Shown in pieces: positions 1 to 64,000 of a stretch of 64,000 bases of DNA. Origin of the DNA: Streptomyces sp. NBC_01551 (GTDB lineage: Bacteria; Actinomycetota; Actinomycetes; Streptomycetales; Streptomycetaceae). Location of the stretch: the NCBI RefSeq assembly GCF_026339935.1, contig NZ_JAPEPX010000001.1, positions 3,839,501 to 3,903,500 on the forward strand, given 5' to 3'. The notes beneath the pieces are model-generated. The model saw only the letters and a list, made by a program, of their open reading frames with translations. It had not been told where the DNA came from and ran no database searches. A program made the translations under genes and the position numbers. How positions within the stretch are numbered: position 1 is the stretch's first letter; each line of letters begins with the position of its first letter.

Positions 1-256
1 CGGCGCGGTCGGTGGCCGTGACCCACACGAGCAGGTCGAGGCTGCCCTCGTCCCACGCCGCACGGGCGAGGCGCGCGGCCTGCTGCGTCTTGCCCGTGCC
101 CGCAGTGCCGACCAGCAGCCCGAAGCGCCCGTCGAGCGCGGGCCGGGGCCGGAAGCAGCGCGCGGCGGCGGGAACCGTGCCCACCCGGTGCGGCCAGGAG
201 GCCGGGGCGCGCGCGGCCGCGTAGTACGAGACGTGGTCGGCGCGGCCGACGGCCAT
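1..256 (-). CDS. STAND/NB-ARC-type ATP-binding protein, N-terminal part (cut by window edge)
   Basis: Only the N-terminal part is present; the gene runs off the left edge. The frame contains a Walker A-like segment, GLLVGTAGTGKTQQAARLAR, followed by LDLLVWVTATDRA, which resembles the strand leading to Walker B. This pattern, after a WPHRVGTVP-type lead-in, is typical of Streptomyces regulatory or defence ATPases of the STAND class that end in tetratricopeptide repeats. The ATG at 256 is the first canonical start in frame. The frame stays open back to the stop of the upstream 160-residue gene, so a non-ATG start nearer that stop is possible. It follows that gene on the same strand and is probably co-transcribed. 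The effector or repeat domains lie outside the window, so the exact class is inferred. Confidence 0.7.
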   Translation of the reverse strand, partial: MAVGRADHVSYYAAARAPASWPHRVGTVPAAARCFRPRPALDGRFGLLVGTAGTGKTQQAARLARAAWDEGSLDLLVWVTATDRA

Positions 257-330
257 GCCGTAGTGCCCGGCCCGGACGCCGTACGGGTGTCCGGGGCCGG
301 TGGGGAAGGGGCTTTCGTCAGCCGGTCCGT

Positions 331-813
331 TCAGCCCTGGGACGGAGCCGGCGGGGGAGGGGGGCTCAGGTGCGCACCCCCGTGGATCACGGCCGCGGCG
401 ATCGACCCGTGGTCGGCCCTGACGTGCACGTCTCCGCCGACGGCGAACCCGGAGTCCCCGGCGGACACCCCGGGCGCCGCGTGCGTGTCCAGCAGGGCGC
501 GCAGTTCCTCGGCGGCCCGCTCGCGCTCGTCGTCCGGGAGGTTCTCCAGGAGACCCTCGAACCGGGCCTGCCACATGGCCTCCTGGCGGATGCGGGCCCG
601 TTCCGCGCCCGTATCGCCGTCCGGGCCGGCCGCGGCGAGCTCGGACGCGCTGCGGTCCAGTCGCACCAGCTCGCCGCGCTCGCGGTCGGAGTCCCCGCGC
701 CCGAACCAGCCGGCCAGCCGCCCGCGGAAACCCTCCCAGGCTTCCGTGCCGGCTGCCTGGACCACCGCCGTCCCGCCGGCCGTGGCAAGCGCCAACAACG
801 CTTCCGGCAGCAT
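331..813 (-). CDS. Small hypothetical protein paired with a STAND ATPase
   Basis: A 160-residue soluble protein. It opens with a hydrophobic Ala/Leu-rich helix (MLPEALLALATAGGTAVVQA), continues with a charged helical stretch rich in Glu and Arg (about residues 38-110), then has Gly/Val-rich segments and a Pro-rich tail. I recognise no catalytic motif. Similar small proteins sit directly upstream of STAND/TPR ATPases in many Streptomyces genomes, and that is the arrangement here. The product is probably an accessory or membrane-proximal partner of that ATPase. No function is assigned. Confidence 0.6.
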   Translation of the reverse strand: MLPEALLALATAGGTAVVQAAGTEAWEGFRGRLAGWFGRGDSDRERGELVRLDRSASELAAAGPDGDTGAERARIRQEAMWQARFEGLLENLPDDERERAAEELRALLDTHAAPGVSAGDSGFAVGGDVHVRADHGSIAAAVIHGGAHLSPPPPPAPSQG

Positions 814-855
814 GCGTTGCCCCTTCCGAGTGGATCGCCGATGACCTGCCTGAGC

Positions 856-1329
856 CTATCCGCACCCCCGGCGGGCGGGTCCTCGGCCCCAACGGGGGTC
901 CAGGCCGTCGGCGCGCAGTTCGGCCAGGTCCTCCTCCGGGAGGGAGGCGACGATCGCCGCCAGTTGGTCGCGGACATCGGGGAGCGGGGACCAGGCCGAC
1001 TCCGGCAGGGCCGTGGCCGCGAGCAGCAGGTCCCCGGGGTAGAAGTACGCGTCCAGCATCGGGTCCTCGGCCAGCAGCGCCATCGCGAGGGGCAGGACGT
1101 AGGGAAGGCCCACGGCCTGGGCGAGCAGCGTGCGCAGGTCCGCCGGGGTCAGCGCCCCGAGGCGCTTGCGGCGCAGGGCGTGGACCTTCGTGACCAGGGT
1201 GGTGGAGCGCGCGGGCGGCGCCGGCCAGGGCGGTCCGTCGAGCTCGTCGAGGGTGCGGTCGAGGTGGCGCAAGCGGGTCGCGGGGACGGGCGCGGGGACG
1301 GGTGCGGGGACGGGCGCGGGGAGGGTCAT
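856..1329 (-). CDS. CdiI-type contact-dependent growth inhibition immunity-like protein
   Basis: A 157-residue cytosolic protein. The core reads LVTKVHALRRKRLGALTPAD, then LRTLLAQAVGLPYVLPLA and YFYPGDLLLA. This is the signature of the family annotated as contact-dependent growth inhibition immunity proteins. The N-terminus holds a Pro-Ala-Pro-Val repeat encoded by a 12-base tandem repeat. The ATG at 1329 has a GAGG-type ribosome site 8 bases upstream. No CdiA-like toxin or secretion gene is adjacent, so it is an orphan member. Solitary copies are common in Streptomyces, and the immunity role is inferred only from the family name. Confidence 0.65.
   Translation of the reverse strand: MTLPAPVPAPVPAPVPATRLRHLDRTLDELDGPPWPAPPARSTTLVTKVHALRRKRLGALTPADLRTLLAQAVGLPYVLPLAMALLAEDPMLDAYFYPGDLLLAATALPESAWSPLPDVRDQLAAIVASLPEEDLAELRADGLDPRWGRGPARRGCG
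1279..1322. repeat. 12-base tandem repeat (GC-rich)
   Basis: About three and a half copies of a unit near CGGGGACGGGCG lie inside the start of the CdiI-like gene. They encode its Pro-Ala-Pro-Val repeat. Copy number is likely to vary between strains by slippage, and because the unit is a multiple of three the frame is preserved. Confidence 0.8.
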
Positions 1330-1416
1330 GGGGACATCCTCACCTCGTGCCGGTCGTGTGACGGTGGTGCGTGGGTCTTGTTCCGGGGGTGGTCAGCGAG
1401 GTTACGCCTGCGTAGA

Positions 1417-1429
1417 TTACCGGCGGTAA
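1417..1429. promoter_or_regulatory. Palindromic operator TTACCGGCGGTAA before acyl-CoA ligase
   Basis: A perfect dyad, TTACCG-G-CGGTAA, sits 29 bases upstream of the GTG start of the acyl-CoA ligase. A TAGATT hexamer at 1413-1418, a plausible -10 box, overlaps its left arm, so a bound protein would block RNA polymerase. A partial third half-site (GGTTACGCC) lies at about 1400. The form resembles operators of TetR-family regulators of fatty-acid degradation in actinobacteria. The identity of the regulator is inferred. Confidence 0.6.
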
Positions 1430-1457
1430 CCTCCTGTCGAGCCGAGGGGAACGCGCC

Positions 1458-3329
1458 GTGTATGCCGAGCTGGTGACGGTGGGGTCCGGGCTGCCCGAAC
1501 CGCCCTTCAAGACGGTCGTCGACGGGGTGGTGCGCGAGGTCGTGGTGCCGCCGCTGGCGGCGCCGCCCGCGAGCGGATCGCTCGGGGACATCCCCTTCGA
1601 CAACGCCGTCGCCGCGCCCCGGGACGTCGTACTGGCCCGCAAGGACCGCGACGGCACCTGGCGCGACGTCACCGCCGCCGAGTTCGCCGCCGAGGTGCTC
1701 GCCGTCGCCAAGGGCCTGATCGCCGAGGGCCTGCGCGAGGGCGACCGGCTCGCCATCATGGCGCGCACCACCTACGAGTGGACGCTGCTGGACTTCGCGG
1801 GCTGGGCGGCGGGGCTGGTCACCGTACCCATCTACCCGACCGCCTCCGCCCTCCAGGCGCGCTGGATCATCCAGGACTCCGGGGCCGTCGCCTGCGCCGT
1901 GGAGGACACCGAGCAGGCCCGGCTCATCAGCTCCGAGCGCGGAAACCTGCCGGGGTTGGCTCATCTGTGGGAGTTCGACACCGGGGCGATCGAGCGGTTG
2001 ATCAAGGCCGGGGAGCGGCTGCCCGGCGCCCTGGTGCACGCCCGCCGGGCCGCGCGTACGCCGGATGCGGTGGCCACGCTCGTCTACACCTCCGGGACCA
2101 CCGGCCGGCCCAAGGGGTGCGTGCTGACGCACGGCAACTTCTTCGCCGAGGTCGACAACGCCGTGCAGCTGCTGCACCCGGTGTTCAAGTCGGTGAGCAA
2201 GGAGCCCGCCTCCACCCTGCTCTTCCTGCCGCTGTCCCACGTCTTCGGGCGGATGGTCGCCGTCGGCTGCCTCCGGGCGCGGGTGCGGCTCGGGCACGCG
2301 CCGAGCATCGCCACCGAGGACCTGCTGGCCGACCTGGCGGGGTTCCGGCCCACGTTCCTGCTGGCCATCCCGTACGTCCTGGAGAAGGTCTACAACACCG
2401 CCCGGGCCACGGCCGAGAAGATGGGCCGCGCCTCCTCCTTCGACCGGGCCGCGCGGATCGCCCGGCGGTACGGGGAGACGGTCGAGGGCAAACGCCCCGG
2501 CCTCGGGCTGCGTGCGGCGCGGGCGCTGTACGACCCGCTCGTCTACCGGCGGATCCGGGCGGCGCTGGGCGGGCAGGTCCGGTACGTCCTGAGCGGCGGC
2601 TCCCCGCTGGGGCGGCGGCTCGCGGCGTTCTACACGGGCGCGGGGATCGAGGTCTTCGAGGGGTACGGGCTGACCGAGACGACCGGGGCGTCCACCGTGA
2701 CCCCGCCGCTGCGGCCGAGGCTGGGCACCGTGGGGTGGCCGCTGCCGGGCACGGCGGTACGGATCGCGGACGACGGCGAGGTGCTGCTCGGCGGCCGGCA
2801 CGTCTTCGCCGGGTACTGGAACGTCGCCGCGCACAACGGGAACCAGTGGCTGGCCACCGGGGACATCGGGGAGCTCGACGCCGACGGGTACCTGACGATC
2901 ACCGGCCGGAAGAAGGACCTGATCATCACCTCCAGCGGCAAGAACGTCGCCCCCGAGCCGCTGGAGGACTGGCTGCGGGCCCATCCGCTGGTCGGGCAGT
3001 GCCTGGTGGTCGGGGACAACCGGCCGTACGTCGCCGCGCTGATCACGCTGGAGCCGGAGGGGCTGGCGCACTGGCGGCAGATGCGGAAGAAGCAGGGCGT
3101 GCCGATCGGGGAGCTGGTCGGGGACGAGGAGCTGCGGGCCGATGTGCAGCGGGCCGTCGACGAGGCGAACCGGCTGGTGTCGCGCGCGGAGTCGATCCGG
3201 CGGTTCACGGTGCTGCCGGGGGAGTTCACGGAGCGGCGGGGGCATCTGACGCCGTCGATGAAGCTGAAGCGGGGGGCTGTCGCCCGGGATTACGCGCGGG
3301 AGATAAACGACCTCTACCGGCGTCCGTGA
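1458..3329 (+). CDS. Long-chain fatty acyl-CoA ligase (AMP-forming synthetase)
   Basis: A 623-residue enzyme of the ANL superfamily. It activates a fatty acid to acyl-AMP and then to acyl-CoA. The ATP/AMP loop YTSGTTGRPKG is near residue 209, the GYGLTET motif is near 400, and the C-terminal hinge and catalytic lysine region (ITGRKKDLIITSSGKN) is near 480. Length and motif order match FadD15-type ligases of actinobacteria. The GTG start at 1458 is preceded by GAGGGG at good spacing. It is transcribed alone, probably under the palindromic operator upstream. Chain-length preference cannot be read from sequence. Confidence 0.92.
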   Translation: MYAELVTVGSGLPEPPFKTVVDGVVREVVVPPLAAPPASGSLGDIPFDNAVAAPRDVVLARKDRDGTWRDVTAAEFAAEVLAVAKGLIAEGLREGDRLAIMARTTYEWTLLDFAGWAAGLVTVPIYPTASALQARWIIQDSGAVACAVEDTEQARLISSERGNLPGLAHLWEFDTGAIERLIKAGERLPGALVHARRAARTPDAVATLVYTSGTTGRPKGCVLTHGNFFAEVDNAVQLLHPVFKSVSKEPASTLLFLPLSHVFGRMVAVGCLRARVRLGHAPSIATEDLLADLAGFRPTFLLAIPYVLEKVYNTARATAEKMGRASSFDRAARIARRYGETVEGKRPGLGLRAARALYDPLVYRRIRAALGGQVRYVLSGGSPLGRRLAAFYTGAGIEVFEGYGLTETTGASTVTPPLRPRLGTVGWPLPGTAVRIADDGEVLLGGRHVFAGYWNVAAHNGNQWLATGDIGELDADGYLTITGRKKDLIITSSGKNVAPEPLEDWLRAHPLVGQCLVVGDNRPYVAALITLEPEGLAHWRQMRKKQGVPIGELVGDEELRADVQRAVDEANRLVSRAESIRRFTVLPGEFTERRGHLTPSMKLKRGAVARDYAREINDLYRRP

Positions 3330-3404
3330 CGCAACTCCCACGGCCGGGCCGGGGGGTGGACCGTATGATCCACAACTCCACAACGTCTGGTTCCGGGGGG
3401 ACAC

Positions 3405-3896
3405 ATGAGGAAGTTCGCGCGCCGCGCGGGTGCCGTCGTCGCAGCAGTGGCCGTGGTCGGCGCGGGCCTGGCCGGGTGCACGTCCGGCGAGCCGGAGCCG
3501 AAGGACGCCGGGCCGACCGTGCCCGCGTCGCCCCCGCCGGTGGTCAAGCGGACGCCGACGCCGAGCGCGGCGCCGGCGACGCCCGCCGGGACCGAGGAGT
3601 TCGGGCCCGCCGTGGCGCAGCAGGGCGACGTGAGGGCCTACGCGCCCGTCCGGGACGGGGACACCAGGCTCCGCGTGCCCGTCGTGATCACCAACACGGA
3701 GACCCGGCAGGGCTTCTACGAGGTCACCGTGCGGGTCACAGGGCCGGACGGGTACGAGGCCTCGGGCGGCTTCGCCACCGACACGGTCGGGGTGTACCAC
3801 GGGGCTTCCTGGCCCACCGAGGTCACCGTCGAGATGGCGGGGCGGAAGCCGCCGAGCCCGCTCCGCGTGGAGATCGCCGAGGTCAAGCGGCGGTAG
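3405..3896 (+). CDS. Putative lipoprotein
   Basis: A 163-residue protein with an Arg-rich n-region, an Ala/Val hydrophobic core and the lipobox LAGC (Cys at about residue 25), so it should be anchored to the outer face of the membrane. A Pro/Ala-rich linker (about residues 30-65) leads to a beta-rich domain of about 95 residues that looks immunoglobulin-like (VPVVITNTETRQGFYEVTVR). A GGGGGG tract lies just upstream of the ATG. Possible -10 box TATGAT lies at 3364. Function unknown; similar short lipoproteins are widespread in Streptomyces. Confidence 0.75.
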   Translation: MRKFARRAGAVVAAVAVVGAGLAGCTSGEPEPKDAGPTVPASPPPVVKRTPTPSAAPATPAGTEEFGPAVAQQGDVRAYAPVRDGDTRLRVPVVITNTETRQGFYEVTVRVTGPDGYEASGGFATDTVGVYHGASWPTEVTVEMAGRKPPSPLRVEIAEVKRR

Positions 3897-3980
3897 CGCG
3901 GCCGGCGGCTTATGGTGGGCTGACCGATGCGGGGGACCGCCCCGGGGAGTCATCCGGGGGGATCGCCCGAGGAGGGTGCC

Positions 3981-5585
3981 GTGTACCGGTCCCGCCGAAT
4001 CCGCCGAATCCGCCGAATCCGCCGCACACGGCGTCCGTGGCGCCCGTGGCGTCACCGCGGGGCCGCCGCCGGCCTGGCAGCGGCCGTGGTGCTGGCCACC
4101 GGGCTCGGGGCCGCGCCCTCGACGCTGGCCGCGTCCGGGGACGGGGACGAGCGCTTTTACGGGCAGGGCATCCGGTGGGGCGACTGCCACGAGGGGCGCC
4201 GGGGCGTGCCCGACGGGATGCGCTGCGGGGAGATCACCGTGCCGCTCGACTACGCCGACCCGGCCAAGGGCACGGTGAAGCTGGCCCTCGGCCGCATCCC
4301 CGCCACCGGGCCCGGCAAGCGGCTCGGATCCGTGTTCCTGAACTACGGCGGCCCCGGCGGCCCCGGGATCGAGAGCCTCGCCGCCGACCCCAAGCCCTTC
4401 GCGGAGCTCGGCAAGCGGTACGACCTCGTCACCTTCGACCCCCGCGGCGTCGGCCGCAGCGAGCCCGTCTCCTGCGGGGGCTCCCTGGAGCCCGACCCGG
4501 AGGCCGGCACGGACGCCGCCTCGCAGCTGGCCGCCCTGCGCTCGCTGGTACGGCGGTGCGAGCTGCACTCCGGCCCGGTGCTCCCGTACATCGGCACCGT
4601 CAACGTCGCCCGCGACCTGGACGTCATGCGCCAGGTCCTCGGCGACGAGAAGCTCAACTACCTCGGCTTCTCCTACGGGACCCGGCTCGGCGCCGTGTAC
4701 GCCGCCCAATTCCCCGGGAAGACCGGGCGGATGGTGCTCGACGGGGTCGACACCCTCACCGAGCCGCTCGCCGAGCAGGCCCTCATATCGGCACGCGGGC
4801 AGCAGCGGGCGCTGGACAACTTCCTCGCCTGGTGCGCCCATCAGCCGGGCTGCGTGTACGGGACCAACACCCGTACGGCGAAGGAGAAGGTCAACGCCCT
4901 CGTGGCGCGGCTCGACGAGCAACCGCTGGTCGACGGCGGCTGGTACGTCACCGGGCAGGACGTGGTGGCGGCGGTCGCGACCGCCCTGTACTCGCCGGGG
5001 CTGTGGCCCGCCCTCGCGGACGGGCTGCGGCGGATCGAGCGGGACGGGGACCCGTCCGCGCTGACGGAACTGGCCGCCGAGCCGGTCGAACCGGGCGACG
5101 AGGACGGCGGCGACGATCCGGATCGGGTCCCGGCCGACAACGCCGATGCCGCGCTCACCGCCGTGAACTGCGCCGACGACCCCGACCGGGGCGAGGACAA
5201 GGCCACCGCGGCGGCGATAGAGAAGGAGATCCGGGGGCTGAGCGAAGAGTTCCGCAAAGCCTCGAAGATCTTCGGGCCGGCCCAGCTGATGACCGTACTG
5301 TCCTGCTACGGCCGCCCCGCCGGCACCGACTTCATCCGCAGGATCGACCGGCCGGCCGGAGTCCCGCGCATGCTGCTCGTCGGCACCCGCGGGGACCCGG
5401 CGACCCCGTACGAATGGACCGAGGAGACGGCGCGACGCCTCGGCGGAGCGGCGGTGGTCCTGGACCACAAGGGCGAGGGGCACACCGGCTACGCGACCTC
5501 GCCCTGCGTACGGGACTTCGTGCACCACTTCCTGGTCGACGGACGGTTGCCGGGCGGGACGCGGTCCTGCCCGGCGGGGGAGTGA
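3981..5585 (+). CDS. Secreted alpha/beta hydrolase, tripeptidyl aminopeptidase family
   Basis: A 534-residue secreted hydrolase resembling Streptomyces SlpD/SlpE and Tap peptidases. After the signal region the mature domain begins near YGQGIRWGDC. The nucleophile elbow GFSYG (Ser near residue 231), an acid residue in GDPATPYEW near 470 and the His in GEGHTGY near 499 form the expected triad, and the C-terminal half matches the TAP-like domain. I chose GTG 3981 because GAGGAGGG lies just upstream; the frame is open to 3927 but lacks a good site there. The n-region is unusually Arg/Ile-rich because of a 9-base tandem repeat. Likely role: removal of N-terminal peptides from secreted proteins. 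Confidence 0.85.
   Translation: MYRSRRIRRIRRIRRTRRPWRPWRHRGAAAGLAAAVVLATGLGAAPSTLAASGDGDERFYGQGIRWGDCHEGRRGVPDGMRCGEITVPLDYADPAKGTVKLALGRIPATGPGKRLGSVFLNYGGPGGPGIESLAADPKPFAELGKRYDLVTFDPRGVGRSEPVSCGGSLEPDPEAGTDAASQLAALRSLVRRCELHSGPVLPYIGTVNVARDLDVMRQVLGDEKLNYLGFSYGTRLGAVYAAQFPGKTGRMVLDGVDTLTEPLAEQALISARGQQRALDNFLAWCAHQPGCVYGTNTRTAKEKVNALVARLDEQPLVDGGWYVTGQDVVAAVATALYSPGLWPALADGLRRIERDGDPSALTELAAEPVEPGDEDGGDDPDRVPADNADAALTAVNCADDPDRGEDKATAAAIEKEIRGLSEEFRKASKIFGPAQLMTVLSCYGRPAGTDFIRRIDRPAGVPRMLLVGTRGDPATPYEWTEETARRLGGAAVVLDHKGEGHTGYATSPCVRDFVHHFLVDGRLPGGTRSCPAGE
3992..4026. repeat. 9-base tandem repeat in a signal peptide
   Basis: Three copies of CCGCCGAAT plus a partial fourth encode repeated Arg-Ile-Arg in the n-region of the hydrolase's signal peptide. 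Changes in copy number would keep the frame and change the positive charge of the signal peptide. Confidence 0.8.
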
Positions 5586-5596
5586 GCGGCCCGCGC

Positions 5597-6778
5597 TCAG
5601 CAGTCGGAACGTGCGGCCCGGCCCGCGAAGCGGTCGGCGAGCCAGTTGCCCGCCGCCGACGACTCGGTGATCACGCCGCTGACGTGCTCGCCGAGCAGGA
5701 TGGTCCGCCACTGGACGTTCGCGCCCTTCGCGCACCACTCGGAGCGCAGCTGCCGGCCGACGGCGTACGGGATGAGCTCGTCGCCGAGCGCGTGGTACTG
5801 GTACACGGGCGCGGCCGGGGCGGTGCGGCCGAGGCGGCTCTGGTTCAGGCGGGCCTGCCAGTCGGGCTGGTCGAGGGGGTTGCGGGTGGTGAGGTCGGAG
5901 ATCCGTTTGAAGGAGCCGGCGATGGCGTCGATGGCGACGCAGCCGTCCTTCATGCCGTTGACCAGGGCCTTGCCCGGCGCGTTGAGGTAGGAGTCGAGGC
6001 GGAGCTCGGGGAAGGCGGCGTCCTGGCCGGCGGCGGCCATGAAGATCAGGCCGGAGCCGAAGGAGCCGTCGTTGGCGGCGGCCACCTTGAGGAGGTCGGC
6101 GGGGACGCCGCCGGTGGCGGTGCCCTTGACGTTCAGCTCCGGGGCGTACGAGCCCTGCAACTCGGCGGCCCAGCTGCCGGCCTGGCCGCCCTGGGAGTAG
6201 CCCATGATGCCGACGGGGGTGTCGGGGCCGAGCCCGGCCTCGGGCAGCCGGGTCGCCGCGCGGGCGGCGTCGAGCACGGCGTGACCGGCCGAGGGGCCGA
6301 CGGTGTAGGTGTGCGTGCCCGGGGTGCCGAGGCCCTCGTAGTCGGTGACGACCACGGCCCAGCCGCGCAGGGTGAGCTGCTGGATGAGATTGGCCTCCAT
6401 GGAGGTGCCGTACGGGAGGTTGTTGCTCGGCGCGCAGGAGTCACCGAGCCCGACGGTGCCGACGGCGTAAGTGACGAGCGGCCGGGGCCCGCTGCGCCCG
6501 TCCTGCGGGACGATGACGGTCCCGGAGACGACGTTCGGTGCCCCGTCGGCGGTGGTGGAGCGGTAGTGGATCTTCCACGCCTTGGTGTTGGTGGGCTGGA
6601 GCGGCAACGGATGAAACGCGGAGGGAACGCTCCCGACGACGTCCCCGGGTCGACCGGTTTCCTCACGGGCGACGGCGGTCCCACCGACGAGCCCGCCGGT
6701 CAGGACGGCGGTGGCCAGAACAGCGCAGTGAACACGACTACGACTACGACGACTACGACGACGACTACGGATACGCAT
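5597..6778 (-). CDS. Secreted lipase, secretory lipase (LIP) family
   Basis: A 393-residue exported esterase/lipase. An extremely Arg/Ser-rich n-region precedes a hydrophobic stretch (VLATAVLTGGLVGGTAVA) that ends in a likely signal-peptidase site. The catalytic domain contains GYSQGG with the nucleophile Ser near residue 195, a late Asp in YQYHALGDELIPY and a His in LGEHVSGV, in the order seen in the fungal/actinobacterial secretory lipase family. I start at ATG 6778, which has GGAGAG 7 bases upstream; a longer open frame to 6820 lacks a site. It converges with the SlpD-like hydrolase, stop to stop 11 bases apart. Likely substrates are acylglycerols or other esters. Confidence 0.85.
   Translation of the reverse strand: MRIRSRRRSRRSRSRVHCAVLATAVLTGGLVGGTAVAREETGRPGDVVGSVPSAFHPLPLQPTNTKAWKIHYRSTTADGAPNVVSGTVIVPQDGRSGPRPLVTYAVGTVGLGDSCAPSNNLPYGTSMEANLIQQLTLRGWAVVVTDYEGLGTPGTHTYTVGPSAGHAVLDAARAATRLPEAGLGPDTPVGIMGYSQGGQAGSWAAELQGSYAPELNVKGTATGGVPADLLKVAAANDGSFGSGLIFMAAAGQDAAFPELRLDSYLNAPGKALVNGMKDGCVAIDAIAGSFKRISDLTTRNPLDQPDWQARLNQSRLGRTAPAAPVYQYHALGDELIPYAVGRQLRSEWCAKGANVQWRTILLGEHVSGVITESSAAGNWLADRFAGRAARSDC
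6737..6775. repeat. CGA/CTA triplet repeat in lipase signal sequence
   Basis: An imperfect run of CGACTACGACGAC-type triplets on the + strand encodes, on the minus strand, the Arg/Ser run directly after the lipase start codon. Its low complexity suggests slippage; triplet units keep the frame. Confidence 0.7.
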
Positions 6779-6949
6779 GGGCGGCTCTCCCAACGATTCC
6801 GGTGCGGGGGGGGTGTGCACGGGTGAGGAGAAGGTAGTGACCGCCGCCCCGGCCCGTCGCTGACCGCACAGCTCACCTTTCCTGACCCGGCGGTACCAAC
6901 GCCGACGGGGATGGATCTTTCAGCCCCCGCGGGCGTCTGAGGCGCGGGG

Positions 6950-7960
6950 TCAAGGGGCGCCGGACAGGCGGTAGGCGGCAGGGGTGGTGCCCGTCCAGCG
7001 GCGGAAGGCGCGGTGGAAGGCCGTGTCTTCCGAAAAGCCCAGGCGCGCCGCCAGTTCGGCGATCGGTTCGCCGCTCTCCGCCAGGCCGGCGATCGCGGCG
7101 TCCCGCCGGACGTGGTCCTTGAGCTGCTGGAACGAAGTGCCTTCCGCACGCAGGCGACGGCGCAGCGTCGCCGGGGAGAGCGCCAGCTGCGCCGCCACCT
7201 CCGTCAGGGCCGGGAAGGCACGCAGCCGCCGGGCCAGGGTCCGGCGGACCTGGTCCGCCACCGTCGCCGGCCCGTACTCCGGCCGGGACAGCAAGTCGAA
7301 CGGCGCCCGCCTCAGCATCGCCTCCACCGCCGCCTCGTCCCGCACCAGCGGCGCCTCCAGCCACGGCGCGCCGAACACCGCCCCCGTCCGCGCCGCCCCG
7401 AACCGCACCGGGCAGTCGAAGAGCACCGCGTACTCCTCCTCGTGCGGCGGAGCCGGATACGCGAACTCCGCGTACGCCAGCGGAATGCGGCGCCCGATCA
7501 GCCAGCTGCTCAGCCGGTGCCAGATGGCCAGCACGCACTCCGTCAGGAACCGCTCCTCGTCCCGCGCGAAGTCATTGCGCACGGTGAACCGCGCCTCGGC
7601 CCCCTCGACTTCCAGTGCCAGCTCCGGTCCGCCGGGGAACAGCCCGTAGAACGCCGCCGCCCGGGCGATCCCCGCGCCGAGATCCGCGCAGCCGAGCGAC
7701 GCGTAGCACATCATCGCGAACGTACCCGGGCGGCTGGGGACGGACGACAGCCCGAGGAACTCGTCCTGCGTGGTCCGGTACAGCGCCCGGAACAGCCGGG
7801 CGAACTGCGCGGGCGTGACCCGCGCCCGGTCGTCGCCGAGCAGCAGCGGTGGGATCTGCGCCGCCTGGAGCAGCGGCACGGTGTCGATGCCGCTGCCGCG
7901 CGCGCCCGCGAGCACGGCGCGCACATGGTGCACGGTGATCGTCCGCCTCCCCATGGCCAT
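6950..7960 (-). CDS. AraC-family transcriptional regulator (OruR/ArgR-like)
   Basis: A 336-residue regulator. Residues 1-200 match the arabinose-binding-like N-terminal domain of the AraC subgroup that includes OruR and VirS-type activators (TPAQFARLFRALYRTTQDEF). Residues 230-336 hold the double helix-turn-helix: LALSPATLRRRLRAEGTSFQ in the first and LGFSEDTAFHRAFRRWTGTT in the second. It is divergent from an acyl-CoA ligase across a 116-base spacer, the usual arrangement for an activator and its target. In actinobacteria this subgroup often responds to fatty acids or aromatic acids. An ATG two codons downstream is an alternative start. Confidence 0.85.
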   Translation of the reverse strand: MAMGRRTITVHHVRAVLAGARGSGIDTVPLLQAAQIPPLLLGDDRARVTPAQFARLFRALYRTTQDEFLGLSSVPSRPGTFAMMCYASLGCADLGAGIARAAAFYGLFPGGPELALEVEGAEARFTVRNDFARDEERFLTECVLAIWHRLSSWLIGRRIPLAYAEFAYPAPPHEEEYAVLFDCPVRFGAARTGAVFGAPWLEAPLVRDEAAVEAMLRRAPFDLLSRPEYGPATVADQVRRTLARRLRAFPALTEVAAQLALSPATLRRRLRAEGTSFQQLKDHVRRDAAIAGLAESGEPIAELAARLGFSEDTAFHRAFRRWTGTTPAAYRLSGAP

Positions 7961-8076
7961 GGCTCCGACGGTAGCCCCCGTGAGCGCTGCGGTCAGCGGG
8001 CGTGACGCTTCCGGTCATGCCGCCGGGGCGCTCGCGCTGCCTAGCGTCTTCGTACGGACCTCGGGAGGCGGCGCGG

Positions 8077-9816
8077 ATGGCGGGACGGGTGCGACCGGAG
8101 ACGCTGGCGGTGTTCGCGGAGTGGACGGGGGAGCGGTACGGGCCGCAGCCCGCCCTCCGCTTCCGCCAGGGGGACAGCGGCTGGGGCGGCGTCTCGTACG
8201 CCGAACTGCGCGCCCGCGTCCGTGAGGTGGGCCGGGCCCTGCTCGGGCCACGGCTGGGGATCGCGCCGGGTGAGCGGGTGGCGGTGCTGGCCGAGACCCG
8301 CCCGGAGTGGACGTACACCCACTTCGGCGTGCTCGCGGCGGGGGCCGTGCCGGTGCCCGTGTACCCGACGGCGGGCGAGGAGGAGCTGGCCTGGGTGCTG
8401 TCGGACTCGGAGTCGGTCGTGGCGGTCTGCGACGACGCCGCGCAGGCGGCCCGGGTGGAGGCGCTGCGGGGGAAGCTGCCGGCGCTGCGGGCGGTCGTGG
8501 AGATGGACGCACTGGCCTCGCTGCCGCGCGCCCCCGAGGCCGAACTCCTCGCACGGGCGGCGGCGGTGACCCCGGCGGCGGACGCCTCGATCGTCTACAC
8601 CTCGGGGACCACGGGCCCGCCGAAGGGCTGCCGCCTCACGCACGGCAACCTCGGCGCGATCCAGGACGCGACGCTCCCGCTGGTGCGCGGCGGGCCGGGG
8701 GACTCGACATACCTGTACCTCCCGCTGGCGCACCTGCTGGCGCAGCTGATCCAGTTCACGACGCTGCTGGAGGGCGGGGAGCTCTGCTACTTCGGGGGCC
8801 GGATCGAGGACGTGCTCGCGGAGCTGGCGCAGGCCCGGCCGACGCACCTGCCCTCGGTGCCCAGGCTGTTCGAGAAGCTGCACGCGGTGGTGCTGTCGCT
8901 GGCGCAGGCCGAGGAGGGCGGGCGCGAGCGGTTCGCGGAGGCGGTTCGGCTGGGCGTACTCGCGGCGCAGGGCCGGCTTCCGGAGTCGGACACGGCGGCT
9001 TGGGAGGCGGCGGAGAAGTCCCTGTACTCCCTGGTCAGGGGCGCGTTCGGGGGTCGGCTGCGGTGGGCGCTGACCGGCGGCGCCCCGATCGCGCCGGCCA
9101 CGCTGGACTTCCTGCGCGCCTGCGGGATCTCCGTGTTCGAGGGGTACGGGATGACCGAGTCCGGCGGGGTGATCAGCCTCAACCACCCGGACGCGGTGCG
9201 GTACGGGACGGTGGGCCGCCCGATCGCGGGCTGCGAGGTCCGCATCGCGCCGGACGGCGAGGTCCTGGCCCGGGGGCCGATGGTGTTCCCCGGCTACCAC
9301 GGCAACCCGGCGGCGACGGCGGAGGTCCTGGACGCGGAGGGCTGGCTGCACACGGGCGACCTGGGCGCGCTCGACGCCGACGGCTACCTGTCGATCACGG
9401 GCCGGAAGAAGGAGCTGATCATCACCTCGGCGGGCAAGAACATCACCCCGACGGAGGTCGAGTTCGCCCTCCAGGGCTCCCGGTACGTCTCGCGCGCGGT
9501 CCTGATCGGGGACCACCGCCCGCACCCGGTGGCGCTGATCGCCCTGGACGCGGAGGAGATCGCGGCCTGGGCCGCCCGCGAGTGCCTCGACCCCGGCCCC
9601 GCCCCCGGCGGGCACCCGGCGGTCCGCGCCCTGATCGCGGACGCGGTCGCGGCGGCCAACGCGAGCGTCTCCCGCCCGGCCCGGGTCCGCGCGTTCCACA
9701 TCCTGGCCGAGGACCTCTCCATCGCGGCGGGCACCCTCACCCCGACCCTGAAACTCCGACGCGCGGCCGTCGCGGCGCGCTACGCGGCGGAGATCGACGC
9801 TCTGTACGCGAGTTGA
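8077..9816 (+). CDS. Long-chain acyl-CoA ligase (AMP-forming), second copy
   Basis: A 579-residue ANL-superfamily ligase. YTSGTTGPPKG lies near residue 173, GYGMTESGG near 357 and the hinge/catalytic lysine segment SITGRKKELIITSAGKNITP near 441. It is clearly paralogous to the ligase at 1458 but shorter at the N-terminus. The open frame extends back to 8002, but ATG 8077 has GGGAGG upstream and gives the family-like N-terminus. It is divergent from the AraC regulator, which is probably its activator. The substrate is likely a medium- or long-chain fatty acid. Confidence 0.9.
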   Translation: MAGRVRPETLAVFAEWTGERYGPQPALRFRQGDSGWGGVSYAELRARVREVGRALLGPRLGIAPGERVAVLAETRPEWTYTHFGVLAAGAVPVPVYPTAGEEELAWVLSDSESVVAVCDDAAQAARVEALRGKLPALRAVVEMDALASLPRAPEAELLARAAAVTPAADASIVYTSGTTGPPKGCRLTHGNLGAIQDATLPLVRGGPGDSTYLYLPLAHLLAQLIQFTTLLEGGELCYFGGRIEDVLAELAQARPTHLPSVPRLFEKLHAVVLSLAQAEEGGRERFAEAVRLGVLAAQGRLPESDTAAWEAAEKSLYSLVRGAFGGRLRWALTGGAPIAPATLDFLRACGISVFEGYGMTESGGVISLNHPDAVRYGTVGRPIAGCEVRIAPDGEVLARGPMVFPGYHGNPAATAEVLDAEGWLHTGDLGALDADGYLSITGRKKELIITSAGKNITPTEVEFALQGSRYVSRAVLIGDHRPHPVALIALDAEEIAAWAARECLDPGPAPGGHPAVRALIADAVAAANASVSRPARVRAFHILAEDLSIAAGTLTPTLKLRRAAVAARYAAEIDALYAS

Positions 9817-9817
9817 G

Positions 9818-9831
9818 CCGGATTCATCCGG
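9818..9831. terminator. Short hairpin between convergent genes
   Basis: CCGGAT-TC-ATCCGG is a short perfect dyad in the 23-base gap between the convergent ligase and membrane-protein genes, followed by TTTGAG on the + strand. It is a weak terminator candidate because the stem is short. Confidence 0.4.
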
Positions 9832-9839
9832 TTTGAGCC

Positions 9840-10244
9840 TCAGCGGTGGTTGTCGGGCATGGCCGCGAGGCGGGCCTTCTCGGCCGTGTACCGGGTCATG
9901 CCCAGGGACACGGTGCCCGAGGTGTACTGGAAGGTGCCGATGGCCGCGAGCGGCAGCGAGACCACCAGGAGGGCGAACATCGGGGCCCAGTCCCGTTCGG
10001 CGTCGCAGCGCTCGCCCTCGGCGTCGGCGTACGACTCGTGGCGGTCGGAGTCCCCGTAGAAGACCCGGGAGTCGCAATCGGTGGTGTGGCTCGAGCCGTA
10101 GCCGACGCTGAAGGGGGACAGCAGGAGGTAGGCCAGCCAGAGCCAGATTCCGGCTGCCGCGATGAGCAGGCCTCCGCCCCAGGTCCGCTTGCGTTCGGCG
10201 AGCCGAGTGAACTCTTCCTCATACACCTGTACCAGAGTGGTCAT
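9840..10244 (-). CDS. Small two-TM membrane protein
   Basis: A 134-residue protein with a charged cytosolic N-terminus (about 22 residues), a first membrane helix (GGGLLIAAAGIWLWLAYLLL), an extracytoplasmic loop of about 45 residues that has two cysteines and many acidic residues (CDSRVFYGDSDRHESYADAE), and a second helix (APMFALLVVSLPLAAIGTF). I recognise no family. Its orientation, converging on the acyl-CoA ligase, gives no functional hint. Confidence 0.65.
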   Translation of the reverse strand: MTTLVQVYEEEFTRLAERKRTWGGGLLIAAAGIWLWLAYLLLSPFSVGYGSSHTTDCDSRVFYGDSDRHESYADAEGERCDAERDWAPMFALLVVSLPLAAIGTFQYTSGTVSLGMTRYTAEKARLAAMPDNHR

Positions 10245-10642
10245 GGGCGCCGAATTTAGCAGCGGACCGGATTCGGCCAGGCGGGGGCGGGGTTCAGGGG
10301 GCGTCTGAGCGGCCGTCGGGGCCGTCGGGGCCGGCCGCAGTGACGTATCTGCCGATGCGGGGCGGGCGCTGGACGAATGGCTCTCGTCCGTGAGCGTCGT
10401 GGCCTGAATTGCGCCCGTACACGGGTGGGGTGTTGGGGCTTTTGGGGGCTTTGTGCGTGATGGGCGAAGGCCTGGGCGGGCTCCGCTGGACGCCCCGGCG
10501 CACTTGCGGGTGAAGGCGAGACGAATGGTGCGTCACATATCGCAGGGCGACGGCGAGTCATGTGCGAATACCTGATAGACAGAACATTCATGGCTCGACC
10601 GGCCGGACGCGACGCTGGCCGCCCTGGGGGGATTTACGCACT
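10245..10642. other. 398-base intergenic region upstream of the transglycosylase
   Basis: No convincing gene is present; open frames here have poor codon bias and no ribosome site. The right half is less GC-rich (ACATATCGCAG, CCTGATAGACAGAACATTC) and probably holds the promoter of the lytic transglycosylase plus a leader. I looked for a ydaO-type (cyclic di-AMP) riboswitch, which precedes several Streptomyces wall-hydrolase genes, but did not find its conserved blocks. Confidence 0.5.
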
Positions 10643-12370
10643 GTGAAGCCGCTTCACCGCCACCTTGTCAACACGTCTCGCAAGGTCCTGTGCACCGCCG
10701 CGCTCGCGGCCAGTCTGACGACTGCCGCAGTGGCGACCAACCCATCGACCGCCGACGCGGGTGAGTCCGAGCCGAGCCCGGACAGCCCCCAGGCCAACGA
10801 CCGCGGTGATGCCCGGCTCGACCTGCCGGCGCCGGTCGCGGACCCGCAGACGCCGCCGGCGGCCGGCAGCCCCGAGGGGGCCAGCGGCATACCCGGCACC
10901 GCCCTCGACGCGTACAAGCGCGCGGAACTGTCGGTGGCGGCCGCGCTCCCCGGCTGCAAGCTGCCGTGGCAGCTGCTGGCGGGCATAGGCAGGGTCGAGT
11001 CCGTGCACGCCTCCGGCTACGGGCTCAAGACCGACGGCTACACCGAGAAGCCGATCCGCGGGCCGCGCCTGGACGGCAACGGCTTCGCTGAGATCCGCGA
11101 CACCGACCAGGGCGAGTGGGACGCGGACACCTCGTTCGACCGGGCCGTGGGCCCGATGCAGTTCATCCCGTCCACGTGGCGCAAGTGGGGCGCGGACGGC
11201 AACGGCGACAGCAAGCGCGACCCGAACAACATCTACGACGCGGCGCTGGGTGCGGGGTTGTACCTGTGCGCCGGCGACCGGAACCTGTCGGACCCGGCCG
11301 CGCTGGACCGGGCGATCCTGAGCTACAACAACTCGCGCGAGTACGTGAACACGGTGCTCGGCTTCATGAGGCAGTACAAGGACGGCGGCGTCGCCGAGAT
11401 CCCGAACCCGCCGGCCGGGAACTACCCGACCCCGCCGCCGTCGGGCATCCTGCCGACGCCGCAGCCGCCGCGCCAGACGCCGGTGCGGCCGACGCCCGCG
11501 CCGACTCCGACGAAGCCGCCGACCAAGCCGACGACTCCGACGACTCCGACGAAGCCGACCACTCCGACGACGCCCACCACCCCGACCACGCCCACCACTC
11601 CGACGACGCCGACCAAGCCTCCGGAGGTCCCGACCCTGGCCAAGCTGGAGCTGGTCGGGGAATCGGGGATCACGGCCGAGGCCGGGTCCGCGTTCGCGGC
11701 GGTGCCGAAGGTCAAGGCGGTGCTCGGCGACGGCAAGCCGGCGGCGAACCAGGTCGTCGTGTTCGTGGTCGACGACGACACCACCGGCGGCACCCGCTTC
11801 GCCGCGAAGGACAACCTGGTGGTCCGCACGGACGCCCAGGGCATCGCGGCCGCGCCGGGCCTGAAGGCGGGTGCGAAGGCGGGCACGTTCACCCTGCGGG
11901 CGACGGCTTACGGCGCCGCGAACGAGTACACGGTGGCGTTCAAGGGCACCGTCAAGGCGCTGCCGGTGGTGCTGACGCGGACGGACGGCAGCACGTTGCC
12001 GCTGGAGGCGGTCGCCGGTACGAGCATCAAGGGCGTGGAGCTCCTCGCGAAGGCCGGCGACAAGCCGGTGGAGGGGCTGAAGACCACGGCCGGGCTGGTG
12101 GAGAAGGACGCGGCCGGCAAGTGGCAGCCGGTGAAGCCGGAGGCTGCGGCCAAGGCCCCGTACTTCAAGGGCGGCAAGGACGGCGCGGAGAAGCTGACGT
12201 CGCTCGAACTCACCGCCACCGGTGCGGACGGCAAGATCGCACTGCCGGAGCTGTTCACGACGGACGCGGAGCCGGGCACGTACCACCTCCGTGTCCTGAC
12301 CCCCGAGGGCGTCGCCCTCGTCCTGGAGCTCAAGATCACGGCCAAGCCGGACACGGCCCCGAAGCCGTAG
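10643..12370 (+). CDS. Secreted lytic murein transglycosylase
   Basis: A 575-residue exported wall hydrolase expected to cleave the MurNAc-GlcNAc bond of peptidoglycan. The signal peptide is residues 1-40 (ALAASLTTAAVA). The transglycosylase domain (about 85-255) resembles SLT_2/MltB: GIGRVESVHASGYG carries the likely catalytic Glu near residue 119, followed by GPMQFIPSTWRKWG and ILSYNNSREYV. A Pro/Thr-rich linker (about 262-332, TPTTPTTPT units) could span the wall. The C-terminal 240 residues form two beta-rich domains with no recognised name. I use GTG 10643, preceded by GGGGGGA; the frame is open to 10562 but lacks a ribosome site there. Confidence 0.88.
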   Translation: MKPLHRHLVNTSRKVLCTAALAASLTTAAVATNPSTADAGESEPSPDSPQANDRGDARLDLPAPVADPQTPPAAGSPEGASGIPGTALDAYKRAELSVAAALPGCKLPWQLLAGIGRVESVHASGYGLKTDGYTEKPIRGPRLDGNGFAEIRDTDQGEWDADTSFDRAVGPMQFIPSTWRKWGADGNGDSKRDPNNIYDAALGAGLYLCAGDRNLSDPAALDRAILSYNNSREYVNTVLGFMRQYKDGGVAEIPNPPAGNYPTPPPSGILPTPQPPRQTPVRPTPAPTPTKPPTKPTTPTTPTKPTTPTTPTTPTTPTTPTTPTKPPEVPTLAKLELVGESGITAEAGSAFAAVPKVKAVLGDGKPAANQVVVFVVDDDTTGGTRFAAKDNLVVRTDAQGIAAAPGLKAGAKAGTFTLRATAYGAANEYTVAFKGTVKALPVVLTRTDGSTLPLEAVAGTSIKGVELLAKAGDKPVEGLKTTAGLVEKDAAGKWQPVKPEAAAKAPYFKGGKDGAEKLTSLELTATGADGKIALPELFTTDAEPGTYHLRVLTPEGVALVLELKITAKPDTAPKP

Positions 12371-12393
12371 CCCCACCCCGGAGCCCCACCCCC

Positions 12394-12428
12394 AGAGCCC
12401 CCGGCGCCCCACCGGCGCCGGGGGCTCT
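12394..12428 (+). terminator. Intrinsic terminator of the transglycosylase gene
   Basis: A perfect 15-base-pair stem, AGAGCCCCCGGCGCC against GGCGCCGGGGGCTCT with a 5-base loop, begins 24 bases after the stop codon. No long U-tract follows, as is usual in Streptomyces. Confidence 0.9.
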
Positions 12429-12450
12429 CCCGTTTCCCGGCCCTGGAGGG

Positions 12451-12490
12451 GAAAAGGCAGGAGCCCCGCCTCGGCAGAGGCAGGGCTCCT
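12451..12490 (-). terminator. Terminator of the cold-shock gene
   Basis: AGGAGCCCCGCCTC and GAGGCAGGGCTCCT form a 14-base-pair stem with one mismatch and a GGCA loop. Read on the minus strand it is followed by a TTTT tract, so it serves the cold-shock gene. With the neighbouring hairpin it insulates the two convergent genes. Confidence 0.88.
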
Positions 12491-12533
12491 TGGGTACTGC
12501 TTAATCCAACCGCGATCCGGTTGGCCCAGGCGA

Positions 12534-12737
12534 CTAGGCCGGGGTGACGTTCTCCGCCTGCGGGCCCTTCGGACCCTGCGTGACGTCGAAGTTCACCAGC
12601 TGGTTCTCCTCGAGGGAGCGGAAGCCAGAGGCGTTGATCGCGGAGTAGTGGACGAAGACATCCGGGCCGCCGCCGTCCTGGGCGATGAAGCCGAAGCCCT
12701 TTTCAGCGTTGAACCACTTCACGGTTCCGGTAGCCAT
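12534..12737 (-). CDS. Cold-shock protein, CspA family
   Basis: A 67-residue single OB-fold nucleic-acid chaperone. It has both RNP motifs, KGFGFI and VFVHYSAI, and the family N-terminus TGTVKWFN. It binds single-stranded RNA/DNA and prevents secondary structure at low temperature or in rapid growth. The ATG at 12737 has a perfect AGGAGG 5 bases upstream. The mRNA appears to have a leader of about 130 bases with its own hairpin. Divergent from mqnA. Confidence 0.97.
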
Positions 12738-12874
12738 GAGCCCTCCTATGGGCCAAAGGGTCGCCCTGCTCCAGAACCTGCTAAGAAGTCTGAAAACTAC
12801 AAAAGCCTGCGGGTCACATTCTCCGCAGGCCTCGTACTGCAAGGGAAACCAAACTGCAACTTGCGTCGAGCCTA
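12738..12874 (-). promoter_or_regulatory. Promoter and structured leader of the cold-shock gene
   Basis: Reading the minus strand, TAGGCT at 12869-12874 is a good -10 hexamer, and a leader of about 125 bases runs to the start codon. In it GCCTGCGG (12805-12812 on +) and CCGCAGGC (12823-12830) make a perfect 8-base-pair stem with a 10-base loop. A long structured leader is typical of csp genes, where it controls mRNA stability and translation with temperature. The thermosensor role here is inferred. Confidence 0.55.
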
Positions 12875-12962
12875 GCACGCACCCCGCGGCCGAGACCAGA
12901 GGGAAAGATCACGTCACCCGGACGTTTGAGACCCGCGGGAACGCTGACGAACACACGGCGGC

Positions 12963-13838
<876 letters not shown>

Positions 13839-13956
13839 TCGCGCTTATGCCCCGCTAAGCGGTACCCCGCGAATCCGAATGTTCCGTTTACCGAGAATTC
13901 GTTCCCCTTTCGTTATCGCGTAGCCCTTGGCGGAATGCGGATGAGGCGTACGGGGT

Positions 13957-14370
13957 TCATGCGTTCTCGGTGAGGAAGGCCATGCCCGCGATGAGTCCGG
14001 CGAACGCGAGTACGGCCAGCGCGCAGACGAACAACATGGTCCAGCCGACGAGGATCGCCGCCAGGGCCGTGCCCTTCCCCTCCCCGGCCAGCCGGCGGGC
14101 CCGGAATCGGCCCATGTGACCGACCGGGACGGCGGTCAGCGCGCACAGCGCCGTCATGGCGAGGAAGACCGCCGGGTTGATCCAGGCGATGCCGGTGACG
14201 AAGTTGGCGGCCGAGGCCACGCTCGCCAGCGCGAAGAACGCGCTCACCCTGGCCGGCCCGTTGCGAGCCGCAGGGGGAGCAGGGGCCTCTGCGGGCGGGG
14301 TCGGGGCGGGTTGGGCCGGGTCGGGTCGGGTCGGGGCGGGCGGGGTCGGGTCGGGCTCGGCGGTGTTCAC
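13957..14370 (-). CDS. Membrane protein, DUF4190-like
   Basis: A 137-residue protein. Residues 1-45 are a Pro-rich cytosolic segment (repeated Pro-Thr/Ala-Pro). Three or four hydrophobic helices follow: FFALASVASAANFVTGIAWI, AVFLAMTALCALTAVPVG, then a basic loop with GRFRARRLAGEGKGTALA, and FVCALAVLAFAGLIAGMAFL. The GRxxARRLxGxGxAxA loop between helices is typical of DUF4190 proteins. I use GTG 14370, with GAAGGGGG upstream, rather than the longer frame. It is divergent from the kinase gene; no function is known. Confidence 0.75.
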   Translation of the reverse strand: MNTAEPDPTPPAPTRPDPAQPAPTPPAEAPAPPAARNGPARVSAFFALASVASAANFVTGIAWINPAVFLAMTALCALTAVPVGHMGRFRARRLAGEGKGTALAAILVGWTMLFVCALAVLAFAGLIAGMAFLTENA

Positions 14371-14499
14371 GGGTTCCCCCTTCGGGCACGGCATCGCGGC
14401 AACCGTAGGTGATCGCTCCCGGTCCGCCCTAAGGTGCTGTCTGGCCAGAGCCACAAGGACTCGCGGACTCGCGAAGGACTCACGGGGGAGGGGGACGCG

Positions 14500-16242
14500 A
14501 TGCACCCGCTCGAAGCCGGCGAACCGCGGACCATCGGCGCCTACCGGCTGCTCGGCCGGCTCGGGGCGGGCGGCATGGGGCGGGTGTACCTCGGGCGCAG
14601 CGCCGGCGGCCGGACCGTCGCCGTCAAGATCGTGCACCCGCATTTCGCCTCCGACGAGGAGTTCCGCGCCCGGTTCCGCCGCGAGGTCGAGGCCGCCCGG
14701 CGGGTGGGCGGGGAGTGGACCGCGCCCGTGCTCGACGCGGACCCGGACGCTCCGGTGCCGTGGGTGGCCACCGGGTACGTGGCGGGACCCTCGCTGGACC
14801 GGGCGGTGGCCTCCCACGGGCCGCTACCGGAGGGCTCGGTACGGGCCGTCGGCGCGGGGCTGGCCCGCGCCCTGGTGGCGGTGCACGGGCTGGGCCTGGT
14901 CCACCGGGACGTGAAGCCGTCCAACGTGATGCTGACCCTCGACGGCCCCCGGCTCATCGACTTCGGGATCGCCCGCGCCACCGACGGCACCGCCTCGCTG
15001 ACCTCCACCGGCGTCTCCGTCGGCTCGCCCGGGTACATGTCGCCCGAGCAGATCCTCGGCAAGGGGATCACCGGCGCCGCCGACGTGTTCTCCCTCGGCG
15101 CGGTGCTGGCCTTCGCGGCGACCGGGCGGCCCCCCTTCACCGGGGACAACTCGGCGACGCTCCTCTACAAGGTGGTGCACGAGCCGCCGGAGCTGGGCGC
15201 GATCCCGCCCGGGGAGCTGCGCGAGCTGATCGCCGCCTGCCTGGCCAAGACGGCCGCCGACCGGCCGGCCCCGCAGGCCCTCGCGGACGCCCTCGGTGGC
15301 GCGCTCGCAGCCCCCGGCTGGCTGCCGGCCCCCCTGGTCGAGGAGGCGAGCCGGGCTGCCGTGGCCCTGCTCGACCTGGAGGCCGGTCCCGCCGGGGACC
15401 TGGTCGGCGCGGCGGACCCCTGGCCCGTGGCCGCGGGCGGAACCCCGGAGTCCCCTTCGGGGCCGGTGCCGTTCACGGCTCCCTCGTACGGGAGCCCGGT
15501 GGTGGGAGGTTTCGGCCCGGCGGACGCCTCGTACGGAGGCGGGGGCGGCGGCGCCGGTCCCTACGGCAGCCCGACCGAGACCGCCGGCGGAGCCGCGGGA
15601 GCCGGGGGCGCCGTTCCGCAGCCGCGGACCGCGTCCGACTCGCCCGGTTCGCCGGCCGGGCGAGCGGTCACCGTCCGCGCGGCCGGGCGCCGCTTCAGCT
15701 GCACGCTCGTCCTCGCGACCGCCGCCGTCCTGGCGGGGCTGTCCGGCGGGCTGTACGGGATGGGGATGCTGCCGGGCCAGCGTGACGAGCGCAGCAGCGC
15801 GGCCGACGCCGGTCCGAAGCCCTCGGCCTCCGCCCCGGCGACCGGCGCGAGCCGGAGCGCCCAGCCCTCCAAGGGCGCCCGGAACGACGTGCCCAAGGAG
15901 CTCACCGGCACCTGGAAGGGCACCGTCACCACCGCCCGCATGGGCGTCTCCAGCGAGTTCGAGATCACCATCAAGGCGGGGAAGGTCGGCGAGGTCGTCG
16001 CGCGCGACAAGTCGGTCCTCCCAATCCTCGGCACCGACTGCAGCGGCGACTGGAAGCTCGCCTCCGCGACCGACCGCTCCCTCGTCCTGGACACCGCCGG
16101 CGGCCCCAACCCGGCGCCCGGGGTCTGCTCCAACGGCTCCGCCGACGAGCGCTTCACCCTCAACGAGAACGGGACGCTCCACTACAAGTCGGGCGACGGT
16201 CCCGCCGGAAACCCCGAGGGCGACCTGACCCGTAGCCCCTGA
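14500..16242 (+). CDS. Receptor-type Ser/Thr protein kinase (PknB-like)
   Basis: A 580-residue Hanks-type kinase. The glycine loop LGAGGMGRVYLG opens the domain, the ATP-anchoring lysine is in VAVKIVH, the catalytic loop HRDVKPSN is near residue 134, DFG follows, and the domain ends near 275. A Gly/Ser/Pro-rich juxtamembrane linker (about 290-395) leads to one membrane helix (about 400-422). The extracytoplasmic C-terminus (about 455-580) is beta-rich, with two cysteines, and lacks PASTA repeats. Similar domains appear on many Streptomyces kinases; the ligand is unknown. ATG 14500 follows GGGGGAGGGGG; the frame is open upstream without a better site. Confidence 0.93.
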   Translation: MHPLEAGEPRTIGAYRLLGRLGAGGMGRVYLGRSAGGRTVAVKIVHPHFASDEEFRARFRREVEAARRVGGEWTAPVLDADPDAPVPWVATGYVAGPSLDRAVASHGPLPEGSVRAVGAGLARALVAVHGLGLVHRDVKPSNVMLTLDGPRLIDFGIARATDGTASLTSTGVSVGSPGYMSPEQILGKGITGAADVFSLGAVLAFAATGRPPFTGDNSATLLYKVVHEPPELGAIPPGELRELIAACLAKTAADRPAPQALADALGGALAAPGWLPAPLVEEASRAAVALLDLEAGPAGDLVGAADPWPVAAGGTPESPSGPVPFTAPSYGSPVVGGFGPADASYGGGGGGAGPYGSPTETAGGAAGAGGAVPQPRTASDSPGSPAGRAVTVRAAGRRFSCTLVLATAAVLAGLSGGLYGMGMLPGQRDERSSAADAGPKPSASAPATGASRSAQPSKGARNDVPKELTGTWKGTVTTARMGVSSEFEITIKAGKVGEVVARDKSVLPILGTDCSGDWKLASATDRSLVLDTAGGPNPAPGVCSNGSADERFTLNENGTLHYKSGDGPAGNPEGDLTRSP

Positions 16243-16264
16243 TCCCCGCTCACGGCCGCTGGCG

Positions 16265-16302
16265 TAGGCTGGATCGGTCCGACCCAGTGATGTCTTGACG
16301 TA
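16265..16302 (+). promoter_or_regulatory. Possible mqnC promoter elements
   Basis: TAGGCT at 16265-16270 is a plausible -10 hexamer about 80 bases before mqnC, and a TTGACG hexamer near 16297 resembles a -35 box without a well-placed partner. The support is weak: two matches in a 107-base gap. Confidence 0.3.
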
Positions 16303-16349
16303 CCGCCTCGACACACCGCCTTGACCCACCGCCGAAAGGTGACGCACCG

Positions 16350-17549
16350 GTGACCGACCAGGCCGCTCTCCAGTCTGTCCTCGACCGCGCCGCCGCGGGG
16401 GGCCGGATCACCAAGGAAGAGGCGCTCGACCTCTACCGCCACGCCCCGCTGCACGCGCTCGGCCAGGCGGCCGACGCGGTGCGCCGCCGCCGCTACGCGG
16501 GTACCGAGCACATCGCGACGTACATCATCGAGCGGAACATCAACTACACCAACGTGTGCGTGACGGCGTGCAAGTTCTGCGCCTTCTACGCGGCTCCGAA
16601 GGACAAGAAGAAGGGCTGGTCCCGGGACCTCGACGACATCCTGCGCCGCTGCGCGGAGACCGTCGAGCTCGGCGGCACCCAGATCATGTTCCAGGGCGGG
16701 CACCACCCGGACTACGGCGTCGAGTACTACGAGCACCACTTCTCCGCCATCAAGAAGGACTTCCCGCAGCTGGTCATCCACTCCCTCGGCGCGTCCGAGG
16801 TCGAGCACATGGCCCGCATCTCGGGCGTCTCGGCGGAGGAGGCCATCCAGCGCATCCACGCCGCCGGCCTCGACTCCTTCGCGGGCGCCGGCGCCGAACT
16901 GCTGCCGGCGCGGCCGCGCAAGGCGATCGCCCCGCTCAAGGAGTCCGGCGAGCGCTGGCTGGAGATCATGGAGATCGCCCACCGGCTGGGCGTGGAGTCC
17001 ACCTCCACCATGCTGATGGGCACCGGCGAGACCAACGCCGAGCGCATCGAGCACATCGCGATGATCCGGGACACGCAGGACCGCACCGGCGGCTTCCGCG
17101 CCTTCATCCCGTACACGTACCAGCCCGAGAACAACCACCTCAAGGGCCGCACCCAGGCCACGGTGTTCGAGTACCTGCGCATGATCGCGATCGCGCGGCT
17201 CTTCCTCGACAACATCGCGCACATCCAGGGCTCCTGGCTGACCGTCGGCAAGGAGGCGGGCCAGCTCTCGCTGCACTACGGCGCGGACGACCTCGGCTCG
17301 ATCATGCTGGAGGAGAACGTCGTCTCCTCGGCCGGTGCCAAGCACCGCTCCAACCGCATGGAGATCATCGACCTGATCCGCAAGGCGGGCCGCGTCCCGG
17401 CGCAGCGCGCGACCACGTACGAGCACCTCCTGGTGCACGACGACCCGGCGAACGACCCGGTCGACGACCGCGTGGTCTCGCACATCTCCTCCACCGCCAT
17501 CGAGGGCGGCACGGCGCACCCCGAGCTGAAGCTCATCTCGGCCAACTGA
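16350..17549 (+). CDS. mqnC: Cyclic dehypoxanthinyl futalosine synthase MqnC (radical SAM)
   Basis: A 399-residue radical S-adenosylmethionine enzyme that cyclises dehypoxanthinyl futalosine in menaquinone biosynthesis. The CxxxCxxC cluster motif is CVTACKFC (Cys 70, 74, 77), binding the [4Fe-4S] cluster that cleaves SAM. Other family blocks are FQGGHHPDYGVEYYE and FIPYTYQPENNHLKG, and the length is normal. The start is GTG 16350 with GAAAGGTGA upstream. Only 7 bases separate it from the next gene, a truncated amidohydrolase-like protein, so the two are co-transcribed. Confidence 0.96.
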   Translation: MTDQAALQSVLDRAAAGGRITKEEALDLYRHAPLHALGQAADAVRRRRYAGTEHIATYIIERNINYTNVCVTACKFCAFYAAPKDKKKGWSRDLDDILRRCAETVELGGTQIMFQGGHHPDYGVEYYEHHFSAIKKDFPQLVIHSLGASEVEHMARISGVSAEEAIQRIHAAGLDSFAGAGAELLPARPRKAIAPLKESGERWLEIMEIAHRLGVESTSTMLMGTGETNAERIEHIAMIRDTQDRTGGFRAFIPYTYQPENNHLKGRTQATVFEYLRMIAIARLFLDNIAHIQGSWLTVGKEAGQLSLHYGADDLGSIMLEENVVSSAGAKHRSNRMEIIDLIRKAGRVPAQRATTYEHLLVHDDPANDPVDDRVVSHISSTAIEGGTAHPELKLISAN

Positions 17550-17556
17550 CGCGCCC

Positions 17557-18216
17557 GTGCTGACGCTCCACACCGCCGAACTCCTCCTCGCCGGACCGGG
17601 GGCCGTGCCGCTGCCCGGCGGGGCGGTCCTCGTCGAGGGCGACCGGATCAGCCGCACGGGCCCGTACGAGGAGCTCGGCGCGCAGTTCCCGCACGCGCGG
17701 GTCCGGCGCTGGCCCGGGGTGCTGACCCCGGGGCTGCTCGTGCTCGGCGCGCAGGAGCTGCTGGAGCGCACGTACTACCCGGACGACCCGTACGAGACCG
17801 CCGAGCTCGGGACCGATCCGATCAGCGGGGCCGGGGCGCTGGCCGACCTGAAGATCACCGAGTCCCGCTGGGGCAACAGCGCCCGCCGGGCCACGCAGAA
17901 GCTGCTGGCCCGCGGGGTGGTGGCGGTGGCCGGGCGGATCACGGTCCCGGCGGTGCGGACGGCGGTGGTCCGCTCGGGGCTGACGGTCGTTCCCCCGGCC
18001 GCCGACCCGGGGACGGCGCCCTCGGCGGCGCCCTCTCTGGACCCGTTCGCGGGGCGGGAGTCGGCCGAGGAGGCCTTCCACGGAGTGCTGGCGGCGGGCG
18101 TACCGGCCCGCTTCGCGGTGTTCGCCGTCACGGACCCGCAGGAGCTGCTCGCGCGGGGCGCGACCACGTGCGTGGCCACGGTCATCGGCGGACGGCTGCT
18201 GCACCGCCGCCGCTAG
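17557..18216 (+). CDS. Imidazolonepropionase-like composite-domain protein, no TIM barrel
   Basis: A 219-residue protein that begins like an amidohydrolase (LTLHTAELLLAGPGAVPLPGG, then VEGDRISRTGPYEEL and PGVLTPGLLVLGA) and ends with the strand region that closes the same composite beta domain (ATTCVATVIGGRLLHRR). The metal-binding barrel, with its HxH, Lys, His and Asp ligands, is missing: PGLLVLGAQEL stands where family members have PGFVNAHTH. Members average over 400 residues, so this is a reduced homologue and unlikely to be a hydrolase. It follows mqnC by 7 bases, a coupling seen in other Streptomyces, and a role in the futalosine pathway is possible but unproven. Confidence 0.7.
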   Translation: MLTLHTAELLLAGPGAVPLPGGAVLVEGDRISRTGPYEELGAQFPHARVRRWPGVLTPGLLVLGAQELLERTYYPDDPYETAELGTDPISGAGALADLKITESRWGNSARRATQKLLARGVVAVAGRITVPAVRTAVVRSGLTVVPPAADPGTAPSAAPSLDPFAGRESAEEAFHGVLAAGVPARFAVFAVTDPQELLARGATTCVATVIGGRLLHRRR

Positions 18217-18236
18217 TCACCGCGGCGGGCCCCTGC

Positions 18237-18272
18237 GACCGGCTACAGGGACCGGCTACAGGGACCGGCTAC
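18237..18272. repeat. 13-base tandem repeat GACCGGCTACAGG
   Basis: Two full copies and a partial third lie between the mqnC-linked gene and the LuxR-type gene, and the third overlaps the latter's stop codon. The unit is not a multiple of three. Changes in copy number would affect only the non-coding 3' side of the regulator gene. Confidence 0.85.
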
Positions 18273-18568
18273 GGTGACGATGCTTCCCGGGGTCTGGTGC
18301 CCTCGCGGGCCAGGGCGGCAAGCAGGCAGGCCTGGAGGCGGCTGATCCCGCCCAGCTTGGCCCGTATGTTGCCCACGTGGAACTTGACCGTGCTGACGGA
18401 CAGTTGCAGCTCGGCGGCGAGCTCCGCGTTCGAGGCGCCGGTGGCCAGGCACAGGAACACGGCGGACTCCTGCTCGGTGAGCTGAGCCCGCGGCCGCGCC
18501 TCGCCCCGCGCCTCCTCCCCGGTACGTGGTGGAAACCAGGCCGGGACGCTGAAGCTGACGACGCGCAC
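18269..18568 (-). CDS. Small LuxR-type HTH regulator
   Basis: A 99-residue protein made of little more than a LuxR/GerE helix-turn-helix (about residues 30-90): LTEQESAVFLCLATGASNAE and then LQLSVSTVKFHVGNIRAKLG. No receiver or ligand domain is present, so it is either constitutive or controlled by level or partner. GTG 18568 has AGGAG 8 bases upstream; the frame opens at 18577, where the site would overlap the start. It converges with the mqnC operon. The targets are unknown. Confidence 0.75.
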   Translation of the reverse strand: MRVVSFSVPAWFPPRTGEEARGEARPRAQLTEQESAVFLCLATGASNAELAAELQLSVSTVKFHVGNIRAKLGGISRLQACLLAALAREGTRPREASSP

Positions 18569-18627
18569 GGTGACCACTCCTCGCCCCGGCCGATGTCCCG
18601 ACGGTCAACGCACCGGCCTCTGTTGCC

Positions 18628-19623
18628 CTAGAGGACGTGCGGGCCCGACAGGTAGGTTCCCTTCCGGTCATACGGCCAGGCGTTCGCGGTGCAGCCGAGG
18701 AGCCCCTTGATCTGCTGCATCATCGCGGGCGCGGGCTTCCCCGGCCCGGGGCAGGTCTCGTGCTCGCGCCCGATCTCGTGTCCCACCTCGTGGTTGACGA
18801 TCAGCGCCCGGTACTCCTCCACCGGCCCCTTGAACTGCGGCGATCCTTCCTTCCAGCGCTTGAGGTTGACCACCACCGTGTGCCCGGCGCGGCAGTTGGT
18901 CTCGCCCTTGAGCTCGGGGGTGACCACCTCGCACAGCCGGTCGGTGGTGGTGGGCGTGGCTATCTTCACGGTGAAGTCCACCTGCTGCCCGGCCCCGACC
19001 AGCTGGAAGCCGTACGCCGGGTCCTTGATCCAGCCCCGCGTGTCCCCGAGGATCGCCTCGACGGCCCGGGCGGCGTCGTCGGCGTCCACCCCGCTGCCCT
19101 CCTCGACCTCGATCCGCCAGCGCCGGACGGTGCCCTTGCCCTGCGGCTTCCCGGACACCGACGAGGCCCCGAAAGTGCCGGGGCCGGACGCGGGGACGGA
19201 GCCGGATGCCGACGCGGACGCCGAGGCCGACGGGCTGCCCGAGGGCTCGGCGTCCGGGGAGGCGGCGGAATCGGCCGCGCCGGACGAAGGCGAGGGGCCC
19301 GGCGCCCGCCGGCCACCCCGTGCGGCGGGGGCCTCGCCCTCCGGGCGCGGGTCCTCCCCGAGCTCCCCGGTCGCGCGGCCGTCCGCGACCGTCCTGAGCG
19401 TGCCCTCCGGGGCCAGCGCGTAGCCGGTGCCGGCGAGCGCGACGAGGGCCGCCGAGCCGATGACCGTACGGCGCAGCCGCTTGCGGCGTGCGGCCGCACG
19501 CCGCTGGGCGCGGGTGCCGGAGCGGCCGCGCGCGCGAGAGCCGGTGCCGCTGGTTCTGGTGCTGCTGCTGGAGTGACCGGTGGTATGGCCTGCCGGCATG
19601 GTGTGAAGCCCTTTGCGTTTCAT
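18628..19623 (-). CDS. DUF3152 membrane-anchored putative zinc metalloprotease
   Basis: A 331-residue protein with a very basic cytosolic N-terminus, one membrane helix ([17 protein letters not shown]), a Ser/Ala/Pro-rich spacer of about 90 residues, and a DUF3152 domain of about 190 residues. The domain contains [15 protein letters not shown] near residue 274, the HExGHxxGxxH zinc signature of metzincin-type proteases. Paired cysteines suggest disulfides outside the cell. The family is common in actinobacteria and no substrate is known. Start choice is uncertain: ATG 19623 or ATG 19599. It is divergent from menG. Confidence 0.78.
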
Positions 19624-19841
19624 GGCGGCCACCGAGTGTGACCCTGGGGCGGCCCTCGTACCGGCCGGAAGGATCACCACCCTGTCACGCGGCCGCCCGC
19701 CGCCAGTCAACGGGGCGCGCACCGTCCCGCGTAACTGTCCTCCAGGCCAGTTGTGCCCCGGGCGGGCCGGCGCGCGGCCGCCTGCGAGAATGGCCCGGTA
19801 TCGCCTGCCCGCACCCGATCCGATCCGAGGGGCCTACGCCA

Positions 19842-20534
19842 GTGACCCGCGCTTCCCTGGACAAGCAGCCGCACGAAGTCGCCTCCATGTTCGACGGTGT
19901 GGCGGCGAACTACGACCTCACCAACGACGTCCTCTCCCTCGGCCAGGCCCGGCTGTGGCGCAAGGAGGTCGCCAAGGCGGTCGGCGCGCGCCCCGGGCAC
20001 ACGGTGCTGGACCTGGCCGCCGGAACCGCGACGTCCTCGCTGCCGTTCGCGGAGGCCGGCGCGTACGTCGTCCCCTGCGACTTTTCCCTCGGCATGCTCC
20101 GCGAGGGCAAGAAGCGGCACGCCTGGCTGCCGCTGACCGCCGGCGACGCGACGAAGCTGCCGTTCAAGGACGACGTCTTCGACACCGTGACGATCTCGTT
20201 CGGGCTGCGCAACGTCCAGGACACCGACGCCGCTCTGCGTGAGCTGTACCGGGTGACCAAGCCGGGCGGGCAGGTCGTGATCTGCGAGTTCTCCCAGCCG
20301 ACCTGGGCGCCCTTCCGCACGGTCTACACCGAGTACCTGATGCGCGCGCTGCCGCCGGTGGCCCGGGCGGTCTCCTCCAACCCCGACGCGTACGTGTACC
20401 TCGCCGAGTCGATCCGCGAGTGGCCGGACCAGCCCGCGCTGGCCGAGCTGCTGCAGAAGGCCGGCTGGTCGAAGGTCGCCTGGCGGAACCTGAGCGGCGG
20501 CATCGTGGCGCTGCACCGCGGCACCAAGGCGTAA
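19842..20534 (+). CDS. menG: Demethylmenaquinone methyltransferase MenG (UbiE family)
   Basis: A 230-residue class I SAM methyltransferase that adds the ring methyl group in the last step of menaquinone synthesis. The UbiE/MenG signatures are the N-terminal [23 protein letters not shown] motif [16 protein letters not shown] and [23 protein letters not shown] 19842 follows CGAGGGG. A menJ-like gene lies 1.7 kb downstream on the same strand and mqnC 2.3 kb upstream, so three quinone genes lie within 7 kb. Glutaminase follows after 7 bases. Confidence 0.95.
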
Positions 20535-20541
20535 CCCTCCC

Positions 20542-21453
20542 GTGGATTACCAGCGCCTGCTGGAGCGGATCGAGGCGGACATCGCCCCGCTCGTGGGCAG
20601 CGGCACGCCCGCCGAGTACATCCCGGCGCTCGCGACCGTGGACCCGGGGAAGTTCGGGATGGCGATCGCCGACCTCGACGGCAACGTCTTCGGGGTCGGG
20701 GACTGGCGGCTGCCGTTCTCCACCCAGTCCATCACCAAGGTGTTCTCGCTGGCCCTGGCGCTCGCCGAGGGCGGCGACAGCCTGTGGGAGCGGGTGGGCC
20801 GGGAGCCGTCCGGCAACCCGTTCAACTCGCTCGTACAGCTGGAGTACGAGAACGGCATCCCGCGCAACCCGTTCATCAACGCGGGCGCGCTCGTCGTGAC
20901 CGACCGGCTCCAGACCCTGACGGGCGACGCGAGCAGCGAACTGCTGAAGTTCCTGCGGGAGGAGAGCGGCAACCCGGAGGTCGGCTTCGACGCCGAGGTG
21001 GCGGCCTCCGAGCAGGCACACGGGGACCGCAACGCGGCCGTGGCCCACTTCATGGCCTCGTACGGCAACATCGACAACCCCGTACCGGCGCTGCTGGAGC
21101 ACTACTTCTGGCAGTGCTCCATCGAGATGAGCTGCGCCGACCTGGCCCGCGCCGGGCGGTTCCTGGCCCGGCACGGGCTGCGCGCGGACGGCTCGCGGCT
21201 GCTGACGCGGAGCGAGGCGAAGCAGGTCAACGCGGTGATGCTGACGTGCGGGACGTACGACGCGGCGGGCGAATTCGCCTACCGGGTCGGCCTGCCGGGC
21301 AAGAGCGGGGTGGGCGGCGGCATCGTCGCGGTCGTCCCGGGCCGCTGCACCCTCGCGGTGTGGAGCCCGGGCCTCGACGCCCAGGGCAACTCGGTCGCGG
21401 GCGTTGCGGCCCTGGACCGCTTCACGACCCTCACGGGCCTGTCCGTTTTCTGA
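20542..21453 (+). CDS. glsA: Glutaminase
   Basis: A 303-residue serine-dependent glutaminase of the beta-lactamase-like fold that hydrolyses L-glutamine to glutamate and ammonia in the cytosol. The SxxK motif is Ser63-Ile-Thr-Lys66; further family blocks are NPFINAGALVV and GLPGKSGVGGGIVAVVPGR. The length is normal for the GlsA family. It begins 7 bases after menG and is probably translated from the same message, although no metabolic link is known. The start codon is GTG 20542. Confidence 0.95.
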   Translation: MDYQRLLERIEADIAPLVGSGTPAEYIPALATVDPGKFGMAIADLDGNVFGVGDWRLPFSTQSITKVFSLALALAEGGDSLWERVGREPSGNPFNSLVQLEYENGIPRNPFINAGALVVTDRLQTLTGDASSELLKFLREESGNPEVGFDAEVAASEQAHGDRNAAVAHFMASYGNIDNPVPALLEHYFWQCSIEMSCADLARAGRFLARHGLRADGSRLLTRSEAKQVNAVMLTCGTYDAAGEFAYRVGLPGKSGVGGGIVAVVPGRCTLAVWSPGLDAQGNSVAGVAALDRFTTLTGLSVF

Positions 21454-21544
21454 CGCGGCCCTCGCACCGCTGGGCGCCGGGGGCGCCCCTGGGCTTCGCC
21501 CGCTGCGCCGCTGCGCCGCTGTCCCGCTGCCCCTGCCCCGCTTC

Positions 21545-21588
21545 GCCGGCCCGCCGGACGCCGGCCCGCCGGACGCCGGCCCGCCGGG
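21545..21588. repeat. 15-base tandem repeat GCCGGCCCGCCGGAC
   Basis: Three nearly identical copies lie in the 175-base gap between the convergent glutaminase and GNAT genes. Each unit is itself partly self-complementary (GCCGGC; CCGGCCCGCCGG), so the RNA could fold and may act as a terminator. Confidence 0.8.
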
Positions 21589-21628
21589 CGGGGCCGTGGC
21601 CCCACGCGGCGGTACGGCGTCACGCGGC

Positions 21629-22153
21629 TCAGGCGAGCGTCAGCTCGTAGCGGCGGCCGTGGCGGTGGCCGCTCGGCAGGAGGAACTCCTCGGCCAGGTC
21701 CATGCCGAGCCGTTCCGCCACCGCCACCGAACGCGAGTTCCCGGCGTCGATCATCGCCACCACCCGCGGAACCCCCGCCTCCCGGAGCCGGTCCAGCGTG
21801 GCCAACGCAGCGGCGTACGCGTAGCCCTGGCCCCACGCCGAGCGGGCCAGCCGCCAGCCGATCTCGATCTCCCCGACCGGCCCCCACTCCTTCTCGCGCG
21901 GCCACGGCTGCGCGCCGGTGAACCCGATCACCGCACCCTCCGCGTCCAGCAGCGTCCACAGGCAGTAGCCGAGCTGCGCGTCGTGCATGCGCTGGCGCGC
22001 GGTGTACTCCTCGTACACGGACAGCTCGGCGGGCCCGCCGAGGAACTCCATCACGTCGGGGTCGTCGAAGACGCCGTGCCAGGCGTGCGCGTCCTCGTCA
22101 GTGGGCACGCGGAGCTGGACGGCGGGGAGCGGCCGGGTCGGCGAGGTGGTCAC
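21629..22153 (-). CDS. GNAT-family N-acetyltransferase (RimJ/RimL-like)
   Basis: A 174-residue acetyltransferase of the Acetyltransf_3 type. The acetyl-CoA pyrophosphate loop is WRLARSAWGQGYAYAAALAT, with the preceding strand VIGFTGAQPW and the late ARNSRSVAVAERLGM-like segment (IDAGNSRSVAVAERLGM). GTG 22153 has AAGGG upstream; the longer open frame reads into the menJ promoter region. The acceptor is unknown; relatives acetylate ribosomal proteins, antibiotics or small amines. It is divergent from the menJ-like gene with 97 bases between starts. Confidence 0.85.
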   Translation of the reverse strand: MTTSPTRPLPAVQLRVPTDEDAHAWHGVFDDPDVMEFLGGPAELSVYEEYTARQRMHDAQLGYCLWTLLDAEGAVIGFTGAQPWPREKEWGPVGEIEIGWRLARSAWGQGYAYAAALATLDRLREAGVPRVVAMIDAGNSRSVAVAERLGMDLAEEFLLPSGHRHGRRYELTLA

Positions 22154-22250
22154 AGGGGCAGCCCTTCGGATCGTGATCTCTTCCGCTGCATAGACTGCAC
22201 ATGTCCCGTGCCGTTGGGCACCCCTTATCGAGCCTTCGGGAGACCCCGCA

Positions 22251-23534
22251 GTGACCGAGCCCCTCTCCGAACACTCCGCGGATGTGATCGTCGTCGGGGC
22301 CGGGCCCGCCGGCTCCACCACGGCCTACTACCTCGCCAAGGCCGGACTCGACGTCCTGCTCCTGGAGAAGACCGCGTTCCCGCGCGAGAAGGTCTGCGGC
22401 GACGGCCTGACCCCGCGCGCCACGAAGCAGCTGGTCGCGATGGGCATCGACATCTCCGAAGAGGCCGGCTGGCTGCGCAACAAGGGCCTGCGGATCATCG
22501 GCGGCGGGCAGCGGCTCCAGCTGGACTGGCCGGAACTCGCCTCCTACCCGGACTACGGACTCGTCCGCAAGCGCGACGACTTCGACGAGACCCTGGCCCG
22601 CCAGGCGCAGAAGGCGGGCGCCCGCCTCTACGAGCGCTGCAACGTCGGCGAGCCCGTCCGCGACCCCCGCACCGGTCACATCACCGGCGTGCAGGCGAAG
22701 CTCGGCGAGGAGAAGACCCCGGTCACCTTCAGCGCCCCGCTCGTGGTCGCCGCCGACGGAAACTCCTCGCGCCTCTCCCTGGCGATGGGCCTGCACCGGC
22801 GCGAGGACCGCCCGATGGGCGTCGCCGTACGGACCTACTTCACCTCCCCGCGCCACGACGACGACTACCTGGAGTCCTGGCTGGAGCTGTGGGACCGGCG
22901 CGGCGCGCAGGACCGGCTGCTGCCCGGCTACGGCTGGATCTTCGGCATGGGCGACGGCACCTCCAACGTCGGCCTCGGCATCCTCAACTCCTCCTCCGCC
23001 TTCAAGGAGCTGGACTGGCGCGAGGTCCTCAAGGCCTGGTGCGCCTCGATGCCGGAGGACTGGGGCTACACCCCGGAGAACATGACGCAGCCGATCCGCG
23101 GCGCGGCCCTGCCGATGGCCTTCAACCGGCAGCCGCACTACACCAAGGGCCTGTTGCTGGTCGGTGACGCGGGCGGGCTCGTCAACCCGTTCAACGGCGA
23201 GGGCATCGCGTACGCCATGGAGTCCGGCCAGATCGCGGCCGACGTCATCGTGCAGGCGCACGCGCGCGCCACCCCGGCGCAGCGCGAGCTGGCGCTGCAC
23301 AGCTACCCGAAGGTCCTCAAGGAGACCTACGGCGGCTACTACACGCTGGGCCGCGCCTTCGTGAAGCTGATCGGCAACCCGAAGGTCATGAAGATCGCCG
23401 CCCAGCGCGGCCTGACCCACCCGGTGCTGATGCGGTTCACGCTGAAGATGCTGGCCAACCTGACCGACCCGACGGGCGGCGACGCGATGGACCGCATCAT
23501 CAACGGCCTCTCGAAGGTGGCCCCGAAGGCCTGA
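22251..23534 (+). CDS. menJ: Geranylgeranyl reductase-family FAD enzyme, likely menaquinone reductase MenJ
   Basis: A 427-residue flavoprotein. The Rossmann FAD motif is VIVVGAGPAGSTTAYYLA (G16, G18, G21), the PREKVCGDGLTPRA block is characteristic of geranylgeranyl reductases, and the second FAD motif LLLVGDAGGLVNPFNGEGI is near residue 304. The mycobacterial MenJ homologue saturates one isoprene unit of menaquinone-9. Streptomyces make partly saturated menaquinones such as MK-9(H6) and MK-9(H8), and the gene lies beside menG, so that role is the best inference. Another geranylgeranyl substrate cannot be excluded. The start is GTG 22251. Confidence 0.82.
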   Translation: MTEPLSEHSADVIVVGAGPAGSTTAYYLAKAGLDVLLLEKTAFPREKVCGDGLTPRATKQLVAMGIDISEEAGWLRNKGLRIIGGGQRLQLDWPELASYPDYGLVRKRDDFDETLARQAQKAGARLYERCNVGEPVRDPRTGHITGVQAKLGEEKTPVTFSAPLVVAADGNSSRLSLAMGLHRREDRPMGVAVRTYFTSPRHDDDYLESWLELWDRRGAQDRLLPGYGWIFGMGDGTSNVGLGILNSSSAFKELDWREVLKAWCASMPEDWGYTPENMTQPIRGAALPMAFNRQPHYTKGLLLVGDAGGLVNPFNGEGIAYAMESGQIAADVIVQAHARATPAQRELALHSYPKVLKETYGGYYTLGRAFVKLIGNPKVMKIAAQRGLTHPVLMRFTLKMLANLTDPTGGDAMDRIINGLSKVAPKA

Positions 23535-23545
23535 GCCGAGGCGCC

Positions 23546-23842
23546 TTACAGGGCGGGCCGCGGTGGGGTTTCCCCGTCGCGGCCCGCTTCCCCGTAGGGG
23601 GCGTCGTCGTACGTCGCTTCGTGGACGGTGCGGACGCAGCGGGCCAGCAGTGCCAGGCCGCACAGCAGCAGGGCCGTCGAGGCCGCCCAGCCCAGGCCGA
23701 GCGTGACCGGGCTCCCGGCGCCCTGCCAGGGGCGGGCGGTGCTCAGGAGCCAGCCGCCGACCGCGAGGAGCGCGAGCCCGGCGGCGGCGGGGACGGCCGT
23801 GGGGTCGCCGGCGCCCTGGTCCTCGTACGGTTCGGTGATCAC
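23546..23842 (-). CDS. Small two-TM membrane protein
   Basis: A 98-residue protein with an acidic N-terminus (ITEPYEDQGAGD), two hydrophobic helices (AAAGLALLAVGGWLLS and LGWAASTALLLCGLALLARC) and a charged C-terminus. GTG 23842 has GGAGGTGG upstream; an ATG at 23866 is an alternative. It lies 43 bases after the ABC permease gene on the same strand and may be the last gene of that export operon. No family is recognised. Confidence 0.65.
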   Translation of the reverse strand: MITEPYEDQGAGDPTAVPAAAGLALLAVGGWLLSTARPWQGAGSPVTLGLGWAASTALLLCGLALLARCVRTVHEATYDDAPYGEAGRDGETPPRPAL

Positions 23843-23885
23843 GGGACCACCACCTCCAGGGGTCATTCGGTCGGGCGCGCCCCCG

Positions 23886-25112
23886 CTATCTTCGCAAAGC
23901 CTCGGCCGGTTCGACACGGGCCGCCCGCCAGGCGGGATACAGGCCGGCCAGCAGGCCCGTGAGCAGCCCGGCGAGCGGGGCGGCCGCGACGGTGACCGGG
24001 TGGATGACCGGCGTCCAGCCGCGGGCCAGGGACACCCCGACGACGGTGAGTTCGCCGAGGGAGGTGCCCACGAGGCCGCCGAGCGCGCCCAGGGCGGCGG
24101 ACTCGGTGAGGAACTGCGCCGACACGTGCCGCCCGCGGGCGCCGAGCGCGCGGCGCAGCCCGATCTCCCCGGTCCGCTCCAGGACGGCGACCAGCGTGGT
24201 GTTGGCGATCCCGACCGCCCCGATGACCAGGCAGACGCCGGCGAGCAGCAGGAACAGCGCGCTGAGGTCGGAGGTCACTCCGGAGCGCAGGGTCCGGGGA
24301 TCGGGCGGCGGTACGGCCTTCAGGTACTCGGGGTGGTCGGGGCGCAGGGCGAGCGGGACGAGGCCGGCGACCTGGCGGGCGGCGCCGAGTTCGGTGTCGA
24401 TCAGCATGCTCGCGGAGGACGGCCCGGGCGGGCCCCACAGCTCCTCGGCGGTGGCGCGGGGGACCAGCACCGAGAGCAGGTGCTCGGGTTCGCGGCCGAC
24501 GTCCGCGATGATCCCGGCCACGGTGAACGGCTGCGCGCCGATGTGGACGACGGGGCGGGTGGCCAGGGTGGTGATGCCGAGGCGGTCGGCGACGCCGCCG
24601 CCGATGAGGGCGACGCGGGCGCGGGTCCGCTCGGCGTACTCGTCGTAGAGCCTGCCCTCCCGGAGGGTCGGCGCGAGGGCGGCGACGGCGCCGGGGGAGG
24701 CGGCGACGACGGCGGTGGCGGCGGTGCCGCCGCTGCCCGCCCGGCTCGTGGGGAGCAGGCCGACGGGGGTGTCGGGGTCCAGTCGTACGGTCCACATCAC
24801 CCCGGCGTGCGCGATGCCGGCGACCTGGCGCAGCCGCTGTTCGGCGTCGGCGGGGAACGCGGGGCCGGCGAACTCGTCGTGCTCGGCGGCGACGTCCTGG
24901 ACGGTCACCTCGGTGGCGGTCAGGACGTTGAAGCGGCCGTCGATCTGGGAGGAGAGGGTGGCGGTCAGCCCGAGCACGGCCACGAAGCTGCCGACGCCGA
25001 GGACGGTGCCGAGCGCGGTGAGCACGGCCCGGCCGGGGCGGCGCAGGATCCCGGCGAGAGCCTCGGAGAGGGTGTCGCGGGCGGACAGCCGGGTGGCGCG
25101 GAGCTCGCTCAC
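23886..25112 (-). CDS. ABC transporter permease, MacB/FtsX type
   Basis: A 408-residue membrane component. A helix near residues 30-52 (GRAVLTALGTVLGVGSFVAVLGL) is followed by a large MacB-type extracytoplasmic domain (about 55-265) and three C-terminal helices within the FtsX domain (LFLLLAGVCLVIGAVGIANT, ESAALGALGGLVGTSLGELT, PLAGLLTGLLAGLYPAWRAA). These proteins transmit force to extracytoplasmic partners rather than forming a classical channel. Its GTG start overlaps the ATPase stop by 4 bases, so translation is coupled. Cargo is unknown; in Gram-positive bacteria such systems export peptides or confer antibiotic resistance. Confidence 0.9.
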   Translation of the reverse strand: MSELRATRLSARDTLSEALAGILRRPGRAVLTALGTVLGVGSFVAVLGLTATLSSQIDGRFNVLTATEVTVQDVAAEHDEFAGPAFPADAEQRLRQVAGIAHAGVMWTVRLDPDTPVGLLPTSRAGSGGTAATAVVAASPGAVAALAPTLREGRLYDEYAERTRARVALIGGGVADRLGITTLATRPVVHIGAQPFTVAGIIADVGREPEHLLSVLVPRATAEELWGPPGPSSASMLIDTELGAARQVAGLVPLALRPDHPEYLKAVPPPDPRTLRSGVTSDLSALFLLLAGVCLVIGAVGIANTTLVAVLERTGEIGLRRALGARGRHVSAQFLTESAALGALGGLVGTSLGELTVVGVSLARGWTPVIHPVTVAAAPLAGLLTGLLAGLYPAWRAARVEPAEALRR

Positions 25113-25783
25113 GCGGAGAGCCGGCCGTCGTGGATGGTGACGGTCCGCCGGCCGCGGGCGGCGACCTCGGGGTCGTGGGTGATGACGAGGACGGTCATCC
25201 CGGCGCCGTGCAGCTCGTCCAGCAGGGCCAGTACGGCGGCGGCGTTCGCGGAGTCCAGGTTGCCGGTCGGCTCGTCGCAGAGCAGCAGCGAGGGACGGCC
25301 GACGAGGGCCCGGGCGATGGCCACGCGCTGGCGCTCGCCGCCGGAGAGCCGGCCGGGGACGGCGGTGGCGCGGGGCGCGAGCCCGACCTGGTCGAGGGCC
25401 TCCCGGGCCCGTACGAGGCGCTCCTTGCGCGGGACTTCGGTGTAGAGCATGGCCAGGGTGACGTTCTCCAGGGCGGAGCGGTGGGGGAGGAGGTGGAAGG
25501 CCTGGAAGACGAACCCGATCCGGCGCCCGCGCAGGGCGGTCCGGCGGCGGTCGGGCAGCGCGGCGGTGTCGATGCCGTCGAGGAGGTAGCGGCCTCTGGT
25601 GGGGGAGTCGAGCAGTCCGGCGACGTTGAGGAAGGTGGACTTCCCTGAGCCGGAGGGGCCGACGACGGTGACGAACTCGCCGCGCCGCACGAGGAGGTCG
25701 CAGGGGTGCAGGGCCGTCACGGGCGGGGGCCCGGGGTAGGTCAGCCCGACGCCCCGGAACTCGATGACCGGGGGCGTCGTCAT
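25109..25783 (-). CDS. ABC transporter ATP-binding protein, MacB/LolD type
   Basis: A 224-residue ATPase. Walker A is GPSGSGKST, the signature is LSGGERQRVAIARAL, Walker B with catalytic Glu is LLLCDEPTGNLD, and the H-loop is ITHDPEVAARG. The NLDS/NLD extension after Walker B and the overall length are typical of the LolD/MacB subfamily. The gene overlaps both neighbours by 4 bases, between the adaptor and permease genes, giving the classic order adaptor-ATPase-permease. Confidence 0.94.
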   Translation of the reverse strand: MTTPPVIEFRGVGLTYPGPPPVTALHPCDLLVRRGEFVTVVGPSGSGKSTFLNVAGLLDSPTRGRYLLDGIDTAALPDRRRTALRGRRIGFVFQAFHLLPHRSALENVTLAMLYTEVPRKERLVRAREALDQVGLAPRATAVPGRLSGGERQRVAIARALVGRPSLLLCDEPTGNLDSANAAAVLALLDELHGAGMTVLVITHDPEVAARGRRTVTIHDGRLSA

Positions 25784-27507
25784 CGCTTCGCCGGCGTCGT
25801 GCCGACGACGACCCTGGCCCCGGCCGCGAGGGAGCCCTCCCGTACCGGGGTCACGGCCACGAAGCCGTCGCCGCTGGTGCCGGTACGGACCTCCACGCGG
25901 TGCTGCGCGCCGTCCGCGGCGCGGGCGGTGACGACGGTACGGCCGTCCGCGCCGGCGGAGAGCGCGGTGACGGGAACGACGAGGGCCGGCCCGTCGGTCG
26001 CGGCGGACTCCACGGTCAACCGCACGTCCTGCCCGGCGAACCCGGCGGGCAACGCCGCTTCGCTCCGCACGACCATCCGATACCCCATCTCACCGCCGCC
26101 GCCGGCACCACCCTGTGCACCCTGTGCACCCTGCGGGCCCTGCGCCGCCCGGCTGGACCGCTCCCCGGCCACGACCGCGACCTCCCCCCGGGTGTCCGTC
26201 CCGTCAAGCTCGGAGGAGATGACGACCGGCATCCCGGGCCGCAGCATCTGCCTCTTCTCGTCCTTGAGGTACGCCTCGACGACGAGCTCCCCGGCGGACA
26301 CGGTCAGCACCGGCCCGGACACGGTGACCCCGACCTGCGCGGCCACGCTCGCGACCCGAGCGGGAAACCCCCGGAGGAACACCACCTCACCGGCGGGCAA
26401 CATCGGCCCCTCCGCCGCCTCCACCGCCGCCAACGCCTCCCGAGCCTCCCCCAACGCCTCCCCGGCCCGCGTCACGCCCAAGTCCCCGGCAGACCCACTG
26501 CCCCCGCCGGGGGCAGGCCCCTTTGAACGGCCGACGTCGCCGGACTTCCCGGCGGAACCGGAGCCCCCGGCCGTGGCCGCGCCTCCGTCAGCGGTAGCGC
26601 CGCCTGGCCGCCCCCCGGCGGAGCCGGACTCCCCGGCGGCGGCCGGGGTCTTGCGGGTGCCGGGGGTCTGGCCGGCGGGCCAGGCTGCCCGCGCGGCGAA
26701 GTCGGCGTCTTCGTCCTTGGCCGAGCCTCCGCCCCCGGCCGCGCCCCCGGCAAGGCCGGAGCGTCCGGCCTTGGCCGCGCTTCCGGGCCCGACGGAGCCG
26801 TCGGCCGCGCTCCCGGCGGAGCCGGACACCCCGCCCGCAGCCGCACCCCCGGCGGAGCCGGTGGCCGAGCCGCCGACCGTGGCCGAACTTCCGGTAGCGG
26901 CAGCGCCCCCGGCGGAGCGGTCGGCGTCTTCCAGGGCCCATTCCGCCGATCTCACCGCCTCGCGGGCCTCCTTCAGGCGGGCCGGGCCGTCCGGGAAGGC
27001 GGGGGCGGGGGTGTAGCCGAGGGCGTCGTAGACGGCCGTGAGGGCCGACTTGGTGCCCGGGCCGAAGACGCCCTTCGGGTCCCGCCCCGTGCCGTGGCCC
27101 AGCTCGCGCAGCGCGGCCTGGACCTGGGCGACATCGTCGCCCGTGGCACCGGGCTTCAGGTCCCGGTACATCGGCACCGCACCGTGCAGCGCGAACACCG
27201 GCCGCCCCGAGACCTCCGCGAGCAGTCGCCCCGCCCCGACGGCGTCCCCCGCCTTCAGCGGCAGCTTCGTCACCACCCCCGGCGGGGCCACCGCCACGCT
27301 CTGGTCCGCGACCACCGTCCCCCGCATCACCACCGTCTCCGCGAGTACCCGCCGCTCCACCTCCGCGGTCAGCACCCCCTGCGCCGGCGGCCCGGTTTCC
27401 GCTGCCACCTGCGCCGGTGACTTCACCACCGCCGTCGCCAGCAGCCCCCCGACCGCCATCAGCGCGGCCCCGCCGGCGATCCCGAGTACGCCCCGCCGCC
27501 CCCTCAC
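25780..27507 (-). CDS. HlyD/MacA-like membrane-fusion protein with peptidoglycan-binding domain and long Gly/Ala/Ser insert
   Basis: A 575-residue membrane-anchored adaptor. The N-terminal helix (GIAGGAALMAVGGLLATAVV) precedes a lipoyl-like beta domain (VMRGTVVADQSVAVAPPG), a PG_binding_1-type module (GDDVAQVQAALRELGHGTGR) near residues 120-160, and a region where adaptors usually have a coiled-coil hairpin. That hairpin (AREAVRSAEWALEDADRS and GEALGEAREALAAVEAAEG) is interrupted by about 170 residues of low-complexity Gly/Ala/Ser/Thr (about 190-350). The C-terminal beta-barrel follows. The start is GTG 27507. It couples with the ATPase gene by a 4-base overlap. Confidence 0.82.
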   Translation of the reverse strand: MRGRRGVLGIAGGAALMAVGGLLATAVVKSPAQVAAETGPPAQGVLTAEVERRVLAETVVMRGTVVADQSVAVAPPGVVTKLPLKAGDAVGAGRLLAEVSGRPVFALHGAVPMYRDLKPGATGDDVAQVQAALRELGHGTGRDPKGVFGPGTKSALTAVYDALGYTPAPAFPDGPARLKEAREAVRSAEWALEDADRSAGGAAATGSSATVGGSATGSAGGAAAGGVSGSAGSAADGSVGPGSAAKAGRSGLAGGAAGGGGSAKDEDADFAARAAWPAGQTPGTRKTPAAAGESGSAGGRPGGATADGGAATAGGSGSAGKSGDVGRSKGPAPGGGSGSAGDLGVTRAGEALGEAREALAAVEAAEGPMLPAGEVVFLRGFPARVASVAAQVGVTVSGPVLTVSAGELVVEAYLKDEKRQMLRPGMPVVISSELDGTDTRGEVAVVAGERSSRAAQGPQGAQGAQGGAGGGGEMGYRMVVRSEAALPAGFAGQDVRLTVESAATDGPALVVPVTALSAGADGRTVVTARAADGAQHRVEVRTGTSGDGFVAVTPVREGSLAAGARVVVGTTPAKR

Positions 27508-27968
27508 CCCGTCACCTCTTCTCCGCCGGCCGGCACTTCCGCAGCGCGTCCACGTGCTCCCGCTTCAGCGCGGCCCACCGCTCGGCGGGCCGCCCGCGGA
27601 TCGACCTCACCCGTCACCGGGTCCGGATCCGGGTACCAGGAGACCCCCTCGGCCCGCAGGCACGTGGATTCCTTCCGCGCCGCCGCCAGCCGCCCCGCAC
27701 TCACCGGCTGCGGCGAAGGCACCGGCGGAACGAGCGGCTCACACGCTTTGTGCGCCTTTTCGTTCCACGGCTTCGACTTGTCCACCCGAGGTGCCCCGTA
27801 ATCGGTGTGGACGATCGCGACGCCCTCCTTCTTCAGGCAGTCGTAGTAGGCGATCTCGGCCGCCGTGGGCGGCGGACTGTCACTCGCCCGGGGTTCCTCT
27901 TCCCCGCCACATCCCGTCAGGGAAATACCCAGGACGAGCATCAGCGGAGCGAAATGGCATGCGCGCAC
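27504..27968 (-). CDS. Lipoprotein, first gene of the export operon, with apparent C-terminal frameshift
   Basis: The start, GTG 27968, follows AGGGA. A signal peptide with lipobox ISLTGC is followed by a Cys-bearing domain (YYDCLKKEGVAIVHTDYG; KACEPLVPP; TCLRAEGVSWYPDPDP). The annotated frame ends at 27504, but after about 27590 its codons lose the GC-rich third position. The +1-shifted frame has near-perfect codon bias there, reads RWAALKREHVDALRKC and stops at 27512, 4 bases before the adaptor start. I infer a one-base indel near 27586-27600, either a real lesion or an assembly error. The intended product is probably a membrane-anchored partner of the exporter. Confidence 0.6.
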   Translation of the reverse strand: MRACHFAPLMLVLGISLTGCGGEEEPRASDSPPPTAAEIAYYDCLKKEGVAIVHTDYGAPRVDKSKPWNEKAHKACEPLVPPVPSPQPVSAGRLAAARKESTCLRAEGVSWYPDPDPVTGEVDPRAARRAVGRAEAGARGRAAEVPAGGEEVTG

Positions 27969-28226
27969 GACGGTGATTCCCTTGCGGCGATAGAAGTGGA
28001 GTTCGCGCGTCCATGGAGGGGCGTCACGGGCGTGCGGCCAGATGGTAGGGAGAGCCGATCGCGTGCGGCAAGTCCCGTGCAAGCCAAGTCAGATGATTGT
28101 CCATCAGGCGGGAAAACGCCTGTTGCGGAACACGGGTGGACTGTTGAATCCCGGCCGGACGGAAAACCGCACGCGCGGCCCGCCAACCCCCGCACCGTAA
28201 TTCACCCGAAGAGTGAGGAACGCGTG

Positions 28227-28637
28227 ATGAACAAGGCAATCCGCAGGCTGGCGTCGGGCTGCATGGCCGTCGTCTCGGTAAGCGGCGTACTTCTGGGCAC
28301 GGCCGCTTCGTCATCGGCCATGGGCAAGGACGGCAATCTGGAAGTCGACGAGTTCGGCCTTTTCTACTACGCGGGCCGCTCTGGCTGTGTTTTCGACCTG
28401 TACGGCGAGGACCGGAACTTCAACGACGACACGTTCAAGGGTTCCTGCACGGGCTCCGGTTCCCTCGTGAACGACAACACCGAGTCCTACCGGAACCGGG
28501 ACGTCTACGCCTGGAAGGTGGCCACCGACAAGGACCTCGACGGCAACGTCGGGGAGATCCCCTCCAAGTACGAGGGGAACGCCTCGGCCACCTTCAAGAA
28601 CAAGATCAGCTCCTCCACCTACACGCTCCATCCCTGA
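28227..28637 (+). CDS. Small secreted protein of unknown function
   Basis: A 136-residue exported protein. The signal peptide (about residues 1-31) ends at ASSSA. The mature part of about 105 residues is rich in Asn, Asp, Gly and aromatic residues, with two cysteines in GCVFDLYGEDRNFNDDTFKG and SCTGSGS. Its beta-strand pattern resembles the small gamma-crystallin-like or peptidase-inhibitor-I36-like secreted proteins of Streptomyces, though I cannot confirm the family. ATG 28227 follows GAGGAA; the GTG one codon earlier is also possible. It is divergent from the export operon's lipoprotein. Confidence 0.7.
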   Translation: MNKAIRRLASGCMAVVSVSGVLLGTAASSSAMGKDGNLEVDEFGLFYYAGRSGCVFDLYGEDRNFNDDTFKGSCTGSGSLVNDNTESYRNRDVYAWKVATDKDLDGNVGEIPSKYEGNASATFKNKISSSTYTLHP

Positions 28638-28713
28638 TCCCTGACCCCTGACCCCTGTCCCCCGAGGCCCGCACCGCACCCCGTACGCCGCACCCCACGA
28701 AGGAGCCCGCGCG

Positions 28714-29709
28714 ATGCGCAACGCCCGCCCCCGGTCCGCCGTCCTGGCCGTCGCCCTGCCGACGGCGCTGACGGCCGCGCTCCTGGCCGGCTGCGCGGAC
28801 CCGGGAGGCGGCGGCGCGGCCGGGGGCGGCGAGCCGGAACTCGGCGCGGTCGAGCTCAACCCCGCCACCGCCTCGATCGCGCTGCCGATGGACGCGTACA
28901 CGGACACCGAGGCCGAGGCCGTCCGGATGGGCCGCGTCCAGGAGGGCCTGGTCTCCCGGTGCATGGCCCGGTACGGGTTCACGTACGAGGGCCCGCGGCC
29001 GGCCGCGGGCGCCACCGCCTCTGCCTCCGGGGACCGCCACAAGTACCTCTTCGGGCTGGCCGATCCGGCGTACGCGGCCGCCCACGGCTACGACAAGGGC
29101 GCGGGGGCGGGCGCGAACGGAGGAAACCGGGAGAAACCGCCTGCCCCGCAGCTGAGCGACAGCGCGTACGCCGTCCTGCACGGCGAACAGCGCGGCACCC
29201 AGGGCGGCGGGAGGGCTCCCGACGCCCCCAACGAGGAGGAGGCCGCCGGGACGGACAGCGGCATCGAGGTCGGCGGGCGGAAGGTGCCGCCCGGCGGCTG
29301 CGGGCGCGAGGCGTACCGCAAGCTCTACGCGCCGCGGAAGGACAGCGTGGACCTGCTGTTCGCCTTCGGGCTGGCCTCGGAGGCGCACGACCGCTCCAAG
29401 CGGGACTCGCGGGTCGTCGAGGTGCTCGCCAAGTGGTCGGCCTGCATGGACAAGTCGGGCTATCCCGGGATCAAGTCCCCGTACGACGTCGTCGACACGC
29501 TCGCCCTGGAGGACGACAAGGGCGGCGCCAAGGCGGTGGCGGCGGCCACGGCGGACGTCGCGTGCAAGCGCGAGGTGAACCTGGTCGGGGTCTGGGCCGC
29601 CGTCGAGAAGGCGTACCAGGAGCGGCTCGTGGACGAGCACGCGCAGACGCTGGCCCTCTACGAGAAGCAGCGCGACGCCCGCTTCGAACTGGCGGCGAGC
29701 CTCGGCTGA
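28714..29709 (+). CDS. Secreted lipoprotein of unknown function
   Basis: A 331-residue protein with a signal peptide and lipobox LAGC (Cys near residue 28), a Gly-rich spacer, then an alpha/beta-poor helical domain with conserved-looking Cys positions (VSRCMARYGFTYEG; GGCGREAYRKLY; KWSACMDKSGYPGIKSPYD; DVACKREVNLVGVW). The KWSACM-type segment resembles the C-terminus of the lipoprotein at 27.5-28.0 kb, which suggests distant relationship. AAGGAG precedes the ATG by 8 bases. Function unknown. A strong terminator follows. Confidence 0.72.
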   Translation: MRNARPRSAVLAVALPTALTAALLAGCADPGGGGAAGGGEPELGAVELNPATASIALPMDAYTDTEAEAVRMGRVQEGLVSRCMARYGFTYEGPRPAAGATASASGDRHKYLFGLADPAYAAAHGYDKGAGAGANGGNREKPPAPQLSDSAYAVLHGEQRGTQGGGRAPDAPNEEEAAGTDSGIEVGGRKVPPGGCGREAYRKLYAPRKDSVDLLFAFGLASEAHDRSKRDSRVVEVLAKWSACMDKSGYPGIKSPYDVVDTLALEDDKGGAKAVAAATADVACKREVNLVGVWAAVEKAYQERLVDEHAQTLALYEKQRDARFELAASLG

Positions 29710-29725
29710 GGGGCGCAAAAGACGC

Positions 29726-29772
29726 GGAAGGGCCGGTACTCCACCCCCGAGCGGGGGAGTACCGGCCCTTCC
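29726..29772. terminator. Bidirectional terminator between convergent genes
   Basis: GGAAGGGCCGGTACTCC and GGAGTACCGGCCCTTCC form a perfect 17-base-pair stem with a 13-base loop that can itself pair (CCCC with GGGG). It lies between the lipoprotein gene and the NlpC/P60 gene and can serve both. Confidence 0.9.
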
Positions 29773-29776
29773 GTAA

Positions 29777-29829
29777 GCCTAAGACGGCTCAGGCGCCTCA
29801 GACGGCAGACGCCTCAGACGGCTCAGAGG
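29777..29829. repeat. Direct repeats of CCTCAGACGGC / GACGGCTCAG
   Basis: Four interleaved copies of short units sharing CAGACGGC or GACGGCTCAG occupy the gap after the terminator and run into the stop region of the NlpC/P60 gene. They look like slippage products and no function is evident. Confidence 0.6.
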
Positions 29830-30683
29830 ACGCGCACGGCGCCCGTCGGCCGGTCGTAGCTCAGCGGACGCTCGACGATGCCCGTGCTGGGGTTCTGGGC
29901 GCCCACGAACTTGCCGCCGCCGACGTAGATGGCGACGTGGTACGCGCTGCCCTTGCTGCCCCAGTACAGGATGTCGCCCGGCTGGAGGGCGTTCAGCGAC
30001 ACGGAGGTGCCGGCCAGCGACTGCGACTGCGAGGTGCGGCTCAGCGAGATGCCGGCCTGGCGGTACGCGGCCTGGACGAGGCCGGAGCAGTCGTACGCGG
30101 AGGAGCCGGTGGCGCCCATGACGTACGCCTTGCCGATCTGGGCGCGCGCGAAGTTCACGATGGCCGCGGCGGAGCCGGTGGCCGGGGTGCTGGAGCCGGA
30201 GGTGCTCTTGGAGGGCGCGGAAGCCTTGCCGGAGTCCGAGTTCGACGCGGACGCGTTCGTCAGCGTGGAGCGGTCGGTGCTGCGGTTGGCGCGGTCGGCG
30301 GCCGCCTTGCGGTCGGCCTCGTCCTTCGCCTTCTTCTCGGCGTCGGCCTTCTTCTGGGCCTCTTCCTTGGCTTCCTTCGCCTCGGCGGCGGCTCCCGTAC
30401 GGGCGCTCTCCTCCTGGGCGTTCAGCTCGCCTTCCACGGCGGCCGCGCGGGTGTTCTCGGCGGCCGTGGTGACGGCGGAGGCGACGTCGGAAGCCAGGTC
30501 CATGTCGAGGACCGGCATTTCGAGCGTCGTCTCGGTCACGGGCTCGGCGGCGGGGGACGCGCTCGCCGTGCCGGCCATGGCCAGGGTGCTGAGGACGCCA
30601 CCGGCAACTCCGGCGCGGACCGCGAGCTTCGAGGCGCTACGGCGGGGCTTCCGGTGGCTGGGTATGTGAGCGGTGTGGGACAT
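29823..30683 (-). CDS. NlpC/P60 cell-wall endopeptidase with coiled-coil domain
   Basis: A 286-residue exported peptidoglycan hydrolase. A signal peptide (about 1-41) is followed by an Ala/Glu/Lys-rich coiled coil (about 80-135), a Ser/Thr-rich linker and a C-terminal NlpC/P60 domain. The catalytic Cys lies in YDCSGLVQAAYRQAG near residue 199 and the His in AYHVAIYVGGGKF near 248. It should cut stem peptides during growth, sporulation or germination. The frame is open to 30740, but ATG 30683 starts a proper signal peptide. It is divergent from nuoA across 747 bases holding a Crp-type site. The same order next to nuoA is known in S. coelicolor (SCO4561, from memory). Confidence 0.88.
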   Translation of the reverse strand: MSHTAHIPSHRKPRRSASKLAVRAGVAGGVLSTLAMAGTASASPAAEPVTETTLEMPVLDMDLASDVASAVTTAAENTRAAAVEGELNAQEESARTGAAAEAKEAKEEAQKKADAEKKAKDEADRKAAADRANRSTDRSTLTNASASNSDSGKASAPSKSTSGSSTPATGSAAAIVNFARAQIGKAYVMGATGSSAYDCSGLVQAAYRQAGISLSRTSQSQSLAGTSVSLNALQPGDILYWGSKGSAYHVAIYVGGGKFVGAQNPSTGIVERPLSYDRPTGAVRVL

Positions 30684-30922
30684 GAGAACAACCGCTATCA
30701 GGGGGTTGCGGTCCGCTTCAAGAAACGTGGTCTGCGCCACAGTTGTGCCAGAAGAGGTTTAACCGGGCGCGTCGCGCGTCTTATTGACGGCCTAACGGAC
30801 GAATCGGACAGCGCCCCGCAAGCCTGTGATCATGGGGTTTCAGTAATAAGTCCGAATTGATCTGGCGCCTACCATTCCTCGGTACCGGTGGCCAAGCCCG
30901 CTTTCGGCGGCTCGGATTCCGC

Positions 30923-30936
30923 GTGACGCAGGTCAC
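30923..30936. promoter_or_regulatory. Crp-type operator GTGACGCAGGTCAC
   Basis: The dyad GTGAC-GCAG-GTCAC fits both the general CRP pattern (TGTGA-N6-TCACA, 9 of 10 with the flanks) and the S. coelicolor Crp motif as I recall it (GTG-N6-G-N-CAC). It lies 240 bases upstream of the NlpC/P60 start. Streptomyces Crp acts in germination and development, where wall hydrolases are needed, so a link is plausible but untested. Confidence 0.55.
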
Positions 30937-31217
30937 AAGAACGTCACGTCGTGTGGACGCTGTGGGCAGGCCGTGACTCCCCTGTGACGGCGCCTTCGGG
31001 CTCGTGAACGGATGCACACCCTCCGTGCACGCCCCGTCGCGTCCACTTCCGTACCCGAGAGCTCCCTCGACCGGGCGACGCGGATCCCTTTACCGCGACC
31101 TCCTCCCTGTCGCAAATTTGCTTGCATGGGACATGTTTGATAGTGCGATCACGCGTCTACCTGCGGTAACGCCGCCCAATGTCACCTTTGGTGATCATGT
31201 GGATGCTTCGCGTGCGT

Positions 31218-31302
31218 AGATCACCACTCATCTGACTTCATGATCGTTCGTCAGGTGGTGGAGATCACAAACTCGTTGTTGTTACCCGTGTCGCAGATCA
31301 CA
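31218..31302. promoter_or_regulatory. Three AGATCAC direct repeats spaced 44 and 33 bases
   Basis: AGATCAC begins at 31218, 31262 and 31295; the last two extend to AGATCACA. The spacings of 44 and 33 bases are multiples of 11, so all copies face the same side of the helix. An inverted copy (GGTGATC) lies at about 31190. This suggests binding of an activator or a nucleoid protein upstream of the nuo promoter. Confidence 0.45.
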
Positions 31303-31314
31303 GACCAGCAGGCA

Positions 31315-31320
31315 TAAGAT
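31315..31320 (+). promoter_or_regulatory. Candidate nuo promoter -10 box TAAGAT
   Basis: TAAGAT lies 16 bases upstream of the Rex-type site, so transcription would start near 31327 and the operator would cover the initial transcribed region, a repressing position. No clear -35 hexamer is visible, which would fit a dependence on the upstream repeats. An alternative promoter is TTGCTT at 31118 with TAGTGC at 31141 (17-base spacer). Confidence 0.4.
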
Positions 31321-31335
31321 GCGCACCAGTCCGGC

Positions 31336-31353
31336 TTGTGAACTGCCTCACAT
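31336..31353. promoter_or_regulatory. Rex operator (ROP) of the nuo operon
   Basis: TTGTGAA-CTGC-CTCACAT matches the Rex consensus TTGTGAA-N4-TTCACAA at 12 of 14 defined positions and lies 78 bases before the nuoA start. Rex is the NADH/NAD+ sensing repressor of Streptomyces, and nuo is an established Rex target in S. coelicolor. High NADH would release Rex and raise complex I synthesis. Confidence 0.82.
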
Positions 31354-31430
31354 GTACAAGATCCGAGGCGGCGCACTCGGCGCCGGCACAGCGGTCCATC
31401 GGTCAAGGACGACTGGAAGGAGCGAGGAGC

Positions 31431-31790
31431 GTGAATGCGTACGCGCCCATCCTCGTGCTCGGCGCCCTCGGCGCAGGGTTTGCGATCTTCTCCGTGGTCA
31501 TGGCCACGCTGATCGGCCCGAAACGGTACAACCGGGCAAAGCTCGAAGCGTACGAGTGCGGCATCGAGCCCACACCGGTGCCGGCCGGCGGCGGTCGCTT
31601 CCCCATCAAGTACTACCTGACGGCGATGCTCTTCATCGTCTTCGACATCGAGGTTGTCTTCCTCTACCCCTGGGCCGTCACCTTCGACTCCCTGGGGATC
31701 TTCGGGCTCGTCGAGATGCTGCTCTTCGTGCTCACCGTCTTCGTCGCCTACGCCTACGTGTGGCGCCGCGGCGGCCTGGAATGGGACTGA
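31431..31790 (+). CDS. nuoA: NADH-quinone oxidoreductase subunit A
   Basis: A 119-residue subunit of the membrane arm of complex I with three helices: [39 protein letters not shown] and [20 protein letters not shown]. It has the family hallmarks YECGIEP, with the conserved Cys of the loop near the quinone site, and [11 protein letters not shown]. The open frame extends to 31338, but GTG 31431 is the true start because GGAGCGAGGAG lies just upstream and the protein then has family length. First gene of the 14-gene nuo operon. Confidence 0.97.
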
Positions 31791-31804
31791 GGGGCTGAAT
31801 TTCC

Positions 31805-32359
31805 ATGGGACTGGAAGAGAAGCTGCCGAGCGGCTTTCTGCTGACCACCGTCGAACAGGCCGCGGGCTGGGTGCGCAAGTCATCCGTCTTCCCGGCCACC
31901 TTCGGCCTCGCGTGCTGCGCCATCGAGATGATGACCACCGGAGCGGGCCGGTACGACCTGGCCCGCTTCGGCATGGAGGTCTTCCGCGGCTCCCCGCGCC
32001 AGGCCGATCTGATGATCGTGGCCGGCCGGGTCAGCCAGAAGATGGCGCCCGTGCTGCGGCAGGTGTACGACCAGATGCCCGCTCCCAAGTGGGTCATCTC
32101 CATGGGCGTTTGCGCCTCTTCAGGCGGAATGTTCAACAACTACGCGATTGTCCAGGGCGTCGACCACATCGTCCCCGTGGACATCTACCTGCCCGGCTGC
32201 CCGCCCCGCCCCGAGATGCTGTTGGACGCGATCCTCAAGCTCCACCAGAAGATCCAGGGCTCGAAGCTCGGAGTGAACCGGGAAGAGGCGGCGCGCGAGG
32301 CGGAGGAGGCGGCCCTCAAGGCCCTCCCCACCATCGAGATGAAGGGGTTGCTCCGGTGA
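31805..32359 (+). CDS. nuoB: NADH-quinone oxidoreductase subunit B (cluster N2)
   Basis: A 184-residue peripheral-arm subunit that binds the terminal [4Fe-4S] cluster N2, which passes electrons to menaquinone. The ligand cysteines are the tandem pair in LACCAIEMM, one in [11 protein letters not shown] and one in [11 protein letters not shown]. The C-terminus carries a Glu/Ala-rich helix ([16 protein letters not shown]) longer than in E. coli. Its stop overlaps the nuoC GTG by 4 bases. Confidence 0.98.
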
Positions 32360-33111
32360 GCGACGACCCGGCCGTCGAGAACGGCAACGCCCAGAACGGC
32401 GACGCGGCGCAGAACGGCAATAACGTGCCTGCGCCGAGGGGGTTCGCCGGCCCCGAGGTGATCGGCGTCCGCAAGGGCATGTTCGGCGCCCGCGGCGGCG
32501 GTGACACCAGCGGCTACGGCGGCCTCGTCCGCACCGTGGCCCTGCCGGGCGCGAGCCACCGCCCGTACGGCTCGTACTTCGACGAGGTCGCCGACGAGCT
32601 CGAAGGCGCCCTGGAGGAACAGGGCCTCGTCCCCGAGAACGCCATCGAGAAGACGGTCGTCGACCGCGGCGAGCTCACCTTCCACATCGCCCGCGAGCAC
32701 CTCGTCAAGGTGGCCTCCACCCTGCGCGACGACCCGGCCCTGCGCTTCGAGCTCTGCACCGGCGTATCCGGCGTGCACTTCCCCGGCGACAAGGGCCGCG
32801 AGCTGCACGCCGTCTACCACCTGCGCTCGATCACGCACGGCCGGGTGGTGCGGCTGGAGGTGTCGGCGCCGGACGGCGACCCGCACGTCCCCTCGCTCGT
32901 CTCCGTCTACCCGACCAACGACTGGCACGAGCGCGAGACGTACGACTTCTTCGGCCTGGTCTTCGACGGGCACCCGGCCCTCACCCGGATCATGATGCCG
33001 GACGACTGGCAGGGCTTCCCGCAGCGCAAGGACTACCCGCTCGGCGGCATTCCCGTCGAGTACAAGGGCGCCCAGATCCCGGCTCCCGACCAGCGGAGGT
33101 CGTACAGCTGA
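32356..33111 (+). CDS. nuoC: NADH-quinone oxidoreductase subunit C
   Basis: A 251-residue peripheral subunit separate from NuoD, unlike the E. coli NuoCD fusion. The N-terminal 55 residues are a low-complexity Asn/Gly/Ala extension ([15 protein letters not shown]). The conserved 30-kDa signature follows: [21 protein letters not shown], then [20 protein letters not shown]. The GTG 32356 start overlaps nuoB's stop, and its TGA shares one base with nuoD's ATG. It contacts NuoB and NuoD around the quinone cavity. Confidence 0.97.
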
Positions 33112-34451
33112 TGTCCACGTCAAACCACGCCTCCTCGAACGCCGCCTCCTCCCGCGAGACGACCGAGGGCACCGTCTACACCGTCACCGGTGGCGACTGG
33201 GACGAGATCGTCCAGTCGGCGGCCCGGGCGGACGACGAGCGGATCGTCGTCAACATGGGTCCGCAGCACCCGTCCACCCACGGAGTGCTCCGCCTGATCC
33301 TGGAGATCGACGGCGAGACGGTCACCGAGGCCCGCTGCGGAATCGGCTACCTGCACACCGGCATCGAGAAGAACCTCGAATTCCGGAACTGGACGCAGGG
33401 CACCACCTTCGTGACGCGCATGGACTACCTGACGCCGTTCTTCAACGAGACGGCGTACTGCCTCGGCGTCGAGAAGCTGCTCGGCATCACCGACCAGATC
33501 CCGGACCGCGCCACCGTCATCCGCGTCCTGCTGATGGAGCTCAACCGGCTCTCCTCCCACCTGGTGTGCATCGCCACCGGCGGCATGGAGCTGGGCGCGA
33601 CCACGATCATGATCTACGGCTTCCGCGACCGCGAGCTGATCCTCGACATCTTCGAGCTGATCACCGGGCTGCGCATGAACCACGCGTTCGTCCGCCCCGG
33701 CGGCCTCGCCCAGGACCTGCCGCCGGGCGCCGTCGACCAGCTGCGCGACTTCGTGAAGACCATGAAGAAGAACCTGCCGGAGTACGACAAGCTCGCCACG
33801 GGCAACCCCATCTTCAAGGCCCGCATGCAGGACGTCGGCTACCTCGACCTCACCGGCTGCATGGCGCTCGGCGCCACCGGCCCGATCCTGCGCTCGGCCG
33901 GCCTGCCGCACGACCTGCGCAAGTCGGACCCGTACTGCGGCTACGAGACCTACGAGTTCGACGTGCCGACCACCGAGAGCTGCGACTCCTACGGGCGGTT
34001 CCTGATCCGCCTGGAGGAGATGCGCCAGTCGCTCCGGATCGTCGAACAGTGCCTGGAGCGGCTGGAGCCGGGCCCGGTCATGGTCGCCGACAAGAAGATC
34101 GCCTGGCCCGCGCAGCTCGCGATGGGCCCGGACGGCCTCGGCAACTCCCTCGACCACATCAGGAACATCATGGGCACCTCCATGGAGGCCCTCATCCACC
34201 ACTTCAAGCTGGTGACCGAGGGCTTCCGGGTACCGGCCGGCCAGGCCTACGCGGCCGTCGAGTCCCCCAAGGGCGAACTCGGCGTCCACGTCGTCTCCGA
34301 CGGCGGCACCCGCCCCTACCGGGTCCACTTTCGCGACCCGTCCTTCACCAACCTGCAGGCCATGGCCGCGATGTGCGAGGGCGGCCAGGTCGCCGACGTC
34401 ATCGTCGCCGTCGCCTCCATCGACCCCGTGATGGGAGGCGTCGACCGATGA
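33111..34451 (+). CDS. nuoD: NADH-quinone oxidoreductase subunit D
   Basis: A 446-residue 49-kDa-type subunit that forms the quinone-binding pocket with NuoB. Family motifs are [20 protein letters not shown] near residue 45, [14 protein letters not shown], the pocket loop around [13 protein letters not shown] and the C-terminal [20 protein letters not shown]. Relationship to the [NiFe]-hydrogenase large subunit is family knowledge; the metal ligands are absent as expected. Overlaps nuoC by 1 base and nuoE by 4. Confidence 0.98.
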
Positions 34452-35227
34452 CCACCGCGTTTCCTGGAGGGGACACCCCCCAGGCACCCCTGTCTCTGGG
34501 CATGCCCCAGCTGCCGGCCCCCGACTTCCCGGCCGACGTACGCGCCCGGCTCGAAGCGGACGCGAAGGAGGTCATCGCCCGCTACCCCGACAGCCGCTCC
34601 GCGCTGCTGCCGCTGCTGCACCTGACGCAGTCGGAAGAGGGGTACGTCTCCCGCACCGGCATCCGGTTCTGCGCCGAGGTCCTCGGGCTGACCACCGCCG
34701 AGGTCACGGCCGTGGCCACCTTCTACACGATGTACCGGCGCAAGGCCTCCGGCGACTACCAGGTCGGCGTCTGCACCAACACGCTGTGCGCGGTCATGGG
34801 CGGCGACGCCATCTTCGAGGAGCTCAAGGAGCACCTCGGGGTCGGCAACAACGAGACCACCCCGGACGGCAAGGTCACGCTGGAGCACATCGAGTGCAAC
34901 GCGGCCTGCGACTACGCCCCGGTGGTGATGGTCAACTGGGAGTTCTTCGACAACCAGACCCCCCAGTCCGCCAAGGCCATGGTGGACGACCTGCTCGCCG
35001 GCCGCCCCGTCGCTCCCACCCGGGGCGCCCCGCTGTGCACGTACAAGGAGACCGCCCGGATCCTGGCCGGCTTCCCGGACGAGCGCCCCGGCGCGGTCGA
35101 GGCCAGCGGCGGCGCCGGCCCCGCCTCCCTGATCGGCCTGCGCATCGCGCGCGGCGAGACCCCGCAGCACGGCAAGGTCGTACACCCGCGTGGCGAGGCC
35201 GCGGCCGGCACCGAGGAGGGGGAGTGA
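34448..35227 (+). CDS. nuoE: NADH-quinone oxidoreductase subunit E (2Fe-2S)
   Basis: A 259-residue thioredoxin-like [2Fe-2S] subunit (cluster N1a) of the NADH-oxidising module. Ligands are CTNTLC and CNAAC. About 80 residues beyond the core ([20 protein letters not shown] onward) extend the C-terminus relative to E. coli, typical of actinobacteria. The N-terminal 25 residues are Pro/Gly-rich and encoded over a hairpin-forming sequence. Overlaps nuoD by 4 bases and nuoF by 1. Confidence 0.96.
34463..34484. repeat. Hairpin-forming sequence inside the nuoE start
   Basis: CCTGG-A-GGGG pairs with CCCC-CCAGG across a 3-base loop, 12 bases after the nuoE start codon. It encodes the non-conserved N-terminal residues of NuoE and might reduce initiation or be a small inserted palindrome. 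Confidence 0.5.
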
Positions 35228-36573
35228 TGTCGGTGACCACCGAGATGCACGAGAACGGCGCCCCGGAGAAGCTGCTGGCACCCGTGCTGTCGGCGTTCTG
35301 GGACGAGCCGCGGTCGTGGACGCTGGAGACCTACCGGCGCCACGAGGGGTACGAGGGTCTGCGCAAGGCGCTCGCGATGACCCCGGACGACCTCATCGCG
35401 TACGTGAAGGACTCGGGCCTGCGCGGACGCGGCGGCGCGGGCTTCCCCACCGGAATGAAGTGGCAGTTCATCCCGCAGGGCGACGGAAAGCCGCACTACC
35501 TCGTCGTGAACGCGGACGAGTCGGAGCCGGGAACCTGCAAGGACATCCCCCTTCTCTTCGCCAATCCGCACTCCCTCGTCGAGGGAATGATCATCGCCTG
35601 TTACGCGATCCGGTCGGAGCACGCCTTCATCTACCTGCGCGGCGAGACCGTGCCGGTGCTGCGACGCCTGCACGAGGCGGTGCGCGAGGCGTACGAGGCC
35701 GGCTACCTCGGCAAGGACATTCTGGGAAGCGGCCTCAACCTCGACATCACGGTGCACGCGGGAGCGGGCGCGTACATCTGCGGCGAGGAGACGGCACTGC
35801 TCGACTCCCTCGAAGGCCGGCGCGGTCAGCCCCGGCTGCGTCCTCCCTTCCCTGCCGTCGAAGGGCTCTACGCGTGCCCCACTGTCGTCAATAACGTCGA
35901 GTCGATCGCCTCGGTTCCCGCGATCCTGAACCGGGGCAAGGACTGGTTCAAGGCGATGGGGACCGAGAAGTCCCCCGGATTCACGCTGTACTCGCTCTCC
36001 GGGCACGTCGTCGCACCCGGCCAGTACGAGGCCCCGCTCGGCATCACCCTGCGCCAGCTCCTCGACATGAGCGGCGGGATGCGCCCCGGACACCGGCTGA
36101 AGTTCTGGACCCCGGGCGGCTCCTCCACCCCGATGTTCACGGACGAGCACCTCGACGTCCCGCTCGACTACGAGGGCGTCGGCGCCGCCGGCTCGATGCT
36201 CGGCACCAAGGCCCTCCAGTGCTTCGACGAGACGACCTGCGTCGTGCGCGCCGTCACCCGGTGGACCGAGTTCTACGCGCACGAGTCCTGCGGCAAGTGC
36301 ACCCCCTGCCGCGAAGGAACGTACTGGCTGGTCCAGTTGCTCCGCGACATCGAGGCCGGCAAGGGCGTCATGTCCGACCTCGACAAGCTGAACGACATCG
36401 CCGACAACATCAACGGCAAGTCGTTCTGCGCGCTCGGCGACGGCGCCGCCAGCCCGATCTTCTCCTCGCTCAAGTACTTCCGCGCGGAGTACGAGCAGCA
36501 CATCACGGGCAAGGGCTGCCCCTTCGACCCCAAGAAGTCGACCCTCTGGGCTGACACGGAGGTGAACGCGTGA
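35227..36573 (+). CDS. nuoF: NADH-quinone oxidoreductase subunit F (NADH/FMN-binding)
   Basis: A 448-residue subunit that oxidises NADH with FMN and passes electrons to cluster N3. It has the glycine-rich NADH site [14 protein letters not shown], the FMN region [12 protein letters not shown] and [19 protein letters not shown], and N3 ligands in [11 protein letters not shown] plus the later Cys in SFCALGD. The start is ATG 35227, one base overlapping nuoE; GTG one codon earlier is possible. It overlaps nuoG by 4 bases. Confidence 0.98.
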
Positions 36574-39086
36574 CCGTCACCAGTAACGCCCCCGCGGGTG
36601 GCGGCGAGGTCGCGGGGCGGCCGAAGGCCGCCGAGGACTCGGTGTCCCTGACCATCGACGGCGTCGAACTGTCGGTACCCAAGGGAACCCTGGTCATCCG
36701 GGCCGCCGAGCAGATCGGCATCGAGATCCCCCGGTTCTGCGACCACCCGCTCCTGGACCCCGTCGGCGCCTGCCGCCAGTGCATCGTCGAGGTGGAGGGC
36801 CAGCGCAAGCCGATGGCCTCCTGCACCATCACCTGCACCGACGGCATGGTCGTCAAGACGCAGCTGACCTCCGAGGTCGCCGAGAAGTCCCAGCGCGGGG
36901 TGATGGAGCTGCTGCTCATCAACCACCCGCTGGACTGCCCGGTCTGCGACAAAGGCGGCGAGTGCCCGCTGCAGAACCAGGCGATGTCGCACGGACAGAG
37001 CGACTCGCGTTTCGAGGGCAAGAAGCGCACGTACGAGAAGCCGGTGCCGATCTCCACGCAGGTGCTGCTGGACCGCGAGCGGTGCGTGCTGTGCGCGCGC
37101 TGCACCCGCTTCTCCACGCAGGTCGCCGGCGACCCGATGATCGAGCTCCTGGAACGCGGCGCGCTCCAGCAGGTCGGCATCGGCGAGGGCGACCCGTTCG
37201 AGTCGTACTTCTCCGGCAACACCATCCAGATCTGTCCCGTCGGCGCCCTCACCTCGGCCGCCTACCGGTTCCGCTCCCGCCCGTTCGACCTCGTCTCCTC
37301 CCCGAGCGTGTGCGAGCACTGCGCGGGCGGCTGCGCGACCCGGACCGACCACCGGCGCGGGAAGGTGCTGCGCCGGATGGCCGCCGAGGACCCCGAGGTC
37401 AACGAGGAGTGGATCTGCGACAAGGGCCGCTTCGGGTTCCGCTACGCGCAGCGCCCGGACCGGCTCACCACCCCGCTGGTGCGCGGCACCGACGGGGTCC
37501 TCGCCCCGGCGAGCTGGCCCGAGGCGCTGGAGGCCGCGGCCGCGGGGCTCGCCGCCGCGCGCGGCCGGGCCGGCGTCCTGACCGGCGGGCGGCTCACCGT
37601 CGAGGACGCGTACGCGTACGCCAAGTTCGCCCGGGTCGTCCTCGACACCAACGACATCGACTTCCGGGCCCGGATCCACAGCGCGGAGGAGGCCGAGTTC
37701 CTGGCCGCCACCGTCGCCGGCACCGGCAAGGACCTCGACGGCAGCGGGGTGACGTACGCGAAGCTGGAGGCGGCGCCCGCCGTCCTGCTCGTCGGCATCG
37801 AGTCCGAGGAGGAGGCCCCCGGGGTCTTCCTGCGGCTGCGCAAGGCCCACCGCAAGCACAAGCAGCGGACCTTCGCCCTCGCCCCGTTCGCCACCCGCGG
37901 CCTGGAGAAGGCGGGCGGCACACTGCTGGCCGCCGCCCCCGGCACCGAGCCCGAGTGGCTGGACGCCCTCGCCTCCCGGACCGGCCTGGAGGCCGGCGGG
38001 GCCGAGGCCGCCGAGGCGCTGCGGCGGCCCGGCGCGGTCGTCGTCGTCGGGGAGCGCCTCGCGGGCGTGCCCGGCGCGCTGACCGCAGCCGTACGGGCCG
38101 CCACCGCGACCGGGGCCACGCTGGTGTGGATCCCGCGCCGGGCCGGGGAGCGGGCCGCCGTCGAGGCGGGCGCCCTGCCGTCGCTGCTGCCCGGCGGCCG
38201 CCCGGCCACCGATCCGCGGGCCCGAGACGAGGTCAGGGCGGCCTGGGGCCTGGACGAACTCCCGCACCGCTACGGCCGTGACACCGGGCAGATCGTCGAG
38301 GCCGCCGCCGGACGCGAACTCTCCGCCCTGCTGGTCGCGGGCGTCGAGATCGCGGACCTGCCGGACCCGGCCCGCGCCCGGACCGCCCTCCAGGAGGCGT
38401 TCGTCGTCTCCCTGGAGCTGCGGCCCAGCGAGGTCACCGACCGCGCCGACGTGGTGCTCCCGGTCGCCGCGGTCGCCGAGAAGGAGGGCGCGTTCATCAA
38501 CTGGGAGGGCCGGGTCCGCCCGTTCGAGGCCGCGCTCAAGCCCGACCAGATGACCCGCCGGCTCGCCCCCGCCGACCACCGCGTGCTGCACATGCTGGCC
38601 GACGCGGCCGAGCGGCCGATCGCGCTGCCCGACGTACACGCCGTACGCCGGGAGCTCGACCGGCTCGGCCCGTGGGCCGGGGAGCGCGCCGAGGAGCAGT
38701 CCACCGGCACGGAGCCGCTGCCCCGCCCCGCCGCGGGCGAGGCGGTCCTCGCGGGCCACCGGCTGCTGCTGGACCAGGGCCGTCTCCAGGACGGGGACGA
38801 GGCGCTGGCCGGCACCCGGCACGAGGCGAGTGCCCGGCTGTCGGCCGCCACGGCCGCCGAGACGGGCGTCAAGGACGGCGACGTCCTCGCGGTCACCGGC
38901 CCGGCCGGCTCCGTGGAACTACCGCTGCGGATCACCGAGATGCCCGACCGGGTGGTCTGGCTCCCGCTGAACTCCACCGGCCGCGGCGTCCTCGCCGACG
39001 CCGGAGCCCGCCCGGGCACCCTCGTACGGATCGGCCCGGCGACCGCGGCCGACAGCAGCGGCACCGATGCGGAGGTGGGCGCGTGA
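36570..39086 (+). CDS. nuoG: NADH-quinone oxidoreductase subunit G
   Basis: An 838-residue iron-sulfur subunit. The N-terminal ferredoxin domain (about 30-110) has [15 protein letters not shown] for [2Fe-2S] cluster N1b. The His/Cys-ligated N5 and the N4 ligands follow ([36 protein letters not shown]). A further CEHCAGGC set near residue 249 suggests the additional N7-type cluster. The rest is a molybdopterin-oxidoreductase-like fold with degenerate Ala/Arg-rich segments and no cofactor residues expected. Overlaps nuoF and nuoH by 4 bases. Confidence 0.96.
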
Positions 39087-40453
39087 ACGCGGTACAGCTC
39101 GCTGCCGAGGACCTCTCCCTGTTCGGCAGGGACGTCTGGTGGCTCGTCGTCGTCAAGGCGGTGTTCTGCTTCGCCTTCCTGATGGTGACCGTGCTCTTCT
39201 CCATCGTGTGGGAGCGCAAGGTCGTCGCCTGGATGCAGCTGCGCATCGGCCCCAACCGGCACGGCCCCTGGGGCATGCTCCAGTCGCTCGCCGACGGCGT
39301 GAAGCTGATGCTCAAGGAAGACATCATCGTCAAGCGGGCCGACAAGGTGGTCTACGTCCTGGCCCCGATCATCGCGGCGATCCCGGCCTTCATGGCCATC
39401 GCGGTGATCCCCTTCGGTCCGCCCGGCGACGAGGTCTCGATCTTCGGCCAGCGCACCACGATGCAGCTCACCGACCTGCCGATCGCGATGCTCTACATCC
39501 TCGCGGTCGCCTCGGTCGGCATCTACGGCATCGTCCTCGCCGGCTGGTCCTCGGGCTCGACGTACCCGCTGCTCGGGGGCTTGCGCTCCTGCGCGCAGAT
39601 GATCTCGTACGAGATCGCGATGGGCGCGGCGTTCGCCTCGGTCTTCCTCTACTCCGGGTCGATGTCGACCTCGGCGATCGTGGAGGCGCAGGCGGACCGC
39701 TGGTACATCATCCTGCTGCCGGTCTCGTTCATCATCTACGTCATCACGATGGTCGGCGAGACGAACCGCGCCCCCTTCGACATGCCGGAGTCCGAGGGCG
39801 ACCTCGTCGGCGGCTTCAACACCGAGTACTCCTCCATCAAGTTCGCGCTGTTCATGCTGGCCGAGTACGTCAACATGGTCACCGTCTCGGCGGTCTCGGT
39901 CACCCTCTTCCTCGGCGGCTGGCGGGCCCCGGCCCCCATCTCCACGTACTGGGAGGGCGCGAACCACGGCTGGTGGCCGATGCTCTGGTTCGTCATCAAG
40001 GTCCAGCTGCTGCTGTTCTTCTTCATCTGGCTGCGCGGCACGCTGCCCCGCGTCCGCTACGACCAGCTGATGAAGCTCGGCTGGAAGGTCCTGATCCCGG
40101 TCTCCGTGGTCTGGCTCATGCTCGTCGCCACCGTCCGCGCGCTGCGGAACGAGAACTACGACTTCCAGCAGATCGTGCTCTACGTCGGCGGCGGAGTCAT
40201 CGCGATCCTGCTGCTGTCCTTCGTCGCCGACCTCTTCCGCGACAAGAAGGCGAAGGCGGCCGCCGAGGAGGCCGGAAAGACGGCGGCGGGCGCGGACTTC
40301 GACCCGCTGGCGGGCGGGTTCCCCGTACCGCCCAAGCCCGGCCAGGAGCTGGCACCCGTACCGCGCAGGCGGCCCCGCCACGAGCGGGAGCTGATTGTCA
40401 GTGGCGGGACGAATACTGACAGTGACCGAGAGGAGGGTGCTGAGAATGCCTGA
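39083..40453 (+). CDS. nuoH: NADH-quinone oxidoreductase subunit H
   Basis: A 456-residue membrane subunit at the junction of the two arms that forms the quinone entry and the first proton-path segment. Eight helices are visible, with the conserved loops [37 protein letters not shown] and [20 protein letters not shown]. The last 55 residues are a hydrophilic Pro/Arg-rich tail usual in actinobacteria. The GTG 39083 start overlaps nuoG's stop by 4 bases, and nuoI starts 8 bases before its stop ends. Confidence 0.97.
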
Positions 40454-41042
40454 CGCGGAGAACGAGAAGTGGCAGAACCCGGTGGCCGGCTTCGGCGTGA
40501 CCTTCAAGGCCATGTTCAAGAAGCGCCTCACCGAGCAGTACCCGGAGCAGCAGAAGACCACCGCACCGCGCTTCCACGGCCGGCACCAGCTCAACCGGCA
40601 CCCGGACGGTCTGGAGAAGTGCATCGGGTGTGAACTGTGCGCCTGGGCCTGTCCCGCCGACGCCATCTACGTGGAGGGCGCGGACAACACGGAGGAGGAG
40701 CGCTACTCCCCGGGCGAGCGGTACGGCGCGGTCTACCAGATCAACTACGCCCGCTGCATCCTGTGCGGGCTGTGCATCGAGGCCTGCCCGACCCGCGCGC
40801 TGACGATGACGAACGAGTTCGAACTGGCCGACTCCAGCCGCGAATCGCTCATCTACACCAAGGAGCAGCTGCTCGCCGGTCTGACCGAGGGCATGGTCGA
40901 GGCCCCGCACCCGATGTACCCGGGCGCGGACGACCAGGACTACTACCGGGGGCTGGTGACCGGTGCGGCTCCGGGTACGGAGCGCCAGGTCGCCGTCTCC
41001 AAGGGCGAGCAGGCGGCGCCCTCCGAGGGGGTGGGGGCGTGA
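40446..41042 (+). CDS. nuoI: NADH-quinone oxidoreductase subunit I (two 4Fe-4S)
   Basis: A 198-residue ferredoxin-type subunit that carries clusters N6a and N6b between NuoG and NuoB. Ligand sets are [12 protein letters not shown] and [12 protein letters not shown]. The N-terminal amphipathic segment ([20 protein letters not shown]) attaches to the membrane arm. A GAGGAGGG site lies before ATG 40446, within the end of nuoH. Overlaps nuoJ by 4 bases. Confidence 0.98.
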
Positions 41043-41851
41043 GCGCCATCGCCGCGGCCGCCACGGTCACCTCCACCGGCGAGGCGGTGCAGTTCTGGGT
41101 CCTCGCCACCATCGCCGTCATCGGCGCCCTGTCCACGATCCTGATGAAGAAGGCCGTGCACAGCGCGCTGAGCCTCGCCGGGACGATGATCATCCTGGCG
41201 GTCTTCTACCTCGCCAACGGGGCCTACTTCCTGGGCGTCGTCCAGGTCATCGTCTACACCGGCGCCATCATGATGCTGTTCCTCTTCGTGGTCATGCTCG
41301 TCGGCGTCACCGCCGCGGACTCTCTCAAGGAGACGCTCAAGGGCCAGCGCTGGATGGCCGTGCTCTGCGCCCTCGGCTTCGGCACCCTGCTGATCGCCGG
41401 CATCGCCCACGCCCGGCTGGACCACTTCACCGGGCTCGGCCGGATCAACTCCGGCGGGCACGTCGAAGGCCTGGCCACGCTGATCTTCACCAAGTACGTG
41501 TTCGCCTTCGAGATCACCGGCGCCCTGCTGATCACCGCGGCCGTCGGCGCGATGGTCCTCACCCACCGCGAGCGCACGGAGCGGGCCGCCACCCAGCGCG
41601 AGCTCGCCGAGCGGCGCGTACGCGAGGGCGTCCAGCTCCCGCCGCTGCCCGCCCCCGGCGTCTACGCCCGGCACAACGCGGTCGACGTCGCCGGTCTGCT
41701 GCCGGACGGCACCCCGTCCGAGCTGACCGTCAGCAAGACGCTGCGCGCCCGCGGCCAGATCCGGGACGTCTCCGGCGAGGCGCTCAGCGACCTGAAGGCG
41801 CTGGAACAGGCCTCGGCGGAGCGCCTCGGCCGTGAGGAGGCCTCCAAGTGA
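41039..41851 (+). CDS. nuoJ: NADH-quinone oxidoreductase subunit J
   Basis: A 270-residue membrane subunit with five helices. The third contains the pi-bulge region [20 protein letters not shown], important for coupling electron transfer to proton pumping. The hydrophilic C-terminal 90 residues are longer than in E. coli and end in a Glu/Arg-rich helix. The GTG 41039 start overlaps nuoI by 4 bases and the stop overlaps nuoK by 4. Confidence 0.96.
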
Positions 41852-42147
41852 ATCCGGTCAACTACCTGTACCTGGCCGCCCTGCTGTTCACCATCGGGGC
41901 CTCCGGCGTGCTCATCCGCAAGAACGCGATCGTGCTGTTCATGTGCGTCGAGCTGATGCTCAACGCCTGCAACCTCGCCTTCGTCGCCTTCTCCCGGATG
42001 CACGGCAACCTCGACGGCCAGATCATCGCGTTCTTCACGATGGTCGTCGCCGCCGCGGAGGTCGTGGTCGGCCTGGCGATCATCGTGTCGCTCTTCCGTA
42101 CCCGCCACTCGGCCTCGGTCGACGACGCCAGCCTGATGAAGCTGTAA
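41848..42147 (+). CDS. nuoK: NADH-quinone oxidoreductase subunit K
   Basis: A 99-residue subunit with three helices, related to MrpC of cation antiporters. The buried proton-path glutamates are in [15 protein letters not shown] and in [18 protein letters not shown]. Start is GTG 41848, overlapping nuoJ; nuoL follows after 12 bases. Confidence 0.97.
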
Positions 42148-42159
42148 GGGGCGCTCACA

Positions 42160-44055
42160 GTGGAGAATCTGATCGGGCTGCTGATCGCGGCGCCCCTGCT
42201 CGGGGCGGTGGTGCTGCTCTGCGGCGGCCGACGCCTCGACAAGGCCGGGCACTGGCTCGGCACCCTGTTCGCAGCCGCCTCCTTCGGGATCGGCGTGGTC
42301 CTGTTCGCCGACCTGCTCGGGCGCGCCGCCGAGGACCGGACCCTGCACGAGAAGGTGTACACCTGGATCCCGGTCGAGGGCTTCCAGGCGGACGTCGCCT
42401 TCCAGCTGGACCAGCTCTCGATGACCTTCGTCCTGCTGATCTCCGGGGTGGGCACGCTCATCCACGTGTACTCGATCGGGTACATGGAGCACGACGAGCG
42501 CCGGCGCCGCTTCTTCGGCTACCTCAACCTCTTCCTCGCGGCGATGCTGCTGCTGGTCCTCGCCGACAACTACCTGCTGCTGTACGTCGGCTGGGAGGGC
42601 GTGGGCCTGGCCTCGTACCTGCTCATCGGCTTCTGGCAGCACAAGCCCAGCGCGGCGACCGCCGCGAAGAAGGCCTTCCTGGTCAACCGGGTCGGCGACA
42701 TGGGCCTGTCGATCGCGATCATGCTGATGTTCACCACCTTCGGGACCTTCGCCTTCGGGCCGGTGTTCGCCTCGGTCGGCAACGCGACCGAGGGCAAGCT
42801 GACGGCGATCGCCCTGATGCTGCTGCTCGCCGCCTGCGGCAAGTCGGCCCAGGTCCCGCTGCAGTCCTGGCTCGGGGACGCGATGGAGGGCCCGACCCCG
42901 GTCTCGGCCCTGATCCACGCGGCGACGATGGTGACGGCGGGCGTGTACCTGATCGTCCGCTCGGCCGCCGTCTTCAACGGGGCGCCGGACGCCCAGCTGG
43001 TGGTCACCGTCGTCGGCGCGGTCACGCTGCTCTTCGGTGCGATCGTCGGTTGCGCGAAGGACGACATCAAGAAGGCCCTCGCCGGGTCGACGATGTCCCA
43101 GATCGGCTACATGATCCTGGCGGCGGGCCTCGGCCCCATCGGGTACGTCTTCGCGATCATGCACCTGGTGACGCACGGCTTCTTCAAGGCCGGCCTCTTC
43201 CTCGGCGCGGGTTCCGTCATGCACGGGATGAACGACGAGGTGGACATGCGCAAGTACGGCGCCCTGCGCAAGTTCATGCCGGTCACCTTCGTCACCTTCG
43301 GCCTCGGCTACCTGGCGATCATCGGATTCCCCGGCCTGTCCGGCTTCTTCTCCAAGGACATGATCATCGAGGCGGCCTTCGCCAAGGGCGGCACCCAGGG
43401 CTGGATCCTCGGCGGGGTCACCCTGCTGGGCGCCGGCATCACCGCCTTCTACATGACCCGCGTCATGCTCCTCACCTTCTTCGGCGAGAAGCGCTGGCAG
43501 CCGGACGCGGAAGGCCACGCGCCGCACCCGCACGAGTCCCCGAAGTCCATGACCGTCCCGATGGTCATCCTGGCGTTCGGGTCGGTCTTCGCCGGCGCGT
43601 TCTTCGAGATCGGCGAGCGCTTCCTGAAGTGGCTGGAGCCCGTCACCGGTTACGAGCACGGCGACTCGCCGGTCAGCGCCGTGGCGGTGACCGCGTCCAC
43701 CATGGTGGTCCTGGTCGTCGGCGTCGCCATCGCCTGGTCGATGTACGGCCGCAGGCCCGTTCCGGTGGTCGCCCCGCGCGGCTCGCTCCTCACCCGGGCG
43801 GCCCGGCGGGACCTGCTCCAGGACGACTTCAACCACGTCGTCCTGGTGCGCGGCGGGGAGCACCTGACCCGCTCGCTCGTGTACGTCGACCACAGCCTCG
43901 TCGACGGGGTGGTCAACGGGACGGCCGCCTCGGTCGGCGGGCTCTCGGGCCGGCTGCGCAAGCTGCAGAACGGCTACGCCCGCAGCTACGCGGTCTCGAT
44001 GTTCGGGGGGACGGCGATCCTCATCGCCGCGACCCTGCTGATGAGGGCGGTGTGA
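42160..44055 (+). CDS. nuoL: NADH-quinone oxidoreductase subunit L (antiporter-like)
   Basis: A 631-residue distal proton-pumping subunit with about 16 helices and the long lateral helix near the C-terminus. Family motifs include [18 protein letters not shown] near residue 142 with the key Glu, and [20 protein letters not shown] with the Lys/His path nearby. The start is GTG 42160. One base separates it from nuoM. Related to MrpA-type antiporters. Confidence 0.98.
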
Positions 44056-44056
44056 A

Positions 44057-45688
44057 ATGAGTTTCCCGCTTCTGACGGTGACGGCCGCGGTACCCGCGGT
44101 CGGAGCCGTCCTGACGGCGGCCGTCCCGGCCGCCCGCAGGACCGCCGCCAAATGGCTCGCGCTGCTCTTCTCCCTGGCGACCCTGGCCCTGGCCGTGCTC
44201 GTCGCCGTCCGCTTCGAGCCCGGTGGCGCCCGCTACCAGCTCACCGAATCCCACGCCTGGATCCCCGACTTCGGGGTCCGCTACGAACTGGGCGTGGACG
44301 GCATCGGGGTGGCGCTCATCGCGCTCACCGCCCTGCTGATCCCGTTCGTCATCGCGGCGGGCTGGAACGACGCCGACACTTCCCCGAGCTCTTCGAGCAG
44401 GGGAGGCCCCAAGGAGACCGCCTCCTACCGCTGGCGGCCGACGCAAGGGTTCTTCGCCCTGATCCTGATGGTCGAGGCGATGGTGATCATCTCCTTCGAG
44501 GCCACCGACGTCTTCCTCTTCTACATCTTCTTCGAAGCCATGCTCATCCCGATGTACTTCCTCATCGGCGGCTTCGGGGACCGGGCACACGCAGGCAGCG
44601 ACGAGAACGCGGCCGCGCAGCGCTCGTACGCGGCGGTCAAGTTCCTCCTCTACAACCTGGCCGGCGGCCTGATCATGCTCGCCGCCGTCATCGGGCTGTA
44701 CGTGGTCGCCGGGAACTTCTCGCTCCAGGAGATCACCGCCGCCCGCGCCGCGGGCACGCTCGACATGGCGACCAACACCGAGCGGCTGCTGTTCCTCGGC
44801 TTCTTCTTCGCCTTCGCGGTGAAGGCCCCGCTGTGGCCGCTGCACACCTGGCTGCCGAACGCGATGGGCGAGTCCACCGCCCCGGTGGCCGTCCTGATCA
44901 CCGCGGTCGTCGACAAGGTCGGCACCTTCGCGATGCTCCGCTTCTGTCTCGGGCTCTTCCCCGACGCCAGCAAGTGGGCCACGCCGGTGATCCTCGTCCT
45001 GGCCCTGATCAGCATCGTCTACGGCGCGCTGCTCGCCGTCGGCCAGCGGGACATCAAGCGGCTGGTCGCGTACGCGTCGATCTCGCACTTCGGCTTCATC
45101 ATCCTGGGCATCTTCGCGATGACCTCCCAGGGCCAGTCGGGCGCGACGCTGTACATGGTCAACCACGGGCTCTCGACGGCGGCGCTGATGCTGGTGGCCG
45201 GCTTCCTGATCTCGCGGCGCGGCTCGCGGCTCATCGCCGACTACGGCGGTGTGCAGAAGGTGGCCCCGGTGCTCGCCGGCACCTTCCTGATCGGCGGCCT
45301 CGCCACCCTCTCGCTGCCGGGCCTGGCCCCGTTCGTCAGCGAATTCCTGGTCCTGGTCGGCACGTACGCCCGGTACCCGGTCGTCGGCATCATCGCCACC
45401 TTCGGGATCGTGCTGGCCGCGCTCTACACCCTGGTGCTCTACCAGCGCACCATGACCGGCCCCGTGAAGGAGGAGGTCCGCACGATGCCGGACCTGCACC
45501 TGCGGGAAATGCTGGTGGTCGCCCCGCTGATCGCCCTGCTGATCGGGCTCGGCGTCTACCCGAAGGTGCTCACCGACATCGTCAACCCGGCGGTCGAGCA
45601 CACCATGTCCGACGTGAAGCGGACGGACCCGAAGCCCGAGGTGGCTGTCGAGGCCGTGCCCGCGAAGAATGGGGAGGCGGCGAAGTGA
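44057..45688 (+). CDS. nuoM: NADH-quinone oxidoreductase subunit M, with an in-frame repeat insertion
   Basis: A 543-residue antiporter-like pump subunit. Conserved features are FFEAMLIPMYFLIGGFG with the pump Glu near residue 160, PLWPLHTWLPNAMGESTAPV and AYASISHFGFIILGIF. Between WNDAD and YRWRPTQGFFAL, a cytosolic or periplasmic loop near residues 108-128, lies a low-complexity run, TSPSSSSRGGPKET, which I recall as absent from other NuoM proteins. It is encoded by a small palindromic repeat. It overlaps nuoN by 4 bases. Confidence 0.97.
   Translation: MSFPLLTVTAAVPAVGAVLTAAVPAARRTAAKWLALLFSLATLALAVLVAVRFEPGGARYQLTESHAWIPDFGVRYELGVDGIGVALIALTALLIPFVIAAGWNDADTSPSSSSRGGPKETASYRWRPTQGFFALILMVEAMVIISFEATDVFLFYIFFEAMLIPMYFLIGGFGDRAHAGSDENAAAQRSYAAVKFLLYNLAGGLIMLAAVIGLYVVAGNFSLQEITAARAAGTLDMATNTERLLFLGFFFAFAVKAPLWPLHTWLPNAMGESTAPVAVLITAVVDKVGTFAMLRFCLGLFPDASKWATPVILVLALISIVYGALLAVGQRDIKRLVAYASISHFGFIILGIFAMTSQGQSGATLYMVNHGLSTAALMLVAGFLISRRGSRLIADYGGVQKVAPVLAGTFLIGGLATLSLPGLAPFVSEFLVLVGTYARYPVVGIIATFGIVLAALYTLVLYQRTMTGPVKEEVRTMPDLHLREMLVVAPLIALLIGLGVYPKVLTDIVNPAVEHTMSDVKRTDPKPEVAVEAVPAKNGEAAK
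44378..44413. repeat. Small palindromic repeat inserted in nuoM
   Basis: CCCC-GA-GCTC-TTC-GAGC-A-GGGG forms a hairpin (44382-44403) inside nuoM. It resembles short intergenic palindromes found in many copies in Streptomyces genomes, which carry CCCC...GCTC...GAGC...GGGG arms and a trailing GGCCCC. It sits in frame and encodes the extra Ser-rich loop. Confidence 0.6.
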
Positions 45689-47340
45689 GCACCCTGACTG
45701 CTGCCCACGGCCTGCCGGTACTGGCGGCCGCCGCTCCGGTGGACCGGATCCCGGCTCCGCACATCGAGTACGCGCAGCTCGCGCCCACGCTCATCGTGGT
45801 GGGCGCGGCGATCCTCGGCGTCCTCGTCGAGGCGTTCGTACCGCGCAAGTCCCGCTACTACGTGCAGGTGTTCCTGGCCGTCGCCGCGCTGGCCGCGGCC
45901 TTCGCGGCGGTCGTCGGCCTCGCCGCCGGCGGGTACGCGAGCGGCAAGGCGCAGATCGCCGCGATGGGCGCCATCGCCGTGGACGGCCCGGCGCTGTTCC
46001 TGCAGGGCACCATCCTGCTGGCCTCGGTCGTGGCGGTCTTCACCTTCGCGGAGCGGCGCCTGGACCCGGCCGCGCACGGCAACCGGGTGGACTCCTTCGC
46101 CGCCCAGGCGGCGTCCGTACCGGGCAGCGAGAGCGAGAAGGCCGCCGTGAAGGCGGGCTTCACCACCACCGAGGTGTTCCCGCTCGCGCTGTTCGCGATC
46201 GCCGGAATGCTGATCTTCCCGGCGGCCAACGACCTGCTGACGCTGTTCGTGGCCCTGGAGGTCTTCTCCCTCCCGCTGTACCTGCTCTGCGCCGTCGCCC
46301 GCCGCCAGCGGCTGATGTCGCAGGAGGCGGCGGTCAAGTACTTCCTGCTCGGCGCCTTCTCGTCGGCGTTCCTGCTCTTCGGCATCGCGCTGGTGTACGG
46401 CTACGCGGGCTCCGTCTCGTACGCGGTGATCGCGGACGTGGTGGACGGCACGGTCCAGACGGTCGACCCGGCGCTCGCGAGCACCATGGGCAACGACGCG
46501 CTGCTGCTGATCGGCGGCGCGCTGATCCTGACGGGCCTGCTGTTCAAGGTCGGCGCGGTCCCCTTCCACATGTGGACGCCGGACGTCTACCAGGGTGCCC
46601 CGACGCCGGTGACCGGCTTCATGGCGGCGGCGACGAAGGTGGCCGCGTTCGGCGCGCTGCTGCGCCTGCTGTACGTGGTCCTGCCGGGTCTGCGCTGGGA
46701 CTGGCGGCCGGTGATGTGGGGCGTCGCGATCGTCACGATGCTGGCGGGCGCGGTGATCGCCGTGACCCAGACCGACGTCAAGCGGCTCCTGGCCTACTCC
46801 TCGATCGCGCACGCGGGCTTCATCCTGGCCGGTGTGATCGCCACCTCGGCGGAGGGCGTCCAGTCCGTCCTCTTCTACCTGGCCGCGTACTCCTTCGTGA
46901 CGATCGGCGCCTTCGCGGTGGTCACGCTGGTGCGCGACGCGGGCGGCGAGGCGACGCACCTGTCCAAGTGGGCGGGGCTGGGGCGGCGTTCGCCGCTGAC
47001 GGCGGCCGTCTTCGCGGTGTTCCTGCTGGCCTTCGCCGGCATCCCGCTCACGTCCGGCTTCGCCGGGAAGTTCGCCGTGTTCAAGGCGGCGGCGGAGGGC
47101 GGCGCCGGGGCGCTGGTCGTGGTCGGTGTCGTCTCGTCCGCGATCGCCGCGTTCTTCTACATCCGGGTGATCGTCCTGATGTTCTTCAGCGAGCCGAAGG
47201 CCGACGGCCCGACGGTCGCGGTGCCGTCGCCGCTGACGATGACCACCATCGCGGTGGGCGTCGCGGTCACCCTGGTCCTGGGCCTGGCGCCGCAGTACTT
47301 CCTGGACCTGGCGGGACAGGCGAGCACGTTCGTCCGCTGA
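45685..47340 (+). CDS. nuoN: NADH-quinone oxidoreductase subunit N (antiporter-like)
   Basis: A 551-residue membrane-arm pump subunit, the last of the operon, with 14 or so helices. The conserved segments are FVALEVFSLPLYLLCAVARR with the pump Glu, LLFKVGAVPFHMWTPDVYQG and LLAYSSIAHAGFILAGVI. A 35-residue hydrophilic loop near 125-165 (RLDPAAHGNRVDSFAAQA) is typical of actinobacterial NuoN. The start is GTG 45685. A strong terminator follows 20 bases after the stop. Confidence 0.97.
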   Translation: MSTLTAAHGLPVLAAAAPVDRIPAPHIEYAQLAPTLIVVGAAILGVLVEAFVPRKSRYYVQVFLAVAALAAAFAAVVGLAAGGYASGKAQIAAMGAIAVDGPALFLQGTILLASVVAVFTFAERRLDPAAHGNRVDSFAAQAASVPGSESEKAAVKAGFTTTEVFPLALFAIAGMLIFPAANDLLTLFVALEVFSLPLYLLCAVARRQRLMSQEAAVKYFLLGAFSSAFLLFGIALVYGYAGSVSYAVIADVVDGTVQTVDPALASTMGNDALLLIGGALILTGLLFKVGAVPFHMWTPDVYQGAPTPVTGFMAAATKVAAFGALLRLLYVVLPGLRWDWRPVMWGVAIVTMLAGAVIAVTQTDVKRLLAYSSIAHAGFILAGVIATSAEGVQSVLFYLAAYSFVTIGAFAVVTLVRDAGGEATHLSKWAGLGRRSPLTAAVFAVFLLAFAGIPLTSGFAGKFAVFKAAAEGGAGALVVVGVVSSAIAAFFYIRVIVLMFFSEPKADGPTVAVPSPLTMTTIAVGVAVTLVLGLAPQYFLDLAGQASTFVR

Positions 47341-47360
47341 CCGCTCCGCCCGGCACGGCC

Positions 47361-47394
47361 AAGGGCCCGGCTCCCGTTGGGGAACCGGGCCCTT
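47361..47394 (+). terminator. Terminator of the nuo operon
   Basis: AAGGGCCCGG and CCGGGCCCTT form a perfect 10-base-pair stem whose interior extends by TCCC/GGGA with a GTTG loop, 20 bases after the nuoN stop. It separates nuo from the convergent secreted-protein gene. Confidence 0.9.
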
Positions 47395-47456
47395 CGCCGT
47401 GGTCGGGCCGCCGTGGTCGGAACCGTCGCGATCGGATCGCCGCGGGCCGGACGCCG

Positions 47457-48062
47457 CTAGTGGCCGTGCGCGTGCGCGGGCTTCGCCGGGGCGGCGGCCT
47501 TGCCCGGGCAGGTCAGTGCGGGGTTCCAGTTGTGGAAGCGCCCGGCCGGGTTCTCCTTGTACGCCCACATGTGCAGGTCGTAGTGCTTGGGCATGCCCGC
47601 CCAGTGGCCCGGCATGGGCCCGTCGAAGGGCAGCCCGAACATGCTGGGCCGGTCATCGGTGGTCTTCAGGTCCTGGTCCCGGTCGGTGGACATCCACTCC
47701 ACGGTCTGGAGCCGGCGACGGCCGTTGCGGTCCTTCTCCGTGCTGTAGAGGAGCGCGGTCGGCCTGCCGGGGTCCTTCGAACCCCAGTTGGCCTGCTTGA
47801 CGTAGTGGTAGCCCATGGCGCCCACCCCGAACGGGTTGGTCATGCAGTCCTGGCCGTGGGGGACGTACCCGTCCTTGAGGGCCTGCCGCTCGTCCGCGTA
47901 CTTGGCCGTCACCGCGATCGCCGTCGCCATGTCCCGCATGGCCTTCCGGTCGCGCGGGTCGGGCGCGGGCCCCTCGACCCCGTGGGCCGGGGCCACGGCG
48001 ACCAGGCCGAGCGACACGGCGGCCGCGCAGGTGACGAAGGTCTTCAGGCTGCGTACGGTCAT
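47457..48062 (-). CDS. Secreted protein with His-rich tail
   Basis: A 201-residue exported protein. The signal peptide (about 1-28) ends near AHG. The mature domain has the pattern GQDCMTNPFGVGAMGYHYVK, then ALLYSTEKDRNGRRRLQTVE and HYDLHMWAYKENPAGRFHNW, with two cysteines that can pair (QDCMTN and LTCPGK). The C-terminus is HAHGH, which could bind a metal such as copper. This family is widespread in bacteria without a known role. It is monocistronic, converging with nuoN. Confidence 0.7.
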   Translation of the reverse strand: MTVRSLKTFVTCAAAVSLGLVAVAPAHGVEGPAPDPRDRKAMRDMATAIAVTAKYADERQALKDGYVPHGQDCMTNPFGVGAMGYHYVKQANWGSKDPGRPTALLYSTEKDRNGRRRLQTVEWMSTDRDQDLKTTDDRPSMFGLPFDGPMPGHWAGMPKHYDLHMWAYKENPAGRFHNWNPALTCPGKAAAPAKPAHAHGH

Positions 48063-48185
48063 GGCGGCGGCTCCTCGCGGTGGGGGTACGGGGTACGGGT
48101 TTCCGCGTCCGTTCGTCCGTCCACCATCCCGGCCCGCCCCGACCGGCGCACGCGGCGCGCCTCCGAACGGGGCCCCGGCGACGCC

Positions 48186-50951
48186 TCAGGCGCGGGCCGC
48201 GTACGCCCGTACGTCCGCGTCGGGGTCGGCGACCGCCGTGGCGAGGGCCTTGCGGGCGCCCTCCGCTTCCCGGTGGGTCAGCAGCGCGAGGACGGCTGCC
48301 TTGCGCACATCGGCGTTGGCGTCGGCCAGTGCGCCCGCCAGCGCAGCCACGGCCACCCCGGGGTCCGCGGCCGACAGCGCGGCCGCGGCCCCGGCCCGGA
48401 CCTGCCAGGCGGGGTCGGCCAGCGCCGCCACGGCGGCGTCGGCGTACCGCCCCGGGCAGCCGGCCCGGGCCAGGGCCCCGAGGGCGGCGCCCCGCACCAG
48501 CGGATCCGGGTCGCCGAGCAGCGGGTCCAGCGGGGCCGGAGCCGGGGCGTGCACCGCGGCCAGTCCCCTGGCGACCGTCACCCGGACCTCACGCGCCGGA
48601 TCCCCGGCGGCTGCGGACAGCGCCGACACCGCGTCCACGGAGACCAGCGCCCGCACGGCGTGGACACGGACCTCCACGTCCGGGTCGGCCAGTGCGGCGG
48701 CGTACAGCCCGGTGTCCCCCAGCCGCAGCACCCGCAGGGCTTCGAGCGCCGCCGAGCGCACCGCCGGGTCGGGCACGGCGAGGGCGGCGCGCAGCCCGGG
48801 GCCCAGCTCCGGCCCGCCCGGCAGGACCTCCAGCAGCTCGCGCAGCGCGGCCGCGGCCGCGCCCCGCACGGCGGGGTCGCGGTCCACGAGCCGGGCGGCC
48901 AGCGCCGGCCCGGCCCCGGCGGGGACGGTCTCGCCGAGCGCGGCCACCGCGGCGGCCCGCACGCCCGGATCGGGGTCGTCGAGATAGGGGACCAGGACGT
49001 CGAGGCCGGGTGCCTCTTCCACCAGGGCGAGCAGTTCCAGGATCCGGGGCGACGCGTCCCCCGTACGGCCCGCGGCCCGGCCCTGCGGTCCGCCGGTCGC
49101 CTCGGGCGGGGCGGCCTCCCCGCCCACGGGCCCGGCTCCGGGTGCCCCCGGCCCTTCCGCCCGCGCCGCCGGAGGCGACAGGCGGGGGCCGGCCGTCGCC
49201 ACCGGGACCGGTTCGACCTCGCCCAGGTGCCGTTCGGGGCCGCCGAGCGGGGTGAACCCGTCCACCGGCACCAGGTACGGCTCCACCGCCCGCGCGGTGA
49301 ACTCCATCGCCCCCGAAGCCGACTTGCGCAGGTCCAGGTGGTGCAGCCAGCCCGCGTCGTTCCGCTCCGGATGGTCGGTCCGCTCGTGGTACAGGCCCCA
49401 GCGGGACTCGGTCCGGGCCAGCGAGGCCCGGGCGGCCATCTCCGCGCAGTCCCGGATGAAGGACACCTCCGCGCACCGCATGAGCTCGTGCGCGGTGGTG
49501 GCCCCCATCCGCTCGATCTCCCCGGCCATGCGGGCGAACGCCTCGACGGCCAGCGACAGCTTCGCGCCGGTCTTGGGCGGAGCCACGTAGTCGTTGACGA
49601 AGCGCCGGAGCTTGTACTCCACCTGCGGCTGCGGCGGCCCGTCCGGGTTGCGCAGCGGCCGGTAGACCAGCTCGTGGGCCGCCGCCAGCTGGTCGGCCGG
49701 CAACTCGCCCTCGTACGCGGTGTACCGGGACGCGTCCTCGCCCGCCAGGTCGCCGAAGACGAACGCCCCGATCATGTAGTTGTGCGGTACGGAGGCCAGG
49801 TCCCCGGCCGCGTACAGCCGGGGCACGGTGGTGCGGGCGTGCGCGTCGACCCGTACGCCCGAGGCGGAGTGGCCGCCGCACAGGCCGATCTCCGAGATGT
49901 GCATCTCGATGTCGTGGGTGCGGTAGTCGTGGCCCCGGTTCGCGTGGAAGGTGCCGCGCGTCGGCCGCTCGGTGGTGTGCAGGATCGATTCGAGGGCGGC
50001 GACGGACTCCTCGGGAAGGTGGCTTAGCTTGAGGTACACCGGGCCCCGGTCAGAGGCGAGTTCGGCCGCGAACTCCGACATCATCTGGCCCGACCAGTAG
50101 TCGCAGTCCACGAACCGCTCGCCGTGCCGGTTGACCTGGTAGCCGCCGAAGGGGTTCGCGACGTAGGCGCACGCCGGGCCGTTGTAGTCCTTGATCAGCG
50201 GATTGATCTGGAAGCACTCGATCCCGGTCAGCGCGGCGCCCGCGTGGTAGGCCATGGCGTAGCCGTCGCCCGCGTTCGTGGGGTTCTCGTAGGTTCCGTA
50301 GAGGTATCCGGAAGCCGGGAGTCCGAGTCGTCCGCAAGGTCCGGTGGCGAGGATCACCGCGCCCGCGCGGACCGTCACGAAGGCGCCGGTACGGGTGTTG
50401 AGGGCGGCGGCGCCGACGGCCCGGCCGTCCTCGGGCGAGGTCAGGACGCGGACGGGCATCACCCGGTTCTCGATGCGGATGCGCTCGCGCATCTCGCGGC
50501 GGCGCAGCTGCCGGTAGAGGACCTTCTTGACGTCCTTGCCCTCGGGCATCGGCAGCACGTACGAGCCGGAGCGGTGGACCTGGCGGACCGCGTACTCGCC
50601 GTGCTCGTCCTTCTCGAACTTCACCCCGTACGACTCCAGGCGCCGCACCATCGCGAAGCCGCGGGTGGCGGTCTGGCGGACCGTGGACTGGTCGACGACG
50701 CCGTCGTTGGCGCGGGTGATCTCGGCGACGTAGTCGTCGGGCTCGGCGCGGCCGGGGATGACGGCGTTGTTGACCCCGTCCATGCCCATGGCGAGGGCGC
50801 CGGAGTGGCGCACGTGGGCCTTCTCCAGCAGCAGGACCCGCGCGCCGCGCTCGGCGGCGGTCAGCGCGGCCATGGTGCCGGCCGTGCCGCCGCCGATGAC
50901 GAGGACGTCGCAGGAGAGTTCCTCGGCGTCGCCGAGCGCGGGGATGTCCAT
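48186..50951 (-). CDS. AprA/fumarate-reductase-like flavoprotein fused to HEAT repeats
   Basis: A 921-residue protein. Residues 1-580 are a flavoprotein of the fumarate reductase/succinate dehydrogenase/APS reductase alpha class. FAD binding is DVLVIGGGTAGTMAALTAAE near residue 15, HSGALAMGMDGVNN near 50 recalls APS reductase AprA, and a second FAD block is RLYAAGDLASVPHNYMIGAF. After a Pro/Ala-rich linker (about 585-632), residues 634-921 are some nine HEAT repeats (DPDPGVRAAAVAALGE, DRDPAVRGAAAAALRE). Relatives usually lack such a domain, which may bind a partner. It is the last gene of an operon with a dicluster ferredoxin and an ABC importer. The substrate is unknown. I infer oxidation or reduction of an imported sulfonate-like compound. 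Confidence 0.85.
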   Translation of the reverse strand: MDIPALGDAEELSCDVLVIGGGTAGTMAALTAAERGARVLLLEKAHVRHSGALAMGMDGVNNAVIPGRAEPDDYVAEITRANDGVVDQSTVRQTATRGFAMVRRLESYGVKFEKDEHGEYAVRQVHRSGSYVLPMPEGKDVKKVLYRQLRRREMRERIRIENRVMPVRVLTSPEDGRAVGAAALNTRTGAFVTVRAGAVILATGPCGRLGLPASGYLYGTYENPTNAGDGYAMAYHAGAALTGIECFQINPLIKDYNGPACAYVANPFGGYQVNRHGERFVDCDYWSGQMMSEFAAELASDRGPVYLKLSHLPEESVAALESILHTTERPTRGTFHANRGHDYRTHDIEMHISEIGLCGGHSASGVRVDAHARTTVPRLYAAGDLASVPHNYMIGAFVFGDLAGEDASRYTAYEGELPADQLAAAHELVYRPLRNPDGPPQPQVEYKLRRFVNDYVAPPKTGAKLSLAVEAFARMAGEIERMGATTAHELMRCAEVSFIRDCAEMAARASLARTESRWGLYHERTDHPERNDAGWLHHLDLRKSASGAMEFTARAVEPYLVPVDGFTPLGGPERHLGEVEPVPVATAGPRLSPPAARAEGPGAPGAGPVGGEAAPPEATGGPQGRAAGRTGDASPRILELLALVEEAPGLDVLVPYLDDPDPGVRAAAVAALGETVPAGAGPALAARLVDRDPAVRGAAAAALRELLEVLPGGPELGPGLRAALAVPDPAVRSAALEALRVLRLGDTGLYAAALADPDVEVRVHAVRALVSVDAVSALSAAAGDPAREVRVTVARGLAAVHAPAPAPLDPLLGDPDPLVRGAALGALARAGCPGRYADAAVAALADPAWQVRAGAAAALSAADPGVAVAALAGALADANADVRKAAVLALLTHREAEGARKALATAVADPDADVRAYAARA

Positions 50952-50962
50952 GGTGGGGCCCT

Positions 50963-51730
50963 TCAGAGGGAGTCGATGATCTGCCGGCGGAGGTCGGCGC
51001 GGGCGGGGTGCGGGGCGCGCGAACGGGGCTGGGGGACGTCCAGCACGCGGACCGTGTCACCGCCGAGGAGGGCGACGCGGTCGCCGAGGAACAGGGCCTC
51101 GTCGACGTCGTGGGTCACGAAGACGACGGTGGCGCCGGTGCCGGCGAGGACGTCCACGAGGAGGTCCTGCATCCCGGCGCGGGTCTGGGCGTCGAGCGCG
51201 CCGAACGGTTCGTCCATGAGGACGGCGCGGGGGCGCGCGGCGAGGGCGCGGGCCAGCTGGACGCGCTGGCGCTGGCCGCCGGAGAGCTGGTGCGGGAGCC
51301 TCCGCGCGTGCTCGGCGAGGCCGACGCGGGCCAGCCAGTCCTCGGCGCCACGGCGCCGCTCGCCGCGCGGGACGCGGCGGATGGCGAGGGGCAGCTCGAC
51401 GTTGCCGCGGACGGTGCGCCAGGGCAGGAGGGCGTCGTCCTGGAACACCAGCGCCCGGTCGGCGTCCGGGCGGGTGATCTCCCGCCCGTCCTGCCGTACG
51501 GTGCCGGCGAGCGGGGGCAGCAGCCCGGCCAGGGTGCGCAGCAGCGTGGACTTCCCGCACCCGGAGGGCCCCACGACGGCCAGCACCTCCCCGGCGCGGA
51601 CCCGGAGCCCGAGCCCGTCGAGGACGGGGCTGCCGTCCCGGCCGAGCCGGACCCCGTCCAGGTGGAGGTCGGCGCCGGGGGGTGCGGTGGCGGGCGCGGT
51701 GCCGGTGAGCGCCGGCGCGGTCGCGGGCAT
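50963..51730 (-). CDS. ABC transporter ATP-binding protein, sulfonate/taurine/nitrate type
   Basis: A 255-residue importer ATPase of the SsuB/TauB subfamily. Walker A is GPSGCGKST, the Q-loop is ALVFQDDALLPWRTV, the signature is LSGGQRQRVQLARAL, Walker B is AVLMDEPFGALD and the H-loop is FVTHDVDEALFLGDRV. The LLPW-x-V and EALFLGDRV elements are characteristic of this subfamily. It is 11 bases from the flavoprotein gene, so import and the redox step are co-expressed. Confidence 0.93.
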   Translation of the reverse strand: MPATAPALTGTAPATAPPGADLHLDGVRLGRDGSPVLDGLGLRVRAGEVLAVVGPSGCGKSTLLRTLAGLLPPLAGTVRQDGREITRPDADRALVFQDDALLPWRTVRGNVELPLAIRRVPRGERRRGAEDWLARVGLAEHARRLPHQLSGGQRQRVQLARALAARPRAVLMDEPFGALDAQTRAGMQDLLVDVLAGTGATVVFVTHDVDEALFLGDRVALLGGDTVRVLDVPQPRSRAPHPARADLRRQIIDSL

Positions 51731-51826
51731 GGGTCACTCCTGTCGGTCGAGTCGTCGGACGCCGGTCGCGCCGCGGGTGTGCCGCTGCGCGGACGGTTCC
51801 GGGGTGTCCCGGGGTGTCCCGGAGGG

Positions 51827-52654
51827 TCACGGAGCGGCTGGTTCGCGGGGCGCGCGGCGCGGTCGCGGGCGGGACGACGCCGCGGTGGGGGCGCGCGACG
51901 GCAGCCACCGCGTCAGCCGCAGGCCCAGGCGTTCCACCGCCGTCGACGTCAGCCACCCCAGGGCGCCGATGGTGGCCATGCCGACGAAGACGCCGGGGTA
52001 GTCCACCACCGTGTAGTCCTGCCAGGTCCGGTACCCGACCCCGTACTCGCCGGAGATCATCTCCGCCGAGATCACGCAGATCCAGGACACCCCGATCCCG
52101 ACCGACAGCCCGCCGAAGACCCCCGGGAGCGCCCCCGGCAGGACCACCGAGAACAGCACGCGCCGCCGCCCCCCGCCCATCGTCAGCACCGCCTCCTCCC
52201 ACACCGGGGACTGAGCCGCCACCGCGTGCCGCGTCGAGACCAGCACCGGGAAGAACGCCGCCGCGCAGGTGATGAAGACGATCCCCTGCTCGTTGGACGG
52301 GAAGAGCAGGATCGCGACCGGGACCAGCGCGATCGCCGGGATCGGCCGCAGCACCTCCACGAGCGGTCCCACCAGGTCGCAGACGGTCCGCGACCGGGCG
52401 ATCGCCGTGCCCGCCGCCACCCCCAGCACCGCCGCCAGCGCGAAGCCCGCCGCGATCCGGCGCAGGCTGTAGCCGAGGTCCTGCCAGTACGGGCCGGTCG
52501 ACGCCCGCTCCGCGAACCTGGCCGCGACCTCCCCGACGGTCGGGAACTGCTCGAAGCGGAGCCACAGGTTCACGTCGAGCGAAGTCAGCAGCTGCCACAG
52601 TGCGAGGGCCGCCCCGAGGGACGCCACCCGCAGCAGCCGGCGACCCGGGCTCAT
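51827..52654 (-). CDS. ABC transporter permease, SsuC/TauC type
   Basis: A 275-residue permease with six helices. The EAA-like coupling loop is around AVLTMGGGRRRVLFSVVLPG and the N-terminal pattern LWQLLTSLDVNLWLRFEQFP matches SsuC/TauC proteins. Its ATG overlaps the stop of the substrate-binding gene by 3 bases. Ninety-six bases, including a duplicated GGGGTGTCCC, separate it from the ATPase gene. Confidence 0.92.
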   Translation of the reverse strand: MSPGRRLLRVASLGAALALWQLLTSLDVNLWLRFEQFPTVGEVAARFAERASTGPYWQDLGYSLRRIAAGFALAAVLGVAAGTAIARSRTVCDLVGPLVEVLRPIPAIALVPVAILLFPSNEQGIVFITCAAAFFPVLVSTRHAVAAQSPVWEEAVLTMGGGRRRVLFSVVLPGALPGVFGGLSVGIGVSWICVISAEMISGEYGVGYRTWQDYTVVDYPGVFVGMATIGALGWLTSTAVERLGLRLTRWLPSRAPTAASSRPRPRRAPREPAAP

Positions 52655-54018
52655 GAGGCCAGGCCTGCGGCCTCGGCATACGACACGATCCGCGCGGCGG
52701 ACCCCCCGCGCCGGTCGACGTACGACTTGGCACCCGACCCGGTGACGAACGCCCGCAGTTCGGAACCCTCCGCCACCCACACGGCCTTGTCCGCGAACCA
52801 GAGCGTGCCGGTCACCGCGTCCGGGACGTAGGCCGCCCGGACCTCCTTGCCGCGCGCCGCCCTGAGCAGGGCCGCGGGGGAGTCGAACGTCTCGGCGCGG
52901 GAGGCGCCCTGCACCCACAGCTCGGCGCGGGGCGTACCCGCGCCCGCCGACGGGTACGCGGCCGCGCCCGCCGACACCCGCTCCAGCGGCTCCGCGTCCA
53001 CGAACGCGTCCACGTCCACGTCGTCGACCAGCTTCGCGTCCTTCAGCACCGGCACGTCCTGCTTCAGCGCCTCGATCAGCTCCGGCCGCAGCGCGGGGTC
53101 GAAGGTCGCGATGCCGTTCGCGCCGTTGTAGAGGTAGACCACCTCCGCCGGAAGCCCGGTCTCCTTCGCCACCGACTCGGCCGCCGCGACCGGCTCGGCG
53201 CGCAGGTAGTCCGTCGCCTTTCGCTGCGCCCGCAGGAAGTCGTCCAGTACGCCGGGCCGCGCGGCCGCGAACTTCTGCCGTACGGTCACGCCGTGGAAGG
53301 TCGGCCGGTTCAGCTCGGCGCCGTCGTACAGGGCCTTGGCCTTCCCCTCGTACACCAGCTGCCCCGGCCAGGCCACGAACTGCGACAGCGCGTCCGCGCT
53401 GCCCGCCTGGAGCGCCGAAGCGCCCACGCTGGGCTGCTGGTTGAGCTTCTGGATCCCCTTCTCCGGATCGATCCCGGCGCGCCGCAGGGCCCGTACGAGG
53501 GTGCCGTCCGCCGCCGAGCCGACGGAGGTCGAGACCTTGCGGCCCCGCAGGTCGGCGAGGGAGTCCAGCTTCGAACCGGGCGCCGTCACCACGGTGTTCA
53601 GGCCGCCGCGCAGGTTGTAGCCGGTCACGGACACGAGGCGGGTCGGCTGCTTCAGCTCCCTGCCGCGCGCCGCGTTGATGAGCAGCGGAAAGTCGCCCAT
53701 CGAGCCGATGTCGATCTTCCCGGCGGTCATCTGGGCGGTGATGGGCGCGCCCGTGGCGTAGTCCTGCCAGTCGACCTTGTACGTGACCCCGTCCTTCTTG
53801 CCGCGCGCGGCCAGCTCCTCCTCGAAGTAGCCGAGGGAACGCAGCAGGGTGCCGGCGGTGACGGTGTTGATCGTCTTGGACTGGTAGCCGACGGTCACGG
53901 TCACCGTCTTCGGGCCGCCCTTGGCGTCGGCGTCGCCGCCGCACGCGGTGACCAGCGGTGCGAGCAGCAGCAGGAGGGCGGCGGGTGCGGCGGGTGCGAG
54001 GGCTCTCGTACGGCGCAT
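52651..54018 (-). CDS. ABC substrate-binding lipoprotein with NosL-like C-terminal domain
   Basis: A 455-residue lipoprotein with lipobox LVTAC (Cys near residue 26). Residues about 35-340 form a NMT1/SsuA-like binding protein (VGYQSKTINTVTAGTLLRSL; MTAGKIDIGSMGDFPLLINA). Typical relatives end near 340. The extra residues from about 365 (FDSPAALLRAARGKEV, AAYVPDAVTGTLWFADKAVW, AFVTGSGAKSYVDRRGG) resemble the NosL fold, known as a copper chaperone in nitrous oxide reductase maturation. The Cys/Met metal ligands are not obvious. I start at ATG 54018, which gives a proper signal peptide. The ligand is not predictable from sequence. Confidence 0.8.
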   Translation of the reverse strand: MRRTRALAPAAPAALLLLLAPLVTACGGDADAKGGPKTVTVTVGYQSKTINTVTAGTLLRSLGYFEEELAARGKKDGVTYKVDWQDYATGAPITAQMTAGKIDIGSMGDFPLLINAARGRELKQPTRLVSVTGYNLRGGLNTVVTAPGSKLDSLADLRGRKVSTSVGSAADGTLVRALRRAGIDPEKGIQKLNQQPSVGASALQAGSADALSQFVAWPGQLVYEGKAKALYDGAELNRPTFHGVTVRQKFAAARPGVLDDFLRAQRKATDYLRAEPVAAAESVAKETGLPAEVVYLYNGANGIATFDPALRPELIEALKQDVPVLKDAKLVDDVDVDAFVDAEPLERVSAGAAAYPSAGAGTPRAELWVQGASRAETFDSPAALLRAARGKEVRAAYVPDAVTGTLWFADKAVWVAEGSELRAFVTGSGAKSYVDRRGGSAARIVSYAEAAGLAS

Positions 54019-54032
54019 CGGATGGGGGCCTT

Positions 54033-54260
54033 TCACCGGAGCAGGTAGGGCATGTTGACGGTCACCGCGCCCGTGGGGCAGCGGGCGGCGCACGGGCCGC
54101 AGTACCAGCACTCGTCCACGTGCATGTACGCCTTGCCGTTGTCCTCGCGGATCGCGAGCGAGTCGAGCGGACACATGTCGACGCAGAGGGTGCAGCCGTC
54201 GATGCACAGGGATTCGTCGATGGTCACGGGCACGTCGGCGCGCTGGGGGACCAGAGGCAC
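54033..54260 (-). CDS. Small dicluster 4Fe-4S ferredoxin, AprB-like
   Basis: A 75-residue ferredoxin with two cluster motifs: CIDGCTLCVDMCP (residues about 19-31) and CWYCGPCAARCP (about 52-63). The first has Cys-x3-Cys-x2-Cys-x3-Cys rather than the usual x2 spacing. Short ferredoxins of this kind accompany AprA-type flavoproteins and probably take electrons from the flavoprotein encoded in the same operon. GTG 54260 follows TGGAGA. It sits between the GntR regulator (32 bases) and the binding-protein gene (14 bases). Confidence 0.9.
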   Translation of the reverse strand: MPLVPQRADVPVTIDESLCIDGCTLCVDMCPLDSLAIREDNGKAYMHVDECWYCGPCAARCPTGAVTVNMPYLLR

Positions 54261-54292
54261 GGCTGTCTCCAGGGAAGGGGTGAGGGGAAGGC

Positions 54293-55075
54293 TCAGAGGG
54301 AGCGGCGCAGCAGGCCGCTCATGGTGATCCGGTCGCCGCGGAAGCGGATGAACTCCAGGTCCACGGGCCTGCCGTCGCGCAGGTGGGTGAGGCGTTCCAG
54401 CATCAGGACGGCGGCCCCGCGCGGGGCCTGGAGCACGGCGGCGGAGTGCGCGTCGGCGTTGACGGCCTCCAGGGTGATCTCGGCGTGGCCGAGGGGCTGC
54501 CCGGTCAAGGTCTCCAGCAGCCGGAAGACGTCCGTGTTCTCCAGGTCGCAGCCGAGCAGTCCGGCGCCGATGTCGAGGGGGACGTAGGTGAGGTCGAGGG
54601 AGAGCGGCAGCCCGTTCAGCCGCCGCAGCCGTTCGATGTAGAGCACCTCGGCGTGCTCGGGCAGCCGCAGCCGGCCGGCGACGGGGGCGGGCGCGCGGAC
54701 GGGGCCGACGGTACGGACCTCGTTGGTCACCCGGCCGTGTTCGTGCAGGGTCTCGGCGAGGCCCTGGAGGCGGTCGAGGCCGTGCGGGTACTTCTCGCAG
54801 ACTACGACGGTGCCCACGCCCGGCCGACGCTCCACGAGCTGCTCGCCGCGCAGCAGGTCGAGGGCCTGGCGGACGGTGTTGCGGCCGGCGCCGTAGTCGG
54901 CGGCGAGGGTGTCTTCGAGGGGCAGGACCCCGTCGGGGTAGCCGCCCGCCAGGATTTGGTGGCGCAGCAGGTCGGCGAGCTGCCGCGCCTGGTCCGCGCG
55001 CAGCCGGCGCCGGCGCGCGGCGGCGACCGGGACGGTGTGCTCACGGGTGCGTTCGGCTGGCATGGCACGGAACAT
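54293..55075 (-). CDS. GntR/HutC-family regulator with UTRA domain
   Basis: A 260-residue regulator. The winged helix (about 25-90) reads GVLPLEDTLAADYGAGRNTV then LDLLRGEQLVERRPGVGTVV. The UTRA ligand domain (about 105-250) has the pattern VLYIERLRRLNGLPLSLDLT and YVPLDIGAGLL. UTRA domains sense small metabolites, often the pathway substrate. It is the first gene of the operon with ferredoxin, transporter and flavoprotein, so it likely represses its own operon. An ATG four codons downstream (55063) is an alternative start. Confidence 0.88.
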   Translation of the reverse strand: MFRAMPAERTREHTVPVAAARRRRLRADQARQLADLLRHQILAGGYPDGVLPLEDTLAADYGAGRNTVRQALDLLRGEQLVERRPGVGTVVVCEKYPHGLDRLQGLAETLHEHGRVTNEVRTVGPVRAPAPVAGRLRLPEHAEVLYIERLRRLNGLPLSLDLTYVPLDIGAGLLGCDLENTDVFRLLETLTGQPLGHAEITLEAVNADAHSAAVLQAPRGAAVLMLERLTHLRDGRPVDLEFIRFRGDRITMSGLLRRSL

Positions 55076-55095
55076 ACCGACGGGCCCCGGCCCGT

Positions 55096-55113
55096 GGTGT
55101 TGCCGCAGTGTTG
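55096..55113. promoter_or_regulatory. Direct repeats GTGTTGC, 11 bases apart, before the GntR operon
   Basis: GTGTTGC begins at 55096 and again at 55107, one helical turn apart, flanked by GTGG and CCAC that are mutually complementary. The site lies 21 bases upstream of the regulator start and may be its operator. Confidence 0.45.
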
Positions 55114-55213
55114 CGCCACCGGGCGGCGCTCACGCACCGCTGTGACCTGTGGTTTCGGCGGGGCGGCGGGAAGATCCGCCACCCCGCCGACGCGGGTCGT
55201 CCCGAGGTGTGGA

Positions 55214-56437
55214 CTAGCGGGATCCCACGATGCGGCCGATGACCTCGCCGAGGCCCACCCGGGTGCCGTTGGCGCCGGGCGCCCACGCGGTCAGGGTGAC
55301 GGTGTCGCCGTCCTCCAGGAAGGTGCGCTTGCCGTCGGCGAGTTCGATCGCGTCGCGGCCGTTCCAGGTCAGCTCCAGCAGCGAGCCGCGCTGGTCGACG
55401 TCCGGGCCGCTGACGGTGCCGGAGCCGTAGACGTCGCCGGTGCGCAGGGAGGCGCCGTTGACCGTCATGTGCGCCAGCTGCTGGGCGGCGGTCCAGTACA
55501 TGGTGGCGAACGGCGGGCGCGCCACCTCCTGGCCGTTGATGGAGACGGTGATGTGCAGGTCGAAGCCGCCGGGGCGGTCGCTGTCGGCGTCGTCGAGGTA
55601 GGGCAGCAGCGGGAAGTCCCGGGCGGGCGGGGCGACGCGGGCCGCGTCGAGGGCCTCCAGCGGGGTGACCCAGGCGGAGACGGAGGTCGCGAAGGACTTG
55701 CCGAGGAAGGGGCCCAGCGGCACGTACTCCCAGGCCTGGATGTCGCGCGCGGACCAGTCGTTGAGCAGGAACAGGCCGAAGACGTGGTCCTCGAAATCGG
55801 CCAGCGGGACCGGGCTGCCCAGCTCGGAGGGGGCGCCGACGACGAAGCCGACCTCGGCCTCGATGTCGAGCTTGACGGACGGGCCGAAGACGGGCGCCGG
55901 GTCGGTGGGCGCCTTGCGCTGCCCGCAGGGGCGTACGACGTCGGTGCCGGACACGACGATGGTGCCGGAGCGGCCGTGGTAACCGATCGGCAGGTGCTTC
56001 CAGTTGGGCGTGAGCGCGTCGCCGTCGGGGCGGAACATCTTGCCGACGTTGGTGGCGTGGTGCTCGCTCGCGTAGAAGTCGACGTAGTCGGCGACCTCGT
56101 ACGGGAGGTGCAGCGCGACCTCGTCCAGCGGCAGCAGGTGCGGCTCGACGGTCGGGCGGTGACCGGGGTCGGTGACCCAGGCGGTCAGCGCGCGGCGCAC
56201 GTCCCGCCAGGCGGTGCGGCCGGCGGCCAGCAGCGGGTTGAGCGAGGCCTGTCCGAGCAGTCCGGCGTAGGGGGACCCGAGCGCGACCGCGGCCGCCCCG
56301 GCGTCGAGCACGTGCCCGCCGATGCGCACGCCGATCCGGCGGCGGGGGTCCCCGGAGGTGGAGAAGACGCCGTACGGGAGGTTGTGCGGGCCGAACGGAT
56401 CGCCCTCGGGAACATCGAGGGGGCTCTGCTGGGGCAT
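55214..56437 (-). CDS. fahA: Fumarylacetoacetase
   Basis: A 407-residue hydrolase that splits fumarylacetoacetate to fumarate and acetoacetate, the last step of tyrosine/homogentisate breakdown. Family motifs are FGPHNLPYGVFST at the N-terminus, DYVDFYASEHHATNVGKMFR with the metal Asp and catalytic His, LDIEAEVGFVVG, and the late YGSGTVSGP. ATG 56437 has GAGG 9 bases upstream; the frame opens at GTG 56452. The other tyrosine catabolic genes are not in the window, so the gene stands alone here. Confidence 0.95.
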   Translation of the reverse strand: MPQQSPLDVPEGDPFGPHNLPYGVFSTSGDPRRRIGVRIGGHVLDAGAAAVALGSPYAGLLGQASLNPLLAAGRTAWRDVRRALTAWVTDPGHRPTVEPHLLPLDEVALHLPYEVADYVDFYASEHHATNVGKMFRPDGDALTPNWKHLPIGYHGRSGTIVVSGTDVVRPCGQRKAPTDPAPVFGPSVKLDIEAEVGFVVGAPSELGSPVPLADFEDHVFGLFLLNDWSARDIQAWEYVPLGPFLGKSFATSVSAWVTPLEALDAARVAPPARDFPLLPYLDDADSDRPGGFDLHITVSINGQEVARPPFATMYWTAAQQLAHMTVNGASLRTGDVYGSGTVSGPDVDQRGSLLELTWNGRDAIELADGKRTFLEDGDTVTLTAWAPGANGTRVGLGEVIGRIVGSR

Positions 56438-56578
56438 GGGGTACTGCCTCACTTTCGATGCGGTCCGGGGGTGTCCCGGGGGCTGGTTGACACGTTACGT
56501 GGCTGATGGGGCCTGTGGGAGGCCGGATTCGGGCGCTATTTGTAGGACTTGTCCAACGAGGTCCGTATCCTTGGCGCC

Positions 56579-57397
56579 GTGACTTCCGCCCCGCCTCCGG
56601 CCCTCCCTTATGCCTTGATCGCCACTGACCTGGACGGGACTCTGCTGCGCGCCGGAGACACCGTCTCGGCCCGCTCGTACGCGGCCCTCGCGACGGCGCG
56701 CGCCGCCGGCGCACAGCACATCATCGTGACCGGACGCCCCGTCCCGCAGGTACGCCACGTCCTGGACGGTCTTGGCTACACGGGGCTCGCGGTGTGCGGG
56801 CAGGGCGCGCAGGTGTACGACACGGCGTCCGGCACGCTGCTGCGCTCCGTGTCGATGGACCGGGAGCTGGCGGAGGTGGCGCTCGGGAAGATCGAGGCGG
56901 AGATCGGCGAGGTCTACGCGGCGGTCAACCAGGAGGGGGTGGACGCGGAGATGCTGATAGGGCCGGGCTACCGGATGTGGCATCCGCACCTGCCGACGGT
57001 CCGGGTGCGGCGGCGGGCCGATCTGTGGGCCGCGCCGATCAACAAGGTGCTGTTGCAGCACCCGGAGCTGGACGACGACGAGCTGACGCGGGTGGCGCGG
57101 GGAGTGGTGGGCCACCTGGTGAACGTCACCATGGCCGGGGAACACACGGTGGAACTCCAGCCGCCGGGCATCGACAAGGCGAGCGGGCTGGCCCTGGCGG
57201 CCGAACTCCTGGGCGTCGGCCGGTCCGGGACGATCGCGTTCGGGGACATGCCGAACGACGTCCCGATGTTCGCGTGGGCCGCGCACGGGGTGGCCATGGC
57301 CAACGCGCACCGCGAGCTGGTGGCGGTGGCCGACGAGCTGACCCTGTCGAACGAGGAGGACGGCATCGCGGTCGTCCTGGAACGCCTGTTCGCCTAG
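56579..57397 (+). CDS. HAD-superfamily Cof-type phosphatase
   Basis: A 272-residue cytosolic phosphatase, class IIB HAD. Motif I is IATDLDGTLL with the nucleophile Asp, motif II VTGRP, motif III Lys in INKVLL, and motif IV GDMPNDVPMFAWA. Relatives dephosphorylate sugar phosphates or flavin and pyridoxal phosphates; specificity cannot be read. I chose GTG 56579: no Shine-Dalgarno sequence is present and TATCCT lies 8 bases upstream, so the mRNA may be leaderless. The frame is open to 56549. Confidence 0.88.
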   Translation: MTSAPPPALPYALIATDLDGTLLRAGDTVSARSYAALATARAAGAQHIIVTGRPVPQVRHVLDGLGYTGLAVCGQGAQVYDTASGTLLRSVSMDRELAEVALGKIEAEIGEVYAAVNQEGVDAEMLIGPGYRMWHPHLPTVRVRRRADLWAAPINKVLLQHPELDDDELTRVARGVVGHLVNVTMAGEHTVELQPPGIDKASGLALAAELLGVGRSGTIAFGDMPNDVPMFAWAAHGVAMANAHRELVAVADELTLSNEEDGIAVVLERLFA

Positions 57398-57457
57398 CGG
57401 CGAGCCGCCGGGGAAGGTCCGGCCCCGCCGGTGATCGGGTGACGGGGGCCCGGCCGG

Positions 57458-59458
57458 TCAGACGGCTGCGCGGGGGATGCGGCGTTCCCAGGTGCGGTGG
57501 AAGACGATCTCGGTGCCTTCCCGGCAGACGAGTTCGTTCGAGGTGAGGAAGCCGCCCTCGTCGCACGAGATCTCCGACCGGGTCTCCACCCTGGTGTCCC
57601 AGGACAGGTCGGGGCGGTGCAGGCGGATGCGCCACTGCGAGCGGGTCCGGGCCGACAACGGGTCCCCCTCCTGGATCTCGTAGACCTCCGCCGCGTCCTC
57701 GCTGAACTCCAGGCCGTCCGGGTACACCCGCGTGCCCCCGTGCCGGGGGTCGACCTCCAGCCGCCAGGTCCCGCGCGCGACGTCCCGTACGACCACCCGC
57801 TCCGGCCGCGGCTCGTCCAGCGTCGCCGGGACGGTCACGCCCAGCGGAGCCGACTGCTCCGGCGGCTCGAAGGTGATCTCCGGTCCGGCGGTGGCCGTGC
57901 GGACCGGGAGCGTCAGCGCGCTGCCCGCCGGCTCCAGGGTCCAGCCCGCCTCGGAGCCGGCCCGCGGCCAGATCCACGGCCAGTACGCGGAGGACAGCGC
58001 CAGCCGGATCCGGTGCCCGGGCGGGAAGGAGTGGCCGATCGCGTTCAGCTCGAACGTGACGTCCTCGTACGCCCCCACCGGCCACCGGGCCGCCTTGTCC
58101 CGCCCCTGCCGCGCCGAGAGGTTCAGCGCGCCCCGGGTGACCAGCGTGGAGGAGCCGTCCGCCGCCACGTCACACAGCCGCGCCACCACCTGGCCGTACG
58201 GGACGTCCATGCGCAGGCGCAGGGTGACCGCGGGGCGTCCCAGGATCTCCACCCCCTCCTCCCCGCCGACCGGGAACTCGAAGCACGCCGACTTCGCGTC
58301 CTCCTCCCGCTGGTCCGGCGGCAGGTCCGCCTCGTTGCCGAACGGGAGGAACCGCCCCGCGTCCAGCCCCGTGTGCTGCGGGGAGGCCACCAGAACCGGC
58401 GCGCCCTGGAGTTCGTAGGAGACCGGTACGACGGACGGCGACGGCCACGCCCGATCCCCGACCCAGCGGCCCTCCAGCCGCTCGTACACCGTCGCCGGAC
58501 GGTGTGATCGCGAGATCCAGGACCGCAGGACGGGCTCGGCCATGACCCCGTTGTCCACTCCCTTCAGCCAGTGGTCCCACCACCGCAGCGTCTCCTGGAG
58601 GAACCCGATCGCCGGACCCGGCGCAAGCCCTCGGTCCGGGTACTGGTGCGACCAGGGCCCGATCAGCCCCCGCACCCGGTCGGCCGGCAGGTGCGCCACC
58701 AGCCGCAGCACCGCGTCCCGGTACGGGTCGTGCCAGCCGCCCACCGCCAGCACGGCCGCGCCGATCGCCCCGTAGTCCTCGCAGACGCTGCCGTGCTTCC
58801 AGTAGTCGTCCCGCGTCTGGTGCGACAGCCAGGTGTGGACGAGGGGTTCCACCGACTCCAGCCGCGCCAGCCACTGCTCCCGCCAGCCGTCGCCGGCGTA
58901 CAGCGGGTCCGGCGGCCGCGCCGAGAACGCCAGCATCGCCGCCGCCCACGCGTGCATGTCCACGGCCAGCACCGAGCCGCCCATGTAGTGCGCGTCGTTG
59001 TCGTACCGGTCGTCCGTCGAGCAGACGGTGACCACCGCCTTCAGCGGCTCCGGTGCGAGCGCCGCGATCTGGAGCGAGTTGAAGCCGCCCCAGGAGATCC
59101 CGAACATCCCCACCGACCCCGTGCACCACGGCTGCGCCGCCAGCCACTCCACCACCGCCACCCCGTCGGCGAGTTCCCGCGCGTCGTACTCGTCGCCCGG
59201 CGCACCCCCGCTGCACCCGTGGCCGCGCACGTCCACCCGTACGGACGCGTAGCCGTGGCCCGCGTACCAGGGGTGGCGCTGCCAGTCGCGCGGCGCGGTC
59301 CAGTCCGTCAGCCGGTACGGGAGGTACTCCAGCAGCGCCGGAACCGGCTCGTCCGTCACCGGGCGCCAGATCCGCGCGTACAGCTCCACTCCTCCAGGCA
59401 GCGGAATCCGGACATCCTCGCGTGTGGTCTCGTACGGGAAATCAGTGCGGATGATCAT
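57458..59458 (-). CDS. CocE/NonD-family hydrolase (X-Pro dipeptidyl-peptidase-like)
   Basis: A 666-residue alpha/beta hydrolase. The nucleophile motif is GISWGG (Ser near residue 121), the acid is probably in AVGGWHDPYRDAVLRL and the His in GPWSHQYPDRG. The C-terminal jelly-roll domain (FPPGHRIRLALSSAYWPWIW) is typical of CocE and alpha-amino-acid ester hydrolases. No signal peptide is seen. These enzymes hydrolyse acyl esters or amide bonds of small substrates; the substrate is unknown. It converges with the HAD gene. Confidence 0.9.
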   Translation of the reverse strand: MIIRTDFPYETTREDVRIPLPGGVELYARIWRPVTDEPVPALLEYLPYRLTDWTAPRDWQRHPWYAGHGYASVRVDVRGHGCSGGAPGDEYDARELADGVAVVEWLAAQPWCTGSVGMFGISWGGFNSLQIAALAPEPLKAVVTVCSTDDRYDNDAHYMGGSVLAVDMHAWAAAMLAFSARPPDPLYAGDGWREQWLARLESVEPLVHTWLSHQTRDDYWKHGSVCEDYGAIGAAVLAVGGWHDPYRDAVLRLVAHLPADRVRGLIGPWSHQYPDRGLAPGPAIGFLQETLRWWDHWLKGVDNGVMAEPVLRSWISRSHRPATVYERLEGRWVGDRAWPSPSVVPVSYELQGAPVLVASPQHTGLDAGRFLPFGNEADLPPDQREEDAKSACFEFPVGGEEGVEILGRPAVTLRLRMDVPYGQVVARLCDVAADGSSTLVTRGALNLSARQGRDKAARWPVGAYEDVTFELNAIGHSFPPGHRIRLALSSAYWPWIWPRAGSEAGWTLEPAGSALTLPVRTATAGPEITFEPPEQSAPLGVTVPATLDEPRPERVVVRDVARGTWRLEVDPRHGGTRVYPDGLEFSEDAAEVYEIQEGDPLSARTRSQWRIRLHRPDLSWDTRVETRSEISCDEGGFLTSNELVCREGTEIVFHRTWERRIPRAAV

Positions 59459-59491
59459 GCGGAAACCCTCACGAATCGCCTGCCAATCGCC

Positions 59492-59657
59492 TCAGTGGAC
59501 GGGGTGCGTCGTGCGCCGCGGCCACGGCGCCGGCGCGAGTACGACCAGGCCCATCGCCACCGCCACGGCGCCGTTGACGCCGAGGTGCGCGGGGTTGGGT
59601 GGCCAACACGCCGAAGGCGGCGAGGCCGCCGGTGATCTTCCACACGGCGGCGCGCAT
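59492..59657 (-). pseudogene. Broken small membrane-protein gene (frameshift)
   Basis: One frame gives MRAAVWKITGGLAAFGVLAT and the next frame continues with NPAHLGVNGAVAVAMGLVVL and APAPWPRRTTHP. Joined, they make a two-helix membrane protein of about 55 residues, but a one-base shift near 59597-59606 (ACCCAACCCC on the minus strand) separates them. The original start may lie upstream of the ATG at 59657. Either a real lesion or an assembly error. Confidence 0.55.
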
Positions 59658-59989
59658 CGCGTCGGGCGCGAGCGCGTACTCGGCGGAGTGCTTTCGTCCG
59701 GCCAGATGGCGGCGCCCGGCGACGTGGTGGAGGTCCCGTAGGCCGCCGGATCCCGGGGCTCGTCCCTGGCGGTCGCAGTTCTGGACAAAACGTATGCTCC
59801 GGTTGATTCGGCTCCTCACGAACATACCGGTGTGGTTCGGGCGCTGCGCGCGTGACGGCGCCCCCGTGGCCGGGAAGGCGCTCTCCGTGATCGAAAACGG
59901 ACGGGATACGCTGGCTTGAGTGATGGCAGCGACACATCGACAATCCATGTGATCGTCAGCGTGATCGTCAGCAGACAGGAGTACCCCTC
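59658..59989. other. 332-base region before the polyprenyl synthase gene
   Basis: No complete gene is supported. The left part may be the N-terminal remnant of the broken membrane gene. The right part holds the promoter and ribosome site (ACAGGAG) of the polyprenyl synthase, and a perfect tandem duplication of GTGATCGTCAGC at 59949-59972. Confidence 0.5.
59949..59972. repeat. 12-base tandem duplication GTGATCGTCAGC
   Basis: Two perfect adjacent copies end 17 bases before the polyprenyl synthase start codon. They could be a regulatory direct repeat or a slippage product. Confidence 0.8.
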
Positions 59990-61000
59990 GTGACCGTCGT
60001 CGGGCCGTTCGGACTGAGCGTGCGGGACCAGGCTCTTGAAACCGATGTCCAGGCCGGACTGGCCGCCGTCGAGGCGGGTCTGCTGGAAGCCACCAAGAGC
60101 GAAGTCCCCTTCATCACCGAAGCCGCGCAGCACCTGGTGCGCGCCGGAGGCAAGCGGTTCCGCCCGCTGCTGGTCATGCTCGCCTCGCGCTTCGGTGATC
60201 CCTACGCACCGGGGATCGTGCCGTCCGCCGTGGTCGTGGAGCTCACCCACCTGGCGACGCTCTACCACGACGACGTCATGGACGAGGCGGACGTGCGCCG
60301 CGGGGTGGCCAGCGCCAACGCCCGCTGGGGCAACTCCGTGGCCGTCCTGACGGGTGACTTCCTGTTCGCCCGTGCCTCGCACATCCTGGCGGACCTCGGG
60401 CCCGAGGCCGTACGGATCCAGGCCGAGGCCTTCGAGCGGCTGGTGACCGGCCAGATCCTGGAGACGGCCGGCCCGCGCGACGGGCGCGACCCCGTCGAGC
60501 ACTACCTGGACGTCATCGCCGGCAAGACCGGCTCGCTGATCGCGGTCTCCGGCCGCTTCGGCGCGCTGATGTCCGGCGCCGACGAGTCGGTCGTGGACAT
60601 CCTGACCCAGTACGGCGAGCGCCTCGGCACCGCCTTCCAGCTCGCGGACGACGTCCTGGACATCGCCTCCGACTCGCACGAGTCCGGCAAGACCCCGGGC
60701 ACCGACCTGCGCGAGGGCATCCCGACGCTGCCCGTGCTGCGGCTGCGCGAGATGGCGGCCCGCGACGGGAACCCGGACGACCTGGAACTCGTACGGCTCC
60801 TGGACGGCGACCTGACGGACGACGCCCTGCACGCCGACGTGCTGGCCCGGCTGCGGGTGCACCCCGCGCTGGAGCGGGCCCGCCGCGACACGATCCGTTA
60901 CGCGCAGGACGCGCGGGCCACGCTCGCGCCGCTGCCGGAGTGCTTCGCGAAGTCGGCGCTGGAGGAGCTGTGCGACGCGGTGGTGCACCGCGCCGGATAG
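59990..61000 (+). CDS. Polyprenyl diphosphate synthase (likely menaquinone side chain)
   Basis: A 336-residue trans-isoprenyl diphosphate synthase. The first Asp-rich motif is LYHDDVMDEAD near residue 93 and the second is QLADDVLDIASD near 219; GGKRFRPLL binds the diphosphate of isopentenyl diphosphate. Length and motifs fit long-chain (C40-C50) enzymes, HepT/GrcC-like. With menaquinone head-group genes in the same region, the most likely role is supply of the menaquinone tail; a carotenoid or other prenyl role is less likely but possible. GTG 59990 follows ACAGGAG. A very strong terminator ends the transcript. Confidence 0.9.
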   Translation: MTVVGPFGLSVRDQALETDVQAGLAAVEAGLLEATKSEVPFITEAAQHLVRAGGKRFRPLLVMLASRFGDPYAPGIVPSAVVVELTHLATLYHDDVMDEADVRRGVASANARWGNSVAVLTGDFLFARASHILADLGPEAVRIQAEAFERLVTGQILETAGPRDGRDPVEHYLDVIAGKTGSLIAVSGRFGALMSGADESVVDILTQYGERLGTAFQLADDVLDIASDSHESGKTPGTDLREGIPTLPVLRLREMAARDGNPDDLELVRLLDGDLTDDALHADVLARLRVHPALERARRDTIRYAQDARATLAPLPECFAKSALEELCDAVVHRAG

Positions 61001-61039
61001 CGGCGCCCGCGGGGCACCGCGTACGACAGACGGCACGGG

Positions 61040-61088
61040 CCCGGGCCCGGCATCCCCTACGGGTGGGGGATGCCGGGCCCGGGTTTTG
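61040..61088 (+). terminator. Strong intrinsic terminator with U-tract
   Basis: CCCGGGCCCGGCATCCCC pairs perfectly over 18 bases with GGGGATGCCGGGCCCGGG across an 8-base loop and is followed by TTTTGTC, the most canonical terminator in the window. It ends the polyprenyl synthase transcript. Confidence 0.95.
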
Positions 61089-61235
61089 TCATCCCTGGGG
61101 CGTACGCGGAGTTGATTCCGGGGAGTGACGCCGCGCCCCCCCTCCTTTGGTCAGATAGAGGCACATCCCCACCAGATCGGGTGAGAGTGGCGCCGCGGGG
61201 TGGACGTGACGCATCTACGGAGGCAGGGCATACAG

Positions 61236-62453
61236 ATGGCAACGAACTCGAAGACCCGCAAGGCCGCACGGTACGCCGTACCGGCGGCGGTGCTCGGCGT
61301 GGCCGCGGCGACCATCGCCATGGTCCCGGCGTTCGCCAACGGATCCGGCCCGGACCTGCCGAAGGTCACGGCGCAGGAGCTCATCGAGAAGATCGCGGCC
61401 TCGGAAGTGGAGCAGCTGTCCGGCACCGCGAAGATCAGCACCGACCTCGGCCTGCCGACCATGGCGAGCGGCCTCCTCGGCGGTGGCGGTGTCGCGGGCG
61501 GCTCGGCCAACCCCGAGGACAAGATCACGCAGCTGGCGAGCGGGACGCACACCTTCCGCGTCGCGGCCGACGGCGAGGACCGCCAGAAGCTCACGTTCCT
61601 GGACGGCAAGGACGAGTACACGCTGCTCCACAACGGCGCCGACGTGTGGGGATACGACAGCAAGTCGAACGAGGTCTTCCACGAGAAGGACGCCGACGCC
61701 GCCAAGGGCGAGCACAAGAAGGGCGAGCGCGCGAAGGGCGAGGGCCTTCCCGCCTCGCCGCAGCAGCTCGCCCAGGACGTCCTGAAGGCCGCGGGCCCGA
61801 CCACGGACGTCACGGTCGGCGACACCGCACAGGTCGCCGGGCGGGACGCCTACCAGCTGGTCCTGAAGCCCAAGCAGAGCGGCTCCACCATCGGCTCGGT
61901 GCAGATCGCGGTGGACGCCAAGAACGGCGTTCCGCTGCGCGTGCAGGTGCTGTCCAGCCAGGGCGGCAAGCCGATCGTGGACGCGGGCTTCACCAAGGTC
62001 GACTTCGCCAAGCCGGCCGCCGACACCTTCGCCTTCACGCCGCCCAAGGGCGCGAAGGTCACCGAGGGCGCGGCGGAGCAGGGCGAGGGCCGCAAGGGCC
62101 ACGACAAGGAGTTCAAGGCCCTGGAGTCCTTCCCGGGCCTGGAGGGCCTGACCGGCGGCGGCGAGAACGGCGACGTGAAGGTGCTCGGCGAGGGCTGGGC
62201 GACGGTCGCCCGCATCGACTCGGGCGCCGGCAAGGGCCTGAAGGACCTGGAGGGCGCGGCGAAGGACAAGAACGCGCCCAAGCAGGCCCAGCAGTTCCTC
62301 GACTCCCTCGGGGACAAGGTCAAGGGCAAGTTCGGCGAGGGCCGGATCTTCTCGACCCGCGTGGTCAACGCCCTGATCACGGACGACGGCAAGGTCTACA
62401 TCGGTGCGGTCACCAAGGACGCGCTGGTGAAGACGGCCGACGCCAACAAGTAG
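61236..62453 (+). CDS. Secreted LolA-like (outer-membrane lipoprotein carrier family) protein
   Basis: A 405-residue exported protein. The signal peptide or N-terminal anchor is residues 1-32 (VLGVAAATIAMVPAFA). The mature region from about 35 to 290 resembles LolA/DUF2092 proteins of actinobacteria, a curved beta-sheet with a hydrophobic pocket (DAYQLVLKPKQSGSTIGSVQ, then VDAKNGVPLRVQVLSSQG). The C-terminal 90 residues are a further domain (VLGEGWATVARIDSGAG). The role in Gram-positive bacteria is unclear and may be lipid or signal binding. ATG 61236 follows GGAGGCAGGG. It is alone between two terminators. Confidence 0.8.
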   Translation: MATNSKTRKAARYAVPAAVLGVAAATIAMVPAFANGSGPDLPKVTAQELIEKIAASEVEQLSGTAKISTDLGLPTMASGLLGGGGVAGGSANPEDKITQLASGTHTFRVAADGEDRQKLTFLDGKDEYTLLHNGADVWGYDSKSNEVFHEKDADAAKGEHKKGERAKGEGLPASPQQLAQDVLKAAGPTTDVTVGDTAQVAGRDAYQLVLKPKQSGSTIGSVQIAVDAKNGVPLRVQVLSSQGGKPIVDAGFTKVDFAKPAADTFAFTPPKGAKVTEGAAEQGEGRKGHDKEFKALESFPGLEGLTGGGENGDVKVLGEGWATVARIDSGAGKGLKDLEGAAKDKNAPKQAQQFLDSLGDKVKGKFGEGRIFSTRVVNALITDDGKVYIGAVTKDALVKTADANK

Positions 62454-62469
62454 CGGCGCCGGCCTGAAG

Positions 62470-62504
62470 AAGGGTGGGCGGGGACTGTGTCCCTGCCCAC
62501 CCTT
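62470..62504 (+). terminator. Terminator after the LolA-like gene
   Basis: AAGGGTGGGC and GCCCACCCTT pair perfectly, extended inside by GGGGAC/GTCCC across a TGT loop, 16 bases after the stop codon. Confidence 0.9.
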
Positions 62505-62522
62505 CGGCCGTTCCGGCCCCCG

Positions 62523-62542
62523 GTACAGCGACCCCGCTGTAC
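62523..62542. promoter_or_regulatory. Palindromic operator of the toxin-antitoxin pair
   Basis: GTACAGCG-ACCC-CGCTGTAC is a perfect 8+8 dyad centred 20 bases before the antitoxin start. Ribbon-helix-helix antitoxins bind such dyads and repress their own operon, so this is very likely the autoregulatory site. Confidence 0.75.
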
Positions 62543-62552
62543 GGTGAAAAAC

Positions 62553-62756
62553 ATGTCGAGACACGTCACCATCCGCCTGAACGAAGAGTTCCACGAACGC
62601 CTCAAGGCGCGCGCGGCGGCACTGGGGACGACCGTCACCGCGTTGATCACCGAGGTCACGGAGCGCGAACTCGACGAGGACCGGAGCAACTTCCTGTCCG
62701 GCATCGAGGAGTTCGCCGACCACTGGGGCTACTTCCAGGAGCGGTTCGGCAATTGA
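62553..62756 (+). CDS. Ribbon-helix-helix antitoxin-like protein
   Basis: A 67-residue DNA-binding protein. The N-terminal strand and two helices (SRHVTIRLNEEFHERLKARA, then ALGTTVTALITEVTERELDE) are a typical RHH dimerisation/DNA-binding domain, and the C-terminal 20 residues (FADHWGYFQERFG) could neutralise a partner. The ATG at 62553 has no strong Shine-Dalgarno sequence. Its stop overlaps the TTG start of the next gene by 4 bases. It sits just after a perfect palindrome. Confidence 0.85.
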   Translation: MSRHVTIRLNEEFHERLKARAAALGTTVTALITEVTERELDEDRSNFLSGIEEFADHWGYFQERFGN

Positions 62757-63169
62757 AGATCACCATGGAGTGGGCCTGGACCGCGCTGGCCCACCATCTG
62801 CCCTCGGATCCCGCCGTGTGGGATCCCTCCGGGGTGGCCGCAGCGGTCGCCCGGCACCAGAACGACCTCGTCCTGGTCCCCGAACAGCCCGCCCCCGACA
62901 CCGCGTGGCGGGCCGCCGCGTTTTTGCACACCCTCGCGGTCTGCCCGGCACTGGAGTCCCCGATGAACGAGTTCTACGCGGCCGCCGCGACCCGCTCGTA
63001 CCTGCGGGTGGCCGGGGCCAGGCAGCTGCCCTCGCCGGAGGAGCTCGGCGATCTGGTCGAGGCGGCGAAGCTGGGGCGCGCGGACGTCGCCGCGGTGGCC
63101 GAGGAGCTGCGGGCCCGGATCCAGGAGCCGCAGCCGACCCCCTTACGGGCGGGGACCGAGGGCGCGTAG
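62753..63169 (+). CDS. Doc/Fic-related protein without the Fic catalytic motif
   Basis: A 138-residue protein in the toxin position. Its layout follows Doc-type toxins of Streptomyces (WTALAHHLPSDPAVWDPSGV, then TAWRAAAFLHTLAVCPALES). Where Doc/Fic proteins have HxFxDGNKR, it reads CPALESPMNEFYAA, so the catalytic His and the phosphate-binding Asn are replaced. It is therefore probably not an active AMP- or phosphotransferase. TTG 62753 overlaps the antitoxin stop; ATG 62765 is the alternative. Its 3' end overlaps the convergent gene by 27 bases. Confidence 0.6.
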   Translation: MKITMEWAWTALAHHLPSDPAVWDPSGVAAAVARHQNDLVLVPEQPAPDTAWRAAAFLHTLAVCPALESPMNEFYAAAATRSYLRVAGARQLPSPEELGDLVEAAKLGRADVAAVAEELRARIQEPQPTPLRAGTEGA

Positions 63170-63532
63170 CACCACCGGGGCCTCGTCCGGGTGCAGCCGC
63201 AGCTCGGTGGCGCCGTCCTCGGACCGGAAGGCGATGCTGATGTCGTCGGCGGAGACCGGCTCCAGGGGCGGGAAGTCGATCGCGGCCGTCTCGGTGCGCC
63301 CCTTCTCGCGCCAGCGGGCGGGCCCGCCCGGCGGCAGTTCGACGTGGCCCTCGCGCCAGTGCCCGCCGGTCAGTTCGCGGTCCCGCAGGTCGCAGGGGAC
63401 GTACACGAGCCGGCCCCGGGCGTGGTGCCCAAGACGCCGCAGCCGCCACCACTTCCCCACGAGTCGTGCGGGGTTGCCGACGGTGACGACCACGGCGATC
63501 AGGACGAGCAGGGCGGTGATGATCTCCGACAT
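63143..63532 (-). CDS. One-TM hypothetical protein
   Basis: A 129-residue protein with an N-terminal membrane helix (EIITALLVLIAVVVTVGNPA), a basic stretch (KWWRLRRLGHHARGRL) and a beta-rich cytosolic domain (YVPCDLRDRELTGGHWREGH; FRSEDGATELRLHPDEAPVV). It resembles small DUF2550-like membrane proteins of actinobacteria in layout, but I cannot confirm the family. It converges with and overlaps the Doc-like gene. Confidence 0.65.
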   Translation of the reverse strand: MSEIITALLVLIAVVVTVGNPARLVGKWWRLRRLGHHARGRLVYVPCDLRDRELTGGHWREGHVELPPGGPARWREKGRTETAAIDFPPLEPVSADDISIAFRSEDGATELRLHPDEAPVVLRALGPRP

Positions 63533-63618
63533 GGCCCGATCGGATCACGGGCGGACCCGGAATCCAAGTGGTTTAGACCATGTTGTCGATCACGCGCCCA
63601 CCGGGCCTCGCGGCCTTC

Positions 63619-64000
63619 TCAGAACGTGATCTTCCAGCTGTTGATGTAGCCGACGTCCTGCGCCGCCGTGTCCTTGACCTGGAGCTTCCAGACGCCGTTG
63701 GCCACCTCGCTGGAGGCGTTGACGGTGTAGCTCTGGACGAGGTTGTCGGCGCTGCCTCCGCTGCGGTTGTGGAGGTTGTAGACGGTGCCGTCGGGAGCGA
63801 CCAGGTCGACGACCAGGTCGCCGCGGTACGTGTGGACGATGTTCACGTCCACCTTCGTGGTGGCCGGGGCGTTGCCCGCGACGCCCGAGACCGTGATCGG
63901 CGAGTTCACCCCGGCGGCGGGGGAGTCCGGGATGTTCACGTCCGCCGTGTTCTCGAAGGACGGGCCGGGCGGCACCGGGGTGGCCGCGCCGAGGTTCCAG
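63619..64000 (-). CDS. C-terminal P-domain of a secreted protease (cut by window edge)
   Basis: The gene continues beyond the right edge. The visible 126 residues are a linker (WNLGAATPVPPGPSFENTAD) and a proprotein-convertase P-domain: VNIVHTYRGDLVVDLVAPDG, TVYNLHNRSGGSADNL and GVWKLQVKDTAAQDVGYINS. In Streptomyces this module ends secreted S8, M4 or trypsin-like peptidases and may aid folding, substrate binding or wall association. The catalytic part is outside the window, so the peptidase class is unknown. Confidence 0.8.
   Translation of the reverse strand, partial: WNLGAATPVPPGPSFENTADVNIPDSPAAGVNSPITVSGVAGNAPATTKVDVNIVHTYRGDLVVDLVAPDGTVYNLHNRSGGSADNLVQSYTVNASSEVANGVWKLQVKDTAAQDVGYINSWKITF

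Follow-up and report, generated by a model that had tools for sequence, protein, structure and literature searches.

A conserved actinobacterial operon that joins a sulfonate-type ABC importer to an AprA-like flavoprotein, and its possible role in sulfur scavenging

The window analysed here, a stretch of 64,000 nucleotides from Streptomyces sp. NBC_01551, carries on its minus strand six genes (48186-55075), with a GntR regulator first and a flavoprotein last (Table 1). We propose, with a probability of roughly one half, that this operon is a sulfur-source scavenging system in which an oxidised sulfur anion would be imported and then desulfurated by the flavoprotein and its ferredoxin. The flavoprotein is related to the sulfate-activating reductases and has lost key catalytic residues, and therefore it probably frees sulfur from the imported compound. 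Coordinates, Pfam domains and intergenic gaps (32, 14, -4, 96, and 11 bp from regulator to flavoprotein, the permease start overlapping the stop of the gene for the substrate-binding protein, SBP, as ATGA) agree with the six closely spaced genes on one strand described in the first-pass annotation, and each of the six has a third-position GC of 0.95-0.97. The fusion of the flavoprotein to a HEAT-repeat domain, an extra domain of the SBP and an operator-like site were absent from that annotation. Promoter and terminator scans gave no match.

Table 1. Features of the operon in the window.
Feature	Position	Strand	Evidence
GntR/UTRA regulator, 260 aa	54293..55075	-	PF07702 E 1.6e-34, PF00392 E 1.7e-14
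Two-[4Fe-4S] ferredoxin, 75 aa	54033..54260	-	Fer4_7 E 6.2e-10
SBP, 455 aa	52651..54018	-	NMT1-type (Pfam) plus C-terminal domain
ABC permease, 275 aa	51827..52654	-	PF00528 E 2.3e-16 (queried frame six codons longer)
ABC ATPase, 255 aa	50963..51730	-	PF00005 E 9.1e-33
Flavoprotein, 921-aa fusion	48186..50951	-	FAD_binding_2 and Succ_DH_flav_C, HEAT_2
Flavoprotein core, residues 1-565	49257..50951	-	FAD_binding_2 and Succ_DH_flav_C
HEAT-repeat domain, residues ~651-921 of flavoprotein	48186..49001	-	HEAT_2 E 7.8e-28, best stretch 651-740
Putative operator GGTGGCGCAACACTGCGGCAACACC	55096..55120	-	upstream of regulator gene

The arrangement is far from chance, because the six-gene order recurs at 79 of the 80 Actinomycetes loci of our contig survey, all selected by similarity of the flavoprotein. 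A complete importer also lies within ~10 kb of the flavoprotein gene at 11 of 13 proteobacterial and cyanobacterial loci, so that the linkage of import and redox functions first read from a single locus holds elsewhere; in a single distant genome the importer is present and the flavoprotein is absent within the 15 kb read. Relatives of the flavoprotein number at least 6486 proteins at E <= 1e-3, a count that includes remoter flavoproteins. A fumarylacetoacetase gene upstream of the operon occurs in 25 of the 80 flanks, exclusively in Streptomyces and at variable distance, and was set aside as a clue. We found no description of the six-gene operon in the open-licence literature, and the passages available from two sulfur-starvation omics studies (PMC8557817, PMC7661421) do not name such a flavoprotein. 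The “alkane sulfonate” operon Bphy_7232-37 of Paraburkholderia phymatum, described in part of PMC8305402 as lowered in a nifA mutant, was considered as a possible match and rejected: tblastn over the terminal 30 kb of the unannotated pBPHY01, its presumed location, retrieved an ABC importer and no relative of the flavoprotein, the ferredoxin or the HEAT domain.

The operon is nevertheless not wholly undescribed, as had been suggested, because NCBIfam already holds the flavoprotein as PRK13800 (NF010374; 1576.4 against a cut-off of 1196 bits, over residues 1-921 and thus across the HEAT fusion) and PRK08275 (NF006131; 860.2 against 587). Both are named “fumarate reductase/succinate dehydrogenase flavoprotein subunit”, a name that asserts a function whose residues the protein lacks (see below) and is very probably wrong; the models are silent on the operon. 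The nearest solved relative is the alpha subunit of a PAPS reductase (8a8o, E 1.1e-51), although the scores stay well below the cut-offs of PRK06854 (255.9 vs. 557 bits) and of TIGR02061 for aprA (120.3 vs. 641.75 bits). In a tree of seven of the 80 actinobacterial loci, the window, one further locus (L010), 11 of 13 loci with an unfused flavoprotein (all but L105 and L111), one AprA and 11 of 120 listed PAPS reductase-like (PAPSR-like) proteins, the flavoprotein clade is separate from SdhA, FrdA and NadB (support 99/96). It is sister to, and not inside, AprA/PAPS reductase; at 92/86 the support falls short of what the tree tool counts as firm, and the tool warns that the AprA row, being a long branch, may have been joined falsely. 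The flavoprotein thus stands outside the clades of known function with AprA and PAPS reductase as its neighbours, a position in line with the first-pass reading. Among the matches of the ferredoxin are AprB and the beta chain of the PAPS reductase of Methanothermococcus, MtPAPSR (3gyx_B, 8a8o_C, 1jnr_B), although archaeal polyferredoxins rank above these and its score against TIGR02060 is 31 bits at a cut-off of 135.65. It is 57-73% identical across four other lineages, and its eight cysteines and Trp52, which adjoins a cluster cysteine, are invariant in all five sequences.

We take the active site of AprA to consist of N74, W234, R265, R317, and H398, a numbering that agrees with the 2fja alignments. 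The equivalents of N74 and H398 are kept in all 20 family members, whereas W234, R265, and R317 are replaced by Y221, L252, and M290 in the same 20. All three are retained in 11 of 11 PAPSR-like rows. R317 is the least sure of these columns, lying like the FrdA arginine in a gappy stretch (R265, N74, and H398 are surer), and a pairwise alignment would shift its counterpart by one residue to M291. Given these replacements, the enzyme may no longer use the sulfite-adduct chemistry. With MtPAPSR (8a8o) and AprAB the system shares the FAD domain family, the two-cluster ferredoxin partner and equivalents of N74, H398, K267, D268, and P272; it differs in the three replaced residues and in the added importer and HEAT domain, and ATP sulfurylase is not among the six genes. 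The missing residues support the earlier argument against classical APS reduction, and APS or PAPS reduction was rejected on the replacements and the sister position in the tree. An assimilatory reductase of APS or PAPS whose gene merely adjoins a sulfate or sulfonate importer would suit the structural match to 8a8o and the ferredoxin matches, but this reading is very unlikely in view of the lost residues and the sub-threshold family scores. In addition, three PF01507 (CysH/CysD-type) matches are found in the genome, two of them within ~2.3 kb of a gene of the sulfite/nitrite reductase family elsewhere, so that the operon probably need not provide APS reduction and the cell would be able to use sulfite. 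The catalytic residues of fumarate reductase and succinate dehydrogenase are presumably the His of an FHPT motif and an Arg; Asn250 occupies the His column in all 20 family members, and the aligned Arg column holds N, G or S. The operon lacks a membrane anchor and an FrdB/SdhB-type subunit and has the 75-aa ferredoxin instead. The first-pass argument against fumarate reductase, made from the missing anchor, thus gains the loss of both residues, and fumarate reduction was rejected on these and on the separate clade. An enzyme of related type that attacks a carboxylate or sulfonate after import, at a C-C double bond or a C-H, and leaves the C-S bond intact would fit the fold family shared with SdhA/FrdA and the NCBIfam name, but the same observations make it unlikely.

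A different comparison is offered by asfRABC of Pseudomonas putida S-313 and C. metallidurans (Rmet_4334/5), an arylsulfonate cluster for sulfur scavenging that, in the passages available, likewise places a reductase, a ferredoxin and a sulfonate-type SBP under a single regulator (PMC4267179, PMC2864759). Insertion in asfA is reported there to abolish growth on aromatic, not aliphatic, sulfonates (PMC4267179). By analogy with what has been proposed for AsfA/AsfB, the flavoprotein and ferredoxin could serve solely to supply electrons, or reduced flavin, while a separate monooxygenase breaks the C-S bond of arylsulfonates, and LLM-type and DmoA-type monooxygenase matches do occur in 14 and 11 of 82 actinobacterial flanks. 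We consider this rather doubtful, as the conserved operon itself lacks an oxygenase and, to our knowledge, an AprA-like fold is not typical of an oxygenase reductase. Moreover, AsfA could be compared through the C. metallidurans candidate alone (locus L019, which probably corresponds to Rmet_4334/5), a remote relative that is 27.5% identical over 418 residues and stands apart on a very long branch. The regulator of the window is of the GntR/UTRA type and not a LysR-type AsfR, although a LysR-domain protein is found at two cyanobacterial loci. The passages of PMC4267179 and PMC2864759 do not mention a HEAT domain, which the window flavoprotein has.

The SBP consists of an SsuA/TauA-type fold (~36-347) followed by a C-terminal domain (361-455). 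Its predicted fold is of the SsuA/TauA type and, in a structure search, nearest to sulfonate- and taurine-binding proteins; other SBPs of this fold bind nitrate, bicarbonate or thiamin-related ligands. The importer noted earlier as SsuABC/TauABC-like is indeed complete and has the fold, but its SBP falls below the NCBIfam SsuA_fam cut-off (132 vs. 163.5 bits), as do the four homologues scored, and carries the extra domain. The ATPase finds its top NCBIfam relatives among taurine, nitrate and sulfonate ATPases, with scores under the family cut-offs. In contrast to SsuABC/TauABC systems, no SsuD/SsuE or TauD is encoded in the operon. The SBP alignment covered 16 of 20 listed loci and 23 of 120 listed proteins. 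The C-terminal domain may be NosL-like: the homologous SBP L120 passes the PF05573 (NosL) cut-off of 24 bits with 33.1, the SBP C-termini at L011 and L013 reach 17.2 and 18.6 bits (profile positions 24-124 and 24-129), and those of the window and L010 give no match. The window domain also lacks the CxxCGM of the NosL proteins L118 and L119. The structure-search rows span SBP residues 36-357, so that a NosL fold was neither seen nor excluded there, and an SBP model predicted from one sequence alone was unusable (pLDDT 36.6).

An organosulfur substrate, as was suggested at first reading, fits the sulfur-related neighbours at 6 of 11 annotated unfused loci. By raw counts these comprise TauE/SafE at four (L013, L101, L102, L106) and a YeiH-type sulfate exporter at two (L101, L102); L103 has a 3-mercaptopropionate dioxygenase and a rhodanese nearby, and L011 a DmoA-type monooxygenase and an SsuA-type SBP. 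The neighbours at L012 are SBPs only, and L104, L105, L107, and L111 have no other sulfur gene. Across the 82 actinobacterial flanks, which add L009 and L010 to the 80 loci, YeiH-like matches occur in two and TauE-like matches in none. Genes for Fe-S carriers were found as well (Mrp/NBP35 at three loci, DUF971 at six). Upstream of the regulator gene, the core TGGCGCAA is present in 61 of 80 regions (the window and 79 loci) and in none on the opposite strand, against a background of 0.017 per 280 bp with both strands summed. The operator-like site has one match at <=3 mismatches in the whole 7.05 Mb genome, and its sequence conservation marks it as a putative operator of the operon, perhaps bound by the regulator.

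In the proposed scavenging system the extracellular ligand of the SBP would be a sulfonate-like anion, or one of another oxidised form of sulfur, which the ABC importer would carry into the cell. The cytosolic flavoprotein and the two-cluster ferredoxin would form an electron-transfer pair like AprAB, with electrons presumably flowing toward the FAD and the HEAT domain perhaps acting as a scaffold. We infer that the imported anion is the substrate of the enzyme: reduced FAD may attack or reduce it and thereby release sulfite or a related product for assimilation by the ordinary cellular sulfite reductase, while surplus could be exported through TauE or YeiH in species with these genes nearby. 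The UTRA-GntR protein may sense substrate or product and control the operon through 55096-55120. More specifically, and only tentatively, the pair could represent a new, oxygen-independent class of desulfonase, AprA-type with uncharged residues in place of the nucleotide-site arginines, that would convert sulfonate to sulfite by directly cleaving the sulfur-carbon (or nitrogen/oxygen) bond of small imported sulfonates. If so, Actinomycetes, Proteobacteria and Cyanobacteria would share a reductive counterpart to the SsuD, TauD and Asf oxygenase route, one that now carries a fumarate reductase annotation.

The operon offers a clean test case, being a single operon with one candidate operator and all its components, which lend themselves to joint deletion or purification. 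The family is large and present in common soil and plant-associated bacteria. Should it prove to release sulfur from sulfonates, a central step in the cycling of soil sulfur would gain a further route, perhaps an oxygen-independent one.

The redox-import operon is genuine and widespread. A contig scan with one genome per species returned stretches encoding relatives, and the best 80 of at least 574, picked by flavoprotein similarity, were kept; going by their titles, all are Actinomycetes. When neighborhoods were compared across actinobacteria, as the first-pass annotation had proposed, 79 of these 80 loci held the operon genes together on a single strand in the same order (GntR regulator, ferredoxin, substrate-binding protein [SBP], permease, ATPase, flavoprotein, HEAT); in the sole exception (L070) the contig ends at the ATPase gene. 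Extra genes interrupt the operon in L081 and L074: a second sulfonate-type importer in the former, joined by genes that by eye resemble those for asparaginase and M20 peptidase, and a TnpB-like transposon ORF (by eye) in the latter. The cut-off of PRK13800, the family spanning flavoprotein and HEAT repeats, was passed in 35 of 101 sampled Streptomyces genomes and in 5 of 149 genomes of a thin sample of the phylum. The distribution of the operon is therefore patchy and its gene order is stable among the loci examined. One Streptomyces draft genome (G099) encodes flavoprotein and HEAT in separate frames: either the gene is split there, or a frameshift or faulty assembly has parted the frames. 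An actinobacterial locus (L121) has importer genes, adjoined by a TauE-like ORF (by eye), with no flavoprotein within the 15 kb read.

The six-gene composition reported earlier for the operon was borne out, with intergenic gaps of 32, 14, −4, 96, and 11 bp, the SBP stop and permease start sharing ATGA. Two features had been overlooked: the flavoprotein (921 residues) is a fusion of an FAD enzyme (1–565) and HEAT repeats (~651–921), and the SBP (455 residues) continues past its SsuA-like fold into a C-terminal domain of ~95 residues. The protein encoded just 3′ of the operon (201 aa) gave no match in Pfam and NCBIfam searches; relatives (35–45% identity) occur near the operon in 5 of the 80 loci. 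A fumarylacetoacetase gene immediately upstream and on the operon's strand (TIGR01266, 432 bits) recurs inside the fetched flank in 25 of the 80 loci, in Streptomyces only and at varying distance, probably as plain synteny.

Outside the Actinomycetes, 13 loci on plasmid or chromid records (L011, L012, L013, L101–L107, L110, L111, L117; 11 annotated) all encode the flavoprotein, the ferredoxin and a separate HEAT protein. A complete importer lies within ~10 kb in 11 of them; L012 has only SBPs, and in L105 an IS110 element follows the HEAT gene, with a partial ABC transporter ~7 kb off. As raw counts, TauE/SafE adjoins 4 and a YeiH-type exporter 2 of the 11 annotated loci. L103 neighbors encode 3-mercaptopropionate dioxygenase and rhodanese, those of L011 a DmoA-type monooxygenase and an SsuA-type SBP; no additional sulfur gene was seen in the annotated loci L104, L105, L107, and L111. 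Probing of the 13 loci placed Mrp/NBP35, an Fe-S-linked family (Pfam “NUBPL iron-transfer”), in 3 and DUF971, a family linked to Fe-S proteins, in 6. Applied to 82 actinobacterial flanks, these probes detected YeiH-like genes in 2 flanks, LLM-type monooxygenase genes in 14, DmoA-type genes in 11, SfnB-like genes in 8, and TauE-like genes in none. In cyanobacterial L101 and L102 an unusually long LysR-domain protein adjoins the flavoprotein.

Positions of features in the window and in loci from other genomes
Feature	Position (strand)	Location	Basis
Putative operator GTGGCGCAAcAcTnCnGCAACACC	55096-55120	window, upstream of regulator gene	upstream-sequence comparison
201-aa protein, signal-like start	47457-48062 (-)	window, just 3′ of operon	start by eye
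Fumarylacetoacetase gene	55214-56452 (-)	window	TIGR01266
Second importer and accompanying genes	2131-6914	L081 (Antrihabitans), between ferredoxin and SBP	
TnpB-like ORF	7780-9216 (-)	L074 (Nocardia salmonicida), between permease and ATPase	by eye
LysR-domain protein (666 aa)	6673-8673	L101	
LysR-domain protein	6301-8337	L102	
Flavoprotein and HEAT frames	6517-8253 and 8307-9209	G099:C51	
NosL-type SBP, permease, ATPase	2631-5565 (-) and 6922-7791 (+)	L121	SBP by two-frame match
Flavoprotein with two-cluster ferredoxin	~3900-5866 (-)	L019, C. metallidurans chromid locus	

The best solved relative of the flavoprotein is the alpha subunit of the Methanothermococcus thermolithotrophicus PAPS reductase (8a8o, E 1.1e-51), which outranks AprA (1.5e-31), NadB and SdhA. 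In an IQ-TREE analysis of 39 rows (20 of the flavoprotein family, 11 PAPSR-like, one AprA, Sdh/Frd/NadB and an AsfA candidate), the check suggested in the first-pass annotation, the 20 family rows form their own clade (100/100), apart from Sdh/Frd/NadB (99/96). AprA and the PAPSR-like rows form a clade (100/99), to which the family is sister at 92/86, under the tool's threshold for firm support; AprA and the AsfA candidate sit on long branches, whose joins, the tool warns, may be false. The operon's enzyme thus appears to group beside APS/PAPS reductases. The nine fused actinobacterial rows group together as a clade (100/100), which fits a single origin of the flavoprotein-HEAT fusion.

For the active site we used residues that we take to be those of APS reductase, with numbering that matches 2fja alignments. 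In the tree alignment all 20 members keep AprA N74 (N61), K267 (K254), D268 (D255), P272 (P259), and H398 (H361), and all 20 replace R265 (L252), R317 (M290), and W234 (Y221); all 11 PAPSR-like rows keep N74, R265, R317, W234, and H398. In the column of the fumarate-reductase His, all 20 members have N250. On these residues neither the APS/PAPS-reductase nor the fumarate-reductase reaction fits, although an APS-reductase site is partly kept; the system is probably misnamed. The report on the Methanothermococcus enzyme describes it as retaining the residues proposed to act in APS-reductase catalysis and proposes that FAD N5 attacks the sulfur (PMC10322725).

Sulfur scavenging is the best reading of the operon, its full mechanism standing at even odds (about 0.5); direct reductive desulfonation, the boldest reading, is a less likely possibility. 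The operon resembles asfRABC, a set that, according to a review, comprises an SBP, a transporter, a reductase/ferredoxin and a LysR regulator and is required for aromatic sulfonates (PMC4267179), but it is probably not asf. In the genome paper of C. metallidurans, AsfA/AsfB are given as Rmet_4334/5 (PMC2864759). The operon flavoprotein finds its best match on the entire C. metallidurans chromid at 31% over the FAD region, so this replicon carries no close family member. Three chromid loci matched: in L019 the flavoprotein, of the same superfamily (27.5% identity over 418 residues), adjoins a small ferredoxin with two clusters, L018 encodes a larger protein (212 aa) in which two such motifs occur, and L020 has none. 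L019, which we infer to be Rmet_4334/5, also lies beside ABC importer ATPase and permease genes, and its set would represent a remote second family of similar logic.

Of 80 stretches of 280 bp lying 5′ of the regulator, 61 contain the core TGGCGCAA, on the coding strand every time, against a both-strand background of 0.017 per 280 bp; the rows are related, so this count measures conservation and not independent occurrences. Eighteen of the 19 sequences that lack it are non-Streptomyces. Dyad and direct-repeat symmetry, both imperfect, are visible in the consensus GTGGCGCAAcAcTnCnGCAACACC, and a genome search allowing ≤3 mismatches found no second copy of the window site. The simplest reading is a dedicated local regulator.

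A search of the host genome found no gene above the aprA cut-off. A cluster at 5.34 Mb holds two PF01507 genes (PAPS/APS reductase or CysD-type) and an NIR_SIR gene, and a third PF01507 gene lies elsewhere. This gene content suggests that sulfite released via the operon could be used at once by the host, and that for sulfate the host probably does not depend on the operon.
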